A stretch of 44,116 nt of DNA, taken from IMG/VR virus record IMGVR_UViG_3300047557_002997, positions 1 through 44,116 of that record; one strand, written 5' to 3'. This DNA comes from a virus. Position numbers and translations under genes: made by a program. Below the pieces are notes generated by a model that made no database searches, was not told the origin of the DNA, and saw only the letters and a list, made by a program, of their open reading frames with translations. Of this stretch, positions 1 through 44,116 are shown in pieces; positions within the stretch are counted from its first letter, which is position 1; every line of letters begins with the position of its first letter.

Positions 1-405
1 AAGTTCGATGATACTCAGGTGTCGCAATTCGAGGCACTGTTTAATGCTTTCGAGGCAGCAAAGTCTAAAGGTGCAAAGCGTTTGACCCTGCGATTTAACG
101 GTATTAACGTGAAACCAAACCGTGATCTTAGTGCTCTGTGGGTTACATCACAGACTGAAAAGGAGGAAGGTAACTATGGTTTGCAACCCAAATACCTTGG
201 TAAAGTGACACGTATCGGCATTGATTCGCGTCTGTCCGATGATGTTCAGCAGACCATTATGCTCGCTGCTAATGATCCTCTCACCGCTGCAATCCAGTAC
301 GGTAAGGTATCTGGAGAGTGTTCATGTTGCGGTCGTGAACTAACCGATCCGCAGTCAATTGAGCGTGGGATTGGTCCTATCTGCGCCACCAAGTTCGGGT
401 GGTGA
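1..405 (+). CDS. DUF6011-type zinc-binding protein, 3' part
   Basis: The frame is open from the first base of the window, so the gene is cut at its 5' side; a GTG at 19 is in frame but is probably internal. The last 30 or so residues carry a Cys-rich motif (CSCCGREL, then about 15 residues later GIGPICA). This is the pattern of the DUF6011 zinc-binding domain seen in phage and bacterial proteins, where it usually forms the end of a larger nucleic-acid-related protein. The visible 134 residues contain no catalytic motif, so the function is unknown. GC content is clearly higher than in the structural genes downstream. A terminator follows 33 nt after the stop, so this gene ends a separate transcription unit. 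The domain name is from memory of the motif. Confidence 0.7.
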   Translation, partial: KFDDTQVSQFEALFNAFEAAKSKGAKRLTLRFNGINVKPNRDLSALWVTSQTEKEEGNYGLQPKYLGKVTRIGIDSRLSDDVQQTIMLAANDPLTAAIQYGKVSGECSCCGRELTDPQSIERGIGPICATKFGW

Positions 406-437
406 GTTACACTTAGCGTTCACACAGTAAGTATCAG

Positions 438-462
438 AAACCCTGTCGTGGACAGGGTTTTT
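438..462 (+). terminator. Rho-independent terminator after the DUF6011 gene
   Basis: A perfect 10-bp stem (438-447 with 451-460) closes a 3-nt GTG loop, and the 3' arm runs into a stretch of five T (458-462). It lies 33 nt after the stop at 405 and should end transcription of the first gene. Confidence 0.88.
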
Positions 463-483
463 CATTGTCTTGCAATCGTTGTT

Positions 484-565
484 TTATTGTTTATATCGTG
501 TAATCGTGATTTGGCAGTGTCGTGAATTAGCAGTATTTGCGATTGATTTGTTATTGTTTATATCG
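484..565 (+). repeat. 15-bp direct repeat pair in the non-coding region
   Basis: The 15-mer TTATTGTTTATATCG occurs at 484-498 and again at 551-565, 67 bp apart. Both copies lie in the non-coding stretch between the first terminator and the gene at 796. The second copy leads into an imperfect inverted repeat (about 559-577, TATATCGGGC with GCCGTATATA). Role unknown; a protein-binding site or a duplication remnant are both possible. Confidence 0.6.
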
Positions 566-734
566 GGCGTAGCGTAGCCGTATATAAAAACCCAAACTAC
601 CCTAACCTACAGAGGTGACAAATCGAGAGAGAGATATTCACCTCTCTCTTAAGGGTAAACCCGACCTCTAAATATCAAACTTATAAAAATTTTCCGGACC
701 AAAGAGACAATCGCAAAAGTGCCACACGAAGGGC

Positions 735-762
735 GTCACAAATTCTGTATGTGCCTTATAAT
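735..762 (+). promoter_or_regulatory. Possible sigma70-like promoter
   Basis: A perfect -10 box TATAAT lies at 757-762, with GTCACA at 735-740 (four of six matches to TTGACA) 16 nt upstream. Transcription would begin near 769, before the ribosome site of the small gene at 796. This differs from the late NATAAATA sites in the rest of the window and would fit early or host-polymerase transcription. Base-composition chance matches are possible in AT-rich DNA. Confidence 0.4.
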
Positions 763-795
763 TACATTGCACCAAAAAAATTTTCGGAGTAAAAA

Positions 796-876
796 ATGGG
801 AGTCAAATGGATTCACAAAAATGGTTATTCGCGCCCAGATAAAAGGACTCTGAAGAAAGGTGGTAAGAAAAAGTAA
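796..876 (+). CDS. Small basic peptide, 26 aa
   Basis: The ATG at 796 follows a CGGAG ribosome site (785-789) at good spacing. The product is 26 residues, very rich in Lys and Arg, ending in GGKKK. It carries no recognised domain. The next possible gene, at 860, overlaps its last 17 nt in another frame. It sits downstream of the sigma70-like promoter. A short basic peptide could bind nucleic acid, but that is a guess, and the reading frame could be fortuitous at this length. Confidence 0.5.
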   Translation: MGVKWIHKNGYSRPDKRTLKKGGKKK

Positions 877-1006
877 ACCTTATTGGAGTTTCTGGAAGGT
901 AGTCTTTGCGGGATGGTTAATACGTTATCCTGGAAAGATGTTTCGTATCTTTGGAATACCTCTTGGAATTTTAATAGTGGTCATATATAATGCAATGATA
1001 AAATAA
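860..1006 (+). CDS. Small membrane miniprotein, 48 aa
   Basis: The GTG at 860 is preceded by AAGAAAGG, rather close to the start, and the frame is closed upstream by TGA at 851-853. The product has a basic start (VRKSK) and two hydrophobic stretches, about residues 8-21 (YWSFWKVVFAGWLI) and 28-47 (FRIFGIPLGILIVVIYNAMI). The second is a convincing membrane segment. It overlaps the preceding small gene by 17 nt and ends 3 nt before the next start at 1010, as in translationally coupled phage genes. Small membrane proteins of this kind are common in T4-like cyanophages; function unknown. The GTG start is the main uncertainty. Confidence 0.6.
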   Translation: MVRKSKPYWSFWKVVFAGWLIRYPGKMFRIFGIPLGILIVVIYNAMIK

Positions 1007-1009
1007 AGA

Positions 1010-1201
1010 ATGGAAAAAACATATCACATATACGCAAAGGATCGGTGCATTTATCACAGTCTTTCAAAGGACAAGTTTGAGGAGATCTGGGAGATGTTGC
1101 ACAGAATGGTTGAGATTCTTGATATGAACACTTCAAAGGAAGATTTAAGTTATGAAGAACTTTATGTGAGTAAGGAAGTATTGTTAAATTCTTCTCATTA
1201 A
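1010..1201 (+). CDS. Conserved cyanophage-type small protein, 63 aa
   Basis: The ATG at 1010 follows the preceding stop by 3 nt, with GATAAAATAAAGA upstream as a weak ribosome site. The protein begins MEKTYHIYAKDRCIYHSLSK and continues with an amphipathic helix-like segment and an acidic stretch (SYEEL). The pattern of a short YxIYAKDxC start followed by an FEEIW helix resembles small uncharacterised proteins I recall from T4-like cyanophages. It has no membrane segment or catalytic motif. It is the last gene before a likely late promoter at 1218. A reverse-strand open frame covers the same bases but has no support. Confidence 0.7.
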   Translation: MEKTYHIYAKDRCIYHSLSKDKFEEIWEMLHRMVEILDMNTSKEDLSYEELYVSKEVLLNSSH

Positions 1202-1217
1202 TAAGAATTGACAAACA

Positions 1218-1224
1218 CTAAATA
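1218..1224 (+). promoter_or_regulatory. Late-promoter-like CTAAATA before the glycosyltransferase
   Basis: CTAAATA at 1218-1224 is a one-base variant of the NATAAATA motif found before many other gene clusters here. It lies 36 nt before the ATG at 1261. It has only the single short element, as expected for a T4-type late promoter read by gp55-bearing polymerase. Confidence 0.5.
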
Positions 1225-1260
1225 GGACGATAAAATTGATCTGAAGGTTGATTTAACTTT

Positions 1261-2028
1261 ATGGCAAAAGGATTTACAATTAAAGCAACGGCACCTAAAC
1301 CCAAAGAACAAGAATGGGATTATGATGCAATTAAAGAACGAATGAAAGGAAAGTCAATTGTTTTCTGTCTTCCTGGCAGAGGATGTTCGTTTATCTTTCT
1401 AAAAGCATTTGTACAACTTTGTTTTGATATGGTACAAAATGGAATGAGTATTCAGATTTCTCAAGATTACTCATCAATGGTAAACTTTGCAAGGTGTAAA
1501 GTTCTTGGAGCAAATGTACTTCGCGGTCCGAAGCAAATTCCTTGGGATGGTAAACTGGAATATGATTATCAACTCTGGATTGACTCGGATATTGTCTTCA
1601 ACACAGAAAAATTCTGGCAACTCTGTGATGTTGCTCTGAATGAAGAAAATGAAGAGAAAGAAGTTGTTGCTGGTTGGTATGCCACAGAAGATGGTCACAC
1701 AACCTCAGTAGCACACTGGTTGGAAGAAGATGACTTCCGCAAGAACGGTGGTGTAATGAATCATGAAACCGTTGAATCTATTTCAAAGCGTAGAAAGCCT
1801 TTCACAGTTGATTACACTGGATTTGGTTGGGTATTGATTAAAAAGGGTGTGTTTGAGAGTCTTGAATATCCATGGTTTGCTCCAAAGATGCAAGTCTTTG
1901 AATCTGGTGCAGTTCAAGATATGTGCGGTGAGGATGTTTCATTCTGTCTTGATGCAAAAGAGGCGGGCTTTGAAATCTGGTGCGATCCTCGTATTAGAGT
2001 TGGACATGAAAAAACTCGCGTAATCTAA
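1261..2028 (+). CDS. Glycosyltransferase, family 2-like (GT-A fold)
   Basis: This 255-residue protein has the hallmarks of a GT-A nucleotide-sugar transferase. Residues 104-111 include LWIDSDIV, with a DSD at 108-110 fitting the metal- and sugar-nucleotide-binding DxD motif. The C-terminal part has CGEDVSFCLDAKEAGF followed by a His in VGHEKT, matching the ED-containing acceptor-side motif and late His of many family 2 enzymes. The first 30 residues are charged and lie before the fold. Substrate and acceptor cannot be told from sequence; modification of a virion protein, host glycan or DNA base are all possible. It is preceded by CTAAATA and is followed by a start codon overlapping its stop (TAATG). 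Similar genes occur near gp25 in marine T4-like phages. Confidence 0.8.
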   Translation: MAKGFTIKATAPKPKEQEWDYDAIKERMKGKSIVFCLPGRGCSFIFLKAFVQLCFDMVQNGMSIQISQDYSSMVNFARCKVLGANVLRGPKQIPWDGKLEYDYQLWIDSDIVFNTEKFWQLCDVALNEENEEKEVVAGWYATEDGHTTSVAHWLEEDDFRKNGGVMNHETVESISKRRKPFTVDYTGFGWVLIKKGVFESLEYPWFAPKMQVFESGAVQDMCGEDVSFCLDAKEAGFEIWCDPRIRVGHEKTRVI

Positions 2029-2189
2029 TGAGTACTCTTTACAATCTTTTATACAAAGGGCGTAAAATTTATACAAATCTCACTATAGAAGACTGTAGTG
2101 AGATTATACAAGACTTCTCAGAGCGTTTTTACTCAGGAGAAGACATTGATCCTAATTTAATTGAAATGGAGGAAATTACAAATGGCTAA
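2028..2189 (+). CDS. Small acidic phage protein, 53 aa
   Basis: The ATG at 2028 overlaps the glycosyltransferase stop by one base, a typical coupled junction. The 53 residues start MSTLYNLLYKGRKIYTNL and contain a predicted helix (EDCSEIIQDFSERFYSG) and an acidic tail. The pattern of a turn or kink followed by EECxxIIxxLSxxFY resembles small conserved proteins of T4-like cyanophages, but I have no function. Its last 8 nt overlap the next gene, whose ribosome site GGAGG lies inside this frame. Confidence 0.65.
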   Translation: MSTLYNLLYKGRKIYTNLTIEDCSEIIQDFSERFYSGEDIDPNLIEMEEITNG

Positions 2190-2322
2190 AGGTGGATCGA
2201 ATAAAACTATTTTTGAACCAGGAGCGCCTAAGAAAACCCGTCAGGGACGTTCTCCTCGTACATTGCTTAGTGCAACCTCTCGCAATGGACGTAAGAAGAA
2301 ATATCGCGGACAAGGAAAATAA
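2182..2322 (+). CDS. Small basic conserved cyanophage protein, 46 aa
   Basis: The ATG at 2182 has a good ribosome site (GGAGG at 2168-2172). The 46-residue product is rich in Lys, Arg, Gly and Ser, with the segments FEPGAPKKTRQGRSP and RKKKYRGQGK. I recognise this as a short basic protein carried by many cyanomyoviruses in this neighbourhood; no function is known to me. Its charge suggests nucleic-acid or acidic-protein contact. It overlaps the previous gene by 8 nt and is followed 10 nt later by a terminator. A different-frame open stretch at 2192 is a shadow of this gene. Confidence 0.72.
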   Translation: MAKGGSNKTIFEPGAPKKTRQGRSPRTLLSATSRNGRKKKYRGQGK

Positions 2323-2332
2323 TATAGATAAG

Positions 2333-2356
2333 GCAGGAAGAAATTCCTGCTTTTTT
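2333..2356 (+). terminator. Rho-independent terminator with GAAA tetraloop
   Basis: A perfect 7-bp stem GCAGGAA/TTCCTGC is formed by 2333-2339 and 2344-2350, closed by a GAAA tetraloop, followed by six T at 2351-2356. It ends the unit containing the glycosyltransferase and two small genes, 11 nt before the next start at 2368. Confidence 0.88.
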
Positions 2357-2367
2357 ATTAAAAACTT

Positions 2368-3063
2368 ATGGCATATTTAAATCATAATCTTCCAACGATT
2401 ACTTGTTATATTCGTAATGAATTCCTTTATAATCATAAAAAAGGTCACGGTGAGGTAACTTTATGTGATGTACACTCTGTAGCGTCCTTAGAGAAGCATG
2501 TACCACTCTTTGAAGCGTTTTTAGAGAATGGTGTGAATTGGACAAGAAGACCCATTCATGCATTTTGTTGGAAACCCGATGCACCAGTTCCTGAATTAGA
2601 GGAGTGTATGTGGTGGGATTGCTTTTCTCCATATATTGATGTTCAAGTTCGTTCAAGACTGGCTAACTTACGCGCTGAATTGATCAATTATCGTGGAGAA
2701 AAGAATGAAGGAATCTATATGTTCACTCTCGATTGGTCATGGGAGTCAAAATCTACTCTGAATACTAACTTTAGTGAGACACCAGAGCATAAATGTGCTC
2801 ATTTTTTCAAGATGGATAATGGAAATTTCTATGCATATCCAAATAATAAAATATTATGGTATGATGATGCATGGACTAAGAATAGAATTACCAAAAATCC
2901 AGGTTATGAAATTGACTTAACCGAATACTCTGTTGAAAATCGTCGCAAAATTGAAACATCAGACGATTTTATGTACGAAATCACGAAAATTTGGGATAGC
3001 AACCCCGTAAAAAGTTCTGATTTTAACGAATCAGGAGCACACAATGACCAAAAAAGTCGATAA
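2368..3063 (+). CDS. Conserved hypothetical phage protein, 231 aa
   Basis: The ATG at 2368 directly follows the terminator. The protein begins MAYLNHNLPTITCYIRNEFL and is rich in Trp and aromatic residues, including ECMWWDCFSPYIDV and MFTLDWSWESK. It has no membrane segment, signal peptide or nucleotide-binding motif that I can see. Its position just before gp25, with an 85-residue partner overlapping its end by 20 nt, is one I associate with marine T4-like phages, where it remains uncharacterised. I do not assign a function. A reverse-strand open frame (2399-2656) lies wholly inside it and is a shadow. Confidence 0.8.
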   Translation: MAYLNHNLPTITCYIRNEFLYNHKKGHGEVTLCDVHSVASLEKHVPLFEAFLENGVNWTRRPIHAFCWKPDAPVPELEECMWWDCFSPYIDVQVRSRLANLRAELINYRGEKNEGIYMFTLDWSWESKSTLNTNFSETPEHKCAHFFKMDNGNFYAYPNNKILWYDDAWTKNRITKNPGYEIDLTEYSVENRRKIETSDDFMYEITKIWDSNPVKSSDFNESGAHNDQKSR

Positions 3064-3301
3064 AGATCAAAATTTTATGAAAAATGAGTGGGGAACTCAA
3101 TATTTGTCCTCAGAATATGGTTGGGACAGTCAAATTCAAAAGCAAAAAATGCTTCGTGAGATTGCAAATGACGAATTGACTCCTAAAAAACACGATTTTT
3201 ACCATCAAAACGAAATTCATGAAAAAATTCGCAATGATGAGGACTATGATGATTGGGAATATGGCACAGAACCTCTTTATGAGTTCAAAAAACACGAATA
3301 A
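3044..3301 (+). CDS. Conserved small hydrophilic phage protein, 85 aa
   Basis: The ATG at 3044 is preceded by a strong AGGAG (3033-3037) and overlaps the previous gene by 20 nt. The protein is very polar, with many Lys, Asp and Glu, short helical stretches such as QKQKMLREIANDEL, and an acidic patch NDEDYDDWEYG near the end. It looks soluble and possibly flexible. It is the last gene before the baseplate block, and its TAA stop lies inside the late promoter for gp25. No domain recognised. Confidence 0.75.
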   Translation: MTKKVDKDQNFMKNEWGTQYLSSEYGWDSQIQKQKMLREIANDELTPKKHDFYHQNEIHEKIRNDEDYDDWEYGTEPLYEFKKHE

Positions 3302-3304
3302 ATA
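3297..3304 (+). promoter_or_regulatory. Late promoter AATAAATA for gp25 and gp6
   Basis: AATAAATA matches the T4-type late promoter core. It is 20 nt before the gp25 start and contains the TAA stop (3299-3301) of the upstream gene. No similar site is seen before gp6 or the giant gene, so these three are probably one transcript. Confidence 0.7.
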
Positions 3305-3324
3305 ATACAGATTTTATACTTTCT

Positions 3325-3726
3325 ATGCCACTAGAGCGGGTCAGTAAAGGATTTAAAGACCTGAGTATGACTTTTCAGGCCAATCCACTCAATTATGACT
3401 TAATTGCTCTGAAAAATGAGACTGCTATTTCTCGCTCTATTCGAAATTTAGTATTTACATATCCAGGAGAAAAATTTTTTAATGAAAATCTAGGTTCAAA
3501 AGTAAGTCGTTCTCTTTTTGAAAATATTGATGAGATATCCGCTTCAATCATTAGAGATGAAATTGAAACTACAATTACAAGTTATGAACCAAGAGTGAAT
3601 TTAATCTCAGTAGATGTAGCACCAAATTACGATAACAATGAATTTAATGTTACTATAAACTACAGAATTATAGGTATTGATGTTTTGCCTCAACAGTTAT
3701 CATTCGCACTTCAGCCAACAAGATAA
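3325..3726 (+). CDS. 25: Baseplate wedge subunit gp25
   Basis: At 133 residues it is nearly the size of T4 gp25 (132). The middle shows the features of the gp25/GPW family: SIRNLVFTYPGEKFFNENLG, then an ...ETTITSYEPRVNL segment with the conserved EPR. In T4 this protein links the wedge to the sheath and tube side of the baseplate and starts sheath assembly. It is the first gene after the late promoter at 3297. Its TAA (3724-3726) is directly followed by the gp6 ATG, so the two are likely coupled. Confidence 0.93.
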   Translation: MPLERVSKGFKDLSMTFQANPLNYDLIALKNETAISRSIRNLVFTYPGEKFFNENLGSKVSRSLFENIDEISASIIRDEIETTITSYEPRVNLISVDVAPNYDNNEFNVTINYRIIGIDVLPQQLSFALQPTR

Positions 3727-5637
3727 ATGGCATTAGTTAATTTTACTAATTTAGACTTCGATCAAATAAAAAGTTCAATTCGTGAGTATTTAAGAGCGAA
3801 TTCGAACTTTACTGACTATGATTTTGAAGGATCTAATCTTTCTACTTTAATAGATGTTTTAGCATATAATACATATATTTCCTCATATAATGCTAATATG
3901 ATTAGCAATGAGGTCTTTATTGATGGTGCAACTCTCCGAGAAAATGTAGTTTCTCTTGCACGTAACATTGGATATGTTCCTCATTCTCGTTCAGCATCAA
4001 AAGCAAATATTTCTTTCTTTGTAGATACGACAGGATTCTCTACAAATCCTATTACACTAACATTAAAAAATGGTGTTGTTTGTACATCAAATACTACTTT
4101 TGGAAATCAAAGTTTTTCTTTTATCATTCCACAGGATATTACAGTTCCTATAGTAAATGGAATTGCTTTGTTTGAAAATATCAACATTTATGAAGGAACT
4201 TATATTGTTAATAATTTTACAGTTGATGCAAATAATCCAAATCAAAAATTCATTTTGGATAATGCAAATATTGATGTAGATTCTATCAGTGTTTTTGTAA
4301 GAGATACTCAGTCAAGCACAATTAGGAGTGTATATAAATTATCAAAAAATCTTTTTGAGATTACTTCAGAATCAAGAGTTTTCTTTATTCAAGAAATTCA
4401 AGACCAGAGATATGAATTGATTTTTGGAGATGGTGTTTTTGGTAAAAAACTTTCAAACTTAAATTATATTGAAGTTTCTTACAATGTTACAAATGGTGAA
4501 AGTGGAAACGGAGTTTCTTCATTTAATTTTAATGGACGTATCGTAGATAATAACAATAGAGTAGTTACAACAGGTGTCTCTTTAATCACAACAAACTCTT
4601 CATCTCAAAATGGAAGAGAAATTGAATCTGTTGAGTCTATTAAAAAATATGCTCCAAGAAAATATTCCTCACAGAATCGTGCAGTTACTGCTACCGATTA
4701 TGAAACTATCATTCCTACAATTTATTCCGAGGCAGAATCAATTTCTGTGTTTGGTGGAGAAGATCTAACACCTCCACAATATGGAAGAGTTTTTATTAGT
4801 ATTAAACCAATTAATGGTCCATTTGTTTCAAACCAAGTTAAAGATAATATTGAAAGAGAATTAAGGAGATATGCAGTTGCTGGTATAGTACCAGAAATTA
4901 TTGACCTCAAATACTTATACTTAGAAGCAGACACTACTGCATATTATAATGCAAATGCAACTAATGATTCAAATGAGTTAAAAGATACTATCTTCAACAA
5001 CATTAAAAATTATGCGAATTCAAAAGAACTCAATAAGTATGGAGCGCGATTTAAATATAGCAAATATTTAAAGATTATTGATGATTCAAATAGTGCTATT
5101 ACGTCCAATATTACTAAAGTTGTAATGAGACGTGATTTAAGAGTAAGTCTGAATACGTTTGCGGACTATGAAATTTGTTACGGAAATCAGTTTCATATTA
5201 AAAGTATGGATGGATATAATATTAAATCTTCAGGATTCAAAATTGCAGGAATAAATGACACTCTGTACATTGGAGATACTCCAAATTCTACTGGATTGAC
5301 TGGAAGTATATTTTTCTTTAAATTGCAAGCAGAAAATGCACCAATTGTTGTAAAATCTAACGTTGGTACAATTGATTATGTAAAGGGAGAAATAAGATTA
5401 AACCCAGTGAATATCGTAGCAACTTCAAAAACTTCATTTTTACAACCAATCATTCAAATTTCAGTGGTTCCAAAGTCTAATGATGTAATTGGATTACAGG
5501 ATTTGTATTTGCAACTAGATATTAATAATAGCATATTAAATATGTTATCTGATGAAATTTCTTCTGGTTCAGACGTTTCTGGATCAACATACAAAGTTAC
5601 ATCAAGCTACACTAACGGAGACCTCGTAAGAATATAA
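3727..5637 (+). CDS. 6: Baseplate wedge subunit gp6
   Basis: The protein is 636 residues, close to T4 gp6 (660), and lies directly after gp25 with no gap. The motif FGDGVFGKKL at residues 233-242 is the signature of the gp6/baseplate J family. The N-terminal part (LREYLRANSNFTDYDFEGSN-like start, then IDVLAYNTYISSYNANM) is also typical. In T4, two gp6 molecules with one gp7 form the wedge core that closes into the baseplate ring and moves on contraction. A 4-nt gap separates it from the giant gene, suggesting co-translation and partnership. The reverse-strand frame at 4722-4934 is a shadow. Confidence 0.93.
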   Translation: MALVNFTNLDFDQIKSSIREYLRANSNFTDYDFEGSNLSTLIDVLAYNTYISSYNANMISNEVFIDGATLRENVVSLARNIGYVPHSRSASKANISFFVDTTGFSTNPITLTLKNGVVCTSNTTFGNQSFSFIIPQDITVPIVNGIALFENINIYEGTYIVNNFTVDANNPNQKFILDNANIDVDSISVFVRDTQSSTIRSVYKLSKNLFEITSESRVFFIQEIQDQRYELIFGDGVFGKKLSNLNYIEVSYNVTNGESGNGVSSFNFNGRIVDNNNRVVTTGVSLITTNSSSQNGREIESVESIKKYAPRKYSSQNRAVTATDYETIIPTIYSEAESISVFGGEDLTPPQYGRVFISIKPINGPFVSNQVKDNIERELRRYAVAGIVPEIIDLKYLYLEADTTAYYNANATNDSNELKDTIFNNIKNYANSKELNKYGARFKYSKYLKIIDDSNSAITSNITKVVMRRDLRVSLNTFADYEICYGNQFHIKSMDGYNIKSSGFKIAGINDTLYIGDTPNSTGLTGSIFFFKLQAENAPIVVKSNVGTIDYVKGEIRLNPVNIVATSKTSFLQPIIQISVVPKSNDVIGLQDLYLQLDINNSILNMLSDEISSGSDVSGSTYKVTSSYTNGDLVRI

Positions 5638-5641
5638 TAAA

Positions 5642-8600
5642 ATGACAGAAACCAGAATTAAAATCAGTTCCATCATCGAAAATCAACTACCTCAGTATGT
5701 CTCAGAAGAGTTTCCTCTTGTCTCAGAATTCTTATCGCAATATTACATTTCATTAGAAAGTCAAGGAAATGTAAGCGATATACTTCAGAATATTGACCAA
5801 TATATTAAAGTTGATCAGTTAACAAATTTAATAGATTCGACAACTTTAACTTCAGATGTAACTTTTTTTGATTCTACAATTAATGTAGATTCTACAGCAG
5901 GATTTCCAGATTCTTACGGTCTTTTATTGATTGATTCTGAAATCATTACGTATACTTCAAAAACTTCTACAACTTTTGATGGATGTATACGTGGATTTAG
6001 TGGTGTTACTTCTTATGAAGTAAAAGATCAATTAACTTTCTCGGAAACGGATGCTCAAGAGCATTCAATACTAGATTCTAATGGTGATCCAACTAAAGTT
6101 TTAAATCTTAGTATTTTATTTTTAAAGGAATTTTTAAACAAAATTAAGAAGCAATTTACTCCAGGATTAGAAGAAAGACAACTATACTCTGGATTAAATG
6201 AAGGACTTTTTATAAAGCAATCAATTGATTTTTATTCATCAAAAGGAACTGACAATTCCTTTAAAATTCTTTTTGGTGCTTTGTATGGTGAAAATGTTGA
6301 GGTTATACGACCAAGAGATTACTTAATTCAACCATCAGATGCACAGTATCGTATTACTTCCGATTTAGTTGTAGAAAAGATTGAAGGAAATCCAGAATCT
6401 CTTGTAAACAATACTCTTTATCAAGAAGATTCTGAAGGAAATATAAGTTCACAAGGAACTATTACGCAAGTAGAAAAAATTAGAAGAGGATCTAAAGATT
6501 ACTACATTATAAGTTTAGATTCTGGATATGATAGAGATATTCTACCAATTGGATCGATTTATGGAGAATTTAAAATTAGTCCAAAAACACGAGTTGTATC
6601 TAGAACATCTTCAGAATCAACGACTTTAGAAGTAGACTCTACAGTATCATTTCCAACTTCAAATGGCACTCTTGTTGTTGATCTTGAAAATGGAACCTCA
6701 TTAAACATTACATATAAATCAAAAACATTAAATCAGTTTTTGGATTGTGAGGGAATATCTCAAGATATACCAGAATCTACTGAAATAAAGACAAATGAAT
6801 TTGCATATGGTTATGCAGGTGTTGGAAATACAAATCAAGTAAAGGTAAGGATTACAGGCGTATTATCTGAATTAAATTTGCCAAATGATAGTGCCTTTTA
6901 TTCTGAAGGAGATTCAATTAGGGTAAAATCTTTAGGTTTAAACTCAAAAGATTCTAAATTTAATAACTGGTTTTTTAATATTCCGGTAAAGTATGTTGTT
7001 TCTCAAATTACAATTTCAGACAATGCCGATGCAGGTAAATTATATAATATTACATTATTTGACGATCATTCTTTTAAAATTGGTGATTCTGTAACTTTTA
7101 TACCTTCTTCCGGAAATACGCAGACTTCTGATTTAACGGTTAATGTAATTTCTTTTATTAATGAAAAATCTTTTACTGTTCAATTTGGTTCAAATCAAAG
7201 TGGACTGGATCCTAATTTAACTTATACAGTAAGAAAAAATTTATCTAAAGTATTATCCAAAAATTATCCTTCTGTTAGTAAATACACTTCTAATGTGCAA
7301 AATATTTACTTAGATACTGACGGGTCTTTATATGCAACTTCACCTTCACTTCCAACTTATTCGGATCAAGGTTCGCAGATAAATTTGCAGATAAATGATC
7401 GATCAGTAGTTTTTAGTGGAACCTTTACAGGAACAATTCTTAATATTGGTAATCATGGTTTTTATACGGGAGATTCAATTGTATATAAACCAACTACGAA
7501 TAATACATTAGGAATTTCTACAGGAATTTATTTCATTAAAAAGGTAAGTGCAACTGAAGTAAAACTTGCAAGAAGTAGAAATAATATTTTTACAGAAAAT
7601 TTTGTAGCAGTAAATGGTTCCGTTACAAATGCAAAGTTTGAACTTACCGACTTTACATATGGAGATTTGAGTACTCAATTACTTGAATCGCAAAAATTAA
7701 TTAGAAAAATTTCTAGTCCAGAAATTGATAAAATTACTCATGAAACTAATCCGGGATTAACGGGTATTTTTATTAATGGAGTTGAACTTTTAAATTATAA
7801 ATCAAAAGATAATGTTTATTATGGACCAATTCAAAGTATAGTTCCATCTGCACCTGGATCTGGATATGATGTTATAAATCCTCCAGTTTTATCTATTATT
7901 GATCCTGTCGGATCTGGAGCTACAGGATATTGTTCCGTAATTGGTAAATTAGAAAAAATTAATCTTATAGATTCTGGATTTGATTATATTGGAGAACCAG
8001 TAGTTGAAATTATTGGAGGCAATGGTTCTGGCGCGGTTGCAGAAGCAAACTTAGTGACTTTAGAACATAATGTTGTTTTTAATGCACAATCTAATGCAAA
8101 TTTAGTTCAACTAAATCCAATCAATAAGGTAGGATTTTCTAGTTATCATAAATTTAGAAACGCCGAAGAAGTAGTATATGTAACAGATGGACAGAATTCT
8201 GTTGGTGGATTATCAACGAATTCAACATATTTTGTATCTCCGCAAGATCTATACAATGTAAAATTACATAAATCTTATTTTGACGCAATTGCTGGTATTA
8301 ATACAGTTCAACTAACTTCTTATGGAACTGGAAATCATTCTATTAAATCAAAAAACTTAAAGAAAAAAATAGGATCGATTACTGTTGTAAATTCTGGATC
8401 AAATTATCAAAACAAGTTAACTGTTACGAGCACAAGTGGTATTAATACTGCATCAAATAGTATTTCGATTCCAAATCATGGATATGAAAGTGGAGAAATA
8501 ATCGTATATAATTCCACAGAAACTTCAATTGGAGGTTTATCTTCATCCACTTCTTATTATGTGACTAAGATTACTGATGATGAATTTAAATTATCTGAAA

Positions 8601-11600
8601 TTGGCGTAGGATCTAGTGATTCTCTATATTTTATTACCAAGCAGTACATTAATTTAACATCAGTTGGTAGTGGCAATCATAAATTCAATTATCCAGAAAT
8701 TAAGGTATCCGTTAAGGGACAAATAGGAGTTTCGACTTTTTCCGGCCAAGATTTTAATGCAGTCATTCAACCAATCTTCAGAGGAGAAGTACAATCTGTA
8801 TTTGTTTCTTCTGAAGGAACAAACTATGGATCAGAAGAAATTATTAACCATAACAGACAACCTTTATTTGAATTAAATTCTGGATCTAAAGCAGAAATTA
8901 CTCCAATAGTTTCAGATGGAAAAATTATTGAAGTATTAGTGAAGAATGTTGGAAGTGGATACAATTCTCCACCTGATCTTCAAATTAATGGAGTAGGAGT
9001 AGGTGCTTTGTTAACTCCAATCATATCCAATGGACAGTTGATCGAAGTCAAAGTAATTAATGGTGGTGTAAGATACGAAAACGAAAATACATCTATAACA
9101 GTTAACGCAGCAGGAACTGGAGCTAAATTTGAGGCACGAATTAAACCTTGGAAAGTTAATTTGGTTCAAAGATTGATAGAAAGTTCTAAAATAAATGAAG
9201 ATGACGGAATATTAACTGATGGCTTAAATGAAGATTATGGCCTTCAATATGCTCATGCATATTCTCCAAGAATTCTAAGACAATCTGTTCAAGCAACTTC
9301 TTTTAGAAAAGGCAAAAAAATATTTGTTCCCGATTTGCAACGTTTTGGTAGTGAAGAATTAACATCACAATCTCATTCTCCAATTATTGGTTGGGCTTAT
9401 GATGGGAATCCAATTTATGGTCCTTATGGATTTACATCAAAAACAGGAGGATTTGTTAAATCTTTAACTTCAAGTTATGAGTTACAATTAAAAGAAAACA
9501 GACCCAGTACATCCATTTATCCTCAAGGGTTTTTTGTTGAAGATTATTCTTATACTGCTAATGGAGATTTGGATGAGCACAACGGAAGATTTGGAATTAC
9601 TCCTGAGTACCCAAATGGAGTTTATGCGTATTTTACAACTATTAACAGTGGATTGGTAGAATCAACAGGATTATTCGCTAACTATAAAAAACCAATCTTT
9701 CCTTATGTAATTGGACCTACTTATAAATCTAAACCAATTGATTTTAACTTTGATACTACATCAAATCAAGATTATATTGATGTAAATCAGACAGAATGGA
9801 AAAGAAATGTTAGTTCGTACAATTTACCACTATGTGATTGGATTTTTAATCCAAATGAAGTTAAAAGTCAAACTTCTATAGTCAAAAATATTTCTAAAGG
9901 ATCTTTAGATTCTATAGGAATTACAACAGGTGGTCAAAACTATAAAGTAGGCGACCTAATAATTTTTAACAATGATTCCGAATATAATTCACAACAATCT
10001 AGAGCAAAAGTTTCTTTAATTAAAGGAAAATCTGTAAATCAAATTAGTGTTGCAACTTCATCTTTTGAAAATGTCCAACTTTATCCTAATGGACAACAAT
10101 TTATAGGTTTTACAACAATTGTTCATAATTACCTGAATAATGATTTAGTTACATTTACTGGTAAAAATGATTATAAAAAATTTACTAATATAAGTGTTAG
10201 AGAAAATAATCTCATTATATCATCAGGTATTGGATCTGCTCAACATACTGGATTGGTTACTTATTTTAATGTTATTGGTAATTTAAATTATCCAGATATT
10301 AAAGAAAATGATCTTTATCAAATTGAGAATGAACAAATAAAGATTCTAAATATCGACCAGAAATCTTCTAGGATTAGAGTTATTCGTAATCAAAATGGAA
10401 CTACGGGAATAACTTCATATAAAATTGGAACTCCTATTGTCGAAAAATCAAAGAAATTTGGATTGAGTTTTGGCATTTCTACAACATATAATTTTAATAT
10501 TGATCGTGAATTTTATTTTGATCCTAAAGAATCTGTTGGATTGGGAACAACATCTGGTGTTGGAATTGTTAGTACGATTTATTTTTCAAATCCAGGTGTT
10601 GGAGTTACTCAATTAACTATTCCAACACAATCAATTTATATTGAAAATCACAATTTAAAAACTGGAGATTCATTAATTTATTTTTCAAATGGAGGAAATC
10701 AAATTTCTGTCTCCACTGATGGCGTTTCAGTTTTTCAATTAACAGATAAGTCAATAGTTTATGCTGCAAAGATCACTAACGATTTAATTGGAATTTCGAC
10801 AGTTCAAGTTGGACTGGGATCGACCGGTACTTTTGTTGCTGTTGGATCTTCTACCTCACAAAATAGTATTTTATATTTTACTTCAGTTGGAACTGGTGCC
10901 ACTCATAGTTTCAAGACAAATTATTCAAATACTTTAATAGGAAAAGTCAGTAAAAATGTAGTAACAGTTTCTACTGCAGAAACTCATGGATTATCACTAT
11001 TTGATAACGTAATTATTGATGTAAAATCTGGAATTTCTACAACAGTTGCTGTTAAGTATAATGATTATAATAGAAGATTAACATTAAATCCAAGAACTTT
11101 TTCCTCAATAGATAATGGTGACAATATCATTACAATTAATAATCATGGTTATTATGATGGACAAAAAGTAATATGTACTTCAGGATCTACATCAATCAAT
11201 CAAGGAATCTATTATGTCGTAGTTATAGATTCAAATAGGATTAAACTATCAAATAGTTTTTATCAGGCTACAAAATTAAATCCGGAAGTTGTTGGTATAG
11301 GTTCTACAACTTCTGGAACTATTTTACCAATCAATCCTCCTTTAAATTTAACAAGAAATCAAACAGTAATTTTTGATTTATCAGATTCTTCATTGTCTTA
11401 TAAAAACAATTCTATCGCTTATTCTGCATTTGATCTTAAGTTTTACAAAGATGGTGAGTTTAATGAAGAGTTTGATACAACTAAATCATCAAGTGTTTTT
11501 GAAGTAATAAAGTATGGAAAAGTTGGAATTGACTCTGAAGCAAAGATCGTATTAACCTTAAATGATAATATTCCTACAAATTTATATTATAATTTAATTC

Positions 11601-14600
11601 CTCTTGATTTAAATTTAAACTCTCAAATTAAAAAAGATATTATACAAGATAAAGATGTAATTGGTTCAAATAAAATAACTTTACAGGAAAGTGCATATAA
11701 TGGAAGTTATTCTATTGTTGCTATTTCCTCAAATACTTTCAATTATAATGTATTAGGAATTCCGGAGTCTTCATCTTATTCAAGTGGCATTGAATATTAT
11801 ACAAACTCTTTGAGTGCAAAAGGTCCTATTCAAGAGATTTCAATTTCAAAGAATGGTAGTTACAAATCACTTACGAATACATATTCAATTTCGTCGGAAG
11901 ATGGATTTGATGCAGTACTAGAACCTAATTCAATTTCTATTGGAAAAGTAAAAAATATTGAAATTGAAGATATTGGTTTCGATTATCCGACTGACTATAG
12001 TATTAGACCAATAGCAAAATTTCCAAGTTTCTTAGTATTAGAAGCATTATCTTCATTTGACTATATTGGAGTGTCTTCTAATGGAAGAAATTATAATATT
12101 CCACCATCACTCGTAGTTATTGATGGTTTAACAAATAAAGTTATTGATGATATTGATTTATCTTACGACTTAGGAGACTCTAGAGTTACTATAAGAAAAA
12201 ATAATACGTCAATTAATAACATAAAACCAAAAATAATACCAACAAATAATTCAAATGGTGTTAATATTAAAAATATTGTATTTGATAGTTCATCAAAAGA
12301 TGTAAAAGTAACTTTAGGAGCAAGTTTTAGTGATCCTCAAGATTATCCTTTTGCAGTCGGAAGCAAAGTTTTAATTGAAAATACAAGTGTAGGAATTGCT
12401 ACTACTGGAAAAGGATACAACTCTGCAAATTATGATTATGCTCTTTTTACTCTAACTGCAGTAGATCCAAACCTTGGAGGAACTATTGGAACAGTTACTT
12501 ATAATTTATCATCGTATTTAAACGATGGCGAAGTTCCGGGCATGTTTAACAGTTTATATTCTGCAGGAAAAATAATTCCAGAATCTCATTTTCCAATTTT
12601 TGATCCTGTTCTTAAAAAGAATAATTTCTATGTTGGAGAAACTGTCTACTCATCAACATCAATTGGAAAAGTAGAATCTTGGGATACTACTAATCAATAT
12701 CTTAAAGTTTCTACAATTGATGATTTTGCTCCCGGAGAATTTGTAAGAGGCGAAACAACTAATTCTGTTGGTATTGTCAAAAAAGTATTATCATTTGAAA
12801 CCGATTATAAAGTTGGCGCAATTTCTAAAGTTAAAAAAGGATGGTACAAAGAGACAGGATTTTTGAATAATGATCTTCAAAGAGTACATGATAGTGATTA
12901 TTACCAATATTTTTCATATGCACTTAAATCAAAAAAAGATTTGAATGTATGGGATAATCCCGTAAGTTCTTTAAATCATACTGCAGGATTTAAAAAATTT
13001 GGCAATTTAATTATAGAGTCAAGAGCAGATAATATAGGAATTTCAACAAATCAAAATCAAGGTGATTTTGTTGGAATTGCAGACTTATCTAGAGTTATTG
13101 ATTTAAACTGCGTTTATGATTTTGATCTTGCACTAGAAAATAATCTTTTAATTGATGACACTATTAAATCAAATGAAATTTTATTTAATTCCAAAATTAT
13201 TCAAGACTATATTGAATCTATTAGTAATAGAGTTTTAATGATTGATGACATTTCAAATCAATTTAATAGTAATCCAAGATCAACTCCATTTAGTGTTATT
13301 GACTCTTTTAATCTTGATGATTTTAGATCACAAAAATATTTTATTGCAATACAAGACAAAAAATATACTAATGAAATTCAAATTTCATTAGTATCATTAA
13401 TTCATAATAATAACGTTGGATTTATAAACCAATATGGTACATATTCATCAAATGATCTAGGATTTTTTGATTTTAGTATTACCGGAAACAATGGAAATTT
13501 ATTGTTCTATCCAAATAAGTTTAAAATTAACGATTACTATGCATCAAATCTATCATTCTCACTAAATGATGTGATTAGTGGAGTTGGAACAACTGATTTA
13601 GGAACTTCTGTTAATATTAGAACTACTACTTCTACCATACCAACAGGTACTAATACAGCAACAACAATAGTTAGTGTTGCATCGACCTATAGATCATCAA
13701 AAGTTTTAGTTCAAATTGGAGCAACAAATTCCTCTTATTATGAATATGATGAAATAACTTATATTCATAATGGATCTGAAGTTTTCTTTATTGATTATGG
13801 ACAATTAGCTACAGATGGTTTTGGATCAAGATCAACTTCAGGAATAGGAACATATAATGCATATATTTCTGCAAATAATGTGATAATTGATTTAATACCA
13901 GATAATTCTACAACGGTTGATTATGTGGTTAATACTTTTAATGTTTCTCTTGCTAATACAAGTTTAAGTGGAATTGGAACACAAATAGTTGGTGGAGCTT
14001 ATCTAGATTCTTCTTCGGTAGGAATTGCGTCTAGTGCTTCTCCAATAGCAAATACAATTGCAAGTTATTCTAATGTCAATAATAACTGCTCATACTCGAT
14101 TATAAGTATTGAAGACAAAACAAACTCACAATATCAAATTTCTGAATTCGTAACAATTACAGATTCATTTAATAATAAGTGTTATACAACTGAATTTGGA
14201 ATCTTAAATTCTAATAACTCTTTGGGGGTAACAACTGCCAATATTTCAGGATCAACTACAAAAACTTATTTTACTCCAATTGCGGATATTGATGTTGATG
14301 TTAAAGTTTTCCAAGTTGCATTATCTTTAAAAGAAGACTCAGATAGTATATCATTAATCAATGGAGGTTTACATTATGATTATGGAGATTACACTGGAAC
14401 AGATAACGATATTAAAAAGAACTTTAATTTAACTCATAAAAATAATCCGATTTTCCAAAGATATTTTGATGGTGGCAATTCTTCCATAGTAAGAGCATCT
14501 ACAGATGTTATCAGAATTGCTAATCATTTCTTTGTTACTGGAGAGGAAGTTGAATATTCTTATTCAGGAACTGGATCAAGTCCCATTGGAATCGCAACGA

Positions 14601-17600
14601 CTTCTATACCTGGTATTGGAACAACGGATAAATTACCATCAACTTTATACATTGTTAAAATTAGTGATCTTGATGTTCGAGTGGCATCTTCAGCATCCAA
14701 TGCTCTCAAACCAATTCCAGAAGTTTTAGATATAACCTCTGTTGGAATAGGAACTTCTCACTTTTTAACCTCAAAGAATCAAAATAATAAATCAATTATT
14801 AGTATTGATAATTTAATTCAGTCACCTATTGCAGGAACTGCCATTACAACAACTCTTTCAAAAAATGTTGGATTTTTTGAAACGCAAGTATCAGTTTCTG
14901 GAATTAATTCAATATTTGGAGGAGATTTGATTAAAATTGATGATGAAATTATGAAAGTTACTTCAGTTGGTGTTGGAAGTACAAATGTATTTTCTGTTTT
15001 TAGATCTTGGTTAGGAACTGGATTATCAACACATATATCACCTACTCTTGTCACAAAAATTATAGGAAATTACAATATTGTCGATAATGTAATTTATTTT
15101 GACGAGGCACCTTATGGAAAAGTTCCTATTGTAAGTGAACTATCAAGATATGATGAGATTGATTATATTGGAATTGCAACTGGATCTTCATTTACTGGAA
15201 GAGTATTTTTAAGATCTGGAGAAGAAGATACATTATCGGAAACTTATGCCAAAAATTACATATTTGATGATATTTCAAATAACTTTAATGGTATAGATAA
15301 AACTTTTACTTTAAAATCAGACAGATTAAACATTGCTGGAATATCGACTGATAATGCCATCGTTTTAATTAACAATATATTCCAAGGGCCAAACGCACCA
15401 AATATTACTGACAACTATAATTTGACAGAAAACGTCGGAATTACAAGTATTACTTTTACAGGAAATTCAAGTTCAGGAACTTATGATATAAACTCCAGAG
15501 ATATTCCTAGAGGTGGAATTATTTTATCAGTAGGTTCCACTGAGGGATTTGGTTATCAACCACTTGTAGCAGCAGGTGGAACGGCGATAGTATCCTCTGC
15601 AGGAACAATTCAATCAATTAGTATTGGAAATAGTGGATCTGGTTATAGAGTAGGAATTCAAACCGTTGTGCGTGTTGGTGTTAAGACAGAAAGCATTGGA
15701 ATTCCGAATATTGAATTTATTGGAACTGCAACAGTAAGTAATGGTCACATAGTTAGTGTTGCAGTTACTAATCCAGGTGTTGGATATACTTCATCAAATC
15801 CTCCTATTGTTGTCTTTGATTCTCCATTATCATATTCAAACATTCCTTTAGTTTATAGTTCTAAATCACCATCAGGTGTTGGAACGGGTGCTGTAGTAGA
15901 CATTGTTGTTGGTCAAGGTTCAAGTGTCATTTCATTTGAATTGAAAAATTTGGGATATGGTTATAAACAAAACAATGTTTTAACGGTTTCTATTGGAGGA
16001 ACGATTGGAATTCCAACAAATACTTCTTTAAGTTTTTCAGAATTCCAAATTACTGTTGATAAAATTCAGTCAGATAACTTTGCTGCCTGGTCAGTTGGAA
16101 GACTTCAAGTAATTGATCCATTAGATAATTTGTTTGATGGTAATAGAACAACATTCCCAATTCTTATTAGTGGCAATCGAACATCAATCAGATCCAAAAA
16201 AGGATCAAACATTGATGTTCAAGCAACTTTATTGGTCTTTATCAATGATGTTCTTCAAGTTCCAGGAAAAGGTTACATATTTAAAGGAGGAAGTACTATA
16301 AGGTTTGCAGAACCTCCAAAAGAAGGAGATACTTCAAAACTTTTATTCTATAGAGGAACCGGAGATGTGGATACTCAAGATGTGGATATATTGGAAACAA
16401 TTAAAGTTGGCGACAATGTATCTTTAAAGGATGATAGTATCATTTTAACACAAGATGGAAGAATTGTTACAGAAGTTGTTTCTTCAGATACAATTAATAC
16501 TAATTTATACTCAGGTCCGGGAATAACTGAGGATGAAACATTACTCAGACCATTGACGTGGTGTAGGCAAACACATGATCTATCTGTAAATGGATCCTAT
16601 GTTGGTAAAGATAGAATCATTTATGAACCATATGTCCAACCAACTACAAATATTATTCAAAACATAAGTACAGGATCAACTCAAATTTTTGTAGAGAGTG
16701 TTAAAGCATTTTTTGATAGTAAAAAAGAGTATGTTCATGATGGAATAACAGAAAAACCACAAAATAAAATTTTGATCATATCTCAAGACACTATAACATC
16801 TGCTACTGCTACTGCTATAGTGTCTTCTTCGGGAACAGTTTCTTCCATTGTTATTTCTGATGGTGGAGTTGGATATTCAACTACACCTACGGTAACTATT
16901 GCAGGTCCAATTGGTTTTGGAACAACTACTGCACAAAACACAGCAAAAGCATCTGCAACTATATCTGGAGGAGTTGTCACGGGAATTGCAATAACAGTTG
17001 CTGGACTTGGTTATTTTTCTTCTGATCCACCTACAGTCTTAATCGAATCTCCATCATTCAAATATGAATCTATTGATAAAGTTTCTTATGAAGGTGACTT
17101 TGGAGTGATTACCGGAATTAAAACTACTTCAGTAGGAGTTGCATCAACTGGAATAGTATTTGATTTCTTCATTCCAAAAGATTCTATTATTAGAGATTCT
17201 AATACAGTAAAAGTTGGAATTGCTACAACAGGAATTAGTGGTATTCAAACTGGTTATTACTTTGTAGTATCTAAATCAAATGTTGGTAAAGGACTCACAT
17301 CACTCAACTCATCTGGTGGTGTTGTAGGTGTAGGAACAACATTTATAGACAACATCTATCAAGTTGCTGCTGTATCAATTGCACAAACTGCAGTTCCTGG
17401 TATAGGTATTACTAACGTCGCTAAAGTTACTGTAAGTGTATCTGAATACAATGGTTTAACTGGACTTGGATTTAGTGATTTCTATGGCGAATATAGTTGG
17501 GGAAGAATTTTAGCACCAACTCGTAAAAAACCTAGAGAATTCGCAACATATGCAAACACTGGGGGAATTTCATCTTCACCTACAATTCAAAGATATAATA

Positions 17601-17632
17601 GATTGAAGTATATTGGTTACTCAACATCATAA
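5642..17632 (+). CDS. Giant baseplate wedge-associated protein, 3,996 aa (gp7 position)
   Basis: This one gene fills 27% of the window, and the protein is about four times the length of T4 gp7 (1,032). The N-terminal 65 residues (IENQLPQYVSEEFPLVSEFL, then a QNIDQYIKVD segment) and a conserved stretch around 160-245 (KQFTPGLEERQLYSGLN, GTDNSFKILFGALYG) look like the baseplate-binding head of the family. The rest is mostly beta-rich repeat modules. GxGY repeats lie near residues 730-806, 1050-1180, 2063-2163, 3320-3397 and 3733-3804. NHG-type modules lie near 603, 945, 1668, 1833 and 2960. Metal-site-like EIIxYT modules lie near 67-130, 320-380 and 3073-3137. A YHYH-like domain lies at about 1225-1345. 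It lies between gp6 and gp8, so a wedge role is likely; direct homology to gp7 is inference. Receptor contact or a peripheral fibre role is possible. Confidence 0.85.
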   Translation: MTETRIKISSIIENQLPQYVSEEFPLVSEFLSQYYISLESQGNVSDILQNIDQYIKVDQLTNLIDSTTLTSDVTFFDSTINVDSTAGFPDSYGLLLIDSEIITYTSKTSTTFDGCIRGFSGVTSYEVKDQLTFSETDAQEHSILDSNGDPTKVLNLSILFLKEFLNKIKKQFTPGLEERQLYSGLNEGLFIKQSIDFYSSKGTDNSFKILFGALYGENVEVIRPRDYLIQPSDAQYRITSDLVVEKIEGNPESLVNNTLYQEDSEGNISSQGTITQVEKIRRGSKDYYIISLDSGYDRDILPIGSIYGEFKISPKTRVVSRTSSESTTLEVDSTVSFPTSNGTLVVDLENGTSLNITYKSKTLNQFLDCEGISQDIPESTEIKTNEFAYGYAGVGNTNQVKVRITGVLSELNLPNDSAFYSEGDSIRVKSLGLNSKDSKFNNWFFNIPVKYVVSQITISDNADAGKLYNITLFDDHSFKIGDSVTFIPSSGNTQTSDLTVNVISFINEKSFTVQFGSNQSGLDPNLTYTVRKNLSKVLSKNYPSVSKYTSNVQNIYLDTDGSLYATSPSLPTYSDQGSQINLQINDRSVVFSGTFTGTILNIGNHGFYTGDSIVYKPTTNNTLGISTGIYFIKKVSATEVKLARSRNNIFTENFVAVNGSVTNAKFELTDFTYGDLSTQLLESQKLIRKISSPEIDKITHETNPGLTGIFINGVELLNYKSKDNVYYGPIQSIVPSAPGSGYDVINPPVLSIIDPVGSGATGYCSVIGKLEKINLIDSGFDYIGEPVVEIIGGNGSGAVAEANLVTLEHNVVFNAQSNANLVQLNPINKVGFSSYHKFRNAEEVVYVTDGQNSVGGLSTNSTYFVSPQDLYNVKLHKSYFDAIAGINTVQLTSYGTGNHSIKSKNLKKKIGSITVVNSGSNYQNKLTVTSTSGINTASNSISIPNHGYESGEIIVYNSTETSIGGLSSSTSYYVTKITDDEFKLSEIGVGSSDSLYFITKQYINLTSVGSGNHKFNYPEIKVSVKGQIGVSTFSGQDFNAVIQPIFRGEVQSVFVSSEGTNYGSEEIINHNRQPLFELNSGSKAEITPIVSDGKIIEVLVKNVGSGYNSPPDLQINGVGVGALLTPIISNGQLIEVKVINGGVRYENENTSITVNAAGTGAKFEARIKPWKVNLVQRLIESSKINEDDGILTDGLNEDYGLQYAHAYSPRILRQSVQATSFRKGKKIFVPDLQRFGSEELTSQSHSPIIGWAYDGNPIYGPYGFTSKTGGFVKSLTSSYELQLKENRPSTSIYPQGFFVEDYSYTANGDLDEHNGRFGITPEYPNGVYAYFTTINSGLVESTGLFANYKKPIFPYVIGPTYKSKPIDFNFDTTSNQDYIDVNQTEWKRNVSSYNLPLCDWIFNPNEVKSQTSIVKNISKGSLDSIGITTGGQNYKVGDLIIFNNDSEYNSQQSRAKVSLIKGKSVNQISVATSSFENVQLYPNGQQFIGFTTIVHNYLNNDLVTFTGKNDYKKFTNISVRENNLIISSGIGSAQHTGLVTYFNVIGNLNYPDIKENDLYQIENEQIKILNIDQKSSRIRVIRNQNGTTGITSYKIGTPIVEKSKKFGLSFGISTTYNFNIDREFYFDPKESVGLGTTSGVGIVSTIYFSNPGVGVTQLTIPTQSIYIENHNLKTGDSLIYFSNGGNQISVSTDGVSVFQLTDKSIVYAAKITNDLIGISTVQVGLGSTGTFVAVGSSTSQNSILYFTSVGTGATHSFKTNYSNTLIGKVSKNVVTVSTAETHGLSLFDNVIIDVKSGISTTVAVKYNDYNRRLTLNPRTFSSIDNGDNIITINNHGYYDGQKVICTSGSTSINQGIYYVVVIDSNRIKLSNSFYQATKLNPEVVGIGSTTSGTILPINPPLNLTRNQTVIFDLSDSSLSYKNNSIAYSAFDLKFYKDGEFNEEFDTTKSSSVFEVIKYGKVGIDSEAKIVLTLNDNIPTNLYYNLIPLDLNLNSQIKKDIIQDKDVIGSNKITLQESAYNGSYSIVAISSNTFNYNVLGIPESSSYSSGIEYYTNSLSAKGPIQEISISKNGSYKSLTNTYSISSEDGFDAVLEPNSISIGKVKNIEIEDIGFDYPTDYSIRPIAKFPSFLVLEALSSFDYIGVSSNGRNYNIPPSLVVIDGLTNKVIDDIDLSYDLGDSRVTIRKNNTSINNIKPKIIPTNNSNGVNIKNIVFDSSSKDVKVTLGASFSDPQDYPFAVGSKVLIENTSVGIATTGKGYNSANYDYALFTLTAVDPNLGGTIGTVTYNLSSYLNDGEVPGMFNSLYSAGKIIPESHFPIFDPVLKKNNFYVGETVYSSTSIGKVESWDTTNQYLKVSTIDDFAPGEFVRGETTNSVGIVKKVLSFETDYKVGAISKVKKGWYKETGFLNNDLQRVHDSDYYQYFSYALKSKKDLNVWDNPVSSLNHTAGFKKFGNLIIESRADNIGISTNQNQGDFVGIADLSRVIDLNCVYDFDLALENNLLIDDTIKSNEILFNSKIIQDYIESISNRVLMIDDISNQFNSNPRSTPFSVIDSFNLDDFRSQKYFIAIQDKKYTNEIQISLVSLIHNNNVGFINQYGTYSSNDLGFFDFSITGNNGNLLFYPNKFKINDYYASNLSFSLNDVISGVGTTDLGTSVNIRTTTSTIPTGTNTATTIVSVASTYRSSKVLVQIGATNSSYYEYDEITYIHNGSEVFFIDYGQLATDGFGSRSTSGIGTYNAYISANNVIIDLIPDNSTTVDYVVNTFNVSLANTSLSGIGTQIVGGAYLDSSSVGIASSASPIANTIASYSNVNNNCSYSIISIEDKTNSQYQISEFVTITDSFNNKCYTTEFGILNSNNSLGVTTANISGSTTKTYFTPIADIDVDVKVFQVALSLKEDSDSISLINGGLHYDYGDYTGTDNDIKKNFNLTHKNNPIFQRYFDGGNSSIVRASTDVIRIANHFFVTGEEVEYSYSGTGSSPIGIATTSIPGIGTTDKLPSTLYIVKISDLDVRVASSASNALKPIPEVLDITSVGIGTSHFLTSKNQNNKSIISIDNLIQSPIAGTAITTTLSKNVGFFETQVSVSGINSIFGGDLIKIDDEIMKVTSVGVGSTNVFSVFRSWLGTGLSTHISPTLVTKIIGNYNIVDNVIYFDEAPYGKVPIVSELSRYDEIDYIGIATGSSFTGRVFLRSGEEDTLSETYAKNYIFDDISNNFNGIDKTFTLKSDRLNIAGISTDNAIVLINNIFQGPNAPNITDNYNLTENVGITSITFTGNSSSGTYDINSRDIPRGGIILSVGSTEGFGYQPLVAAGGTAIVSSAGTIQSISIGNSGSGYRVGIQTVVRVGVKTESIGIPNIEFIGTATVSNGHIVSVAVTNPGVGYTSSNPPIVVFDSPLSYSNIPLVYSSKSPSGVGTGAVVDIVVGQGSSVISFELKNLGYGYKQNNVLTVSIGGTIGIPTNTSLSFSEFQITVDKIQSDNFAAWSVGRLQVIDPLDNLFDGNRTTFPILISGNRTSIRSKKGSNIDVQATLLVFINDVLQVPGKGYIFKGGSTIRFAEPPKEGDTSKLLFYRGTGDVDTQDVDILETIKVGDNVSLKDDSIILTQDGRIVTEVVSSDTINTNLYSGPGITEDETLLRPLTWCRQTHDLSVNGSYVGKDRIIYEPYVQPTTNIIQNISTGSTQIFVESVKAFFDSKKEYVHDGITEKPQNKILIISQDTITSATATAIVSSSGTVSSIVISDGGVGYSTTPTVTIAGPIGFGTTTAQNTAKASATISGGVVTGIAITVAGLGYFSSDPPTVLIESPSFKYESIDKVSYEGDFGVITGIKTTSVGVASTGIVFDFFIPKDSIIRDSNTVKVGIATTGISGIQTGYYFVVSKSNVGKGLTSLNSSGGVVGVGTTFIDNIYQVAAVSIAQTAVPGIGITNVAKVTVSVSEYNGLTGLGFSDFYGEYSWGRILAPTRKKPREFATYANTGGISSSPTIQRYNRLKYIGYSTS

Positions 17633-17635
17633 ATA
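17628..17635 (+). promoter_or_regulatory. Late promoter CATAAATA for gp8
   Basis: CATAAATA contains the TAA stop (17630-17632) of the giant gene and lies 17 nt before the gp8 start. It would begin a transcript for gp8 and the DUF4815 gene, since no such site occurs between those two. Confidence 0.7.
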
Positions 17636-17652
17636 GATAAAAAAACTGTAAA

Positions 17653-19203
17653 ATGTCTGCAATTATAACTGATCAACTAAGAATTTTGAACGCGAAGAAT
17701 TTTGTTTCGGTAGCAACTTCTTCGTCAAATTCTTATTATTCTTTTGTTGGTTTAACTAATGCAACTGATTATTCTTCTGTGTGGGAAAGAAATCCACCAT
17801 CTCCTAAGGACAGTTTTGATCAAGAGAATGATTATTGGGATACAATGGTTGCTTTAAAAAAAATTAAAGCAACTGATGTGAGCCAAGTAGTTAAAAAAAC
17901 AACTTGGTCATCTGGAACTACTTATGATATGTATCGTCATGATATCAGTAGAACTAATACATCAAAACCATCTGGAGTAACTAGTCTTTATTCTGCAAAT
18001 TACTATGTAATCAATAGTGACTATAGAGTTTATATCTGCCTTCAAAATGGAACTGATCCAGAAAATCCAAGTGGAAAACCGTCTCTTGATGAACCAATTT
18101 TCACAGATTTAGAACCAAGAGAAGCAGGCGATAGTGGTGATGGATATATTTGGAAGTATCTTTATACGATTAAACCAAGCGAGTTTCTAAAGTTTGATAC
18201 TGTTAACTTTATACCAGTGCCTAAAGACTGGGAAACTAGTTCTGAAAATGCTGCAATAAGAACAAATGCTTCCGCGACTAATAATCAACTCAAAATTATT
18301 ACAATTACAAATCGTGGCGTTGGTGTAGGAACTGCAAATAGAGTATACACAAATGTTCCAATCAAAGGTGATGGAAGTGGAGCAAAAGCAACAATAGTAA
18401 TCAATAACGATTCTAAAGTAGAATCTGTTACAGTTTCTTCTGGTGGAGATGGGTACACTTACGGAACTGTAGATTTAGTTGGAGGAAACGTTCCCACAGG
18501 AACAACAACACCAACTTTTGATGTAATTATTCCACCAAAAGGTGGTCATGGAGCAGATATTTATAGAGAACTAGGTGCTTATAATGTTTTGATTTATTCC
18601 AGAATAGAAAATGATATAGAAAATCCAGACTTTGTAACGGGAAATAAAATTGCAAGAGTGGGCATTGTAGAAAATCCGCAGGCATATAATTCGACCTCAT
18701 TATTGGATATAGAAAAGGCAAGCGCAGTTTATGCATTAAAACTCATTGGAACTGGATACGATACTGCTACCTTTACTGTAAATTCAAGATTTACTCAAAC
18801 TATAAGCACAGGAACAACTGCAGTTGGAAGAGTTATTTCTTATGACCAAAACACTGGAGTTTTAAAGTATTGGCAAGATAAGAGTCTTGCCGGATTTAAT
18901 ACTGATGGATCCCAAAATGCTTCTCCAACTTATGGAATTAACTTAAATAGATTTACAAATTCTGTCGGTGCTGGCGGAACCACGTTTATAACAGGCACCA
19001 ACCTTTATATTGACACTACCTTCACAGGTATATCTACTACAATAAATAATAGAACATATAATCTTGGACAGTCTTTTACTGGTGGTGTAGCAAATCCCGA
19101 GGTTAAAAAATACTCAGGAAATATTATTTACGTTGATAATAGACCATCAATTACTAGATCACAAAACCAAAAAGAAGATATCAAAGTCATTTTGCAATTC
19201 TAA
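17653..19203 (+). CDS. 8: Baseplate wedge subunit gp8, enlarged
   Basis: Several stretches match T4 gp8 as I remember it. The N-terminal part has WERNPPSPKDSFDQENDYWD, similar to the T4 region with a Trp-Thr metal-like turn. GDGYIWKYLYTI (about residues 167-178) corresponds to T4 GDGYVWEYLFEI. The C-terminus GNIIYVDNRPSI...QKEDIKVILQF corresponds to T4 GEMIYMENRPPI...TEEINILFTF. The length is 516 against 334 in T4. Much of the extra sequence lies at about residues 213-296, containing a GxGY repeat (TVSSGGDGYTYG), and about 380-412. In T4, gp8 dimers form part of the wedge below gp7 and gp10. Confidence 0.9.
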   Translation: MSAIITDQLRILNAKNFVSVATSSSNSYYSFVGLTNATDYSSVWERNPPSPKDSFDQENDYWDTMVALKKIKATDVSQVVKKTTWSSGTTYDMYRHDISRTNTSKPSGVTSLYSANYYVINSDYRVYICLQNGTDPENPSGKPSLDEPIFTDLEPREAGDSGDGYIWKYLYTIKPSEFLKFDTVNFIPVPKDWETSSENAAIRTNASATNNQLKIITITNRGVGVGTANRVYTNVPIKGDGSGAKATIVINNDSKVESVTVSSGGDGYTYGTVDLVGGNVPTGTTTPTFDVIIPPKGGHGADIYRELGAYNVLIYSRIENDIENPDFVTGNKIARVGIVENPQAYNSTSLLDIEKASAVYALKLIGTGYDTATFTVNSRFTQTISTGTTAVGRVISYDQNTGVLKYWQDKSLAGFNTDGSQNASPTYGINLNRFTNSVGAGGTTFITGTNLYIDTTFTGISTTINNRTYNLGQSFTGGVANPEVKKYSGNIIYVDNRPSITRSQNQKEDIKVILQF

Positions 19204-19209
19204 AGAATT

Positions 19210-22200
19210 ATGCCACAGGAAACTAACCTCAACGTCTCTCCATATTTTGACGATTTTGATCCAAAAAATGAATATTACAAAGTTCTTTTTAAACCAGGAT
19301 ATCCTATCCAGGCAAGAGAATTAACTACTTTGCAGTCTATTCTACAAAGTCAAATTGAAAAGTTTGGAAATCATATTTTTAAGGAAGGATCTGTTGTTAT
19401 TCCGGGCAATATAATTTATAAAAATGATTTAAATAGTGTAATTATAGAAGACACCTATCAAGGACTTCCATCTAATTTATATCTTGATAGTTTAATTGGT
19501 ACAAGAATAAGAGGAAATGTAAGCGGGGTTACTGCAGTAATTCAGGATTATTTGGATATATCTGGTGATATAAAAAAAATTACCTTAATTGTTAAATATT
19601 TAACATCAGATTCACAAACTAATTCTCAAACATCTTTTATTGATGGAGAAATACTACTAGTTGATGAGGATGTATCTGTAATTGATAAAAGTACCGAGGA
19701 AAATGAAGATCCTACAGAAATTTTACTTCAAAATGGACAAGGATTTGCTGTTACAATTTCACAGAATAGTACTTTTAAGGCATCTTCAGTTTATTTAGAA
19801 GAAGGTGTTTATTATGTCAGAGGACATTTTGTTGATGTTCCAACCAGTATTTTATATCTAGATCCATATTCAAATATTCCAAGTGCTAAAGTAGGACTAA
19901 GAATTTTTGAAGAAATTAGAACTGCATATGATGATGAAAATCTGTATGATAATGCACAGGGGTTTTCTAACTATGCAGCACCGGGAGCAGATAGATTTAG
20001 TATTTTTGCAAAATTAGATAAAATACCATTAGAATCAATTGATACCAATAATTTTGTACAACTATTAGAAATTAATGACGGAAATTTAATTAAAGTTTCA
20101 AATAAAACTCAGTATAATATTGTTTCTCAAGAATTTGCTAGAAGAACTTTTGACGAATCTGGCGATTACTATGTCAATCCTCCAATTATCAAATCTCAAG
20201 AAACTTTAAATAATTTTAAAGGAAATAATGGTATTTTTAATGAAGGTCAATTAACCTATAATGGAAATGTTTCTGATGAAGGACTTGGAACGTATAATGT
20301 TTCACCATTCAAGGCATATGTTAGAGGATATGAAATTGAAACAATAGCACCGACATTTTTAGATTTTCCTAAACCAAGAGAAACAAAAACACTAGAAAAT
20401 CAAGGTATAAATTATTTTACTGGTTCAACTTTTACACTTAATAGAGTATATGGATCTCCCATAGTTAGTATTGCTACTACTTACTATGTAAGTCTTAGAG
20501 ATTCTAGAGTTGGAATATCTTCAACAACTGCTCCAGGTAAAGAAATTGGTCTTGCTAGAGTTTATGATTTTGCTTTAGAATCTGGGTCATATAGCACATC
20601 AAATTCAAAAGAAAATCAATGGGATATTTCTTTATATGATATACAGACATATACTACATTAACTCTAAATGAACCAATAACATTGAGCACACCAGTTCAC
20701 ATTAAAGGAAAAGAGAGTGGAGCTGTTGGGTTTCTTAGATATGATGTTTCAGCAGGAGCAGCGATCACAGTCTATAATTCTCAAGGCAAATTTTCCTCAG
20801 GAGAAAAACTTATTTTTAATGGCATAGAAAATACTAGGGTTACAAAACAAGTTCAATCATATGGAACTGGTGATGTAAAATCTTTATATGGTATTGTTGG
20901 ATCTGCTTATACTTTTACTGGCGATACAGTTCAAAGTGTAAGTGTAGACTTTGGGCAAGTATCAATAACTCCCCGTTCATCAGGAATTAGCACAGTCACA
21001 TCAACTGATAAATTTTTTGTTGGAGTAGCTACTGTAGGAAATTTAGTAGCATTTTCCAATCCAGGACTTTCTGTAAATACTTTTGCTAAAATTGAATCAG
21101 TATCTGATAGATCTTTGACGATTAGTGGAATTACTACGGTTAATGGCGTTTGTGATGGTGCTCTGCCAAACGCAACTATAAATCCATCTAATTTTACAAT
21201 TTTAACAACAAAATTACAATCATCCGAAAGTAATTCTTTATACACTATTTTACCTAAATCATACATATCTAACGTAGATTTATCTAAATCAAATTTAGTA
21301 GTAAGAAAACAGTTTGATGTAACTATTTCCTCAAATTCTACGGGAACTATAAACTTACCAGATAACGAAGTCTTTTTACCATATGATGAAGAAAGGTATG
21401 TTCTAATTGGAAAAAATGGTGAAACAGAATCATTGAGTTCTGATAAGTTTTTATTTACAAATGGGTCAAAATCATTAACAATAAATGGTCTTTCTAATGA
21501 TGGAGATGCAAAATTAATTGCAACTATAAGAAAAGTTGGTGTAAAAGAAAAAATTAAAATTAAAAATAGAGTAAAAACTTTAATCATTGATAAGTCTAAA
21601 TATTCTGCTTCTGGAATTGGATCAACCACATTAAACGACGGACTTACATACGGCAACTATCCTTATGGTACTAGAGTTCAAGACGAAGAAATTTGTTTGT
21701 TTGAACCAGATGTTACTAATGTTTATGGAGTATTTGAATCAAATGACCAAAATGATCCGGATATTCCTTCCGTTATTTTAACATCACTAAGTGGACCCAC
21801 AAATAAAACTTCAGATCTTTTACTTGGAGAAGAATTTATTGGAGAACAGAGTAAATCCATCGCAATATATTCAGAAAAAATTAATGATTTTAAGATAGGA
21901 TTTGCATATTTAAACTCAAATGGTTTCATTGAAGGAGAAAAAGTAACATTTAGAGATTCAAATATTACAGCATTTATTTCAACATTAGATGCTGGTGATA
22001 AAAACATTGCATTTTCTTTTAATCTTGATACAAATCAAAAAGAAACAATATATGATTACTCTAAATTGAATAGAGTTGCAAATGCAAAAGAACCAACAAG
22101 AAAGATAAAAGTTGTTTTTTCATCTGCAAGTTTTTCTACATCAGACACGGGAGATTTGACAACCGTAAATTCATATGAGCAGTTTGATTATCTTGATATA

Positions 22201-24732
22201 GGATATACATATGATTATGATTTAAGAAATTCCGATATTATTGATATTAGACCAAGAGTTTCTAATATTTCTGTTTCTTCTTTAGAAAATTCAAGATCAC
22301 CATTTGAATTTTTATCAAGAAACTTTACTCAAACTGGTAATTCTTCGTCAAATATTTTGGCGTCTGACGAGTCAATTTCATTATCATATTCTTTTTATCT
22401 GCCAAGAATTGATAAAATTTCTGTAGATAAAAATGGAGTTTTTCAATTAAAGCCTGGAGTTCCTGCTGAAAATCCTCAACCACCAATTATTGGGCAAGAT
22501 TCTCTAGAAATTGCTACTGCATTTCTTCCAGCATATCTTGAAGATATTAATGATATTAATATTGATTTGAAAGAGCACAAGAGATATAGGATGTCTGATA
22601 TTAATTTGCTCGAAGACAGAATAGAAAATTTAGAATTTTATACTTCACTTTCTTTATTGGAAATTAATGCTTCTAATTTCCAAATACTTGACGAAAATAG
22701 AAATAATAGGTTTAAATCTGGATTTTTTGTTGATAACTTTACAACAAAAATTTCACAATCTAATAAAATAATTGATAAAAATTCTATTGACATAGATAAT
22801 CGAGAACTGAGACCGCCACATTTCACAACGGCAGTTGATTTATTGCTAGGAACCAATTCTTTAGTCGGTTTGGGTGCATCAGCAAATCCTCTTGCCGATG
22901 CGAGAACTGATAATAGTTTAATTGGTATTGGTGTGACAAGAACAGGACAATTGATTACATTAAATTATCAAGAGGTTCCATACATCATACAACCATATTC
23001 TTCTAGATCTGTAAATGTAAATCCTTATGCAGATGATTTTTATAATGGAACTATTACTCTCTTTCCATCTTCAGATTCTTGGGTAGATCAAGTTAGGAAT
23101 ACTGCAAATCTTGCTTTTGTTGGTAGAGATGAAGACGAACTTGCTAGATTAACCGAATATGATCCACAAACAGGATTTGCCGGTGCTACATGGAATTCTG
23201 TTGAAAAATTATGGATAATACCAGAAAAAAGAACATCTTTAGGCGATGTTGTATTAAATACAAGAACAATACCTTATATGAGGTCTAGAAATATTGAATT
23301 TATATGTAAAAGATTAAAACCATTTACTAGAGTTTATCCTTTCTTTGGTGGTATTGATGTTAGTAGGTATATTATTCCAAAATTACTTGAAATACAAATG
23401 ATCAGTGGTGTTTTTAAAGTTGGAGAAACTGTTATTGGAAGACCAAGAGCAACTGGACTTGGAATTCCTGGATCTGGTAATCAAACTAGTCCAAGTATTA
23501 CATTTAGAGTTGCTCAACAAAATCATAAGTATGGTGATTATAGACAACCTTCAGATATTTACTTGAAAAACCCATATAATTCTACAACTTCTATTCCTGA
23601 ATTATACTCATCTACTTCTACAATTTTAAATATCGATACTTTCAGTTTGTCTAATCAATCACAAGAACAATTTAGTGGATATATACAACCAGATTTTATA
23701 TTGATAGGAACAGAGAGTGGAGCACAAGCTGAAATTACTAATATTAGATTGCTAACAAATGAAACTGGTGTAATTATTGGATCATTTTTCATTCCAAATC
23801 CAAATGTTGATGTCAATCCAAAATTCGAATGTGGTAGTAAAATTTTTAGACTAAGTAGTAGTTCTACCAACTCTTTAGTTTATGGTACATATTCAACTAG
23901 TGCGGAAGAAAAATTTGTTTCTGAAGGAAAAATTAATACAGTTCAAGAAAATATTTTAGTTTCAAGACCTATAAGACTTGAAGTACAAGAAGGAGAATCT
24001 ATTACACCAGGTCCAGGAACAGCAAATCCTGATCCACCGAGACCAACAAATCCAATACTACCATCAGATAGGGGAAGACCTACAACTAGACCAACTACCA
24101 CAACTACTACAACTACAACTACTACTTCTACAGAAGAACCTCCTAGAGGAGCTGAAGAACCTCCTACTGGCACCACTTCTCCAACTAGAGTCTTTTATAA
24201 TTTTGGAGATAGAGCATTACATCAAGGTGGAGAAAAAAGGTTTAAAGAACTTGCAAAATCTGCTGATATTCCCAGGGATTTGATACGACTAATTGATGTT
24301 GATATGACTCCAAAACAAGAAAGAAGAGTTATCAATGCAATCAATAAGAGTCCAAAAACTCAAGCCAATAATATAATAGTTCTACCTTCAAATATCAAAA
24401 AACCAGATAAATTTGAAGTACCTGGAGCTAATGTGCCAGTTGGCGCACAAGGTCAAAAATCAAAAACAGGTCCAGGAATTTCTGGTACTAATAAGAATAA
24501 TAATTCATCTTCTAAACAAAAATCATCACCAAATACTTCTAATAGTAGTGGACCCGCAAAAAATAATTCATCTCCTGCATCTAATAAATCAACGAATTCA
24601 TCACCAACATCCGCAAATCCTAACACTAGCTCTAATAGTGGTGGAGGCAACAATAAAAACAATAAAAACAATAACAATAACAATAACAATAATAACAATA
24701 ATAACAACAATAATAAAAAGAAGAAGAAATAA
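19210..24732 (+). CDS. DUF4815 virion protein with Thr and Asn/Lys low-complexity tail
   Basis: The 1,840-residue protein begins 6 nt after gp8. Its first several hundred residues carry the DUF4815 pattern found in baseplate or fibre proteins of marine myophages: SPYFDDFDPKNEYYKVLFKP, then GYPIQARELTTLQSILQSQI, GSVVIPGN and YYVRGHFVDV. The middle has a predicted helical section (DINDINIDLKEHKRYRMSDI, DRIENLEFYTSLSLLEI) typical of the family. From about residue 1600 it becomes Pro/Thr-rich, with a run of eleven Thr near 1632-1642. A short unique segment (FYNFGDRALHQGGEKRFKEL) follows, then Ser/Asn-rich sequence and a terminal Asn/Lys homopolymer. It occupies the T4 gp9-gp12 position. The gene at 24804 may be its separated C-terminal half. 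Confidence 0.82.
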   Translation: MPQETNLNVSPYFDDFDPKNEYYKVLFKPGYPIQARELTTLQSILQSQIEKFGNHIFKEGSVVIPGNIIYKNDLNSVIIEDTYQGLPSNLYLDSLIGTRIRGNVSGVTAVIQDYLDISGDIKKITLIVKYLTSDSQTNSQTSFIDGEILLVDEDVSVIDKSTEENEDPTEILLQNGQGFAVTISQNSTFKASSVYLEEGVYYVRGHFVDVPTSILYLDPYSNIPSAKVGLRIFEEIRTAYDDENLYDNAQGFSNYAAPGADRFSIFAKLDKIPLESIDTNNFVQLLEINDGNLIKVSNKTQYNIVSQEFARRTFDESGDYYVNPPIIKSQETLNNFKGNNGIFNEGQLTYNGNVSDEGLGTYNVSPFKAYVRGYEIETIAPTFLDFPKPRETKTLENQGINYFTGSTFTLNRVYGSPIVSIATTYYVSLRDSRVGISSTTAPGKEIGLARVYDFALESGSYSTSNSKENQWDISLYDIQTYTTLTLNEPITLSTPVHIKGKESGAVGFLRYDVSAGAAITVYNSQGKFSSGEKLIFNGIENTRVTKQVQSYGTGDVKSLYGIVGSAYTFTGDTVQSVSVDFGQVSITPRSSGISTVTSTDKFFVGVATVGNLVAFSNPGLSVNTFAKIESVSDRSLTISGITTVNGVCDGALPNATINPSNFTILTTKLQSSESNSLYTILPKSYISNVDLSKSNLVVRKQFDVTISSNSTGTINLPDNEVFLPYDEERYVLIGKNGETESLSSDKFLFTNGSKSLTINGLSNDGDAKLIATIRKVGVKEKIKIKNRVKTLIIDKSKYSASGIGSTTLNDGLTYGNYPYGTRVQDEEICLFEPDVTNVYGVFESNDQNDPDIPSVILTSLSGPTNKTSDLLLGEEFIGEQSKSIAIYSEKINDFKIGFAYLNSNGFIEGEKVTFRDSNITAFISTLDAGDKNIAFSFNLDTNQKETIYDYSKLNRVANAKEPTRKIKVVFSSASFSTSDTGDLTTVNSYEQFDYLDIGYTYDYDLRNSDIIDIRPRVSNISVSSLENSRSPFEFLSRNFTQTGNSSSNILASDESISLSYSFYLPRIDKISVDKNGVFQLKPGVPAENPQPPIIGQDSLEIATAFLPAYLEDINDINIDLKEHKRYRMSDINLLEDRIENLEFYTSLSLLEINASNFQILDENRNNRFKSGFFVDNFTTKISQSNKIIDKNSIDIDNRELRPPHFTTAVDLLLGTNSLVGLGASANPLADARTDNSLIGIGVTRTGQLITLNYQEVPYIIQPYSSRSVNVNPYADDFYNGTITLFPSSDSWVDQVRNTANLAFVGRDEDELARLTEYDPQTGFAGATWNSVEKLWIIPEKRTSLGDVVLNTRTIPYMRSRNIEFICKRLKPFTRVYPFFGGIDVSRYIIPKLLEIQMISGVFKVGETVIGRPRATGLGIPGSGNQTSPSITFRVAQQNHKYGDYRQPSDIYLKNPYNSTTSIPELYSSTSTILNIDTFSLSNQSQEQFSGYIQPDFILIGTESGAQAEITNIRLLTNETGVIIGSFFIPNPNVDVNPKFECGSKIFRLSSSSTNSLVYGTYSTSAEEKFVSEGKINTVQENILVSRPIRLEVQEGESITPGPGTANPDPPRPTNPILPSDRGRPTTRPTTTTTTTTTTTSTEEPPRGAEEPPTGTTSPTRVFYNFGDRALHQGGEKRFKELAKSADIPRDLIRLIDVDMTPKQERRVINAINKSPKTQANNIIVLPSNIKKPDKFEVPGANVPVGAQGQKSKTGPGISGTNKNNNSSSKQKSSPNTSNSSGPAKNNSSPASNKSTNSSPTSANPNTSSNSGGGNNKNNKNNNNNNNNNNNNNNNNKKKKK
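24085..24129 (+). repeat. Thr-codon tract
   Basis: A run of ACN codons, mostly ACT and ACA, encodes PTTRP followed by eleven Thr. It joins the long baseplate-type portion of the DUF4815 protein to the unique C-terminal segment and is probably a flexible linker. The ACT/ACA mixing limits polymerase slippage compared with a pure repeat. Confidence 0.7.
24645..24729 (+). repeat. AAC/AAT/AAA trinucleotide tract (poly-Asn/Lys)
   Basis: After GGTGGAGGC the sequence becomes an almost pure series of AAC, AAT and AAA codons, then AAG/AAA, ending at the TAA (24730-24732). It encodes a C-terminal run of about 16 Asn followed by Lys residues. Trinucleotide changes keep the frame, so length variation would be tolerated. 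Other-frame and reverse-strand open frames here arise from the repeat. Confidence 0.85.
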
Positions 24733-24773
24733 ATTGAATAGTATAGTGAAAAATACTTTACATTTTAATGTAG

Positions 24774-24781
24774 AATAAATA
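24774..24781 (+). promoter_or_regulatory. Late promoter AATAAATA for the 835-aa gene
   Basis: AATAAATA lies 22 nt before the ATG at 24804, in the 71-nt gap after the poly-Asn/Lys gene. Just upstream TACATTTTAATGTA (24761 region) can form a short AT-only hairpin. No further late-promoter match is seen until 29973, so the transcript probably covers the genes through gp14. Confidence 0.68.
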
Positions 24782-24803
24782 GAAAAATAATAAAAGTAAA
24801 AAA

Positions 24804-27311
24804 ATGAAAGTTGTAGATCCATTAGCACAATCATTTTATGTTGAGAGTAGTAAAGGAATTTTTGTAACCTCTATTGATCTGTATTTCATATCAAAAGATC
24901 CAATTTTACCTGTAACTGTTCAATTGAGGCCAATGGAACTCGGCCTTCCAACTGAAAAAGTATATCCATTTGGTGAAGTTGTAGTAGACCCAGATAAAAT
25001 TAATGCTTTTGATAATTCAGCAATACCAACCAGAATAAAATTTCCTTCACCAGTTTATTTGACGGGACAGAAATTTCACGCACTTACAATATTAACAAAT
25101 TCACAAAATTATAGTGTTTGGGTTGCAAGACTTGGAGAAGTTGATATTACTACACTTAATGGAGCAGAATCAAGTCAAGTAATTGTTACAAAACAACCTA
25201 TTTCTGGTGGACTTTTTAAATCTCAAAACGGACTTACTTGGAACGAAAGCCCGTTTGAAGATTTAAAGTTTACTTTATACAGAGCAGATTTTACAACAAC
25301 GGACGGTAATTTTAATTTCTATAACCCAGAGTTGGGTATTGGCAATAAGCAAATTGCAACTTTGATGCCCAATTCTCTTGCATTTTCATCAAGAAAAATA
25401 AGGGTTGGATTAGGAACAACAGTTATTGATAATAATATAGTATTTGGAAATACTGTATATCAAAAAGGCAGTAATGCCACTGGAAACTATGTTGCATCTG
25501 CTGGAATTGCAACTCAAAGTTTAACAATCGTAAATCCTGGTATTGGATATACTCCATCTTCAGGATCTTTAGTTTATTCCAATGTTTCTCTAACTAATAT
25601 TACAGGAAACGGCAAAAATGCTACTGCAAATATTACCATTTCCGATGGAGTTGCTATTGCCGCAACTATACTTAACGGCGGAACTGGATATGTTGTAGGT
25701 GATGTTCTTTCTGTATCGCAAATTGGATCAGAAACTTTAGGAAAAAATCTAAGACTTTCAGTTTCTAGTTTAGCAGGTATAAATCAGTTAATTCTTGATA
25801 ATGTTCAAGGCGATTTTATAACGGGAACTGGAAGCACTATTAGTTATTTTAATAGTCTTGGAATTTCAAGTGATTTAAATTATTCAATTGGTGGTGGAGT
25901 TTTAATTCCAGCAGATGGAATTGAAATAGAAAATAATGGACTGAATATTAGAGTAAATCATAGAAATCATGGAATGCACGCTGGAGAAAATATTGTAAAA
26001 CTATCAAACGTTTTAAGTGATGTAAAACCAGTTAAGTTAACTGAAAATTATGATGTAAATTCAACGGCAAATATTTCAGTTGACTCCACTGTCAATTTTT
26101 CGACTTTTGAAAATGTTGGTATTAGTAGTACAAATCCAGGATATGCTTTAATTGGCGATGAAATTATTTCTTATGAAGGAGTTACGACCAATTCATTGAC
26201 AGGAATAACAAGACAAATTGATCAGACTTTAGGTATTTCTTATACTCAAGGAACTTCTGTTTACAAATATGAATTAAATGGAATATCTTTGAGAAGAATT
26301 AATACCACTCATACACTTCAAGATTCGGATGCTTTTGATCCTATAGATTTTGATTACTATCATATTAAAATTGATACTTCATCTGACGGAAAAACAGATC
26401 CTCTTCCAAATGGACAAGTGGATAGAACTCTTGGAACTAATTTTCCAAAGTTATATGCAAATGAAACAAAGTCAACAGGTGGAAATTTTATTAATGCCAC
26501 TCAAAATATCCAATACGAGATTGTAAGGCCAAATATACAAACTACAATACTGAACGGAACTGATATTAATGCATCTATTAGAACTGTGTCTGGAACTAGT
26601 GTAGACGGCACAGAAACATCCTTTGAAGATAAAGGATTTGTCGATATTGAGCTTAATCAAATTAATTATTTTGATTCTCCTAGATTGATTTGTTCAAAAG
26701 TAAATGAAACTGAAAGATTATCTTTACTTCCTGGAAATAAATCTTTGTCAATGAACTTACGTTTACAGACTAGTGATCCTTATATTTCTCCTTTTGTCGA
26801 TTTAGATAGAGCTTCTTTGATATTTACTTCTAATAGAATTAATAGTCCTATTCAAAATTATATTACAGATAATAGAGTTAATAACTTAGAAGAAGATCCT
26901 TCATCATTTGTTTATACAACAAATAATATTCAATTAGAAATTCCAGCAAGTTCGTTAAAGGTAATCGTTTCTGCTTACATAAATGTTTTTAGTGATTTAA
27001 GAATGCTTTATTCGATAAAAAATGAACCCAATGAAAAAGATATTTATTATTTGTTTCCAGGATATTCAAATATTACAGATGATGGTAGTAGAATTATTTC
27101 CGAATCACTAAATGACGGAACTTCAGATAAAAAAGTTCTTAAAACTGATACTGTTGGATATGTTTCAAGCGATTTGCAATTTAAAGATTATGAGTTTACG
27201 GTTTCTAATCTTCCATCATTTAAATATTTTTCAATTAAAATGATTGCTTCTGGAACTAACCAAGCACTTCCACCAAGATTATCAGATTTTAGAGTTATTG
27301 CTTTGGTTTGA
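24804..27311 (+). CDS. Virion structural protein with DPLAQSF start, 835 aa
   Basis: The ATG at 24804 is right after a purine run, and the frame is closed upstream by TAG at 24780. The N-terminus KVVDPLAQSFYVESSKGIFV, followed by TSIDLYFISKDPILPVTVQL and FKSQNGLTWNESPFEDLKFT, is a conserved block I recall from within long DUF4815 proteins of other marine myophages. Here it begins its own gene. GxGY repeats lie near residues 233-312, an NHG-type module near 383-430 and an EIISYEG module near 416-490. The C-terminal third is more globular. It probably partners with the preceding DUF4815 protein in the baseplate periphery or short fibres. It ends 1 nt before the next start. Confidence 0.78.
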   Translation: MKVVDPLAQSFYVESSKGIFVTSIDLYFISKDPILPVTVQLRPMELGLPTEKVYPFGEVVVDPDKINAFDNSAIPTRIKFPSPVYLTGQKFHALTILTNSQNYSVWVARLGEVDITTLNGAESSQVIVTKQPISGGLFKSQNGLTWNESPFEDLKFTLYRADFTTTDGNFNFYNPELGIGNKQIATLMPNSLAFSSRKIRVGLGTTVIDNNIVFGNTVYQKGSNATGNYVASAGIATQSLTIVNPGIGYTPSSGSLVYSNVSLTNITGNGKNATANITISDGVAIAATILNGGTGYVVGDVLSVSQIGSETLGKNLRLSVSSLAGINQLILDNVQGDFITGTGSTISYFNSLGISSDLNYSIGGGVLIPADGIEIENNGLNIRVNHRNHGMHAGENIVKLSNVLSDVKPVKLTENYDVNSTANISVDSTVNFSTFENVGISSTNPGYALIGDEIISYEGVTTNSLTGITRQIDQTLGISYTQGTSVYKYELNGISLRRINTTHTLQDSDAFDPIDFDYYHIKIDTSSDGKTDPLPNGQVDRTLGTNFPKLYANETKSTGGNFINATQNIQYEIVRPNIQTTILNGTDINASIRTVSGTSVDGTETSFEDKGFVDIELNQINYFDSPRLICSKVNETERLSLLPGNKSLSMNLRLQTSDPYISPFVDLDRASLIFTSNRINSPIQNYITDNRVNNLEEDPSSFVYTTNNIQLEIPASSLKVIVSAYINVFSDLRMLYSIKNEPNEKDIYYLFPGYSNITDDGSRIISESLNDGTSDKKVLKTDTVGYVSSDLQFKDYEFTVSNLPSFKYFSIKMIASGTNQALPPRLSDFRVIALV

Positions 27312-27312
27312 T

Positions 27313-27537
27313 ATGAGATACTCAAAAGTTGAAGGTCATACAAATTTAATAAGAGATGAAAGGACTAAAGCCATTTTAAACACAAACACGAATGACTATG
27401 AAAATTACATAAAAACAAGACAAATAAAAAAGTCTGAAAATGAAAAAATTACTAATCTTCAAAATGAAGTTAATGAAATTAAAGATAGTTTGAATGAGAT
27501 TAAAAATTTATTGAGGAATTTAACAAATGGATCCTGA
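27313..27537 (+). CDS. Conserved small coiled-coil protein, 74 aa
   Basis: I start it at the ATG at 27313 rather than an upstream in-frame start at 27244, because MRYSKVEGHTNLIRDERT is the start conserved among cyanophage relatives and the earlier part overlaps the 835-aa gene. The N-terminal third has KVEGHxNLIRDExTxAILNTN; the C-terminal half is a heptad-like helix (NEKITNLQNEVNEIKDSLNE) likely to form a coiled coil. It lies between the baseplate block and the neck genes, so a virion or assembly role is likely. Function unknown. The next gene overlaps it by 11 nt. Confidence 0.78.
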   Translation: MRYSKVEGHTNLIRDERTKAILNTNTNDYENYIKTRQIKKSENEKITNLQNEVNEIKDSLNEIKNLLRNLTNGS

Positions 27538-27697
27538 TAAAATATCATTAGATAATATTAATAAATTATTTGAATATGAAAAGATTTCTAGAGATATAGA
27601 TAGTATAGATGATCTCGATACTTTGAAAAATCTAGCAAAATCTTATATTAAATTATATTTTAAACAACAAGAAGTAGTTGCAGGATTTAAGATCTAA
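27527..27697 (+). CDS. Conserved small acidic protein, 56 aa
   Basis: The ATG at 27527 overlaps the end of the previous gene by 11 nt, and the TAA overlaps the gp13 ATG by one base. The protein begins MDPDKISLDNINKLFEYEKI and has an acidic center (DIDSIDDLDTLKNL) and a helical end. Small proteins of this type precede gp13 in cyanophages as I recall. It is probably all alpha. Its tight coupling to gp13 suggests a neck or tail-assembly link, which is inference. Confidence 0.72.
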   Translation: MDPDKISLDNINKLFEYEKISRDIDSIDDLDTLKNLAKSYIKLYFKQQEVVAGFKI

Positions 27698-28551
27698 TGG
27701 CACAACCATCTACTAGACAAGAACTTATTGATTACTGCAAAAGGAAGCTAGGTGCTCCTGTTTTAGAAATTAATGTTGCAGATGAGCAAATTGAAGATTT
27801 GGTAGATGATGCCGTTCAATTTTTTCAAGAAAGACACTTTGATGGTGTATATTCAACTTTTTATAAGTACAAAGTAACTCAAGCAGATATTGATAGAGGA
27901 AGAGCAGGAACTGCGAGTAATGCGGCCAGTTCTGTTGGTATTGCAAGTACTTCAGCAACTGCAAATATAGTCGGAACTGCCACCACATTTAATTTTTACG
28001 AAAACAGTAATTATTTACAAATGCCTCCAAATATTATTGGAGTAAATAAAATTTTTATCTTTGACGGCGCAAACACGATCACACATAACATGTTTAGCGT
28101 GAAGTATCAATTGTTTCTTAATGATATTTACTACTGGGGTACAACAGAACTTTTGAGTTATGCGATGGTCAAAACATACTTAGAAGATCTTGATTTTCTT
28201 TTAAATACCCAAAAACAAATAAGATTTAATAAAAGACAAGATAGATTATATTTGGATATTGATTGGAGTTCTGTAAGAGCAGATCAATTTTTCATTATCG
28301 ATTGTTACTCAACTCTAGACCCAAATGATTATTCAAGAGTTTGGAATGATTCTTTTCTAAAACCATATTTAACTTCTTTGATTAAGAGGCAGTGGGGGCA
28401 AAACATGATGAAATTTACTGGAGTTAAGCTTCCTGGTGGAGTTGAACTTAACGGAAGACAAATGTATGATGATGCACAAAGAGAAATAGATATTCTCATG
28501 GAAAAAATGTCCAATACTTATGAACTTCCACCTCTAGACATGATAGGTTAA
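27697..28551 (+). CDS. 13: Neck protein gp13
   Basis: The 284-residue protein (T4 gp13: 309) begins with the typical STRQELIDYCKRKLGAPVLE and VADEQIEDLVDDAVQFFQER. The C-terminal half has IDCYSTLDPNDYSRVWND and a ...LIKRQWGQNMMKFTGVKLPG stretch, both characteristic. gp13 and gp14 form the neck that seals the filled head and accepts the tail. Residues about 68-92 are a low-complexity Ala/Ser/Thr insert (VGIASTSATAN) resembling sequence in the repeat-rich proteins here. The start overlaps the previous stop by one base. gp14 follows 4 nt later. Confidence 0.93.
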   Translation: MAQPSTRQELIDYCKRKLGAPVLEINVADEQIEDLVDDAVQFFQERHFDGVYSTFYKYKVTQADIDRGRAGTASNAASSVGIASTSATANIVGTATTFNFYENSNYLQMPPNIIGVNKIFIFDGANTITHNMFSVKYQLFLNDIYYWGTTELLSYAMVKTYLEDLDFLLNTQKQIRFNKRQDRLYLDIDWSSVRADQFFIIDCYSTLDPNDYSRVWNDSFLKPYLTSLIKRQWGQNMMKFTGVKLPGGVELNGRQMYDDAQREIDILMEKMSNTYELPPLDMIG

Positions 28552-28555
28552 TCAC

Positions 28556-29968
28556 ATGCTTAATCCATTCTTTCTTCAAGGTTCTAGAGCAGAGCAAGGA
28601 CTTATCCAAGACTTAATTAATGAGCAATTAAGGATGTATGGTGTCGAAGTTCATTATCTTCCTAGACAATTTATCACTGAAAAAACAGTTATAAGAGAAG
28701 TTATAGAATCGGAATTCAATAGTGCATATCCCATTGAGGCATATGTTGATACTTATGAAGGATATAGTGATAATCCAACTATCTTATCAAAATTTGGAAT
28801 CCAATCATTAAATGAGATAACTTTAACTATATCAAGAGAAAGATTTAAAAATTATATTTCACCATTAATTCAAAATCAACCAAGTATAAAAGTATCATCA
28901 AGACCTAAAGAAGGAGATTTAATTTATTTTCCCTTAGGCAAAAGATTATTTGAGGTTAAGTATGTAGAACACGAAAAACCATTTTATCAACTTCAAGGAT
29001 TATATACATATCAATTAAGATGCGAACTCTTCAGGTATGAAGATGAACTCATAGATACAAGCGTTGATGAAATCGATGAACTTATTGGGGGAAATGATTC
29101 AACTGATTCGGATAAGGTTCCAGTTGGCAACATTGTAAATCTTACCATGGTTGGAGTTGGTGTTACTGCAACTGCAACTGCATCAATTGTAAATGGTGGC
29201 ATAAGATATATTACAGTGACAAATCGTGGAGGAGGATATACAAGCGCACCAACAATTGGAATTTCCTCAGCACCATCTGGAGGAAAAACTGCAACTGCAA
29301 TTTCTAAGATGATTAGCGGTATAGTTGCTTGTAATACAAATATAAATCCAAAAGCACAGTCAGTTCAAGAAGTATTAATTACAAATGCTGGTTATGGATA
29401 TACAGTTGCACCTCAAGTAAAATTTATTGGTGGTGGCGGAAAGGGAGCAACCGGTATTGCATCTATAGGTGATGGTATTGTAGGGGTTATTACAGTCACT
29501 AATGCAGGTTCTGGATACGTAACACCACCATCGATTATATTTACTGGAATATCTACAGTATCTGCAGCTGCAACAGCGGTTGTTTCTGCTGCCGGAACAA
29601 TCACATCAATTAGGATTACCAATGCCGGTCTTGGATATACTGTTGCTCCAACAATTACAATTGGAAACCCTGCACTTACTTCATCTGGAAATTTTATATT
29701 TAATGAAATTGTAACAGGATCTCAAAGTGGAGTTACTGCAAGAGTTAAATCTTGGAACTCAGTTACAAATGTTCTTCAAGTTTCAAATCTCAATGGAGAA
29801 TTTAAATTTGGAGAAAACATTGTAGGATCTGCTTCAAGCGCATCACACTACTTACGTTCGATCGAAGTATTTTCAGTTAGAGATGGATATGCAGCAAATG
29901 ATGAAATAGAGGAAGAAGCAAACGATATTATTGAATTTGATGAGACAAATCCTTTTGGAATGCCCTGA
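28556..29968 (+). CDS. 14: Neck protein gp14 with repeat-module insertion
   Basis: The first 180 residues are recognisable gp14: NPFFLQGSRAEQGLIQDLIN, LPRQFITEKTVIREVIESEF, and KEGDLIYFPLGKRLFEVKYV. The total is 470 residues against 256 in T4. The extra sequence is mainly between about residues 195 and 435: four GxGY repeats (for example ITVTNAGSGYVTPPSIIF) and a module of the F-x-x-x-E-x-V-T-G-S-x-S-G-V type. The last 30 residues return to the acidic gp14-like end (NPFGMP). gp14 completes the neck with gp13. It is the last gene before the gp15 promoter. Confidence 0.92.
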   Translation: MLNPFFLQGSRAEQGLIQDLINEQLRMYGVEVHYLPRQFITEKTVIREVIESEFNSAYPIEAYVDTYEGYSDNPTILSKFGIQSLNEITLTISRERFKNYISPLIQNQPSIKVSSRPKEGDLIYFPLGKRLFEVKYVEHEKPFYQLQGLYTYQLRCELFRYEDELIDTSVDEIDELIGGNDSTDSDKVPVGNIVNLTMVGVGVTATATASIVNGGIRYITVTNRGGGYTSAPTIGISSAPSGGKTATAISKMISGIVACNTNINPKAQSVQEVLITNAGYGYTVAPQVKFIGGGGKGATGIASIGDGIVGVITVTNAGSGYVTPPSIIFTGISTVSAAATAVVSAAGTITSIRITNAGLGYTVAPTITIGNPALTSSGNFIFNEIVTGSQSGVTARVKSWNSVTNVLQVSNLNGEFKFGENIVGSASSASHYLRSIEVFSVRDGYAANDEIEEEANDIIEFDETNPFGMP

Positions 29969-29972
29969 CTTA

Positions 29973-29980
29973 TATAAATA
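29973..29980 (+). promoter_or_regulatory. Late promoter TATAAATA for gp15
   Basis: A perfect T4 consensus TATAAATA lies 44 nt before the gp15 ATG. It sits inside a near-perfect inverted repeat, CTTATAT-AA-ATATAAG (29970-29985), that follows the gp14 stop directly, so the same bases might form a weak hairpin in readthrough RNA. Confidence 0.7.
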
Positions 29981-30024
29981 TAAGTTATTAGTTTGGTTAA
30001 ATAGTAGTACCATAAGTTAACAGT

Positions 30025-31026
30025 ATGTTTGAGTATTTTTATCACGAAATTTTAAGAAGAACTGTAATTGCTTTTGGTTCTTTATTTAATGAAATAACTA
30101 TTAAGCATAAAAATAATTCTAATGATGTTATTAGTGTTATTAAAGTTCCTCTTGCATATGGACCAACTCAAAAGTTTCTTGCAAGAATAAATCAATCACC
30201 AAATTTAAATAAACCAGTTCAGATTACATTGCCAAGAATGTCTTTTGAATTTACAGGTTTAACTTATGATGCGTCAAGAAAATCAACAACAACGCAATAT
30301 TTTACTTCAAAATCGGTAGAGGACGGAACGGAAACAAAAAAGGCATATCTTCCAGTTCCATATAATATGCAATTTGAATTGAGCATTATGTGCAAACTAA
30401 ATGACGACGCTCTTCAAATTGTAGAGCAAATCCTTCCATACTTTCAACCTGCATATACAATGACTGTTGACTTGGTTGATACAATTAACGAAAAAAGAGA
30501 CATTCCTGTGGTCCTTGAAAACATCACTATGCAAGATGATTATGAAGGAGATTTTACTACTAGAAGAGTTTTAATTTATACACTAAGATTTACTGCAAAA
30601 ACTTATATCTTTGGACCTGTTTCTTCCGCAACCAAGGATATTATCAAAAAGGCAACTATTGGATATATTGCAGGAGATCCTACTGCTTCACCAACAAGAG
30701 AAATTGTATATTCTTCAGAACCAAGAGCTATCAAAAATTATACAGGAACAGTTATTACTAACTTAACTAATGACATATCAATTACAGATACTTTAATTGC
30801 TGTGAATGATGCGAGCGCGATTTCAGTTAATACATACCTTGATTTAGAAGGTGAAGAAGTTTACGTAACCGCTAAATCTGGAAATGTTCTTACTGTTGAT
30901 CGCGGTAGAGACAATACAACCATTGTTAATCATTTAGCAGGTTCACAAGTCAAGTCAATCACTGCTGCAGATAATGTTCTCATTGAAGACGGAGACGATT
31001 TTGGATTTAGTGGAACTTTTAGTTGA
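30025..31026 (+). CDS. 15: Tail completion and sheath stabiliser protein gp15
   Basis: The start MFEYFYHEILRRTVIAFGSL resembles the T4 gp15 start, and IVEQILPYFQP (about residues 148-158) is shared with T4. Also seen are LPRMSFEFTGLTYDASRK and a C-terminal core with RRVLIYTLRFTAKTYIFGP. gp15 caps the head-proximal end of the tail as a hexameric ring and joins it to the neck. At 333 residues it is longer than T4 (272): residues about 248-312 are an added module (DLEGEEVYVTAKSGNVLTVD, then RGRDNTT and H) also present in the giant and 835-aa proteins. Confidence 0.92.
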   Translation: MFEYFYHEILRRTVIAFGSLFNEITIKHKNNSNDVISVIKVPLAYGPTQKFLARINQSPNLNKPVQITLPRMSFEFTGLTYDASRKSTTTQYFTSKSVEDGTETKKAYLPVPYNMQFELSIMCKLNDDALQIVEQILPYFQPAYTMTVDLVDTINEKRDIPVVLENITMQDDYEGDFTTRRVLIYTLRFTAKTYIFGPVSSATKDIIKKATIGYIAGDPTASPTREIVYSSEPRAIKNYTGTVITNLTNDISITDTLIAVNDASAISVNTYLDLEGEEVYVTAKSGNVLTVDRGRDNTTIVNHLAGSQVKSITAADNVLIEDGDDFGFSGTFS

Positions 31027-31028
31027 TT

Positions 31029-31460
31029 ATGAAAATGACAAAAAAATTCGATAAACTTAATGAAACATTCAATGTCGATAAGGAGATAGTTCCTGTTGAG
31101 TCAGAAGCAGTCATTGAGAAGATAGAAAAGATATCGATAGCAGTTGATGATATCAAAAAAGATTATGACTATACTAGAGGCAATTTATACTCACTTATTG
31201 AAAAAGGTCAAGAAGCAATCAATGGAATTCTTGAATTAGCGCAAGAAAGTGAGATGCCTCGTGCTTATGAAGTTGCAGGACAATTGATTAAGAATGTCGC
31301 AGATGCAACTGATAAATTAATGGATCTTCAAAAGAAACTTAAAGATATTGAAGAGGAAAAACAAAAGGGACCTACGACAGTTAATAACGCACTTTTTGTC
31401 GGATCTACTGCAGATTTGGCAAAGTTTCTAAAACAACAAACTGAAGATAACCTAGAATAA
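31029..31460 (+). CDS. 16: Terminase small subunit gp16
   Basis: I choose ATG 31029; ATG 31035 is equally possible, and TTG at 31023 overlaps the gp15 stop. The middle RGNLYSLIEKGQEAINGILE, EMPRAYEVAGQLIKN and DLQKKLKDIEEEK follow the T4 gp16 pattern of a long helical hairpin used for oligomer formation. NNALFVGSTADL near the end matches the T4 NATVFMGSPTEL segment. The small terminase recognises DNA ends or concatemers and regulates gp17 ATPase. Total 143 residues against 164 in T4. Its TAA overlaps the start of the next late promoter. Confidence 0.9.
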   Translation: MKMTKKFDKLNETFNVDKEIVPVESEAVIEKIEKISIAVDDIKKDYDYTRGNLYSLIEKGQEAINGILELAQESEMPRAYEVAGQLIKNVADATDKLMDLQKKLKDIEEEKQKGPTTVNNALFVGSTADLAKFLKQQTEDNLE

Positions 31461-31466
31461 TAAATA
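31459..31466 (+). promoter_or_regulatory. Late promoter AATAAATA for the 646-aa gene and gp17
   Basis: AATAAATA overlaps the last two bases of the gp16 stop and lies 20 nt before the ATG at 31487. It probably drives the 646-aa gene, gp17 and the zinc-finger miniprotein together. Confidence 0.68.
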
Positions 31467-31486
31467 TAAAAAGATATCTATTTTTT

Positions 31487-33427
31487 ATGCCAAAAATCAA
31501 GTCGCATAGAACAGTTGAGCAAATTGCAAAGAAGCATCGCCTTGATGTTTCTTTTATACAAAAGCAACTTGATATGGGTGAACCCATTGAGCATGAACAT
31601 ACCAAAGATCATGATTTAGCAAAGGATATTGCTCTTCAACATTTAGATGAAATTCCAGATTATTATACTCGTTTGAAAAAAATGGAAGCAGACGCCAAAA
31701 AGCATCATAAAAAGTTTAAGGATGTGAAAGAAGAAACTAAATCTGGAGATGAAGGTCTTCACGATTGGTTTAATAAGTCTAAATCCAGTGATGGCAAGAA
31801 AGGGTGGGTTCAACTTGGCGGAAAATGGGCAGGAAAACCATGTGCTCGTCAACCAGGACAAACTTCAACACCAAAGTGTGGAAGTTCTAAAATGTCAGCA
31901 AATCTTTCTCCAGAGGAAGAAGAAAGATCAAGAGCAAGAAAAAACAGACAAGATCCAAATCAACCACAAAAAACCGGTGCAGCAAAACCAACAAACGTTA
32001 GAACTGAAGAAATGGACTTACAAGAAGTAAAAGACAAACCAAGCAAAGGTAGTGGTAAAAAAGATGCTTGCTACAATAAAGTAAAGTCTCGCTACAGCGT
32101 TTGGCCTAGTGCATATGCGTCTGGAGCACTTGTAAAATGTCGTAAGGTTGGTGCTGCTAACTGGGGAACTAAATCGGAGGAAACTATGCACGAAGAAGAA
32201 AGATATTGTCCTTTGTGTGATAAAAGAGAAACTAGATCCGAATGTTCTTATGGAGAAAAGGCATGGGATAAAGTTTCTGTAAAAGACGAAGAATATTCAA
32301 TGGTTAGATCTGAACTAAAAACAATTGTAAATGCAGTAAAGAGACTTCAGGCAAAAGTTGGTGAAGGTGAGGGAAATCTTGAGGCATGGGTTCAATCAAA
32401 AATTACTAAAGCAGCAGACTATATTGACACTGCCGCAGACTATGTTGCAAGTGGAGAAATGGAAGAGGGTATAAGTTTTGAAGTAGATCCTAAAGATATT
32501 AGAAAATCTAAACGTTCTACAAGTATTAGAAATCTTTCTCAGCATGGTGCTACTGAAGGAGAACAACAAGCAGCACAGCGTAAAAGAAAAGAACCTAAAA
32601 TGCCTTTAGTAAAAAGAGGTGATACTTATATTAGAAACATAAATGCCGAATACGAACCATCCATGGTAGATAAAATTTTATCAGAACTTGAAGAAAATGG
32701 TCCATGTTGGAAAGGTTATAAAAGAAAAAAAGGAACTGCAAAGTTTTCTCCGGGTTCATGTGTAAAAGCAGAAAACGTAACCATCGAAGATGCAGATGGC
32801 AATACGTTTGCTGAAGTTATTAATTTGATCGAACCAGAACCAATCAAAGGATTTAAGTCTCAAGTAGATGAGGCAACAAGACTTCAAGCGCAAACAGGCA
32901 ACGTGATTGCTGTTACTCTTTCTTGGAGAGGAAAATATTATTCTATGAAGATGTTCTTTCCACAGTTGAAGACACCATCAAGAAAAGAAATCAATGATGA
33001 ACTCCAAAAGGTTTACCCCGGATCAATAGTTGTTTATCATTCAATTTCTGAAATTCAACCAGGACAACCATTAATTCAAGCATTTGGTCCTCAAGGTGGA
33101 AGTTCTGCTAAACCAGGACCAAGTAAAAGTTATGTGAGACCTATGGGAGAAGAGGTTAAGATTGATGAAGACTGGCAAAAAGTAAATCGTCGTGATAAAA
33201 CTGACGGTCTGAGTCAAAAAGCAGTAAATGCTTATCGTCGCGAGAATCCTGGTTCAAAACTACAAACTGCAGTAACCGAAAAAAATCCATCTGGCAAAAG
33301 AGCACAAAGGAGAAAGAACTTTTGTAGTCGTATGTCTGGAATGAAGAAAAGACTAACATCTGCAGAAACTGCAAGAGATCCGGATTCAAGAATCAATAAA
33401 GCACTTCGTCGTTGGAATTGTAATTAA
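31487..33427 (+). CDS. Patchwork multi-domain protein (DUF5661, DUF5872, zinc-binding, DUF6321-like), 646 aa
   Basis: This hydrophilic protein is a string of small phage domains. Residues 1-72 (HRTVEQIAKKHRLDVSFIQK) resemble DUF5661. About 90-165 (LHDWFNKSKSSDGKKGWVQL, CGSSKMS) resemble DUF5872. About 192-228 (KDACYNKVKSRYSVWPSAYA) is a common phage motif. 240-265 (YCPLCDKRETRSEC) is Cys-rich. About 268-325 includes LEAWVQSKITKAADYID. About 390-430 includes GPCWKGYKRKKG. About 460-530 matches a segment of the protein at 40390. The end (DGLSQKAVNAYRREN, RDPDSRINKALRRWNC) resembles DUF6321. Domain names are from memory. No enzyme motif is apparent. It lies between gp16 and gp17, so a packaging, virion or processing role is possible. 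Confidence 0.78.
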   Translation: MPKIKSHRTVEQIAKKHRLDVSFIQKQLDMGEPIEHEHTKDHDLAKDIALQHLDEIPDYYTRLKKMEADAKKHHKKFKDVKEETKSGDEGLHDWFNKSKSSDGKKGWVQLGGKWAGKPCARQPGQTSTPKCGSSKMSANLSPEEEERSRARKNRQDPNQPQKTGAAKPTNVRTEEMDLQEVKDKPSKGSGKKDACYNKVKSRYSVWPSAYASGALVKCRKVGAANWGTKSEETMHEEERYCPLCDKRETRSECSYGEKAWDKVSVKDEEYSMVRSELKTIVNAVKRLQAKVGEGEGNLEAWVQSKITKAADYIDTAADYVASGEMEEGISFEVDPKDIRKSKRSTSIRNLSQHGATEGEQQAAQRKRKEPKMPLVKRGDTYIRNINAEYEPSMVDKILSELEENGPCWKGYKRKKGTAKFSPGSCVKAENVTIEDADGNTFAEVINLIEPEPIKGFKSQVDEATRLQAQTGNVIAVTLSWRGKYYSMKMFFPQLKTPSRKEINDELQKVYPGSIVVYHSISEIQPGQPLIQAFGPQGGSSAKPGPSKSYVRPMGEEVKIDEDWQKVNRRDKTDGLSQKAVNAYRRENPGSKLQTAVTEKNPSGKRAQRRKNFCSRMSGMKKRLTSAETARDPDSRINKALRRWNCN

Positions 33428-33442
33428 TAGGTAGGTTTTATT

Positions 33443-35092
33443 ATGTCAAATGATGTATATCTTGGTAATCCGCTTCTAAAGAGAGCAAATACTCCAATTG
33501 AATTTACGCAAGAACAAATTATTGAGTTTGTTAAGTGTAAAAATGATCCGGTTTATTTTGCAAACAATTATGTAAAAATTGTTACTCTTGATTATGGTCT
33601 TCAGACATTTAAACCATATCATTTCCAAGAAAAGTTAATTAATAATTTTCATAATCATAGATTTAACATATGTAAAATGCCACGACAGACTGGTAAATCT
33701 ACTACTGTGGTATCTTTTCTTTTACATTATGCAGTATTTAATGATAACGTCAATATTGGTATTCTTGCAAACAAAGCAGCTACTGCTAGAGAACTTTTAG
33801 ATCGTCTTCAAACTGCTTATGAAAATCTTCCAAAGTGGATGCAGCAGGGTATCATTTCTTGGAATAAAGGTTCTTTAGAACTTGAAAATGGATCAAAAAT
33901 CTTAGCAGCATCTACTTCTGCATCTGCTGTCCGAGGAATGTCATTCAACATTCTGTTCTTGGACGAATTTGCGTTCGTTCCAAATCATATTGCAGATTCA
34001 TTCTTTGCATCGGTATATCCCACTATTACTTCGGGTAAGCAAACCAAAGTTATTATAGTTTCTACTCCACACGGTATGAATCACTTCTACCGAATGTGGC
34101 ATGATGCAGAGAAAGGTAAAAATGAATATGTCTTTACTGATGTTCATTGGTCTGAAGTTCCTGGAAGAGATGAAGCATGGAAAGCTCAAACTATTGCAAA
34201 CACAAGTGAGCAACAATTTAAAGTTGAGTTCGAGTGTGAATTCTTAGGATCTGTTGATACTCTTATTGCACCAAGTAAACTCAGATCACTCGTATACGAC
34301 CATCCAAAGACCAGCAGCGGTGGTTTAGATGTTCATGAGGAATCCAAGGATAGTCACGACTACTTGATGACTGTAGACGTTGCTAGAGGTGTAGGAAACG
34401 ATTATTCAGCGTTCACTGTAGTTGATATTACTACATTTCCACATCAAGTGGTTGCAAAATATCGAAACAATGAAATTAAACCAATGCTTTTTCCAAGCAT
34501 TGTTGTAGACGTAGCAAAAAATTATAATAATGCTTATATTCTATGTGAAGTAAATGACGTAGGAGATCAGGTAGCATCAATTATCCATTATGATCTTGAA
34601 TATAATAATCTTCTTATGTGTTCGATGAGAGGAAGAGCTGGTCAAATTGTGGGTCAAGGATTTTCTGGAAAGAAAACTCAACTTGGAGTTAAAATGTCCA
34701 AGACTGTTAAAAAGGTGGGATGTCTCAATTTAAAAACAATGATTGAGGAGAACAAACTTCTCTTTAAAGATTATGAAATAATGAGTGAACTTACAACTTT
34801 TATTCAAAAGCACAATTCTTTTGAGGCAGAAGAAGGTTGTAATGATGACTTAGCAATGTGTCTCGTAATTTACGCTTGGTTAGTTGCTCAAGATTACTTC
34901 AAAGAACTTACAGATCAAGATGTTAGAAAGCGTTTATATGAAGAACAAAAAAATCAAATTGAGCAAGACATGTCTCCTTTTGGATTTATCGCTGATGGAC
35001 TGGATGATACAAGTTTTGTAGATAATGAAGGTGATAGGTGGTTTACTGATGAATATGGTGATCGTGCATATATGTGGGAATATCTATCATAA
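33443..35092 (+). CDS. 17: Terminase large subunit gp17
   Basis: Both activities are visible. Walker A is PRQTGKST at residues 80-87, with G84, K85 and S86. Walker B is LFLDEF at 171-176 with D174 and E175. The nuclease domain has DVARGVGNDYSAF with D312, then LCEVNDVGDQ with E369, and an NDD at 467-469, matching the RNase H-like Asp/Glu/Asp set of T4 gp17 (D401, E458, D542). It pumps DNA into the prohead through the portal and cuts concatemers. Length 549 against 610 in T4. No intron or insertion disrupts the motifs. A ribosome site AGGTAGG lies just upstream, and the stop overlaps the next start by one base. Confidence 0.96.
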   Translation: MSNDVYLGNPLLKRANTPIEFTQEQIIEFVKCKNDPVYFANNYVKIVTLDYGLQTFKPYHFQEKLINNFHNHRFNICKMPRQTGKSTTVVSFLLHYAVFNDNVNIGILANKAATARELLDRLQTAYENLPKWMQQGIISWNKGSLELENGSKILAASTSASAVRGMSFNILFLDEFAFVPNHIADSFFASVYPTITSGKQTKVIIVSTPHGMNHFYRMWHDAEKGKNEYVFTDVHWSEVPGRDEAWKAQTIANTSEQQFKVEFECEFLGSVDTLIAPSKLRSLVYDHPKTSSGGLDVHEESKDSHDYLMTVDVARGVGNDYSAFTVVDITTFPHQVVAKYRNNEIKPMLFPSIVVDVAKNYNNAYILCEVNDVGDQVASIIHYDLEYNNLLMCSMRGRAGQIVGQGFSGKKTQLGVKMSKTVKKVGCLNLKTMIEENKLLFKDYEIMSELTTFIQKHNSFEAEEGCNDDLAMCLVIYAWLVAQDYFKELTDQDVRKRLYEEQKNQIEQDMSPFGFIADGLDDTSFVDNEGDRWFTDEYGDRAYMWEYLS

Positions 35093-35322
35093 TGGACATT
35101 GATAAGCAGATAAAATTAGGACATTTATTATTAACCGATAGACAGTGCAGAACCTGTGGAGAAATGAAAAATTTAGTTGGAGAATTTTATAGAACTAGAA
35201 AAGATAGAGGTCCTGTCGCATCTTCATATTCTTATGAGTGTAAACAATGTACAATTAAAAGAATAGTTACCAATAGAATGATTTCCAAAGTACTCGATAA
35301 ATGGGAATATCCTGATTGGTAA
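35092..35322 (+). CDS. Zinc-finger miniprotein after gp17, 76 aa
   Basis: I start at ATG 35092, which overlaps the gp17 TAA by one base; an earlier in-frame ATG at 35074 is inside gp17. The protein has two CxxC pairs, C19-C22 and C50-C53, separated by an FYRTRKDRG segment, a four-Cys zinc-binding fold. This resembles the N-terminal zinc part of HNH endonucleases, but no HNH catalytic His-Asn-His follows. I recall similar proteins at this place in marine T4-like phages. It may aid terminase function or bind DNA, by context only. Confidence 0.78.
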   Translation: MDIDKQIKLGHLLLTDRQCRTCGEMKNLVGEFYRTRKDRGPVASSYSYECKQCTIKRIVTNRMISKVLDKWEYPDW

Positions 35323-35362
35323 TTATTCACGTCATGTTTCCTTCCACGTAAAGTAACTTTTT

Positions 35363-35370
35363 AATAAATA
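35363..35370 (+). promoter_or_regulatory. Late promoter AATAAATA for tail sheath and tube
   Basis: AATAAATA lies 34 nt before the gp18 ATG in the 82-nt gap after the zinc-finger gene. CGGAGA (35395-35400) serves as the gp18 ribosome site. gp18 and gp19 are probably on this transcript. Confidence 0.7.
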
Positions 35371-35404
35371 ATTTTTAGTTAAACTGAGATTTACGGAGAA
35401 AAAC

Positions 35405-37873
35405 ATGGCGACTCCTCAATTATCTCCAGGCGTACTCGTCAGAGAAGTTGATTTAACTGTAGGGAGAGCTGATAATGTACTAGATAACATTGGAGCAATT
35501 GCCGGTCCTTTTGCAATTGGTCCTGTTGAAGAAGCAATTGATATCACCACAGAAAACGAACTCATCAACGTTTTTGGAAAACCAATTTCTACTGATGCAC
35601 AGTATGAGTACTGGATGAGTGCATCTTCATATCTTTCATATGGTGGTGTTCTTAAGGTTGCAAGAGTTGATGGAACAAATCTTGTAAATGCTAATGCAAT
35701 TAGAAATTCATCTGGAATTTCGACAGCAGGAGAACCTACGCTCAAGATCAAGAACTTTGATGACTATGAGGCAAATTTTGCAGATGACATTGCAAATTAT
35801 ATTTTTGCAGCAAAAAATCCAGGTTCTTGGGCAAATAACCTAAAAGTTTGTGTAATTGATGATAAAGCAGATCAAATTATTGGAATTAACACTACAAATC
35901 TTTCTACAATTGGCGCAACGGTTGGATCTGGAGTTACTGTTGCTTTAACTAATGTAACTATTGCAGAAGCTGGAGTAACAACCACCTTTAATGGATATCT
36001 AAAAGGAATTGTTACAGGTATTAATACAAATTCAACTGGCAGTAATCCTTCTACAATAGATGTCAAAATTACATCTAGAGTTTCAAATGCTTACACCAGA
36101 CACGACACAATCACAAATAGAACTGTAAGTATAGCTGCTACTGACGGAGATACTATACTTTATATAAGTGGAACAGATTTAACTCAATTAATAACTACAG
36201 GAAATAACTTTTCAATTGTAGGTGTTGCAACTTATGCAGCAATTTCTGGGGTTGGATCTACCTCTATAACAATCGCAAGTGGTCTAGGAGTAACTGTTAT
36301 TAGTGGAACTGCAATTCAATTTACTAATCCAGTAGGAATTGCTACTACGGAAACTCCAATCACTTATGCTGCTAAGAACCAAAGCAGATCTATTTTAGCA
36401 AATTCTCAATTAGGATTTGTATCTGCAGGTGGAACAATTGCAGTAGGAAATAGTCAATATTCAGTCACAACAGTGAAAGACTGGTATGATGATCAAATTT
36501 TAAATTTGGAAAATAGTTCAATTTATTGGAATTCTATTGCACCAAAACCAGGAACATCACAACATGCCGTAAATAGAAACGGAAAAAGCGATGAAATTCA
36601 CGTAGTCATTGTTGATGATATTGGAACAGTTACTGGAATTCAAGGAAATCTTTTAGAAAAACATCTCAATCTTTCTAAAGCAACTGATGCCATTTCTGCA
36701 ATTAATTCTCCGCAAAAAATCTGGTGGAAAAGTTATCTTGCAGAATATTCAAAATATGTTTATGTTGGTGATAATCCTTCTGATAATTTAAAAGTAAACG
36801 AACCAGTAGTTCAAACTGGATTTGCTAATTTGGGTTCCTTTACCTCGATCACTAATAGTGAAGGTTCTTGGAACACTCTTGTTCAGGATAAAACTTATAG
36901 TGCTCTTGGAAATGTAACTTATACTTTAAGTGGTGGTAAAGATTATTCTAATAATGGAGGAATGACAGCATCTCTTGGTGATTTATTCACAGCATACAAT
37001 CTTTTCTCAAATAAAGATGAGATTGAGGTTGATTATCTAATCATGGGACCTGGATTAGGAAATATAAACGAATCACAAGCAAAAGCAAATCATTTAGTTT
37101 CTATTGCAAATTCAAGAAAAGACTGCATGGCTGTAATTTCTCCACACAGAGGTTCTGTGGTGGATGTTTTAAATTCCGATACACAAACTGATAATATTAT
37201 TGATTTCTTTAATGGAGTTTCTATATCATCATCTTATGCAGTATTTGATTCTGGTTATAAGTACACCTACGATAGATTTAATAACAAGTTCCGTTATATT
37301 CCCTGCAATGCTGATGTTGCTGGATTGATGGTTAGAACTTCTATCGTTGCTTATCCTTGGTTCTCTCCTGCAGGTCAGCAGAGAGGAATTCTGAACAATG
37401 CAATTAAACTTGCATACAATCCAAATAAAGCACAAAGAGATCAACTATATCCATTAAGAATTAATTCAATCGTTAATCAACCTGGAATTGGAATTCTTCT
37501 CTTTGGTGATAAGACTGCTCTTGGATATGCATCTGCATTTGATAGAATCAACGTTCGTCGTCTGTTCCTTACTGTTGAGCAAGCACTCCAAAGAAGTGCT
37601 CAAGCGCAACTCTTTGAACTGAACGATGAGATTACAAGAGCAAACTTTAGAAACATTGTTGAACCCTACCTCCGTGATGTTCAGGCAAAGCGCGGTCTTT
37701 ATGGATTCTTAGTTGTCTGTGATGCATCAAATAACACTCCAGATGTTATTGATAACAATGAATTCAGAGCTGATATCTACCTGAAGCCTGCTAAGTCTAT
37801 TAACTATGTAACACTGACATTCGTTGCTACCAGAACGGGTGTAAGTTTTGAAGAAGTTGCTGGTACTGTTTGA
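35405..37873 (+). CDS. 18: Tail sheath protein gp18, enlarged
   Basis: The N-terminus SPGVLVREVDLTVGRADNVL and GAIAGPFAIGPVEEAIDI is typical of myovirus sheath proteins, as is the C-terminal domain (PWFSPAGQQRGILN, NQPGIGILLFGDKTALGYAS, SINYVTLTFVATRTGVSFEE). The N- and C-terminal conserved domains form the contractile lattice. The total is 822 residues against 659 in T4. About residues 158-320 look like an insertion in a surface domain, rich in Thr, Gly, Val and Ile, with beta-type sequence such as DGDTILYISGTDL and GVGSTSITIASGLGV. Surface decoration of the sheath would be consistent. gp19 follows after 35 nt. Confidence 0.95.
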   Translation: MATPQLSPGVLVREVDLTVGRADNVLDNIGAIAGPFAIGPVEEAIDITTENELINVFGKPISTDAQYEYWMSASSYLSYGGVLKVARVDGTNLVNANAIRNSSGISTAGEPTLKIKNFDDYEANFADDIANYIFAAKNPGSWANNLKVCVIDDKADQIIGINTTNLSTIGATVGSGVTVALTNVTIAEAGVTTTFNGYLKGIVTGINTNSTGSNPSTIDVKITSRVSNAYTRHDTITNRTVSIAATDGDTILYISGTDLTQLITTGNNFSIVGVATYAAISGVGSTSITIASGLGVTVISGTAIQFTNPVGIATTETPITYAAKNQSRSILANSQLGFVSAGGTIAVGNSQYSVTTVKDWYDDQILNLENSSIYWNSIAPKPGTSQHAVNRNGKSDEIHVVIVDDIGTVTGIQGNLLEKHLNLSKATDAISAINSPQKIWWKSYLAEYSKYVYVGDNPSDNLKVNEPVVQTGFANLGSFTSITNSEGSWNTLVQDKTYSALGNVTYTLSGGKDYSNNGGMTASLGDLFTAYNLFSNKDEIEVDYLIMGPGLGNINESQAKANHLVSIANSRKDCMAVISPHRGSVVDVLNSDTQTDNIIDFFNGVSISSSYAVFDSGYKYTYDRFNNKFRYIPCNADVAGLMVRTSIVAYPWFSPAGQQRGILNNAIKLAYNPNKAQRDQLYPLRINSIVNQPGIGILLFGDKTALGYASAFDRINVRRLFLTVEQALQRSAQAQLFELNDEITRANFRNIVEPYLRDVQAKRGLYGFLVVCDASNNTPDVIDNNEFRADIYLKPAKSINYVTLTFVATRTGVSFEEVAGTV

Positions 37874-37890
37874 TTTTTAATAAACACCAT

Positions 37891-37899
37891 CAAAGGAGG
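37891..37899 (+). promoter_or_regulatory. Strong ribosome-binding site for gp19
   Basis: AAAGGAGGA, a nearly full match to the anti-Shine-Dalgarno complement, lies 9 nt before the gp19 ATG. It is the strongest such site I noticed in the window, consistent with the high copy number of tail tube protein. Confidence 0.8.
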
Positions 37900-37908
37900 A
37901 ACTAAAAA

Positions 37909-38475
37909 ATGGCACATTCTATTCAGGATTTCAAATCAGCACTCATCGGGGGCGGTGCCCGCCCCAATCTATTTGAGGTAACTATTCCATCACCACCAAA
38001 TGCAGTAAATCTTACTGAAAATTTCCCTATTTTATGCAAAGCAGCTGCACTACCTGCATCAAACATTGCATCAATTGATGTTCCCTTTAGAGGAAGAATT
38101 TTCAAAGTTGCTGGAGACAGAACTTTTGATGTTTGGACTGTTACGATTATCAATGATCAAGACTTCCTTATTAGAGACGCGATGGAAGCGTGGATGCAAT
38201 CTATTGGTCAATATGCTGATGGAAGTGGTTTCACCAATCCAAATGATTATATGTGTAATGCTTTTGTAAAGCAATTTAAGAGAGGAAAAAGTAACGTAGG
38301 AAAGAACACTCCCGTTGGATCAGGACTTGAAGTTGCTGCAACTTATAAGTTCTTTGATATTTTCCCAACTAATATTGCTGCAATTGATCTTTCTTATGAT
38401 ACCACTGACACTATTGAAGAGTTCACTGTTGAATTCCAAGTTCAATACTGGACACCTTCAACTGAGGAAGCATAA
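37909..38475 (+). CDS. 19: Tail tube protein gp19
   Basis: The 188-residue protein (T4: 163) has the tail-tube pattern: GGARPNLFEVTIPSPP, then ILCKAAALPASNIASIDVPF, RGRIFKVAGDRTFDVWTVTI and a closing IEEFTVEFQVQYW. These are the conserved strands that form the hexameric tube ring through which DNA passes. The short C-terminal addition fits other marine relatives. It has a very strong ribosome site and shares the gp18 transcript. Its stop overlaps the beginning of the gp20 late promoter. Confidence 0.95.
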   Translation: MAHSIQDFKSALIGGGARPNLFEVTIPSPPNAVNLTENFPILCKAAALPASNIASIDVPFRGRIFKVAGDRTFDVWTVTIINDQDFLIRDAMEAWMQSIGQYADGSGFTNPNDYMCNAFVKQFKRGKSNVGKNTPVGSGLEVAATYKFFDIFPTNIAAIDLSYDTTDTIEEFTVEFQVQYWTPSTEEA

Positions 38476-38481
38476 TAAATA
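38474..38481 (+). promoter_or_regulatory. Late promoter AATAAATA for portal gp20
   Basis: AATAAATA overlaps the last two bases of the gp19 TAA and is 30 nt before the gp20 ATG at 38512. Confidence 0.7.
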
Positions 38482-38511
38482 GACAAAAGAACGAAGTTAA
38501 AAAAATAAATT

Positions 38512-40200
38512 ATGGCGAAACTTTTTGGTTTTTCGATTGAAGATAACGAACCATTATCTCCCGGTGTTGTTTCCCCCGTTCCTCCAAATAAGGAGGACGG
38601 GGTTGACCATTACCTGAGTAGTGGTTTTTTTGGTTCGTATGTAGATATTGAAGGAGTATATAGAACTGAATTTGATCTCATCAAAAGATATCGTGAAATG
38701 GCACTTCATCCAGAGTGTGATAGTGCTATTGAAGATATTGTAAATGAGGCAATCGTATCAGATACTAATGATAGTCCTGTTCAGATTGATTTGGATAATC
38801 TGAATGCGAGTGATGGTATTAAAAAGAAGATTAGACAAGAATTCAAGTATATATTAGAACTTCTAGATTTTGATAAGAAGTCGCATGAAATTTATAGAAA
38901 CTGGTATGTAGATGGAAGACTTTACTACCATAAGGTTGTAGATCTTAAAAATCCTGAAGCAGGAATACAAGAACTGAGATACATTGACGCAATGAAAATG
39001 CGTTATGTTCGTCAAGCAATTAAAAAGGAAGATAACAAATATAGAGTTTCAAATCGAAATGTTGATAATCCAATGGATTATGATTTTCCAGAAATTGATG
39101 AATACTTCATTTATGAACCAAAAATGACCTATCCAACAGGAACTCCAGCTCCTGGAACATTGGGTGGTTCAAATTCTGGCATCAAGATGACAAAGGATTC
39201 GATCACTTATTGCACGTCCGGCCTTGTAGACCGAAATAAGGGATCAACTCTTTCATATCTTCACAAGGCAATTAAATCTCTCAATCAACTCCGTATGATT
39301 GAGGACTCTTTAGTCATCTATCGTCTTTCTCGCGCACCAGAAAGAAGAATTTTCTATATTGATGTTGGTAATCTGCCAAAGATTAAAGCAGAGCAATACC
39401 TCCGTGATGTGATGATGCGTTATCGCAACAAACAAGTTTATGATGCAAGTACCGGAGAAATACGCGATGACAAAAAGTTTATGGCAATGTTAGAGGATTT
39501 TTGGTTGCCAAGAAGAGAGGGTGGTAGAGGAACCGAAATATCTACACTTCCTGGTGGACAAAATCTTGGAGAAATTACCGATATTAATTATTTTCAAGAA
39601 AAACTTTATAGGTCTTTAAATGTTCCAACAACAAGAATTGGTGGAGATGGTGGATTTAATCTTGGTCGTTCATCAGAAATTCTGAGAGATGAAGTCAAAT
39701 TTAGTAAGTTTGTTGCTCGTTTGAGAAAGAGATTCTCATATATGTTTAGCGATATGTTGAGAACTCAATTGATTCTCAAAAATATCATTACACCAGAAGA
39801 TTGGTCGAGGATGGATGAACATATTCAATATGATTTCTTATATGATAATCATTTTGCAGAACTTAAGGATGCCGAATTACTTAACGAGAGATTGAATATG
39901 GTTCAAATTGCAGAACCTTATGTTGGAAGATATTTCTCTCAAGATTATATAAGAAGAAAGGTTTTAAGGCAAACTGATGTTGAAATCTTAGAACAAGATG
40001 CGCTCATTAAAAAAGAAATTGATGAAGGAATTATTCCCGATCCTAATCAACCTATTGATCCACAAACTGGATTACCTCTTGACCAAACTTCTCAAATGGA
40101 TCTGGGTCAACCGGCAATGGAACCTGATTTAAGATCTCAAGAAAAAGCAACCGAAGTTAATGCTAAAGCAATAGAAATGCCCAAGGGTGGTGAGATATAA
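38512..40200 (+). CDS. 20: Portal vertex protein gp20
   Basis: The protein has 562 residues (T4: 524) and shows the conserved portal pattern: YVDIEGVYRTEFDLIKRYRE, MALHPECDSAIEDIVNEAIV, RNWYVDGRLYYHKVV, YRLSRAPERRIFYIDVGNLP and RMDEHIQYDFLYDNHFAELK. gp20 forms the twelve-fold ring at the head vertex, starts prohead assembly and acts as the terminase docking site. The C-terminal tail is rich in Pro, Asp and Gln (IPDPNQPIDPQTGLPL). This gene is the standard diversity marker for cyanomyoviruses. A strong hairpin lies in codons 21-31. The TAA is inside the next late promoter. Confidence 0.96.
   Translation: MAKLFGFSIEDNEPLSPGVVSPVPPNKEDGVDHYLSSGFFGSYVDIEGVYRTEFDLIKRYREMALHPECDSAIEDIVNEAIVSDTNDSPVQIDLDNLNASDGIKKKIRQEFKYILELLDFDKKSHEIYRNWYVDGRLYYHKVVDLKNPEAGIQELRYIDAMKMRYVRQAIKKEDNKYRVSNRNVDNPMDYDFPEIDEYFIYEPKMTYPTGTPAPGTLGGSNSGIKMTKDSITYCTSGLVDRNKGSTLSYLHKAIKSLNQLRMIEDSLVIYRLSRAPERRIFYIDVGNLPKIKAEQYLRDVMMRYRNKQVYDASTGEIRDDKKFMAMLEDFWLPRREGGRGTEISTLPGGQNLGEITDINYFQEKLYRSLNVPTTRIGGDGGFNLGRSSEILRDEVKFSKFVARLRKRFSYMFSDMLRTQLILKNIITPEDWSRMDEHIQYDFLYDNHFAELKDAELLNERLNMVQIAEPYVGRYFSQDYIRRKVLRQTDVEILEQDALIKKEIDEGIIPDPNQPIDPQTGLPLDQTSQMDLGQPAMEPDLRSQEKATEVNAKAIEMPKGGEI
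38574..38602 (+). other. Strong hairpin in the 5' coding part of gp20
   Basis: CCCCGT (38574-38579) pairs with ACGGGG (38597-38602), and CCTCC (38581-38585) pairs with GGAGG (38592-38596), with one bulged T at 38580 and a 6-nt loop AAATAA. Eleven base pairs, most of them GC, are unusual in this AT-rich region. The 3' arm hides a ribosome-site-like AAGGAGG, but no good start codon follows it. Confidence 0.7.
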
Positions 40201-40203
40201 ATA
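40196..40203 (+). promoter_or_regulatory. Late promoter TATAAATA for the prohead core genes
   Basis: The consensus TATAAATA contains the TAA stop of gp20 (40198-40200) and is 28 nt before the ATG at 40232. It should drive the gp67-like gene, the gene at 40390 and the one at 40713. Confidence 0.72.
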
Positions 40204-40231
40204 AAAACGATTACTAATTGGAATCTTAACA

Positions 40232-40393
40232 ATGGATGATTTACTGGATATGATTGCTACTGACGAATCACCTTCGCAGATCAGTGATAAAATCAAGGAT
40301 CTTTTGTTTACTAAAGCAGCAGAAAAAATTGATGATTTTCGTCCTGCCGTAGCAAATTCAATGTTTAATAGCGAAACAGAAGAGGAAGAATGA
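40232..40393 (+). CDS. 67: Prohead core protein, gp67-like, 53 aa
   Basis: The ATG at 40232 opens a 53-codon frame that ends in a run of acidic residues (SETEEEE). The N-terminal half DDLLDMIATDESPSQISDKI and a central FTKAAEKIDDFRPAVANSMF match the pattern of T4 gp67, which is 80 residues, helical at first and highly acidic at the end, and lies directly after gp20. gp67 is a small component of the prohead core that is degraded by the gp21 protease. The placement after gp20 supports the call more than the sequence does. The end overlaps the next ATG by 4 nt (ATGA). Confidence 0.7.
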   Translation: MDDLLDMIATDESPSQISDKIKDLLFTKAAEKIDDFRPAVANSMFNSETEEEE

Positions 40394-40710
40394 AATCTTT
40401 TAAGCAGTTCATCTCAGAGTCTGTAAATATTTCTGGAGACTTTACCGGAAATCTTTACATTAATTCCTCTCAACCAGAGCAACAATCGGTTGGTGAGGAA
40501 TATGTTGCAGATGTCCTGTGGAACGGAAGTCTTTATAGAATGGAATTAGTTACTAAAAACGGAATTCCTTCTCCGAGAGATCTTGGTGAACAACTACAGT
40601 CTAATTATCCAGGAGCGGTTGTTCATCAGATTTACCCAGTTACTGAAAAGAATTTAAACATTAAAAACGCACAAAGATACCACCCATCAAAGTTGGAATG
40701 GATTGATTAA
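40390..40710 (+). CDS. Core-like protein with capsid-targeting-like N-terminus, 106 aa
   Basis: The ATG at 40390 overlaps the gp67-like stop by 4 nt. The N-terminus MKSFKQFISESVNISGD resembles the capsid targeting sequence of T4 internal proteins (consensus of the MKTYQEFIAEA type), which ends at an I-x-E cleavage site of the gp21 protease; here I-S-E at residues 8-10 fits. Residues about 34-87 (YVADVLWNGSLYRMELV, then LGEQLQSNYPGAVVHQIYPV) match a segment of the 646-aa protein at 31487. In T4, gp68 follows gp67; homology to gp68 is not clear to me. It may be a packaged internal or core protein. Confidence 0.72.
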   Translation: MKSFKQFISESVNISGDFTGNLYINSSQPEQQSVGEEYVADVLWNGSLYRMELVTKNGIPSPRDLGEQLQSNYPGAVVHQIYPVTEKNLNIKNAQRYHPSKLEWID

Positions 40711-40712
40711 TA

Positions 40713-42026
40713 ATGGCTCAGTGGAATATTCAAACTCAAGATTATTTAAACCAAGAGAGAAGTCTTTTTGAGATTTTTGGTGCTGCAACTAGAGACGGAA
40801 AAATCGTTGATAATCTCAATAGATTTCCAGTAAGTGTAAATCCAGATGCTTTCGGAAGAACAAGAGTATCAAATCCTCTTACATTATTTGACTCATCTCA
40901 CAGATATAGAGACAATAATCTTTGGGAAAGTTTGATTGTAGGAACTGGTTCTACTGTTGGTTTTGTAACAACTCAAGGATTAATCAATATAGGTATTGGA
41001 ACTACAAGTGGTGATTCAGTTATTAGAGAAACCACTAAAACATTTTCATATCAACCAGGAAAATCTTTACTTGTTTTAAATACTTTTATTCCTGCTACAC
41101 CAAAAACAAACTTAAGGCAAAGAGTTGGATATTTTGGTGCTGATAATGGAATGTATTTTGAGATTAATGGCACGACGCCATATTTTGTAGAAAGAAGTTT
41201 ATCCACTGGGACCGAAACTGCAATTGCACAATCTGATTGGAATATTGATAAATTGGATGGAACCGGAGTTTCTGGTATTACATTAGATATTACCAAAGCA
41301 CAAATTCTTTGGATGGATATTGAGTGGTTGGGTCTCGGATCAGTAAGAATGGGATTTGTAATTGATGGAAAATTTATTCACGCACACTCATTTCACCACG
41401 CAAACTTAATTCAATCAACTTATATCACAACAGCATCTCTTCCTTTAAGGTATGAGATTGCTAATACTGGTATTACAACTAGTTCTAGCACACTCAAACA
41501 AGTTTGCTCTAGTGTAATTTCAGAAGGTGGTTATGAATTGAGAGGATTGCAGCAGGCAGTAAATACACCAATTACAGCACCAGTAGATTTACCAACTCCT
41601 GCCGGAACTTATTATCCTGTTCTTTCTATTCGTCTCAAATCTTCCCCAAATAGATTGGATGCAATTGTAATTTTGACCGCGCTTTCATTAATGGGGACTG
41701 GAAATGGACCACAATACAATTGGCAGGTGAGAGCATCAGCAACTACTACTGGTGGAAATTGGGTAAGTGCTGGTGCAGATAGTGCTGTAGAATATAAAAT
41801 TGATGGAGGAACTGTAAGTGGAGGAAGAATATTAGCATCCGGTTTCTTCACATCAGCAAATCAATCTTCTTCATCAGTTGATATTCTGAAAGAAGCACTA
41901 TTTAAGTTCCAGTTAGAAAGAAATGGATTAACTGGAACACCTTATGAATTAACACTAGTAGTTGCATCTGATACTGCTGGTGCTGATGTTTTTGCTTCAT
42001 TAGATTGGGAAGAAATTAGTAGGTAA
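40713..42026 (+). CDS. Virion structural protein in the head block, 437 aa
   Basis: The ATG at 40713 follows the previous stop by 2 nt. The N-terminal half has segments that I recall from structural proteins of many marine phages: FGRTRVSNPLTLFDSSHRYR, GYFGADNGMYFEINGT, LWMDIEWLGLGSVRMGFVID and HAHSFHHANLIQSTYITT. The C-terminal half is beta-rich. There is no signal or membrane segment. In T4 no gene of this kind lies between gp20 and gp21. The location suggests a head surface or head-fibre protein; a tail role cannot be excluded. Short reverse-strand frames at 41051 and 41612 are shadows. Confidence 0.78.
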   Translation: MAQWNIQTQDYLNQERSLFEIFGAATRDGKIVDNLNRFPVSVNPDAFGRTRVSNPLTLFDSSHRYRDNNLWESLIVGTGSTVGFVTTQGLINIGIGTTSGDSVIRETTKTFSYQPGKSLLVLNTFIPATPKTNLRQRVGYFGADNGMYFEINGTTPYFVERSLSTGTETAIAQSDWNIDKLDGTGVSGITLDITKAQILWMDIEWLGLGSVRMGFVIDGKFIHAHSFHHANLIQSTYITTASLPLRYEIANTGITTSSSTLKQVCSSVISEGGYELRGLQQAVNTPITAPVDLPTPAGTYYPVLSIRLKSSPNRLDAIVILTALSLMGTGNGPQYNWQVRASATTTGGNWVSAGADSAVEYKIDGGTVSGGRILASGFFTSANQSSSSVDILKEALFKFQLERNGLTGTPYELTLVVASDTAGADVFASLDWEEISR

Positions 42027-42035
42027 TTTGCAATT

Positions 42036-42043
42036 TATAAATA
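42036..42043 (+). promoter_or_regulatory. Late promoter TATAAATA for the 183-aa gene and gp21
   Basis: A consensus TATAAATA lies 9 nt after the previous stop and 24 nt before the ATG at 42068. gp21 has no site of its own and its ATG overlaps the upstream stop, so both genes are likely on this transcript. Confidence 0.72.
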
Positions 42044-42067
42044 ACTAAAAGTGTTGTATTTAAAATA

Positions 42068-42619
42068 ATGGCTCATAGACCAGTTGGGGCGGGTTCCTCA
42101 TTTACATTTACTGCAGGTGCTGCAACAACTTCATCTGCTTTTACAGTACAATCTAGTGTTTTGAGAGTAGTTGCAGTTGGTGGTTCTGCCCACGTTGCAA
42201 TTGGAGTTACTCCTGCAGCAACTAATACCGATTATTATGTTCCCGCAGGTGACACGGTAACTTTAGGATTAACTAGAGCATCGAATAGAGTTGTTGGAGT
42301 AACAACAGGAACAACAACAATTGTTACTGTTCCAGAAGGAACTCAGGTTCCATTTGCAGTTGGTGATTACGTAACTCTTACTGCTACTGGTCAGTCATAT
42401 TATAACTTTACACACCAACAAGTTTTATCAATTAATACCACTGCAGGTGTTGATGGATATTTCTCGACAAGAATGACTATTAATTATAATTCAAGTGGAA
42501 TTATAACTGCTTTCTCATCAACAGATTCATCAGTTGTTGTTTCTAATAAGATTTCTGCATATGGAGTCGGATCAGGAACACTTCACTTCCAACAAGTACA
42601 AATTACAGGACAGGCATAA
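42068..42619 (+). CDS. Beta-rich virion protein in the head block, 183 aa
   Basis: The protein begins MAHRPVGAGSSFTFTAGAAT and includes SSVLRVVAVGGSAHVAIGVT and YYVPAGDTVTLGLTRASNRV, with a YYNF and FHFQQ-type close. It is small, beta-rich, Gly/Ser/Thr-rich and lacks Cys. I recall similar proteins in cyanophage head regions. A capsid-decoration or head-fibre role would fit; this is inference from the placement with gp21 and gp22. The stop overlaps the gp21 start by one base. Confidence 0.75.
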   Translation: MAHRPVGAGSSFTFTAGAATTSSAFTVQSSVLRVVAVGGSAHVAIGVTPAATNTDYYVPAGDTVTLGLTRASNRVVGVTTGTTTIVTVPEGTQVPFAVGDYVTLTATGQSYYNFTHQQVLSINTTAGVDGYFSTRMTINYNSSGIITAFSSTDSSVVVSNKISAYGVGSGTLHFQQVQITGQA

Positions 42620-43269
42620 TGAAACTCATTACCGAAGAAATCGAATCAGTAGAAGTTCTTACCGAAACGGTCAACGGTAAGAAGACTCTGTATATTCGAG
42701 GTCCTTTCCTACAAACTGAACAACCCAATCGCAATAACAGGATATATCGTATGCCTGTTATGGAAAGAGAGGTAAAGCGTTATACTGAACAGTATGTAAA
42801 TAAAGGCCGTGCTCTTGGTGAACTTGGTCATCCTGATGGACCTACTGTAAATCTTGATAGAGTTTCTCATAAGATTGTTGAACTCGTTCAAAGAGGAAAC
42901 GATTTTATTGGTAAGGCACAAATTCTTTCTACACCAATGGGCAAAATTGCAGAGTCACTTCTCAAAGAAGGAGTAACTCTTGGTGTTTCTTCTCGTGGTA
43001 TTGGATCGGTAAGACCAACAAAAGAAGGATACAATGAAGTTGGCGAAGACTTCATGCTTGCAACTGCTGCTGATATTGTTGCCGATCCATCTGCACCTGA
43101 TGCTTTTGTTCAGGGAATTATGGAAGGAAAGGAGTGGGTATGGGATGGAGGAATGCTTCGCGAAAAAATCGCAGAGCAAACTCAAAAAAGAATCAATACC
43201 CTTGTAGATGAAAAACTTCTTGAGGAGTATAAATTGAGTTTATTTAATGAGTTTTTAAATTCATTGTAA
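42619..43269 (+). CDS. 21: Prohead core scaffold protease gp21
   Basis: Length 216, like T4 gp21 (212). The serine protease residues are visible: His71 in GELGHPDG and the Ser pair at 124-125 in GVSSRGIG, corresponding to the T4 His/Ser active site. A conserved acidic region ADIVADPSAPDAFVQGIMEG follows. The end is helical (KRINTLVDEKLLEEYKLSLF) as needed for core binding. It degrades the scaffold and trims capsid proteins at I/L-x-E sites once the prohead is complete. It is coupled to the preceding gene by TAATG. Confidence 0.95.
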   Translation: MKLITEEIESVEVLTETVNGKKTLYIRGPFLQTEQPNRNNRIYRMPVMEREVKRYTEQYVNKGRALGELGHPDGPTVNLDRVSHKIVELVQRGNDFIGKAQILSTPMGKIAESLLKEGVTLGVSSRGIGSVRPTKEGYNEVGEDFMLATAADIVADPSAPDAFVQGIMEGKEWVWDGGMLREKIAEQTQKRINTLVDEKLLEEYKLSLFNEFLNSL

Positions 43270-43279
43270 TTTATTAAAT

Positions 43280-43291
43280 TATAAATAAATA
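43280..43291 (+). promoter_or_regulatory. Tandem late promoter TATAAATAAATA for gp22
   Basis: TATAAATA (43280-43287) and AATAAATA (43284-43291) overlap by four bases, 34 nt before the gp22 ATG. An overlapping pair is not seen elsewhere in the window. The scaffold and, beyond the window, the major capsid gene would be the targets, fitting high expression. Confidence 0.7.
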
Positions 43292-43325
43292 TAGTTTATA
43301 ACTAAAGGTTAAACGGAGAGTTCAA

Positions 43326-44116
43326 ATGTCTCGTGGAGATTTACAAGAAATGGAAGTAGGCACTAAGCAATCCAAAACCGCTGTTAATGCTAACGCCAAA
43401 GCAGCGGATGCAATGCCAAGTCTATCTGGTGCAACACCAGGTCAAACTGCTGGTTGGGAAGATCTTGGTGGCCCTGATCCTTCTAACTATCGCTCAACTG
43501 ACGATTCAGCAAAGCTGAAAACACCTGGCGGATCACTTAAGCAAGTTAAGGATGTTGTTAATAAAGGTGCTTCTGCTGCAGAAGCAATGAAGGGTGTTAA
43601 GGAAGATGAAGAGTTTGAATATGATGAAGATGAAGAACTCTTAGAAGCCGCTAAGGAAGAAGAGGAAGAGGAGGAAAAAGAGGAAGGTAATAAAAAAGGT
43701 AAGAAGGAAGAGGACGAAGACGAAGATGAAGATGAAGAAGAAATGGAAGAAGAGTTTAACATCGATGAAGATGTTAATGCTCTTCTAGAAGGCGAGGAAC
43801 TCTCTGAAGAGTTCCAAGAAAAAGCAAGAACGATTTTCGAAGCTGCTCTTCGCTCTAAGGTTTCTCAAATTCAAGAGGCAATCGAAGAGCAGTATGCAGT
43901 TGCGCTTGCAGAAGAAGTCGAAGAAATTAAGATTGAACTTGCTGAGCGTGTAGATGCGTACCTTGAGTATGTTTCTAGCGAGTGGATGGAAGAAAATGCA
44001 CTCGTTATTGAGCAAGGTCTTAAGACCGAAATGACCGAATCATTCCTCCAAGGAATGAGAGGTCTTTTTGAAGAACATTATGTATCAATCCCTGAAGATA
44101 AATATGATGTGCTTGA
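43326..44116 (+). CDS. 22: Prohead core scaffold protein gp22, 5' part
   Basis: The frame starts at ATG 43326 with CGGAG (43314-43318) upstream and remains open to the last base, so the gene is cut at the window end; 263 full codons are visible (T4 gp22: 269 residues). The first 60 residues are polar, then comes a very acidic tract at about residues 95-150 with long Glu/Asp runs interrupted by KKGKKE. The rest is coiled-coil-like helix (EFQEKARTIFEAALRSKVSQ, IKIELAERVDAYLEYV). This composition is typical for the T4 core scaffold, digested by gp21. It follows gp21, as in T4. Two reverse-strand frames over it are shadows of its biased codons. Confidence 0.92.
   Translation, partial: MSRGDLQEMEVGTKQSKTAVNANAKAADAMPSLSGATPGQTAGWEDLGGPDPSNYRSTDDSAKLKTPGGSLKQVKDVVNKGASAAEAMKGVKEDEEFEYDEDEELLEAAKEEEEEEEKEEGNKKGKKEEDEDEDEDEEEMEEEFNIDEDVNALLEGEELSEEFQEKARTIFEAALRSKVSQIQEAIEEQYAVALAEEVEEIKIELAERVDAYLEYVSSEWMEENALVIEQGLKTEMTESFLQGMRGLFEEHYVSIPEDKYDVL

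Follow-up and report, generated by a model that had tools for sequence, protein, structure and literature searches.

A giant gp7 baseplate wedge protein of a T4-like cyanophage, with a conserved core probably enlarged by repeated β modules

Introduction

Each wedge of the baseplate joins one gp7 to two gp6 chains (PMC6300606), and gp7 orthologues hold receptor-binding components in place (PMC10457771). T4 gp7 comprises 1,032 residues, a length given correctly in the first-pass annotation of the locus described here. Two gp7 orthologues, XM1 gp17 (242 aa) and T6SS TssG, which we compared only through their published descriptions, are very small and carry no module arrays; in XM1 gp17, the scaffold domain is interrupted and loops outside the core anchor the tail spikes (PMC10457771).

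T4-like cyanophages count among the most numerous viruses in the sea; for the family Kyanoviridae, we found no baseplate structure. T4 gp7 has been stated to be absent from cyano- and pelagimyophages and to be replaced by VrlC (PMC7029224). Mass spectrometry of purified virions identified the giant gp7 of S-SZBM1 (S-SZBM1_208, 6,619 aa, 724 kDa) by 71 peptides (PMC9146016), and a wedge protein of 1,937 aa was found in S-CREM2 virions, with 91 peptides (PMC10665884). Proteins of the giant gp7 kind are already annotated and virion-detected in the Kyanoviridae and are not rare.

Here, we analyzed a 44-kb virus fragment from IMG/VR (IMGVR_UViG_3300047557_002997, positions 1–44,116; hereafter the window). 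Its portal protein shares 75–78% identity with its counterparts in S-SM2, Bellamy, SynMITS9220M01 and S-SCSM1, which places the window virus by sequence among the T4-like cyanophages (family Kyanoviridae). What is new is firm evidence that the giant protein encoded in the window is gp7, together with a probable architecture of repeated β modules inside and behind its conserved core.

Results

A single giant gene lies between gp6 and gp8

The baseplate genes of the window are arranged in the order gp25–gp6–gp7–gp8:

3325–3726: gp25, upstream of giant gp7
3727–5637: gp6, upstream of giant gp7 (PHROG 219; Pfam gp6 domains)
5642–17632, plus strand: giant gp7 (baseplate wedge initiator), 3,996 aa, ~434 kDa (open frame, PHROG 2885, independent contig, dN/dS)
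17653–19203: gp8, downstream of giant gp7 (PHROG 438; Pfam Phage-Gp8)

As the first-pass annotation had described, one frame fills the space between gp6 and gp8, running from the ATG at 5642 to the stop at 17632 through 3,996 codons without interruption. In all isolates read, gp7 adjoins gp6. An independent 222-kb contig from a near relative (L350) carries one 3,998-aa gp7 frame at the same position, with 81% amino acid identity and a matching gene order (gp6, 636 aa; gp7, 3,998 aa; gp8, 516 aa). Comparison of the two gp7 genes gave an overall dN of 0.11 and dS of 0.61, with dN/dS ranging from 0.12 to 0.29 in 16 of 16 segments of 250 codons. Together, the independent frame and the low dN/dS throughout exclude a chance frame of this length, and giant gp7 is a genuine single gene under purifying selection. 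In 73 of 80 environmental contigs sharing the gp7 N-terminus, no stop interrupted the frame within the retrieved DNA, in many cases for more than 3,600 codons.

Several relatives are interrupted at one place that is intact in the window:

14330–14390, plus strand: split point near residue 2,900 (B23, L062, L076, L063/L065)

In B23 (L094), L062 and L076, gp7 is split by a frame change, and the C-terminal part forms a second gene starting near residue 2,900; this separate gene indicates, at the sequence level, that the C-terminal part of gp7 is separable. L063 and L065 share an identical in-frame TAG near the same residue. Interruptions at other places were seen in L022 (at 17311), L044 (at 8088) and L074 (at 9627), possibly through sequencing error; that of L022 falls directly after the module at residues 2320–2470, and a new ATG adjoins the stop.

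Giant gp7 proteins are the norm in the Kyanoviridae

The window protein matches PHROG 2885 with 3,508 bits across residues 1–3352. A tblastn search with residues 1–500 retrieved 467 phage records, nearly all from cyanophages and many labelled "gp7, baseplate wedge initiator", and a search with the last 496 residues retrieved 93 records, 74 of which covered at least 80% of the query. In annotated genomes, gp7 measures 3,048 aa in S-PM2, 3,884 in S-CAM9, 4,067 in Bellamy, 4,156 in S-SM2, 4,307 in P-TIM68, 4,446 in P-HM1, 5,195 in P-SSM2, 6,619 in S-SZBM1 and 7,312 in P-SSM4. Short forms occur in the methylophage Melnitz-3 (896 aa) and the pelagiphage Mosig (874 aa), and environmental sequences include length classes of 896–1,027 aa (Melnitz-like) and 2,836–3,477 aa (S-PM2-like). 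Most Kyanoviridae read encode a gp7 of ~3,000–7,300 aa; the first-pass remark that contractile phages have yielded few structural proteins so large is therefore not borne out.

The gp7 proteins of Bellamy, SynMITS9220M01 and S-SCSM1 each form a single alignment with the window protein over its whole length, at 40–45% identity, that of Bellamy spanning residues 1–3993. This whole-chain collinearity means that gp7 is not a mosaic within its own clade. It also qualifies the earlier proposal that conservation is confined to about the first 250 residues: the N-terminal part is indeed the T4 gp7 homologue, but the whole chain is collinear in the clade, and family-wide conserved modules also lie at 1047–1379 (YHYH), 2320–2470 and 3447–3640. 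The giant gp7 proteins of Bellamy (gp111), S-SM2 and SynMITS9220M01 (PHROG 2885) resemble that of the window in position, length (~4,000 aa), collinearity, YHYH domain and module order, differing only by diverged sequence. S-SZBM1_208 and P-SSM4 gp7 share the core and modules, but contain a further insertion of ~500 residues at residue 110, more GGY modules (13–14 copies) and a longer C-terminal extension. The short proteins of Melnitz-3 and Mosig also resemble the window protein in having the two proposed core halves, along with GGY modules (two copies in the 874–896-aa forms), but only ~230 residues separate the halves, and gp7 is followed by a separate gp10-like gene and others before gp8 is reached.

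The N-terminal region is homologous to the T4 gp7 core

The first conserved element of the chain is the following:

5642–6529, plus strand: conserved wedge core, half A (residues 1–296), with a helix-turn-helix at 18–60, helices at 156–215 and a β domain at 237–296 (AlphaFold2, hhalign, PDB profile)

In an hhalign comparison of window residues 1–420, residues 189–293 matched T4 gp7 726–814 with a probability of 96.9% (E 1.8e-10), whereas controls with reversed profiles and with gp6, gp8, gp9, gp10 and gp11 reached at most 0.4%. When a profile of 65 N-termini was searched against 177,635 PDB sequences, it retrieved only T4 gp7 (E 1.6e-4) and KP1 gp7 (E 3.8e-4). The AlphaFold2 model of residues 1–420 had a mean pLDDT of 73, with 53–65 in the first helices, and shows a helix-turn-helix (18–60), a β barrel, helices (156–215) and β domains, the order described for XM1 gp17 (PMC10457771). 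Structural comparison of this model placed T4 and KP1 gp7 among the top matches (Z 8.7, 137–138 residues, 22–25% identity), at an rmsd of 8.5 Å and with Z values tied with those of common barrels. When the N-terminal model was compared with the PDB by Foldseek, only barrel and tail-protein matches were returned, none with E below 0.001, and gp7 did not rank high. By sequence and profile comparison, residues 1–300 of the window protein are shown to be homologous to a segment of the T4 gp7 core, in agreement with the first-pass assignment of the gene as a gp7-position wedge protein with an N-terminal part related to T4 gp7.

Sliding profile comparisons along the whole chain found no match to gp8, gp9, gp10 or gp11, so that the relation to gp10 suggested for checking in the first-pass annotation was not recovered. 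No segment matched T4 gp7 below residue 572, and no counterpart of the 640-residue N-terminal part of T4 gp7 was detected; since XM1 gp17 has only 242 residues, the T4 N-terminal domains (1–640) are not required of the gp7 family. Neither the whole chain nor the YHYH region gave a useful match in a phmmer search of the PDB, and NCBIfam gave no match. The window protein has in common with T4 gp7 its gene position, the core segment 726–814 and probably 863–892, whereas T4 gp7 lacks the 2,000-residue insertion and the long C-terminal extension. With XM1 gp17 and TssG it would have in common the helix-turn-helix core, an interrupted scaffold domain and the wedge-adaptor role.

A probable second core motif lies beyond a 2,000-residue insertion

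Two further features concern the continuation of the core:

6530–12598, plus strand: ~2,000-residue insertion between the inferred core halves (residues 297–2319), with flanks matching near-adjacent T4 gp7 726–814 and 781–893
12599–13051, plus strand: conserved module, proposed as core half B of gp7 (residues 2320–2470; conservation, hhalign, PDB hit)

None of the intact gp7 homologues compared lacks the module at residues 2320–2470; in the 874–896-aa forms, it lies at 534–670. An hhalign comparison of the half-B profile with T4 gp7 781–893 gave a probability of 90% (E 1.6e-6), and 50% (E 1.7e-4) when 204 sequences were used; reversed controls gave 0.1–0.2%. The best PDB hit of the half-B profile was KP1 gp7 862–894 (E 0.042). 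The two motifs are collinear with the order in T4, in which the second (863–892) follows close behind the first. Residues 2320–2470 (at 2420–2455) therefore probably contain the second gp7 core motif. On this basis, it is probable, though not proven, that the core is interrupted by an insertion of ~2,000 residues and followed by a C-terminal extension of ~1,500. The first-pass picture of a conserved start followed by a mosaic would then need amending, with extra mass inside the core as well as behind it. The AlphaFold2 model of a short homologue (L109, 896 aa) had a pLDDT of 47.

Repeated modules and a YHYH domain in the added regions

Iterated profile searches defined five families of repeated modules, with ~22 copies in the window protein. 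Together with two other conserved regions, they are located as follows:

5831–6025, plus strand: β-barrel module, copy 1 (residues 64–128), inserted between core helices (profile hits; model strands 66–135)
6578–6787, plus strand: β-barrel module, copy 2 (residues 313–382), a fold common to phage tail protein barrels and EF-Tu domain 2
7430–7660, plus strand: NHG module, copy 1 (residues 597–673), one of six copies
8123–8368, 8453–8710, 10625–10933, 11120–11347 and 14501–14791, plus strand: further NHG copies (iterated profile search)
7766–8098, plus strand: GGY module, copy 1 (residues 709–819), one of eight copies
8852–9190, 11762–12076, 15536–15871 and 16766–17131, plus strand: further clear GGY copies, with three weaker ones (iterated profile search)
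9359–9652, plus strand: YHYH domain (residues 1240–1337), with YAYF in place of YHYH (Pfam PF14240, 93.9 bits, cut-off 25)
13196–14299, plus strand: three tandem modules of ~115 residues each (residues 2519–2886; iterated profile searches)
15245–15472, plus strand: INN module, copy 1 (residues 3202–3277), with copy 2 at 16094–16321 and one further weak copy
15959–16561, plus strand: conserved C-terminal region (residues 3440–3640), common to P-HM1, P-SSM4 and S-SZBM1

The earlier description of the remainder as a mosaic of β-type modules is upheld as far as many small repeated modules are present, predicted to be β in type where modelled, but not within the clade, in which the order is conserved. 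The number of GGY modules is not strictly proportional to gp7 length, P-HM1 having 13 copies in 4,446 aa. The simplest reading of these sequence data is that gp7 grew by module duplication. A profile of the C-terminal region retrieved nothing useful from the PDB. GGY modules also occur outside gp7: the gp14-like neck/head closure protein (28556–29968) has three, and gp8 and VrlC-C have a single copy apiece.

The YHYH domain has been predicted to act as a metal-dependent hydrolase (PMC7824862), and we found the domain in none of 14 control genomes. In the alignment of gp7 homologues, the columns of H1245, D1254 and D1311 are conserved. The motif reads YAYF in the window protein, and both of its histidines are missing in nearly all aligned homologues, which makes catalysis by the YHYH motif unlikely in these proteins.

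Discussion

We propose that the giant protein is gp7, the scaffold present once per baseplate wedge, with a core enlarged by duplicated β modules, and assign this reading a probability of roughly 0.8. An otherwise normal gp7 core would have been expanded by duplication of small β modules at three places: a small site between the core helices, a stretch of ~2,000 residues separating the two halves and a C-terminal stretch of ~1,500. By analogy with T4 and XM1, the helices of the core would pair with two gp6 chains in a (gp6)2–gp7 wedge, six of which would make up a baseplate, and six chains of 434 kDa would contribute ~2.6 MDa of gp7. The added modules may make up a large shell at the periphery of the wedge, presenting binding surfaces to the tail fibres or the cyanobacterial envelope, and contact at this shell could be coupled to baseplate opening and sheath contraction. 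Host contact by the added modules is plausible but unproven. A weak hint of host interaction comes from the S-PM2 homologue, which gained non-synonymous mutations during coevolution with Synechococcus, a process in which many other genes mutated too (PMC9910659). More tentatively, and with the odds rather against it, the peripheral baseplate of marine T4-like phages might be largely one polypeptide, six gp7 copies forming the outer ring and the surface for host contact, for which T4 uses several separate proteins.

The possibility that the long frame arose through faulty assembly or sequencing, or that several genes became fused by chance, draws on the relatives in which gp7 is broken near residue 2,900. 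The assembly errors that the first-pass annotation had in mind are ruled out by the corresponding single frame of the independent 222-kb contig and by the dN/dS values; the uninterrupted frames of most relatives, the whole-length collinearity with isolates and the presence of the 6,619-aa homologue in virions point the same way, leaving this explanation a negligible probability. Scarcely more credible is the view that gp7 is absent, with VrlC in its place and the gp7 locus taken by an unrelated giant that serves in host recognition. It has the published statement behind it (PMC7029224), and low identity conceals the homology in simple searches. That statement nevertheless conflicts with the profile match of residues 189–293 to T4 gp7, whereas VrlC reached only 0.2% against the gp7 profile and is encoded in addition to the giant, which led us to reject VrlC as the gp7 replacement. 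Finding the gp7 core within the giant corrects the published claim, and it gives structural biologists the boundary in the chain between the scaffold and the added modules.

Two other accounts concern the added part. If it were mainly an enzyme, the YHYH domain would act as a tail-borne metal-dependent hydrolase that opens the envelope. The PF14240 match far above its cut-off and the three retained H/D columns favour such a role, but the lost histidines and the small share of the domain (<3% of the chain) make it improbable. Somewhat better placed, yet still unlikely, is the idea that the giant took over the jobs of T4 gp9, gp10, gp11 and gp12 and exists because those genes are missing. In agreement with it, the gp9/10 N-terminal domain was not found in Bellamy, S-SM2, P-SSM2, P-HM1, S-PM2, SynMITS9220M01, ACG-2014f or the near relative L010. 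The domain is nonetheless present, mostly beside gp7, in P-SSM4, whose gp7 is the longest listed here, and in S-SZBM1, S-SCSM1, P-TIM68 and S-B43, as well as in the short-gp7 phages Melnitz-3 and Mosig, and the giant has no segment resembling gp8, gp9, gp10 or gp11. Because the presence of PF07880 does not track gp7 size, simple replacement of gp10 by giant gp7 was rejected. Across the marine phages searched, a gp9/gp10-type N-terminal domain lies near gp7 in about half and was undetected in the others.

Several neighbouring genes of the window deserve mention beside the enlarged gp7. The VrlC-like protein (PHROG 358) is encoded by two genes (19210–24732 and 24804–27311), the first ending with an Asn/Lys-rich tail; it is likewise divided in the 222-kb relative (L349; 1,838 and 835 aa), whereas Bellamy and S-SM2 encode it in one longer gene. 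A ferredoxin-like auxiliary gene (2368–3063, PHROG 3704) immediately precedes the baseplate genes, and a 646-aa protein with DUF5661 at its start and DUF6321 at its end is encoded between the terminase subunits (31487–33427).

Follow-up and report, generated by a model that had tools for sequence, protein, structure and literature searches.

What does the short peptide MKSFKQFISES do at the start of a small cyanophage protein encoded among head genes? The protein lies in the window, as the whole stretch of DNA analysed here is called: a 44-kb virus record (IMG/VR record IMGVR_UViG_3300047557_002997; 44,116 nucleotides), which lacks gp23 and covers a minor part of the phage genome. It belongs to phrog_1742, a family without a described function, and its first residues resemble the capsid targeting sequence (CTS) of phage T4. 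The analysis presented here makes it quite probable that MKSFKQFISES is a capsid targeting sequence, used in these phages as a detachable tag that loads a changing set of proteins. The CTS reading of phrog_1742 is added in this analysis; the use of the CTS by T4-like phages for carrying varied proteins is already stated in the available text of a review (PMC9026906).

The locus and its head-gene neighbours

All window features described here lie on the plus strand. The gp20 portal gene (38512..40200; PF07230, E 2.1e-191) is followed by an ORF of 53 residues with an acidic tail (40232..40393), which matches phrog_14164 (E 9.2e-26, function unknown) and is called gp67-like by position only. Next comes the phrog_1742 gene, with an ATG start and 106 codons for residues (40390..40710; PHROG E 1.4e-38), whose N-terminal CTS-like peptide occupies 40390..40422, with a predicted gp21 cut after E10, between ISE and S. 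Its partner gene encodes a phrog_1645 virion structural protein of 437 residues (40713..42026; E 1e-170), and behind it lie a DUF7243 protein (42068..42619; PF23891, E 2.2e-28), the gp21 prohead protease (Peptidase_S77, 42619..43269; PF03420, E 3.1e-34; phrog_207, head maturation protease) and the gp22 scaffold (43326..44114; PF25623, E 7.4e-46), cut by the window end. The gp21 protein is the presumed processing enzyme and gp22 the presumed core partner of the tag. Farther upstream, a mosaic ORF of 646 residues (31487..33427) matches several phrogs. The gp21 gene is located 2.2 kb downstream of the phrog_1742 ORF, as the first-pass annotation of this DNA had roughly placed it. A ~70% identical relative of the phrog_1645 protein (40713-42026) occurs in Puniceispirillum phage HMO-2011 and is closer than many cyanophage relatives, a sign of gene transfer.

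A purine tract, GAGGAAGA, lies upstream of the phrog_1742 ATG, and the stop codon of the gp67-like ORF overlaps that ATG (ATGA). This overlap and the starts of the relatives described below support MKSFKQFISES as the very beginning of the protein.

Comparison with the T4 capsid targeting sequence

As read from the T4 record, ipII and ipIII start with MKTYQEFIAEA. The window peptide is identical to it at five of 11 positions (M1, K2, F7, I8 and E10) and similar in kind at the other six, which bears out the earlier claim of a shared layout; the start of T4 ipI differs (MKTFKEFTSTTT). According to the available text of a review of T4 work, residues 4 and 7 of IPIII weigh most for targeting and residues 8 and 10 for processing, and the first ten IPIII residues are enough for targeting (PMC9026906). 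The window peptide carries the residue classes named at these four positions, with aromatic F4 and F7 for targeting and I8 with E10, the I-x-E site pointed out previously, for gp21 processing. The likeness to the IPII/IPIII propeptide therefore comprises the position at Met1, the ten-residue length, the aromatic at position 4, F7, I8 and E10, and a gp21-type protease encoded by the same phage 2.2 kb away. The two systems differ in that the window peptide sits on an unrelated acidic cyanophage protein, for which targeting and cleavage are predicted, and in that some phrog_1742 relatives have M at position 8. Furthermore, T4 internal proteins are described as basic (PMC9026906, available text), whereas the mature window protein, of 96 residues, is acidic (pI 5.0). 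Another parallel is offered by the capsid signal of P1 DarB, likewise an N-terminal signal routing a virion protein to the head, which is longer than nine residues and, in the available text, belongs to Dar proteins without a consensus (PMC9024508). The first-pass annotation had also stated that this mechanism is not commonly assigned in cyanophages, and within the accessible text of the open-licence literature searched no such assignment was found: where 'capsid targeting' and 'cyanophage' co-occurred there, 'cyanophage' stood in the reference list only. Nor did experiments on targeting or cleavage in cyanophages turn up in the text covered.

For counting, a strict pattern was defined as M-K-x-[FY]-x-x-[FL]-[ILVMF]-x-E. 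It matches the window once, against 0.01 matches expected, and one of 100 dinucleotide shuffles contained a match; a similar six-frame scan of the window found no second CTS-like place. The single match against this expectation and the likeness to T4 together indicate more than chance.

The start is also conserved within the family. When relatives were collected with a bait restricted to the protein body (residues 35-106), the motif stood at an in-frame start in 80 of 80 phrog_1742 loci (the best 80 of 398), with F/Y4 and F7 in all 80. This search replaced counts from 97 distinct relatives, some of them selected by motif, in which F7 and E10 are invariant, position 4 is F or Y throughout, and position 8 is I in 80, L in 13 and M in four. 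The four M8 relatives, among them the S-SCSM1 homologue, fall outside the L/I-x-E rule of T4. Residue class is kept in the family at all four positions singled out for T4. Conservation extends beyond the cut site (N13, I14, G16), and positions 3, 6 and 9 are also nearly fixed, so family conservation alone cannot single out the CTS positions.

Recurrence of the tag on unrelated proteins

Since gp23 and most of the genome are absent from the window, genes with the same start were sought in relatives. This search, suggested by the first-pass annotation as a check, gave 21 strict-pattern matches in ten T4-like genomes, nine of which have matches; five of the 21 are phrog_1742. S-PM2, a T4-like phage, has no strict-pattern match, P-SSM2 has two, and S-CREM2 and S-SZBM1 together have three. 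Two of the 21 (S-SRM01 122197 and Sf-FS3 143465) were seen without a gene start and may be due to chance. The tagged genes include ipII, ipIII and 61.1 of T4, the NMNAT gene of S-SCSM1 and cytidyltransferase genes of S-SRM01, Syn33 and P-SSM2; the others are hypothetical. T4 gene 61.1 (NC_000866, 18966-19130), annotated as hypothetical, has the CTS-like start MKTFKEFIKED.

A motif this short might arise by chance or from a translation-start preference for MK plus aromatics, with no role in the head. The empty S-PM2 genome and two matches lacking an annotated gene start among the 16 found in six whole genomes are in line with such an origin. Those 16 matches compare with 0 for the reversed pattern, in a sample in which five of the six genomes had been chosen for carrying phrog_1742. 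In eight T4-like genomes, 19 matches (14 without phrog_1742) stand against a mean of 0.77 when the key positions were permuted (sd 1.04, maximum 7, n=236 versions), and three non-T4 genomes (phiKZ, SPO1 and S-CBWM1) gave no match, with one reversed-pattern match in phiKZ. In addition, the tag recurs in two enzyme families that were searched without the motif. Among NMNAT relatives retrieved through patterns outside the N-terminus (49 loci found, two without a start left out), F7, L8 and E10 are present in 47 of 47 and F/Y4 in 41 of 47. Among SAM lyase relatives found with a body-only bait (the best 80 of 459, three of the 80 dropped because the 5' end was cut), 68 of 77 carry a CTS-like core, and most of the nine others are near variants such as MKTYKKFIEDIQES. 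Taken with the S-CREM2 virion detection described below, these results leave chance or start preference very improbable.

A wider view was obtained with MK[ST][FY]x[QE]F[ILM]xE, which occurs at 353 places in 341 loci, in 295 distinct reading frames; those of at least 30 residues form 99 clusters, in loci mostly chosen by family or motif and with not every place checked as a gene start. Twenty hand-picked tagged proteins (16 metagenomic, three from S-CREM2 and one from S-SCSM1) were searched against Pfam. Eight reached the cut-off: two SAM lyases, two DUF6267 proteins and one each of cytidylyltransferase-like, lytic transglycosylase, GNAT acetyltransferase and ADP-ribosyltransferase families. 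For three, one of them S-CREM2 gp14 with its hits to kinase families, all matches stayed below threshold. The remaining nine, S-SCSM1 ORF91 and the Cas9-annotated S-CREM2 gp12 being two of them, had no Pfam match at E 0.01.

Several observations were made alongside these searches. The SAM lyases from virus contigs (PF23780; locus L174, 1353-1838, and loci L561-L640) are candidate anti-restriction enzymes delivered with the DNA. By eye, the tag is followed directly by a second short module, AxxxGLxxxGxGxWxDxxG, in NMNAT-like proteins as well as in the S-CREM2 kinase (L353:8819-10045, L414:10582-12846 and L236:2333-3490), as if tag and adaptor moved as one unit from enzyme to enzyme. In S-T4 (MH412654, 98932-100044, minus strand), the annotated start may miss 20 codons, and the upstream ATG would yield the tag-like MKNFLAFITEAS.

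Tagged proteins in virion proteomes

An association between tag and virion was examined in S-CREM2 with the strict pattern, which was already in use before this genome was examined. Of 219 annotated CDS, 218 were included (gp131 was left out), 52 of which belong to the virion proteome as published in the available text (PMC10665884). The strict motif stands on three annotated CDS, and all three are virion-detected in that proteome (Fisher p 0.013): gp6, a SAM hydrolase in the paper and of the SAM lyase family in Pfam; gp14, an APH/ChoK-like kinase; and gp154, a cytidylyltransferase. For gp14 a GTG start was read as M, so that only gp6 and gp154 match the DNA pattern. These are the three 'regulatory' virion proteins of that paper, whose authors allow, in the text available, that carry-over may contribute to virion detection (PMC10665884). 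Broader cores gave 4/4 and 5/6 virion-detected proteins (p 0.003 each), having been defined after the N-termini were seen. The earlier proposal that the peptide behaves like a CTS is therefore strengthened: it is conserved, it starts many unrelated proteins of T4-like phages, and the S-CREM2 proteins that carry it are among those published as virion-detected.

Alternatively, the motif might be no more than the site of gp21 cleavage and the flanks usual for it, targeting being done by the rest of the protein. FxxF[IL]xE is also found at the T4 gp23 cut, where AFGSFLTEAE lies around residue 65 at the propeptide end according to the literature text available, and this stretch is close to the start of the S-CREM2 cytidylyltransferase, NFSSFLTEAD. 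The bare L/I-x-E triplet, however, was not a significant predictor of published S-CREM2 virion detection (7/19, p 0.13). Moreover, the first ten residues agree while the bodies differ across the 99 clusters, whose loci had for the most part been selected by family or motif, and for IPIII of T4 the ten N-terminal residues suffice (PMC9026906). A pure cleavage site is accordingly considered unlikely.

In other phages, the S-SCSM1 NMNAT, which starts with MKSFLQFLKEA, is virion-detected (PMC9602691, available text), and the cytidylyltransferase of S-SZBM1, which starts with the near variant MRFRQFIIEA, is among the listed virion proteins (PMC9146016, available text). The sole strict match in S-SZBM1 is phrog_1742. 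Whether such NMNAT-like virion enzymes are packaged or carried over is left open in the available text of both PMC9602691 and PMC10665884. In the non-T4 phage S-CBWM1, an NMNAT is said to be in the virion proteome (PMC9602691, available text), and no CTS-like N-terminus was found on it. This is as a T4-specific tag predicts; it also means that an untagged protein can be detected in virions. Taking S-CREM2, S-SCSM1 and S-SZBM1 together, four of six strict-motif proteins are reported in virions in the published data accessible to us, with phrog_1742 at zero of two.

A further S-CREM2 gene (OR473000, 7704-10313, in locus L414) encodes the Cas9-annotated gp12, virion-detected in the published data available. 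Residues 18-26 of gp12, RFASFMAEA, form a CTS-like core; no alternative start was found at the preceding leucine (CTG). Its neighbours gp13 and gp14, also virion-detected there, start CTS-like, and the three genes may form a tagged cargo operon.

The phrog_1742 protein and its fate

The phrog_1742 profile match spans residues 1-100 of the window protein. A tblastn search at E 0.01 found relatives in 135 records, all with cyanophage names, out of 50,697 phage records; the window protein had no Pfam match, and a PDB sequence search gave no meaningful match. An AlphaFold2 model (mean pLDDT 75.5) predicts a helix at residues 4-11, a low-confidence linker at about 12-35 (ten-residue pLDDT means 46 to 71) and a compact domain at about 36-105 built of strands, one helix and strands (block pLDDT means 71 to 95). 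This predicted succession of helix, linker and compact domain is what one would expect of a folded cargo that carries a detachable tag. Homology links residues 32-82 to residues 468-521 of the 646-residue ORF (hhalign E 3.6e-6, probability 87.5), and the body domain recurs in S-SCSM1 ORF29, an annotated virion protein. A fold search of a viral library returned the protein's own cyanophage family and virion proteins holding the same domain.

Related arrangements were seen elsewhere. By eye, the body domain also occurs in S-CREM2 gp137, virion-detected in the published text available (PMC10665884). In Sf-FS3 (PV340856, 111880-112128), a protein of 82 residues has a CTS-like start apparently fused directly to this domain. 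In S-SZBM1, the small protein SSZBM1_192 (MKTFKQYITEA) appears to hold the C-terminal part of the 646-residue ORF behind a tag-like start.

Gene order was surveyed by searching 12 window genes in metagenomic loci holding 134 distinct phrog_1742 gene sequences. The upstream neighbour is the gp67-like ORF in 96 and the 646-residue type or gp16 in 32; six have no upstream neighbour in reach. Downstream, phrog_1645 follows in 118, with none in reach in ten, gp17 in four, and DUF7243 and gp21 in one each; four of the 134 lack a phrog_1645 match despite more than 1,400 bases following. Six named cyanophages were examined: Syn33, S-SRM01, S-T4 and S-SZBM1 have the gene between gp16 and gp17, S-SCSM1 has it two genes before gp17 and behind tail-fibre and virion genes, and Sf-FS3 has it elsewhere. 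Together, the neighbour counts and these positions indicate that phrog_1742 is usually one half of a two-gene cassette found in at least two places among the head genes. The first-pass annotation had named it a prohead-core gene. Its position between the gp67-like and gp21 genes in this window does match T4 gp68, but descent from gp68 is not supported: the protein belongs to phrog_1742, four of the six named cyanophages place the gene between gp16 and gp17, and identity with gp68 was rejected for lack of similarity (hhalign probability 0.1, one T4 sequence).

The T4 core components gp67, gp68 and gp22 are destroyed by gp21 during maturation. The window protein might share that fate, being a genuine core-targeted gp21 substrate of scaffold type from which nothing is delivered; destruction could proceed through another conserved L-x-E triplet within the domain, L65 to E67 (E67 codon, 40588..40590), a candidate gp21 site. 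The triplet is nearly invariant (of 55 aligned sequences, all have L65 and 54 have E67), the protein is acidic with a pI of about 5, and the gp67-like gene adjoins in 96 of the 134 metagenomic relatives. Neither of two virion proteomes, in the published form available, reports a phrog_1742 protein. That of S-SZBM1 is absent from the list of 30 virion proteins in the accessible text (PMC9146016), and that of S-SCSM1, a homologue with M8 and thus without a strict L/I-x-E, is labelled hypothetical rather than virion in the genome record of that phage, for which 45 virion proteins were detected. Tryptic peptides of usable length (7-30 residues) number six in the S-SZBM1 homologue and two in the S-SCSM1 one. 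According to the published data available, detection in these phages extended to proteins as small as 87 to 93 residues, and the absence is therefore not accounted for by size alone. On the other side, the helix of the domain that contains the second triplet is predicted with confidence, and the triplet may be conserved for the sake of folding; the 646-residue ORF has I-N-D at this place in its homologous domain (one sequence), and in the four named cyanophages with the gp16-gp17 placement the gene lies away from the core genes. Degradation as a core component is a real possibility, at somewhat less than even chances.

Fold searches against solved structures returned weak neighbours only. T7 Gp2 and YkzG represent an RNA-polymerase-binding fold. 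With VIA-align, T7 Gp2 came first against the body domain (Z 4.8, 50 residues), with Foldseek rank 5 (E about 1), and YkzG took Foldseek ranks 1 and 4 (E about 1) but only rank 34 in VIA-align (Z 3.5). Similar scores were obtained for many ribosomal proteins, T7 Gp2 and the phrog_1742 protein showed no similarity in sequence, and so weak a fold match is not evidence of function. A virion-delivered regulator of host RNA polymerase, combining a CTS with a Gp2/YkzG-like domain, is a long shot. If that reading were true, phrog_1742 would stand in for T4 Alt, which is said, in the available text, to be absent from cyanomyoviruses (PMC2984593).

Proposed loading mechanism and its implications

The preferred reading, a detachable capsid targeting tag, can be set out as a series of steps. 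We infer that the first ten residues of the peptide would bind a gp22-type prohead core and that this binding would build the phrog_1742 protein into the prohead. The gp21 protease would then cut after E10, freeing an acidic domain protein of 96 residues, and the same tag would load other proteins, among them the NMNAT-like cytidylyltransferase, the SAM lyase and the kinase-like protein. For the window protein, entry into the prohead can be proposed with good confidence and cleavage after E10 is probable, while the chances that it survives in the mature head and is ejected fall just short of even. The proteomes speak rather for persistence where the tagged enzymes are concerned.

A ten-residue head-loading tag gives a mechanism for the metabolic enzymes of these virions, such as NMNAT-like, SAM-degrading and kinase proteins. 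As a sequence rule, it could predict from the genome alone what a T4-like phage carries into its host, and many small unknown genes of marine phages would become testable as delivered effectors. The tag may thus mark the proteins that these viruses bring into the host.
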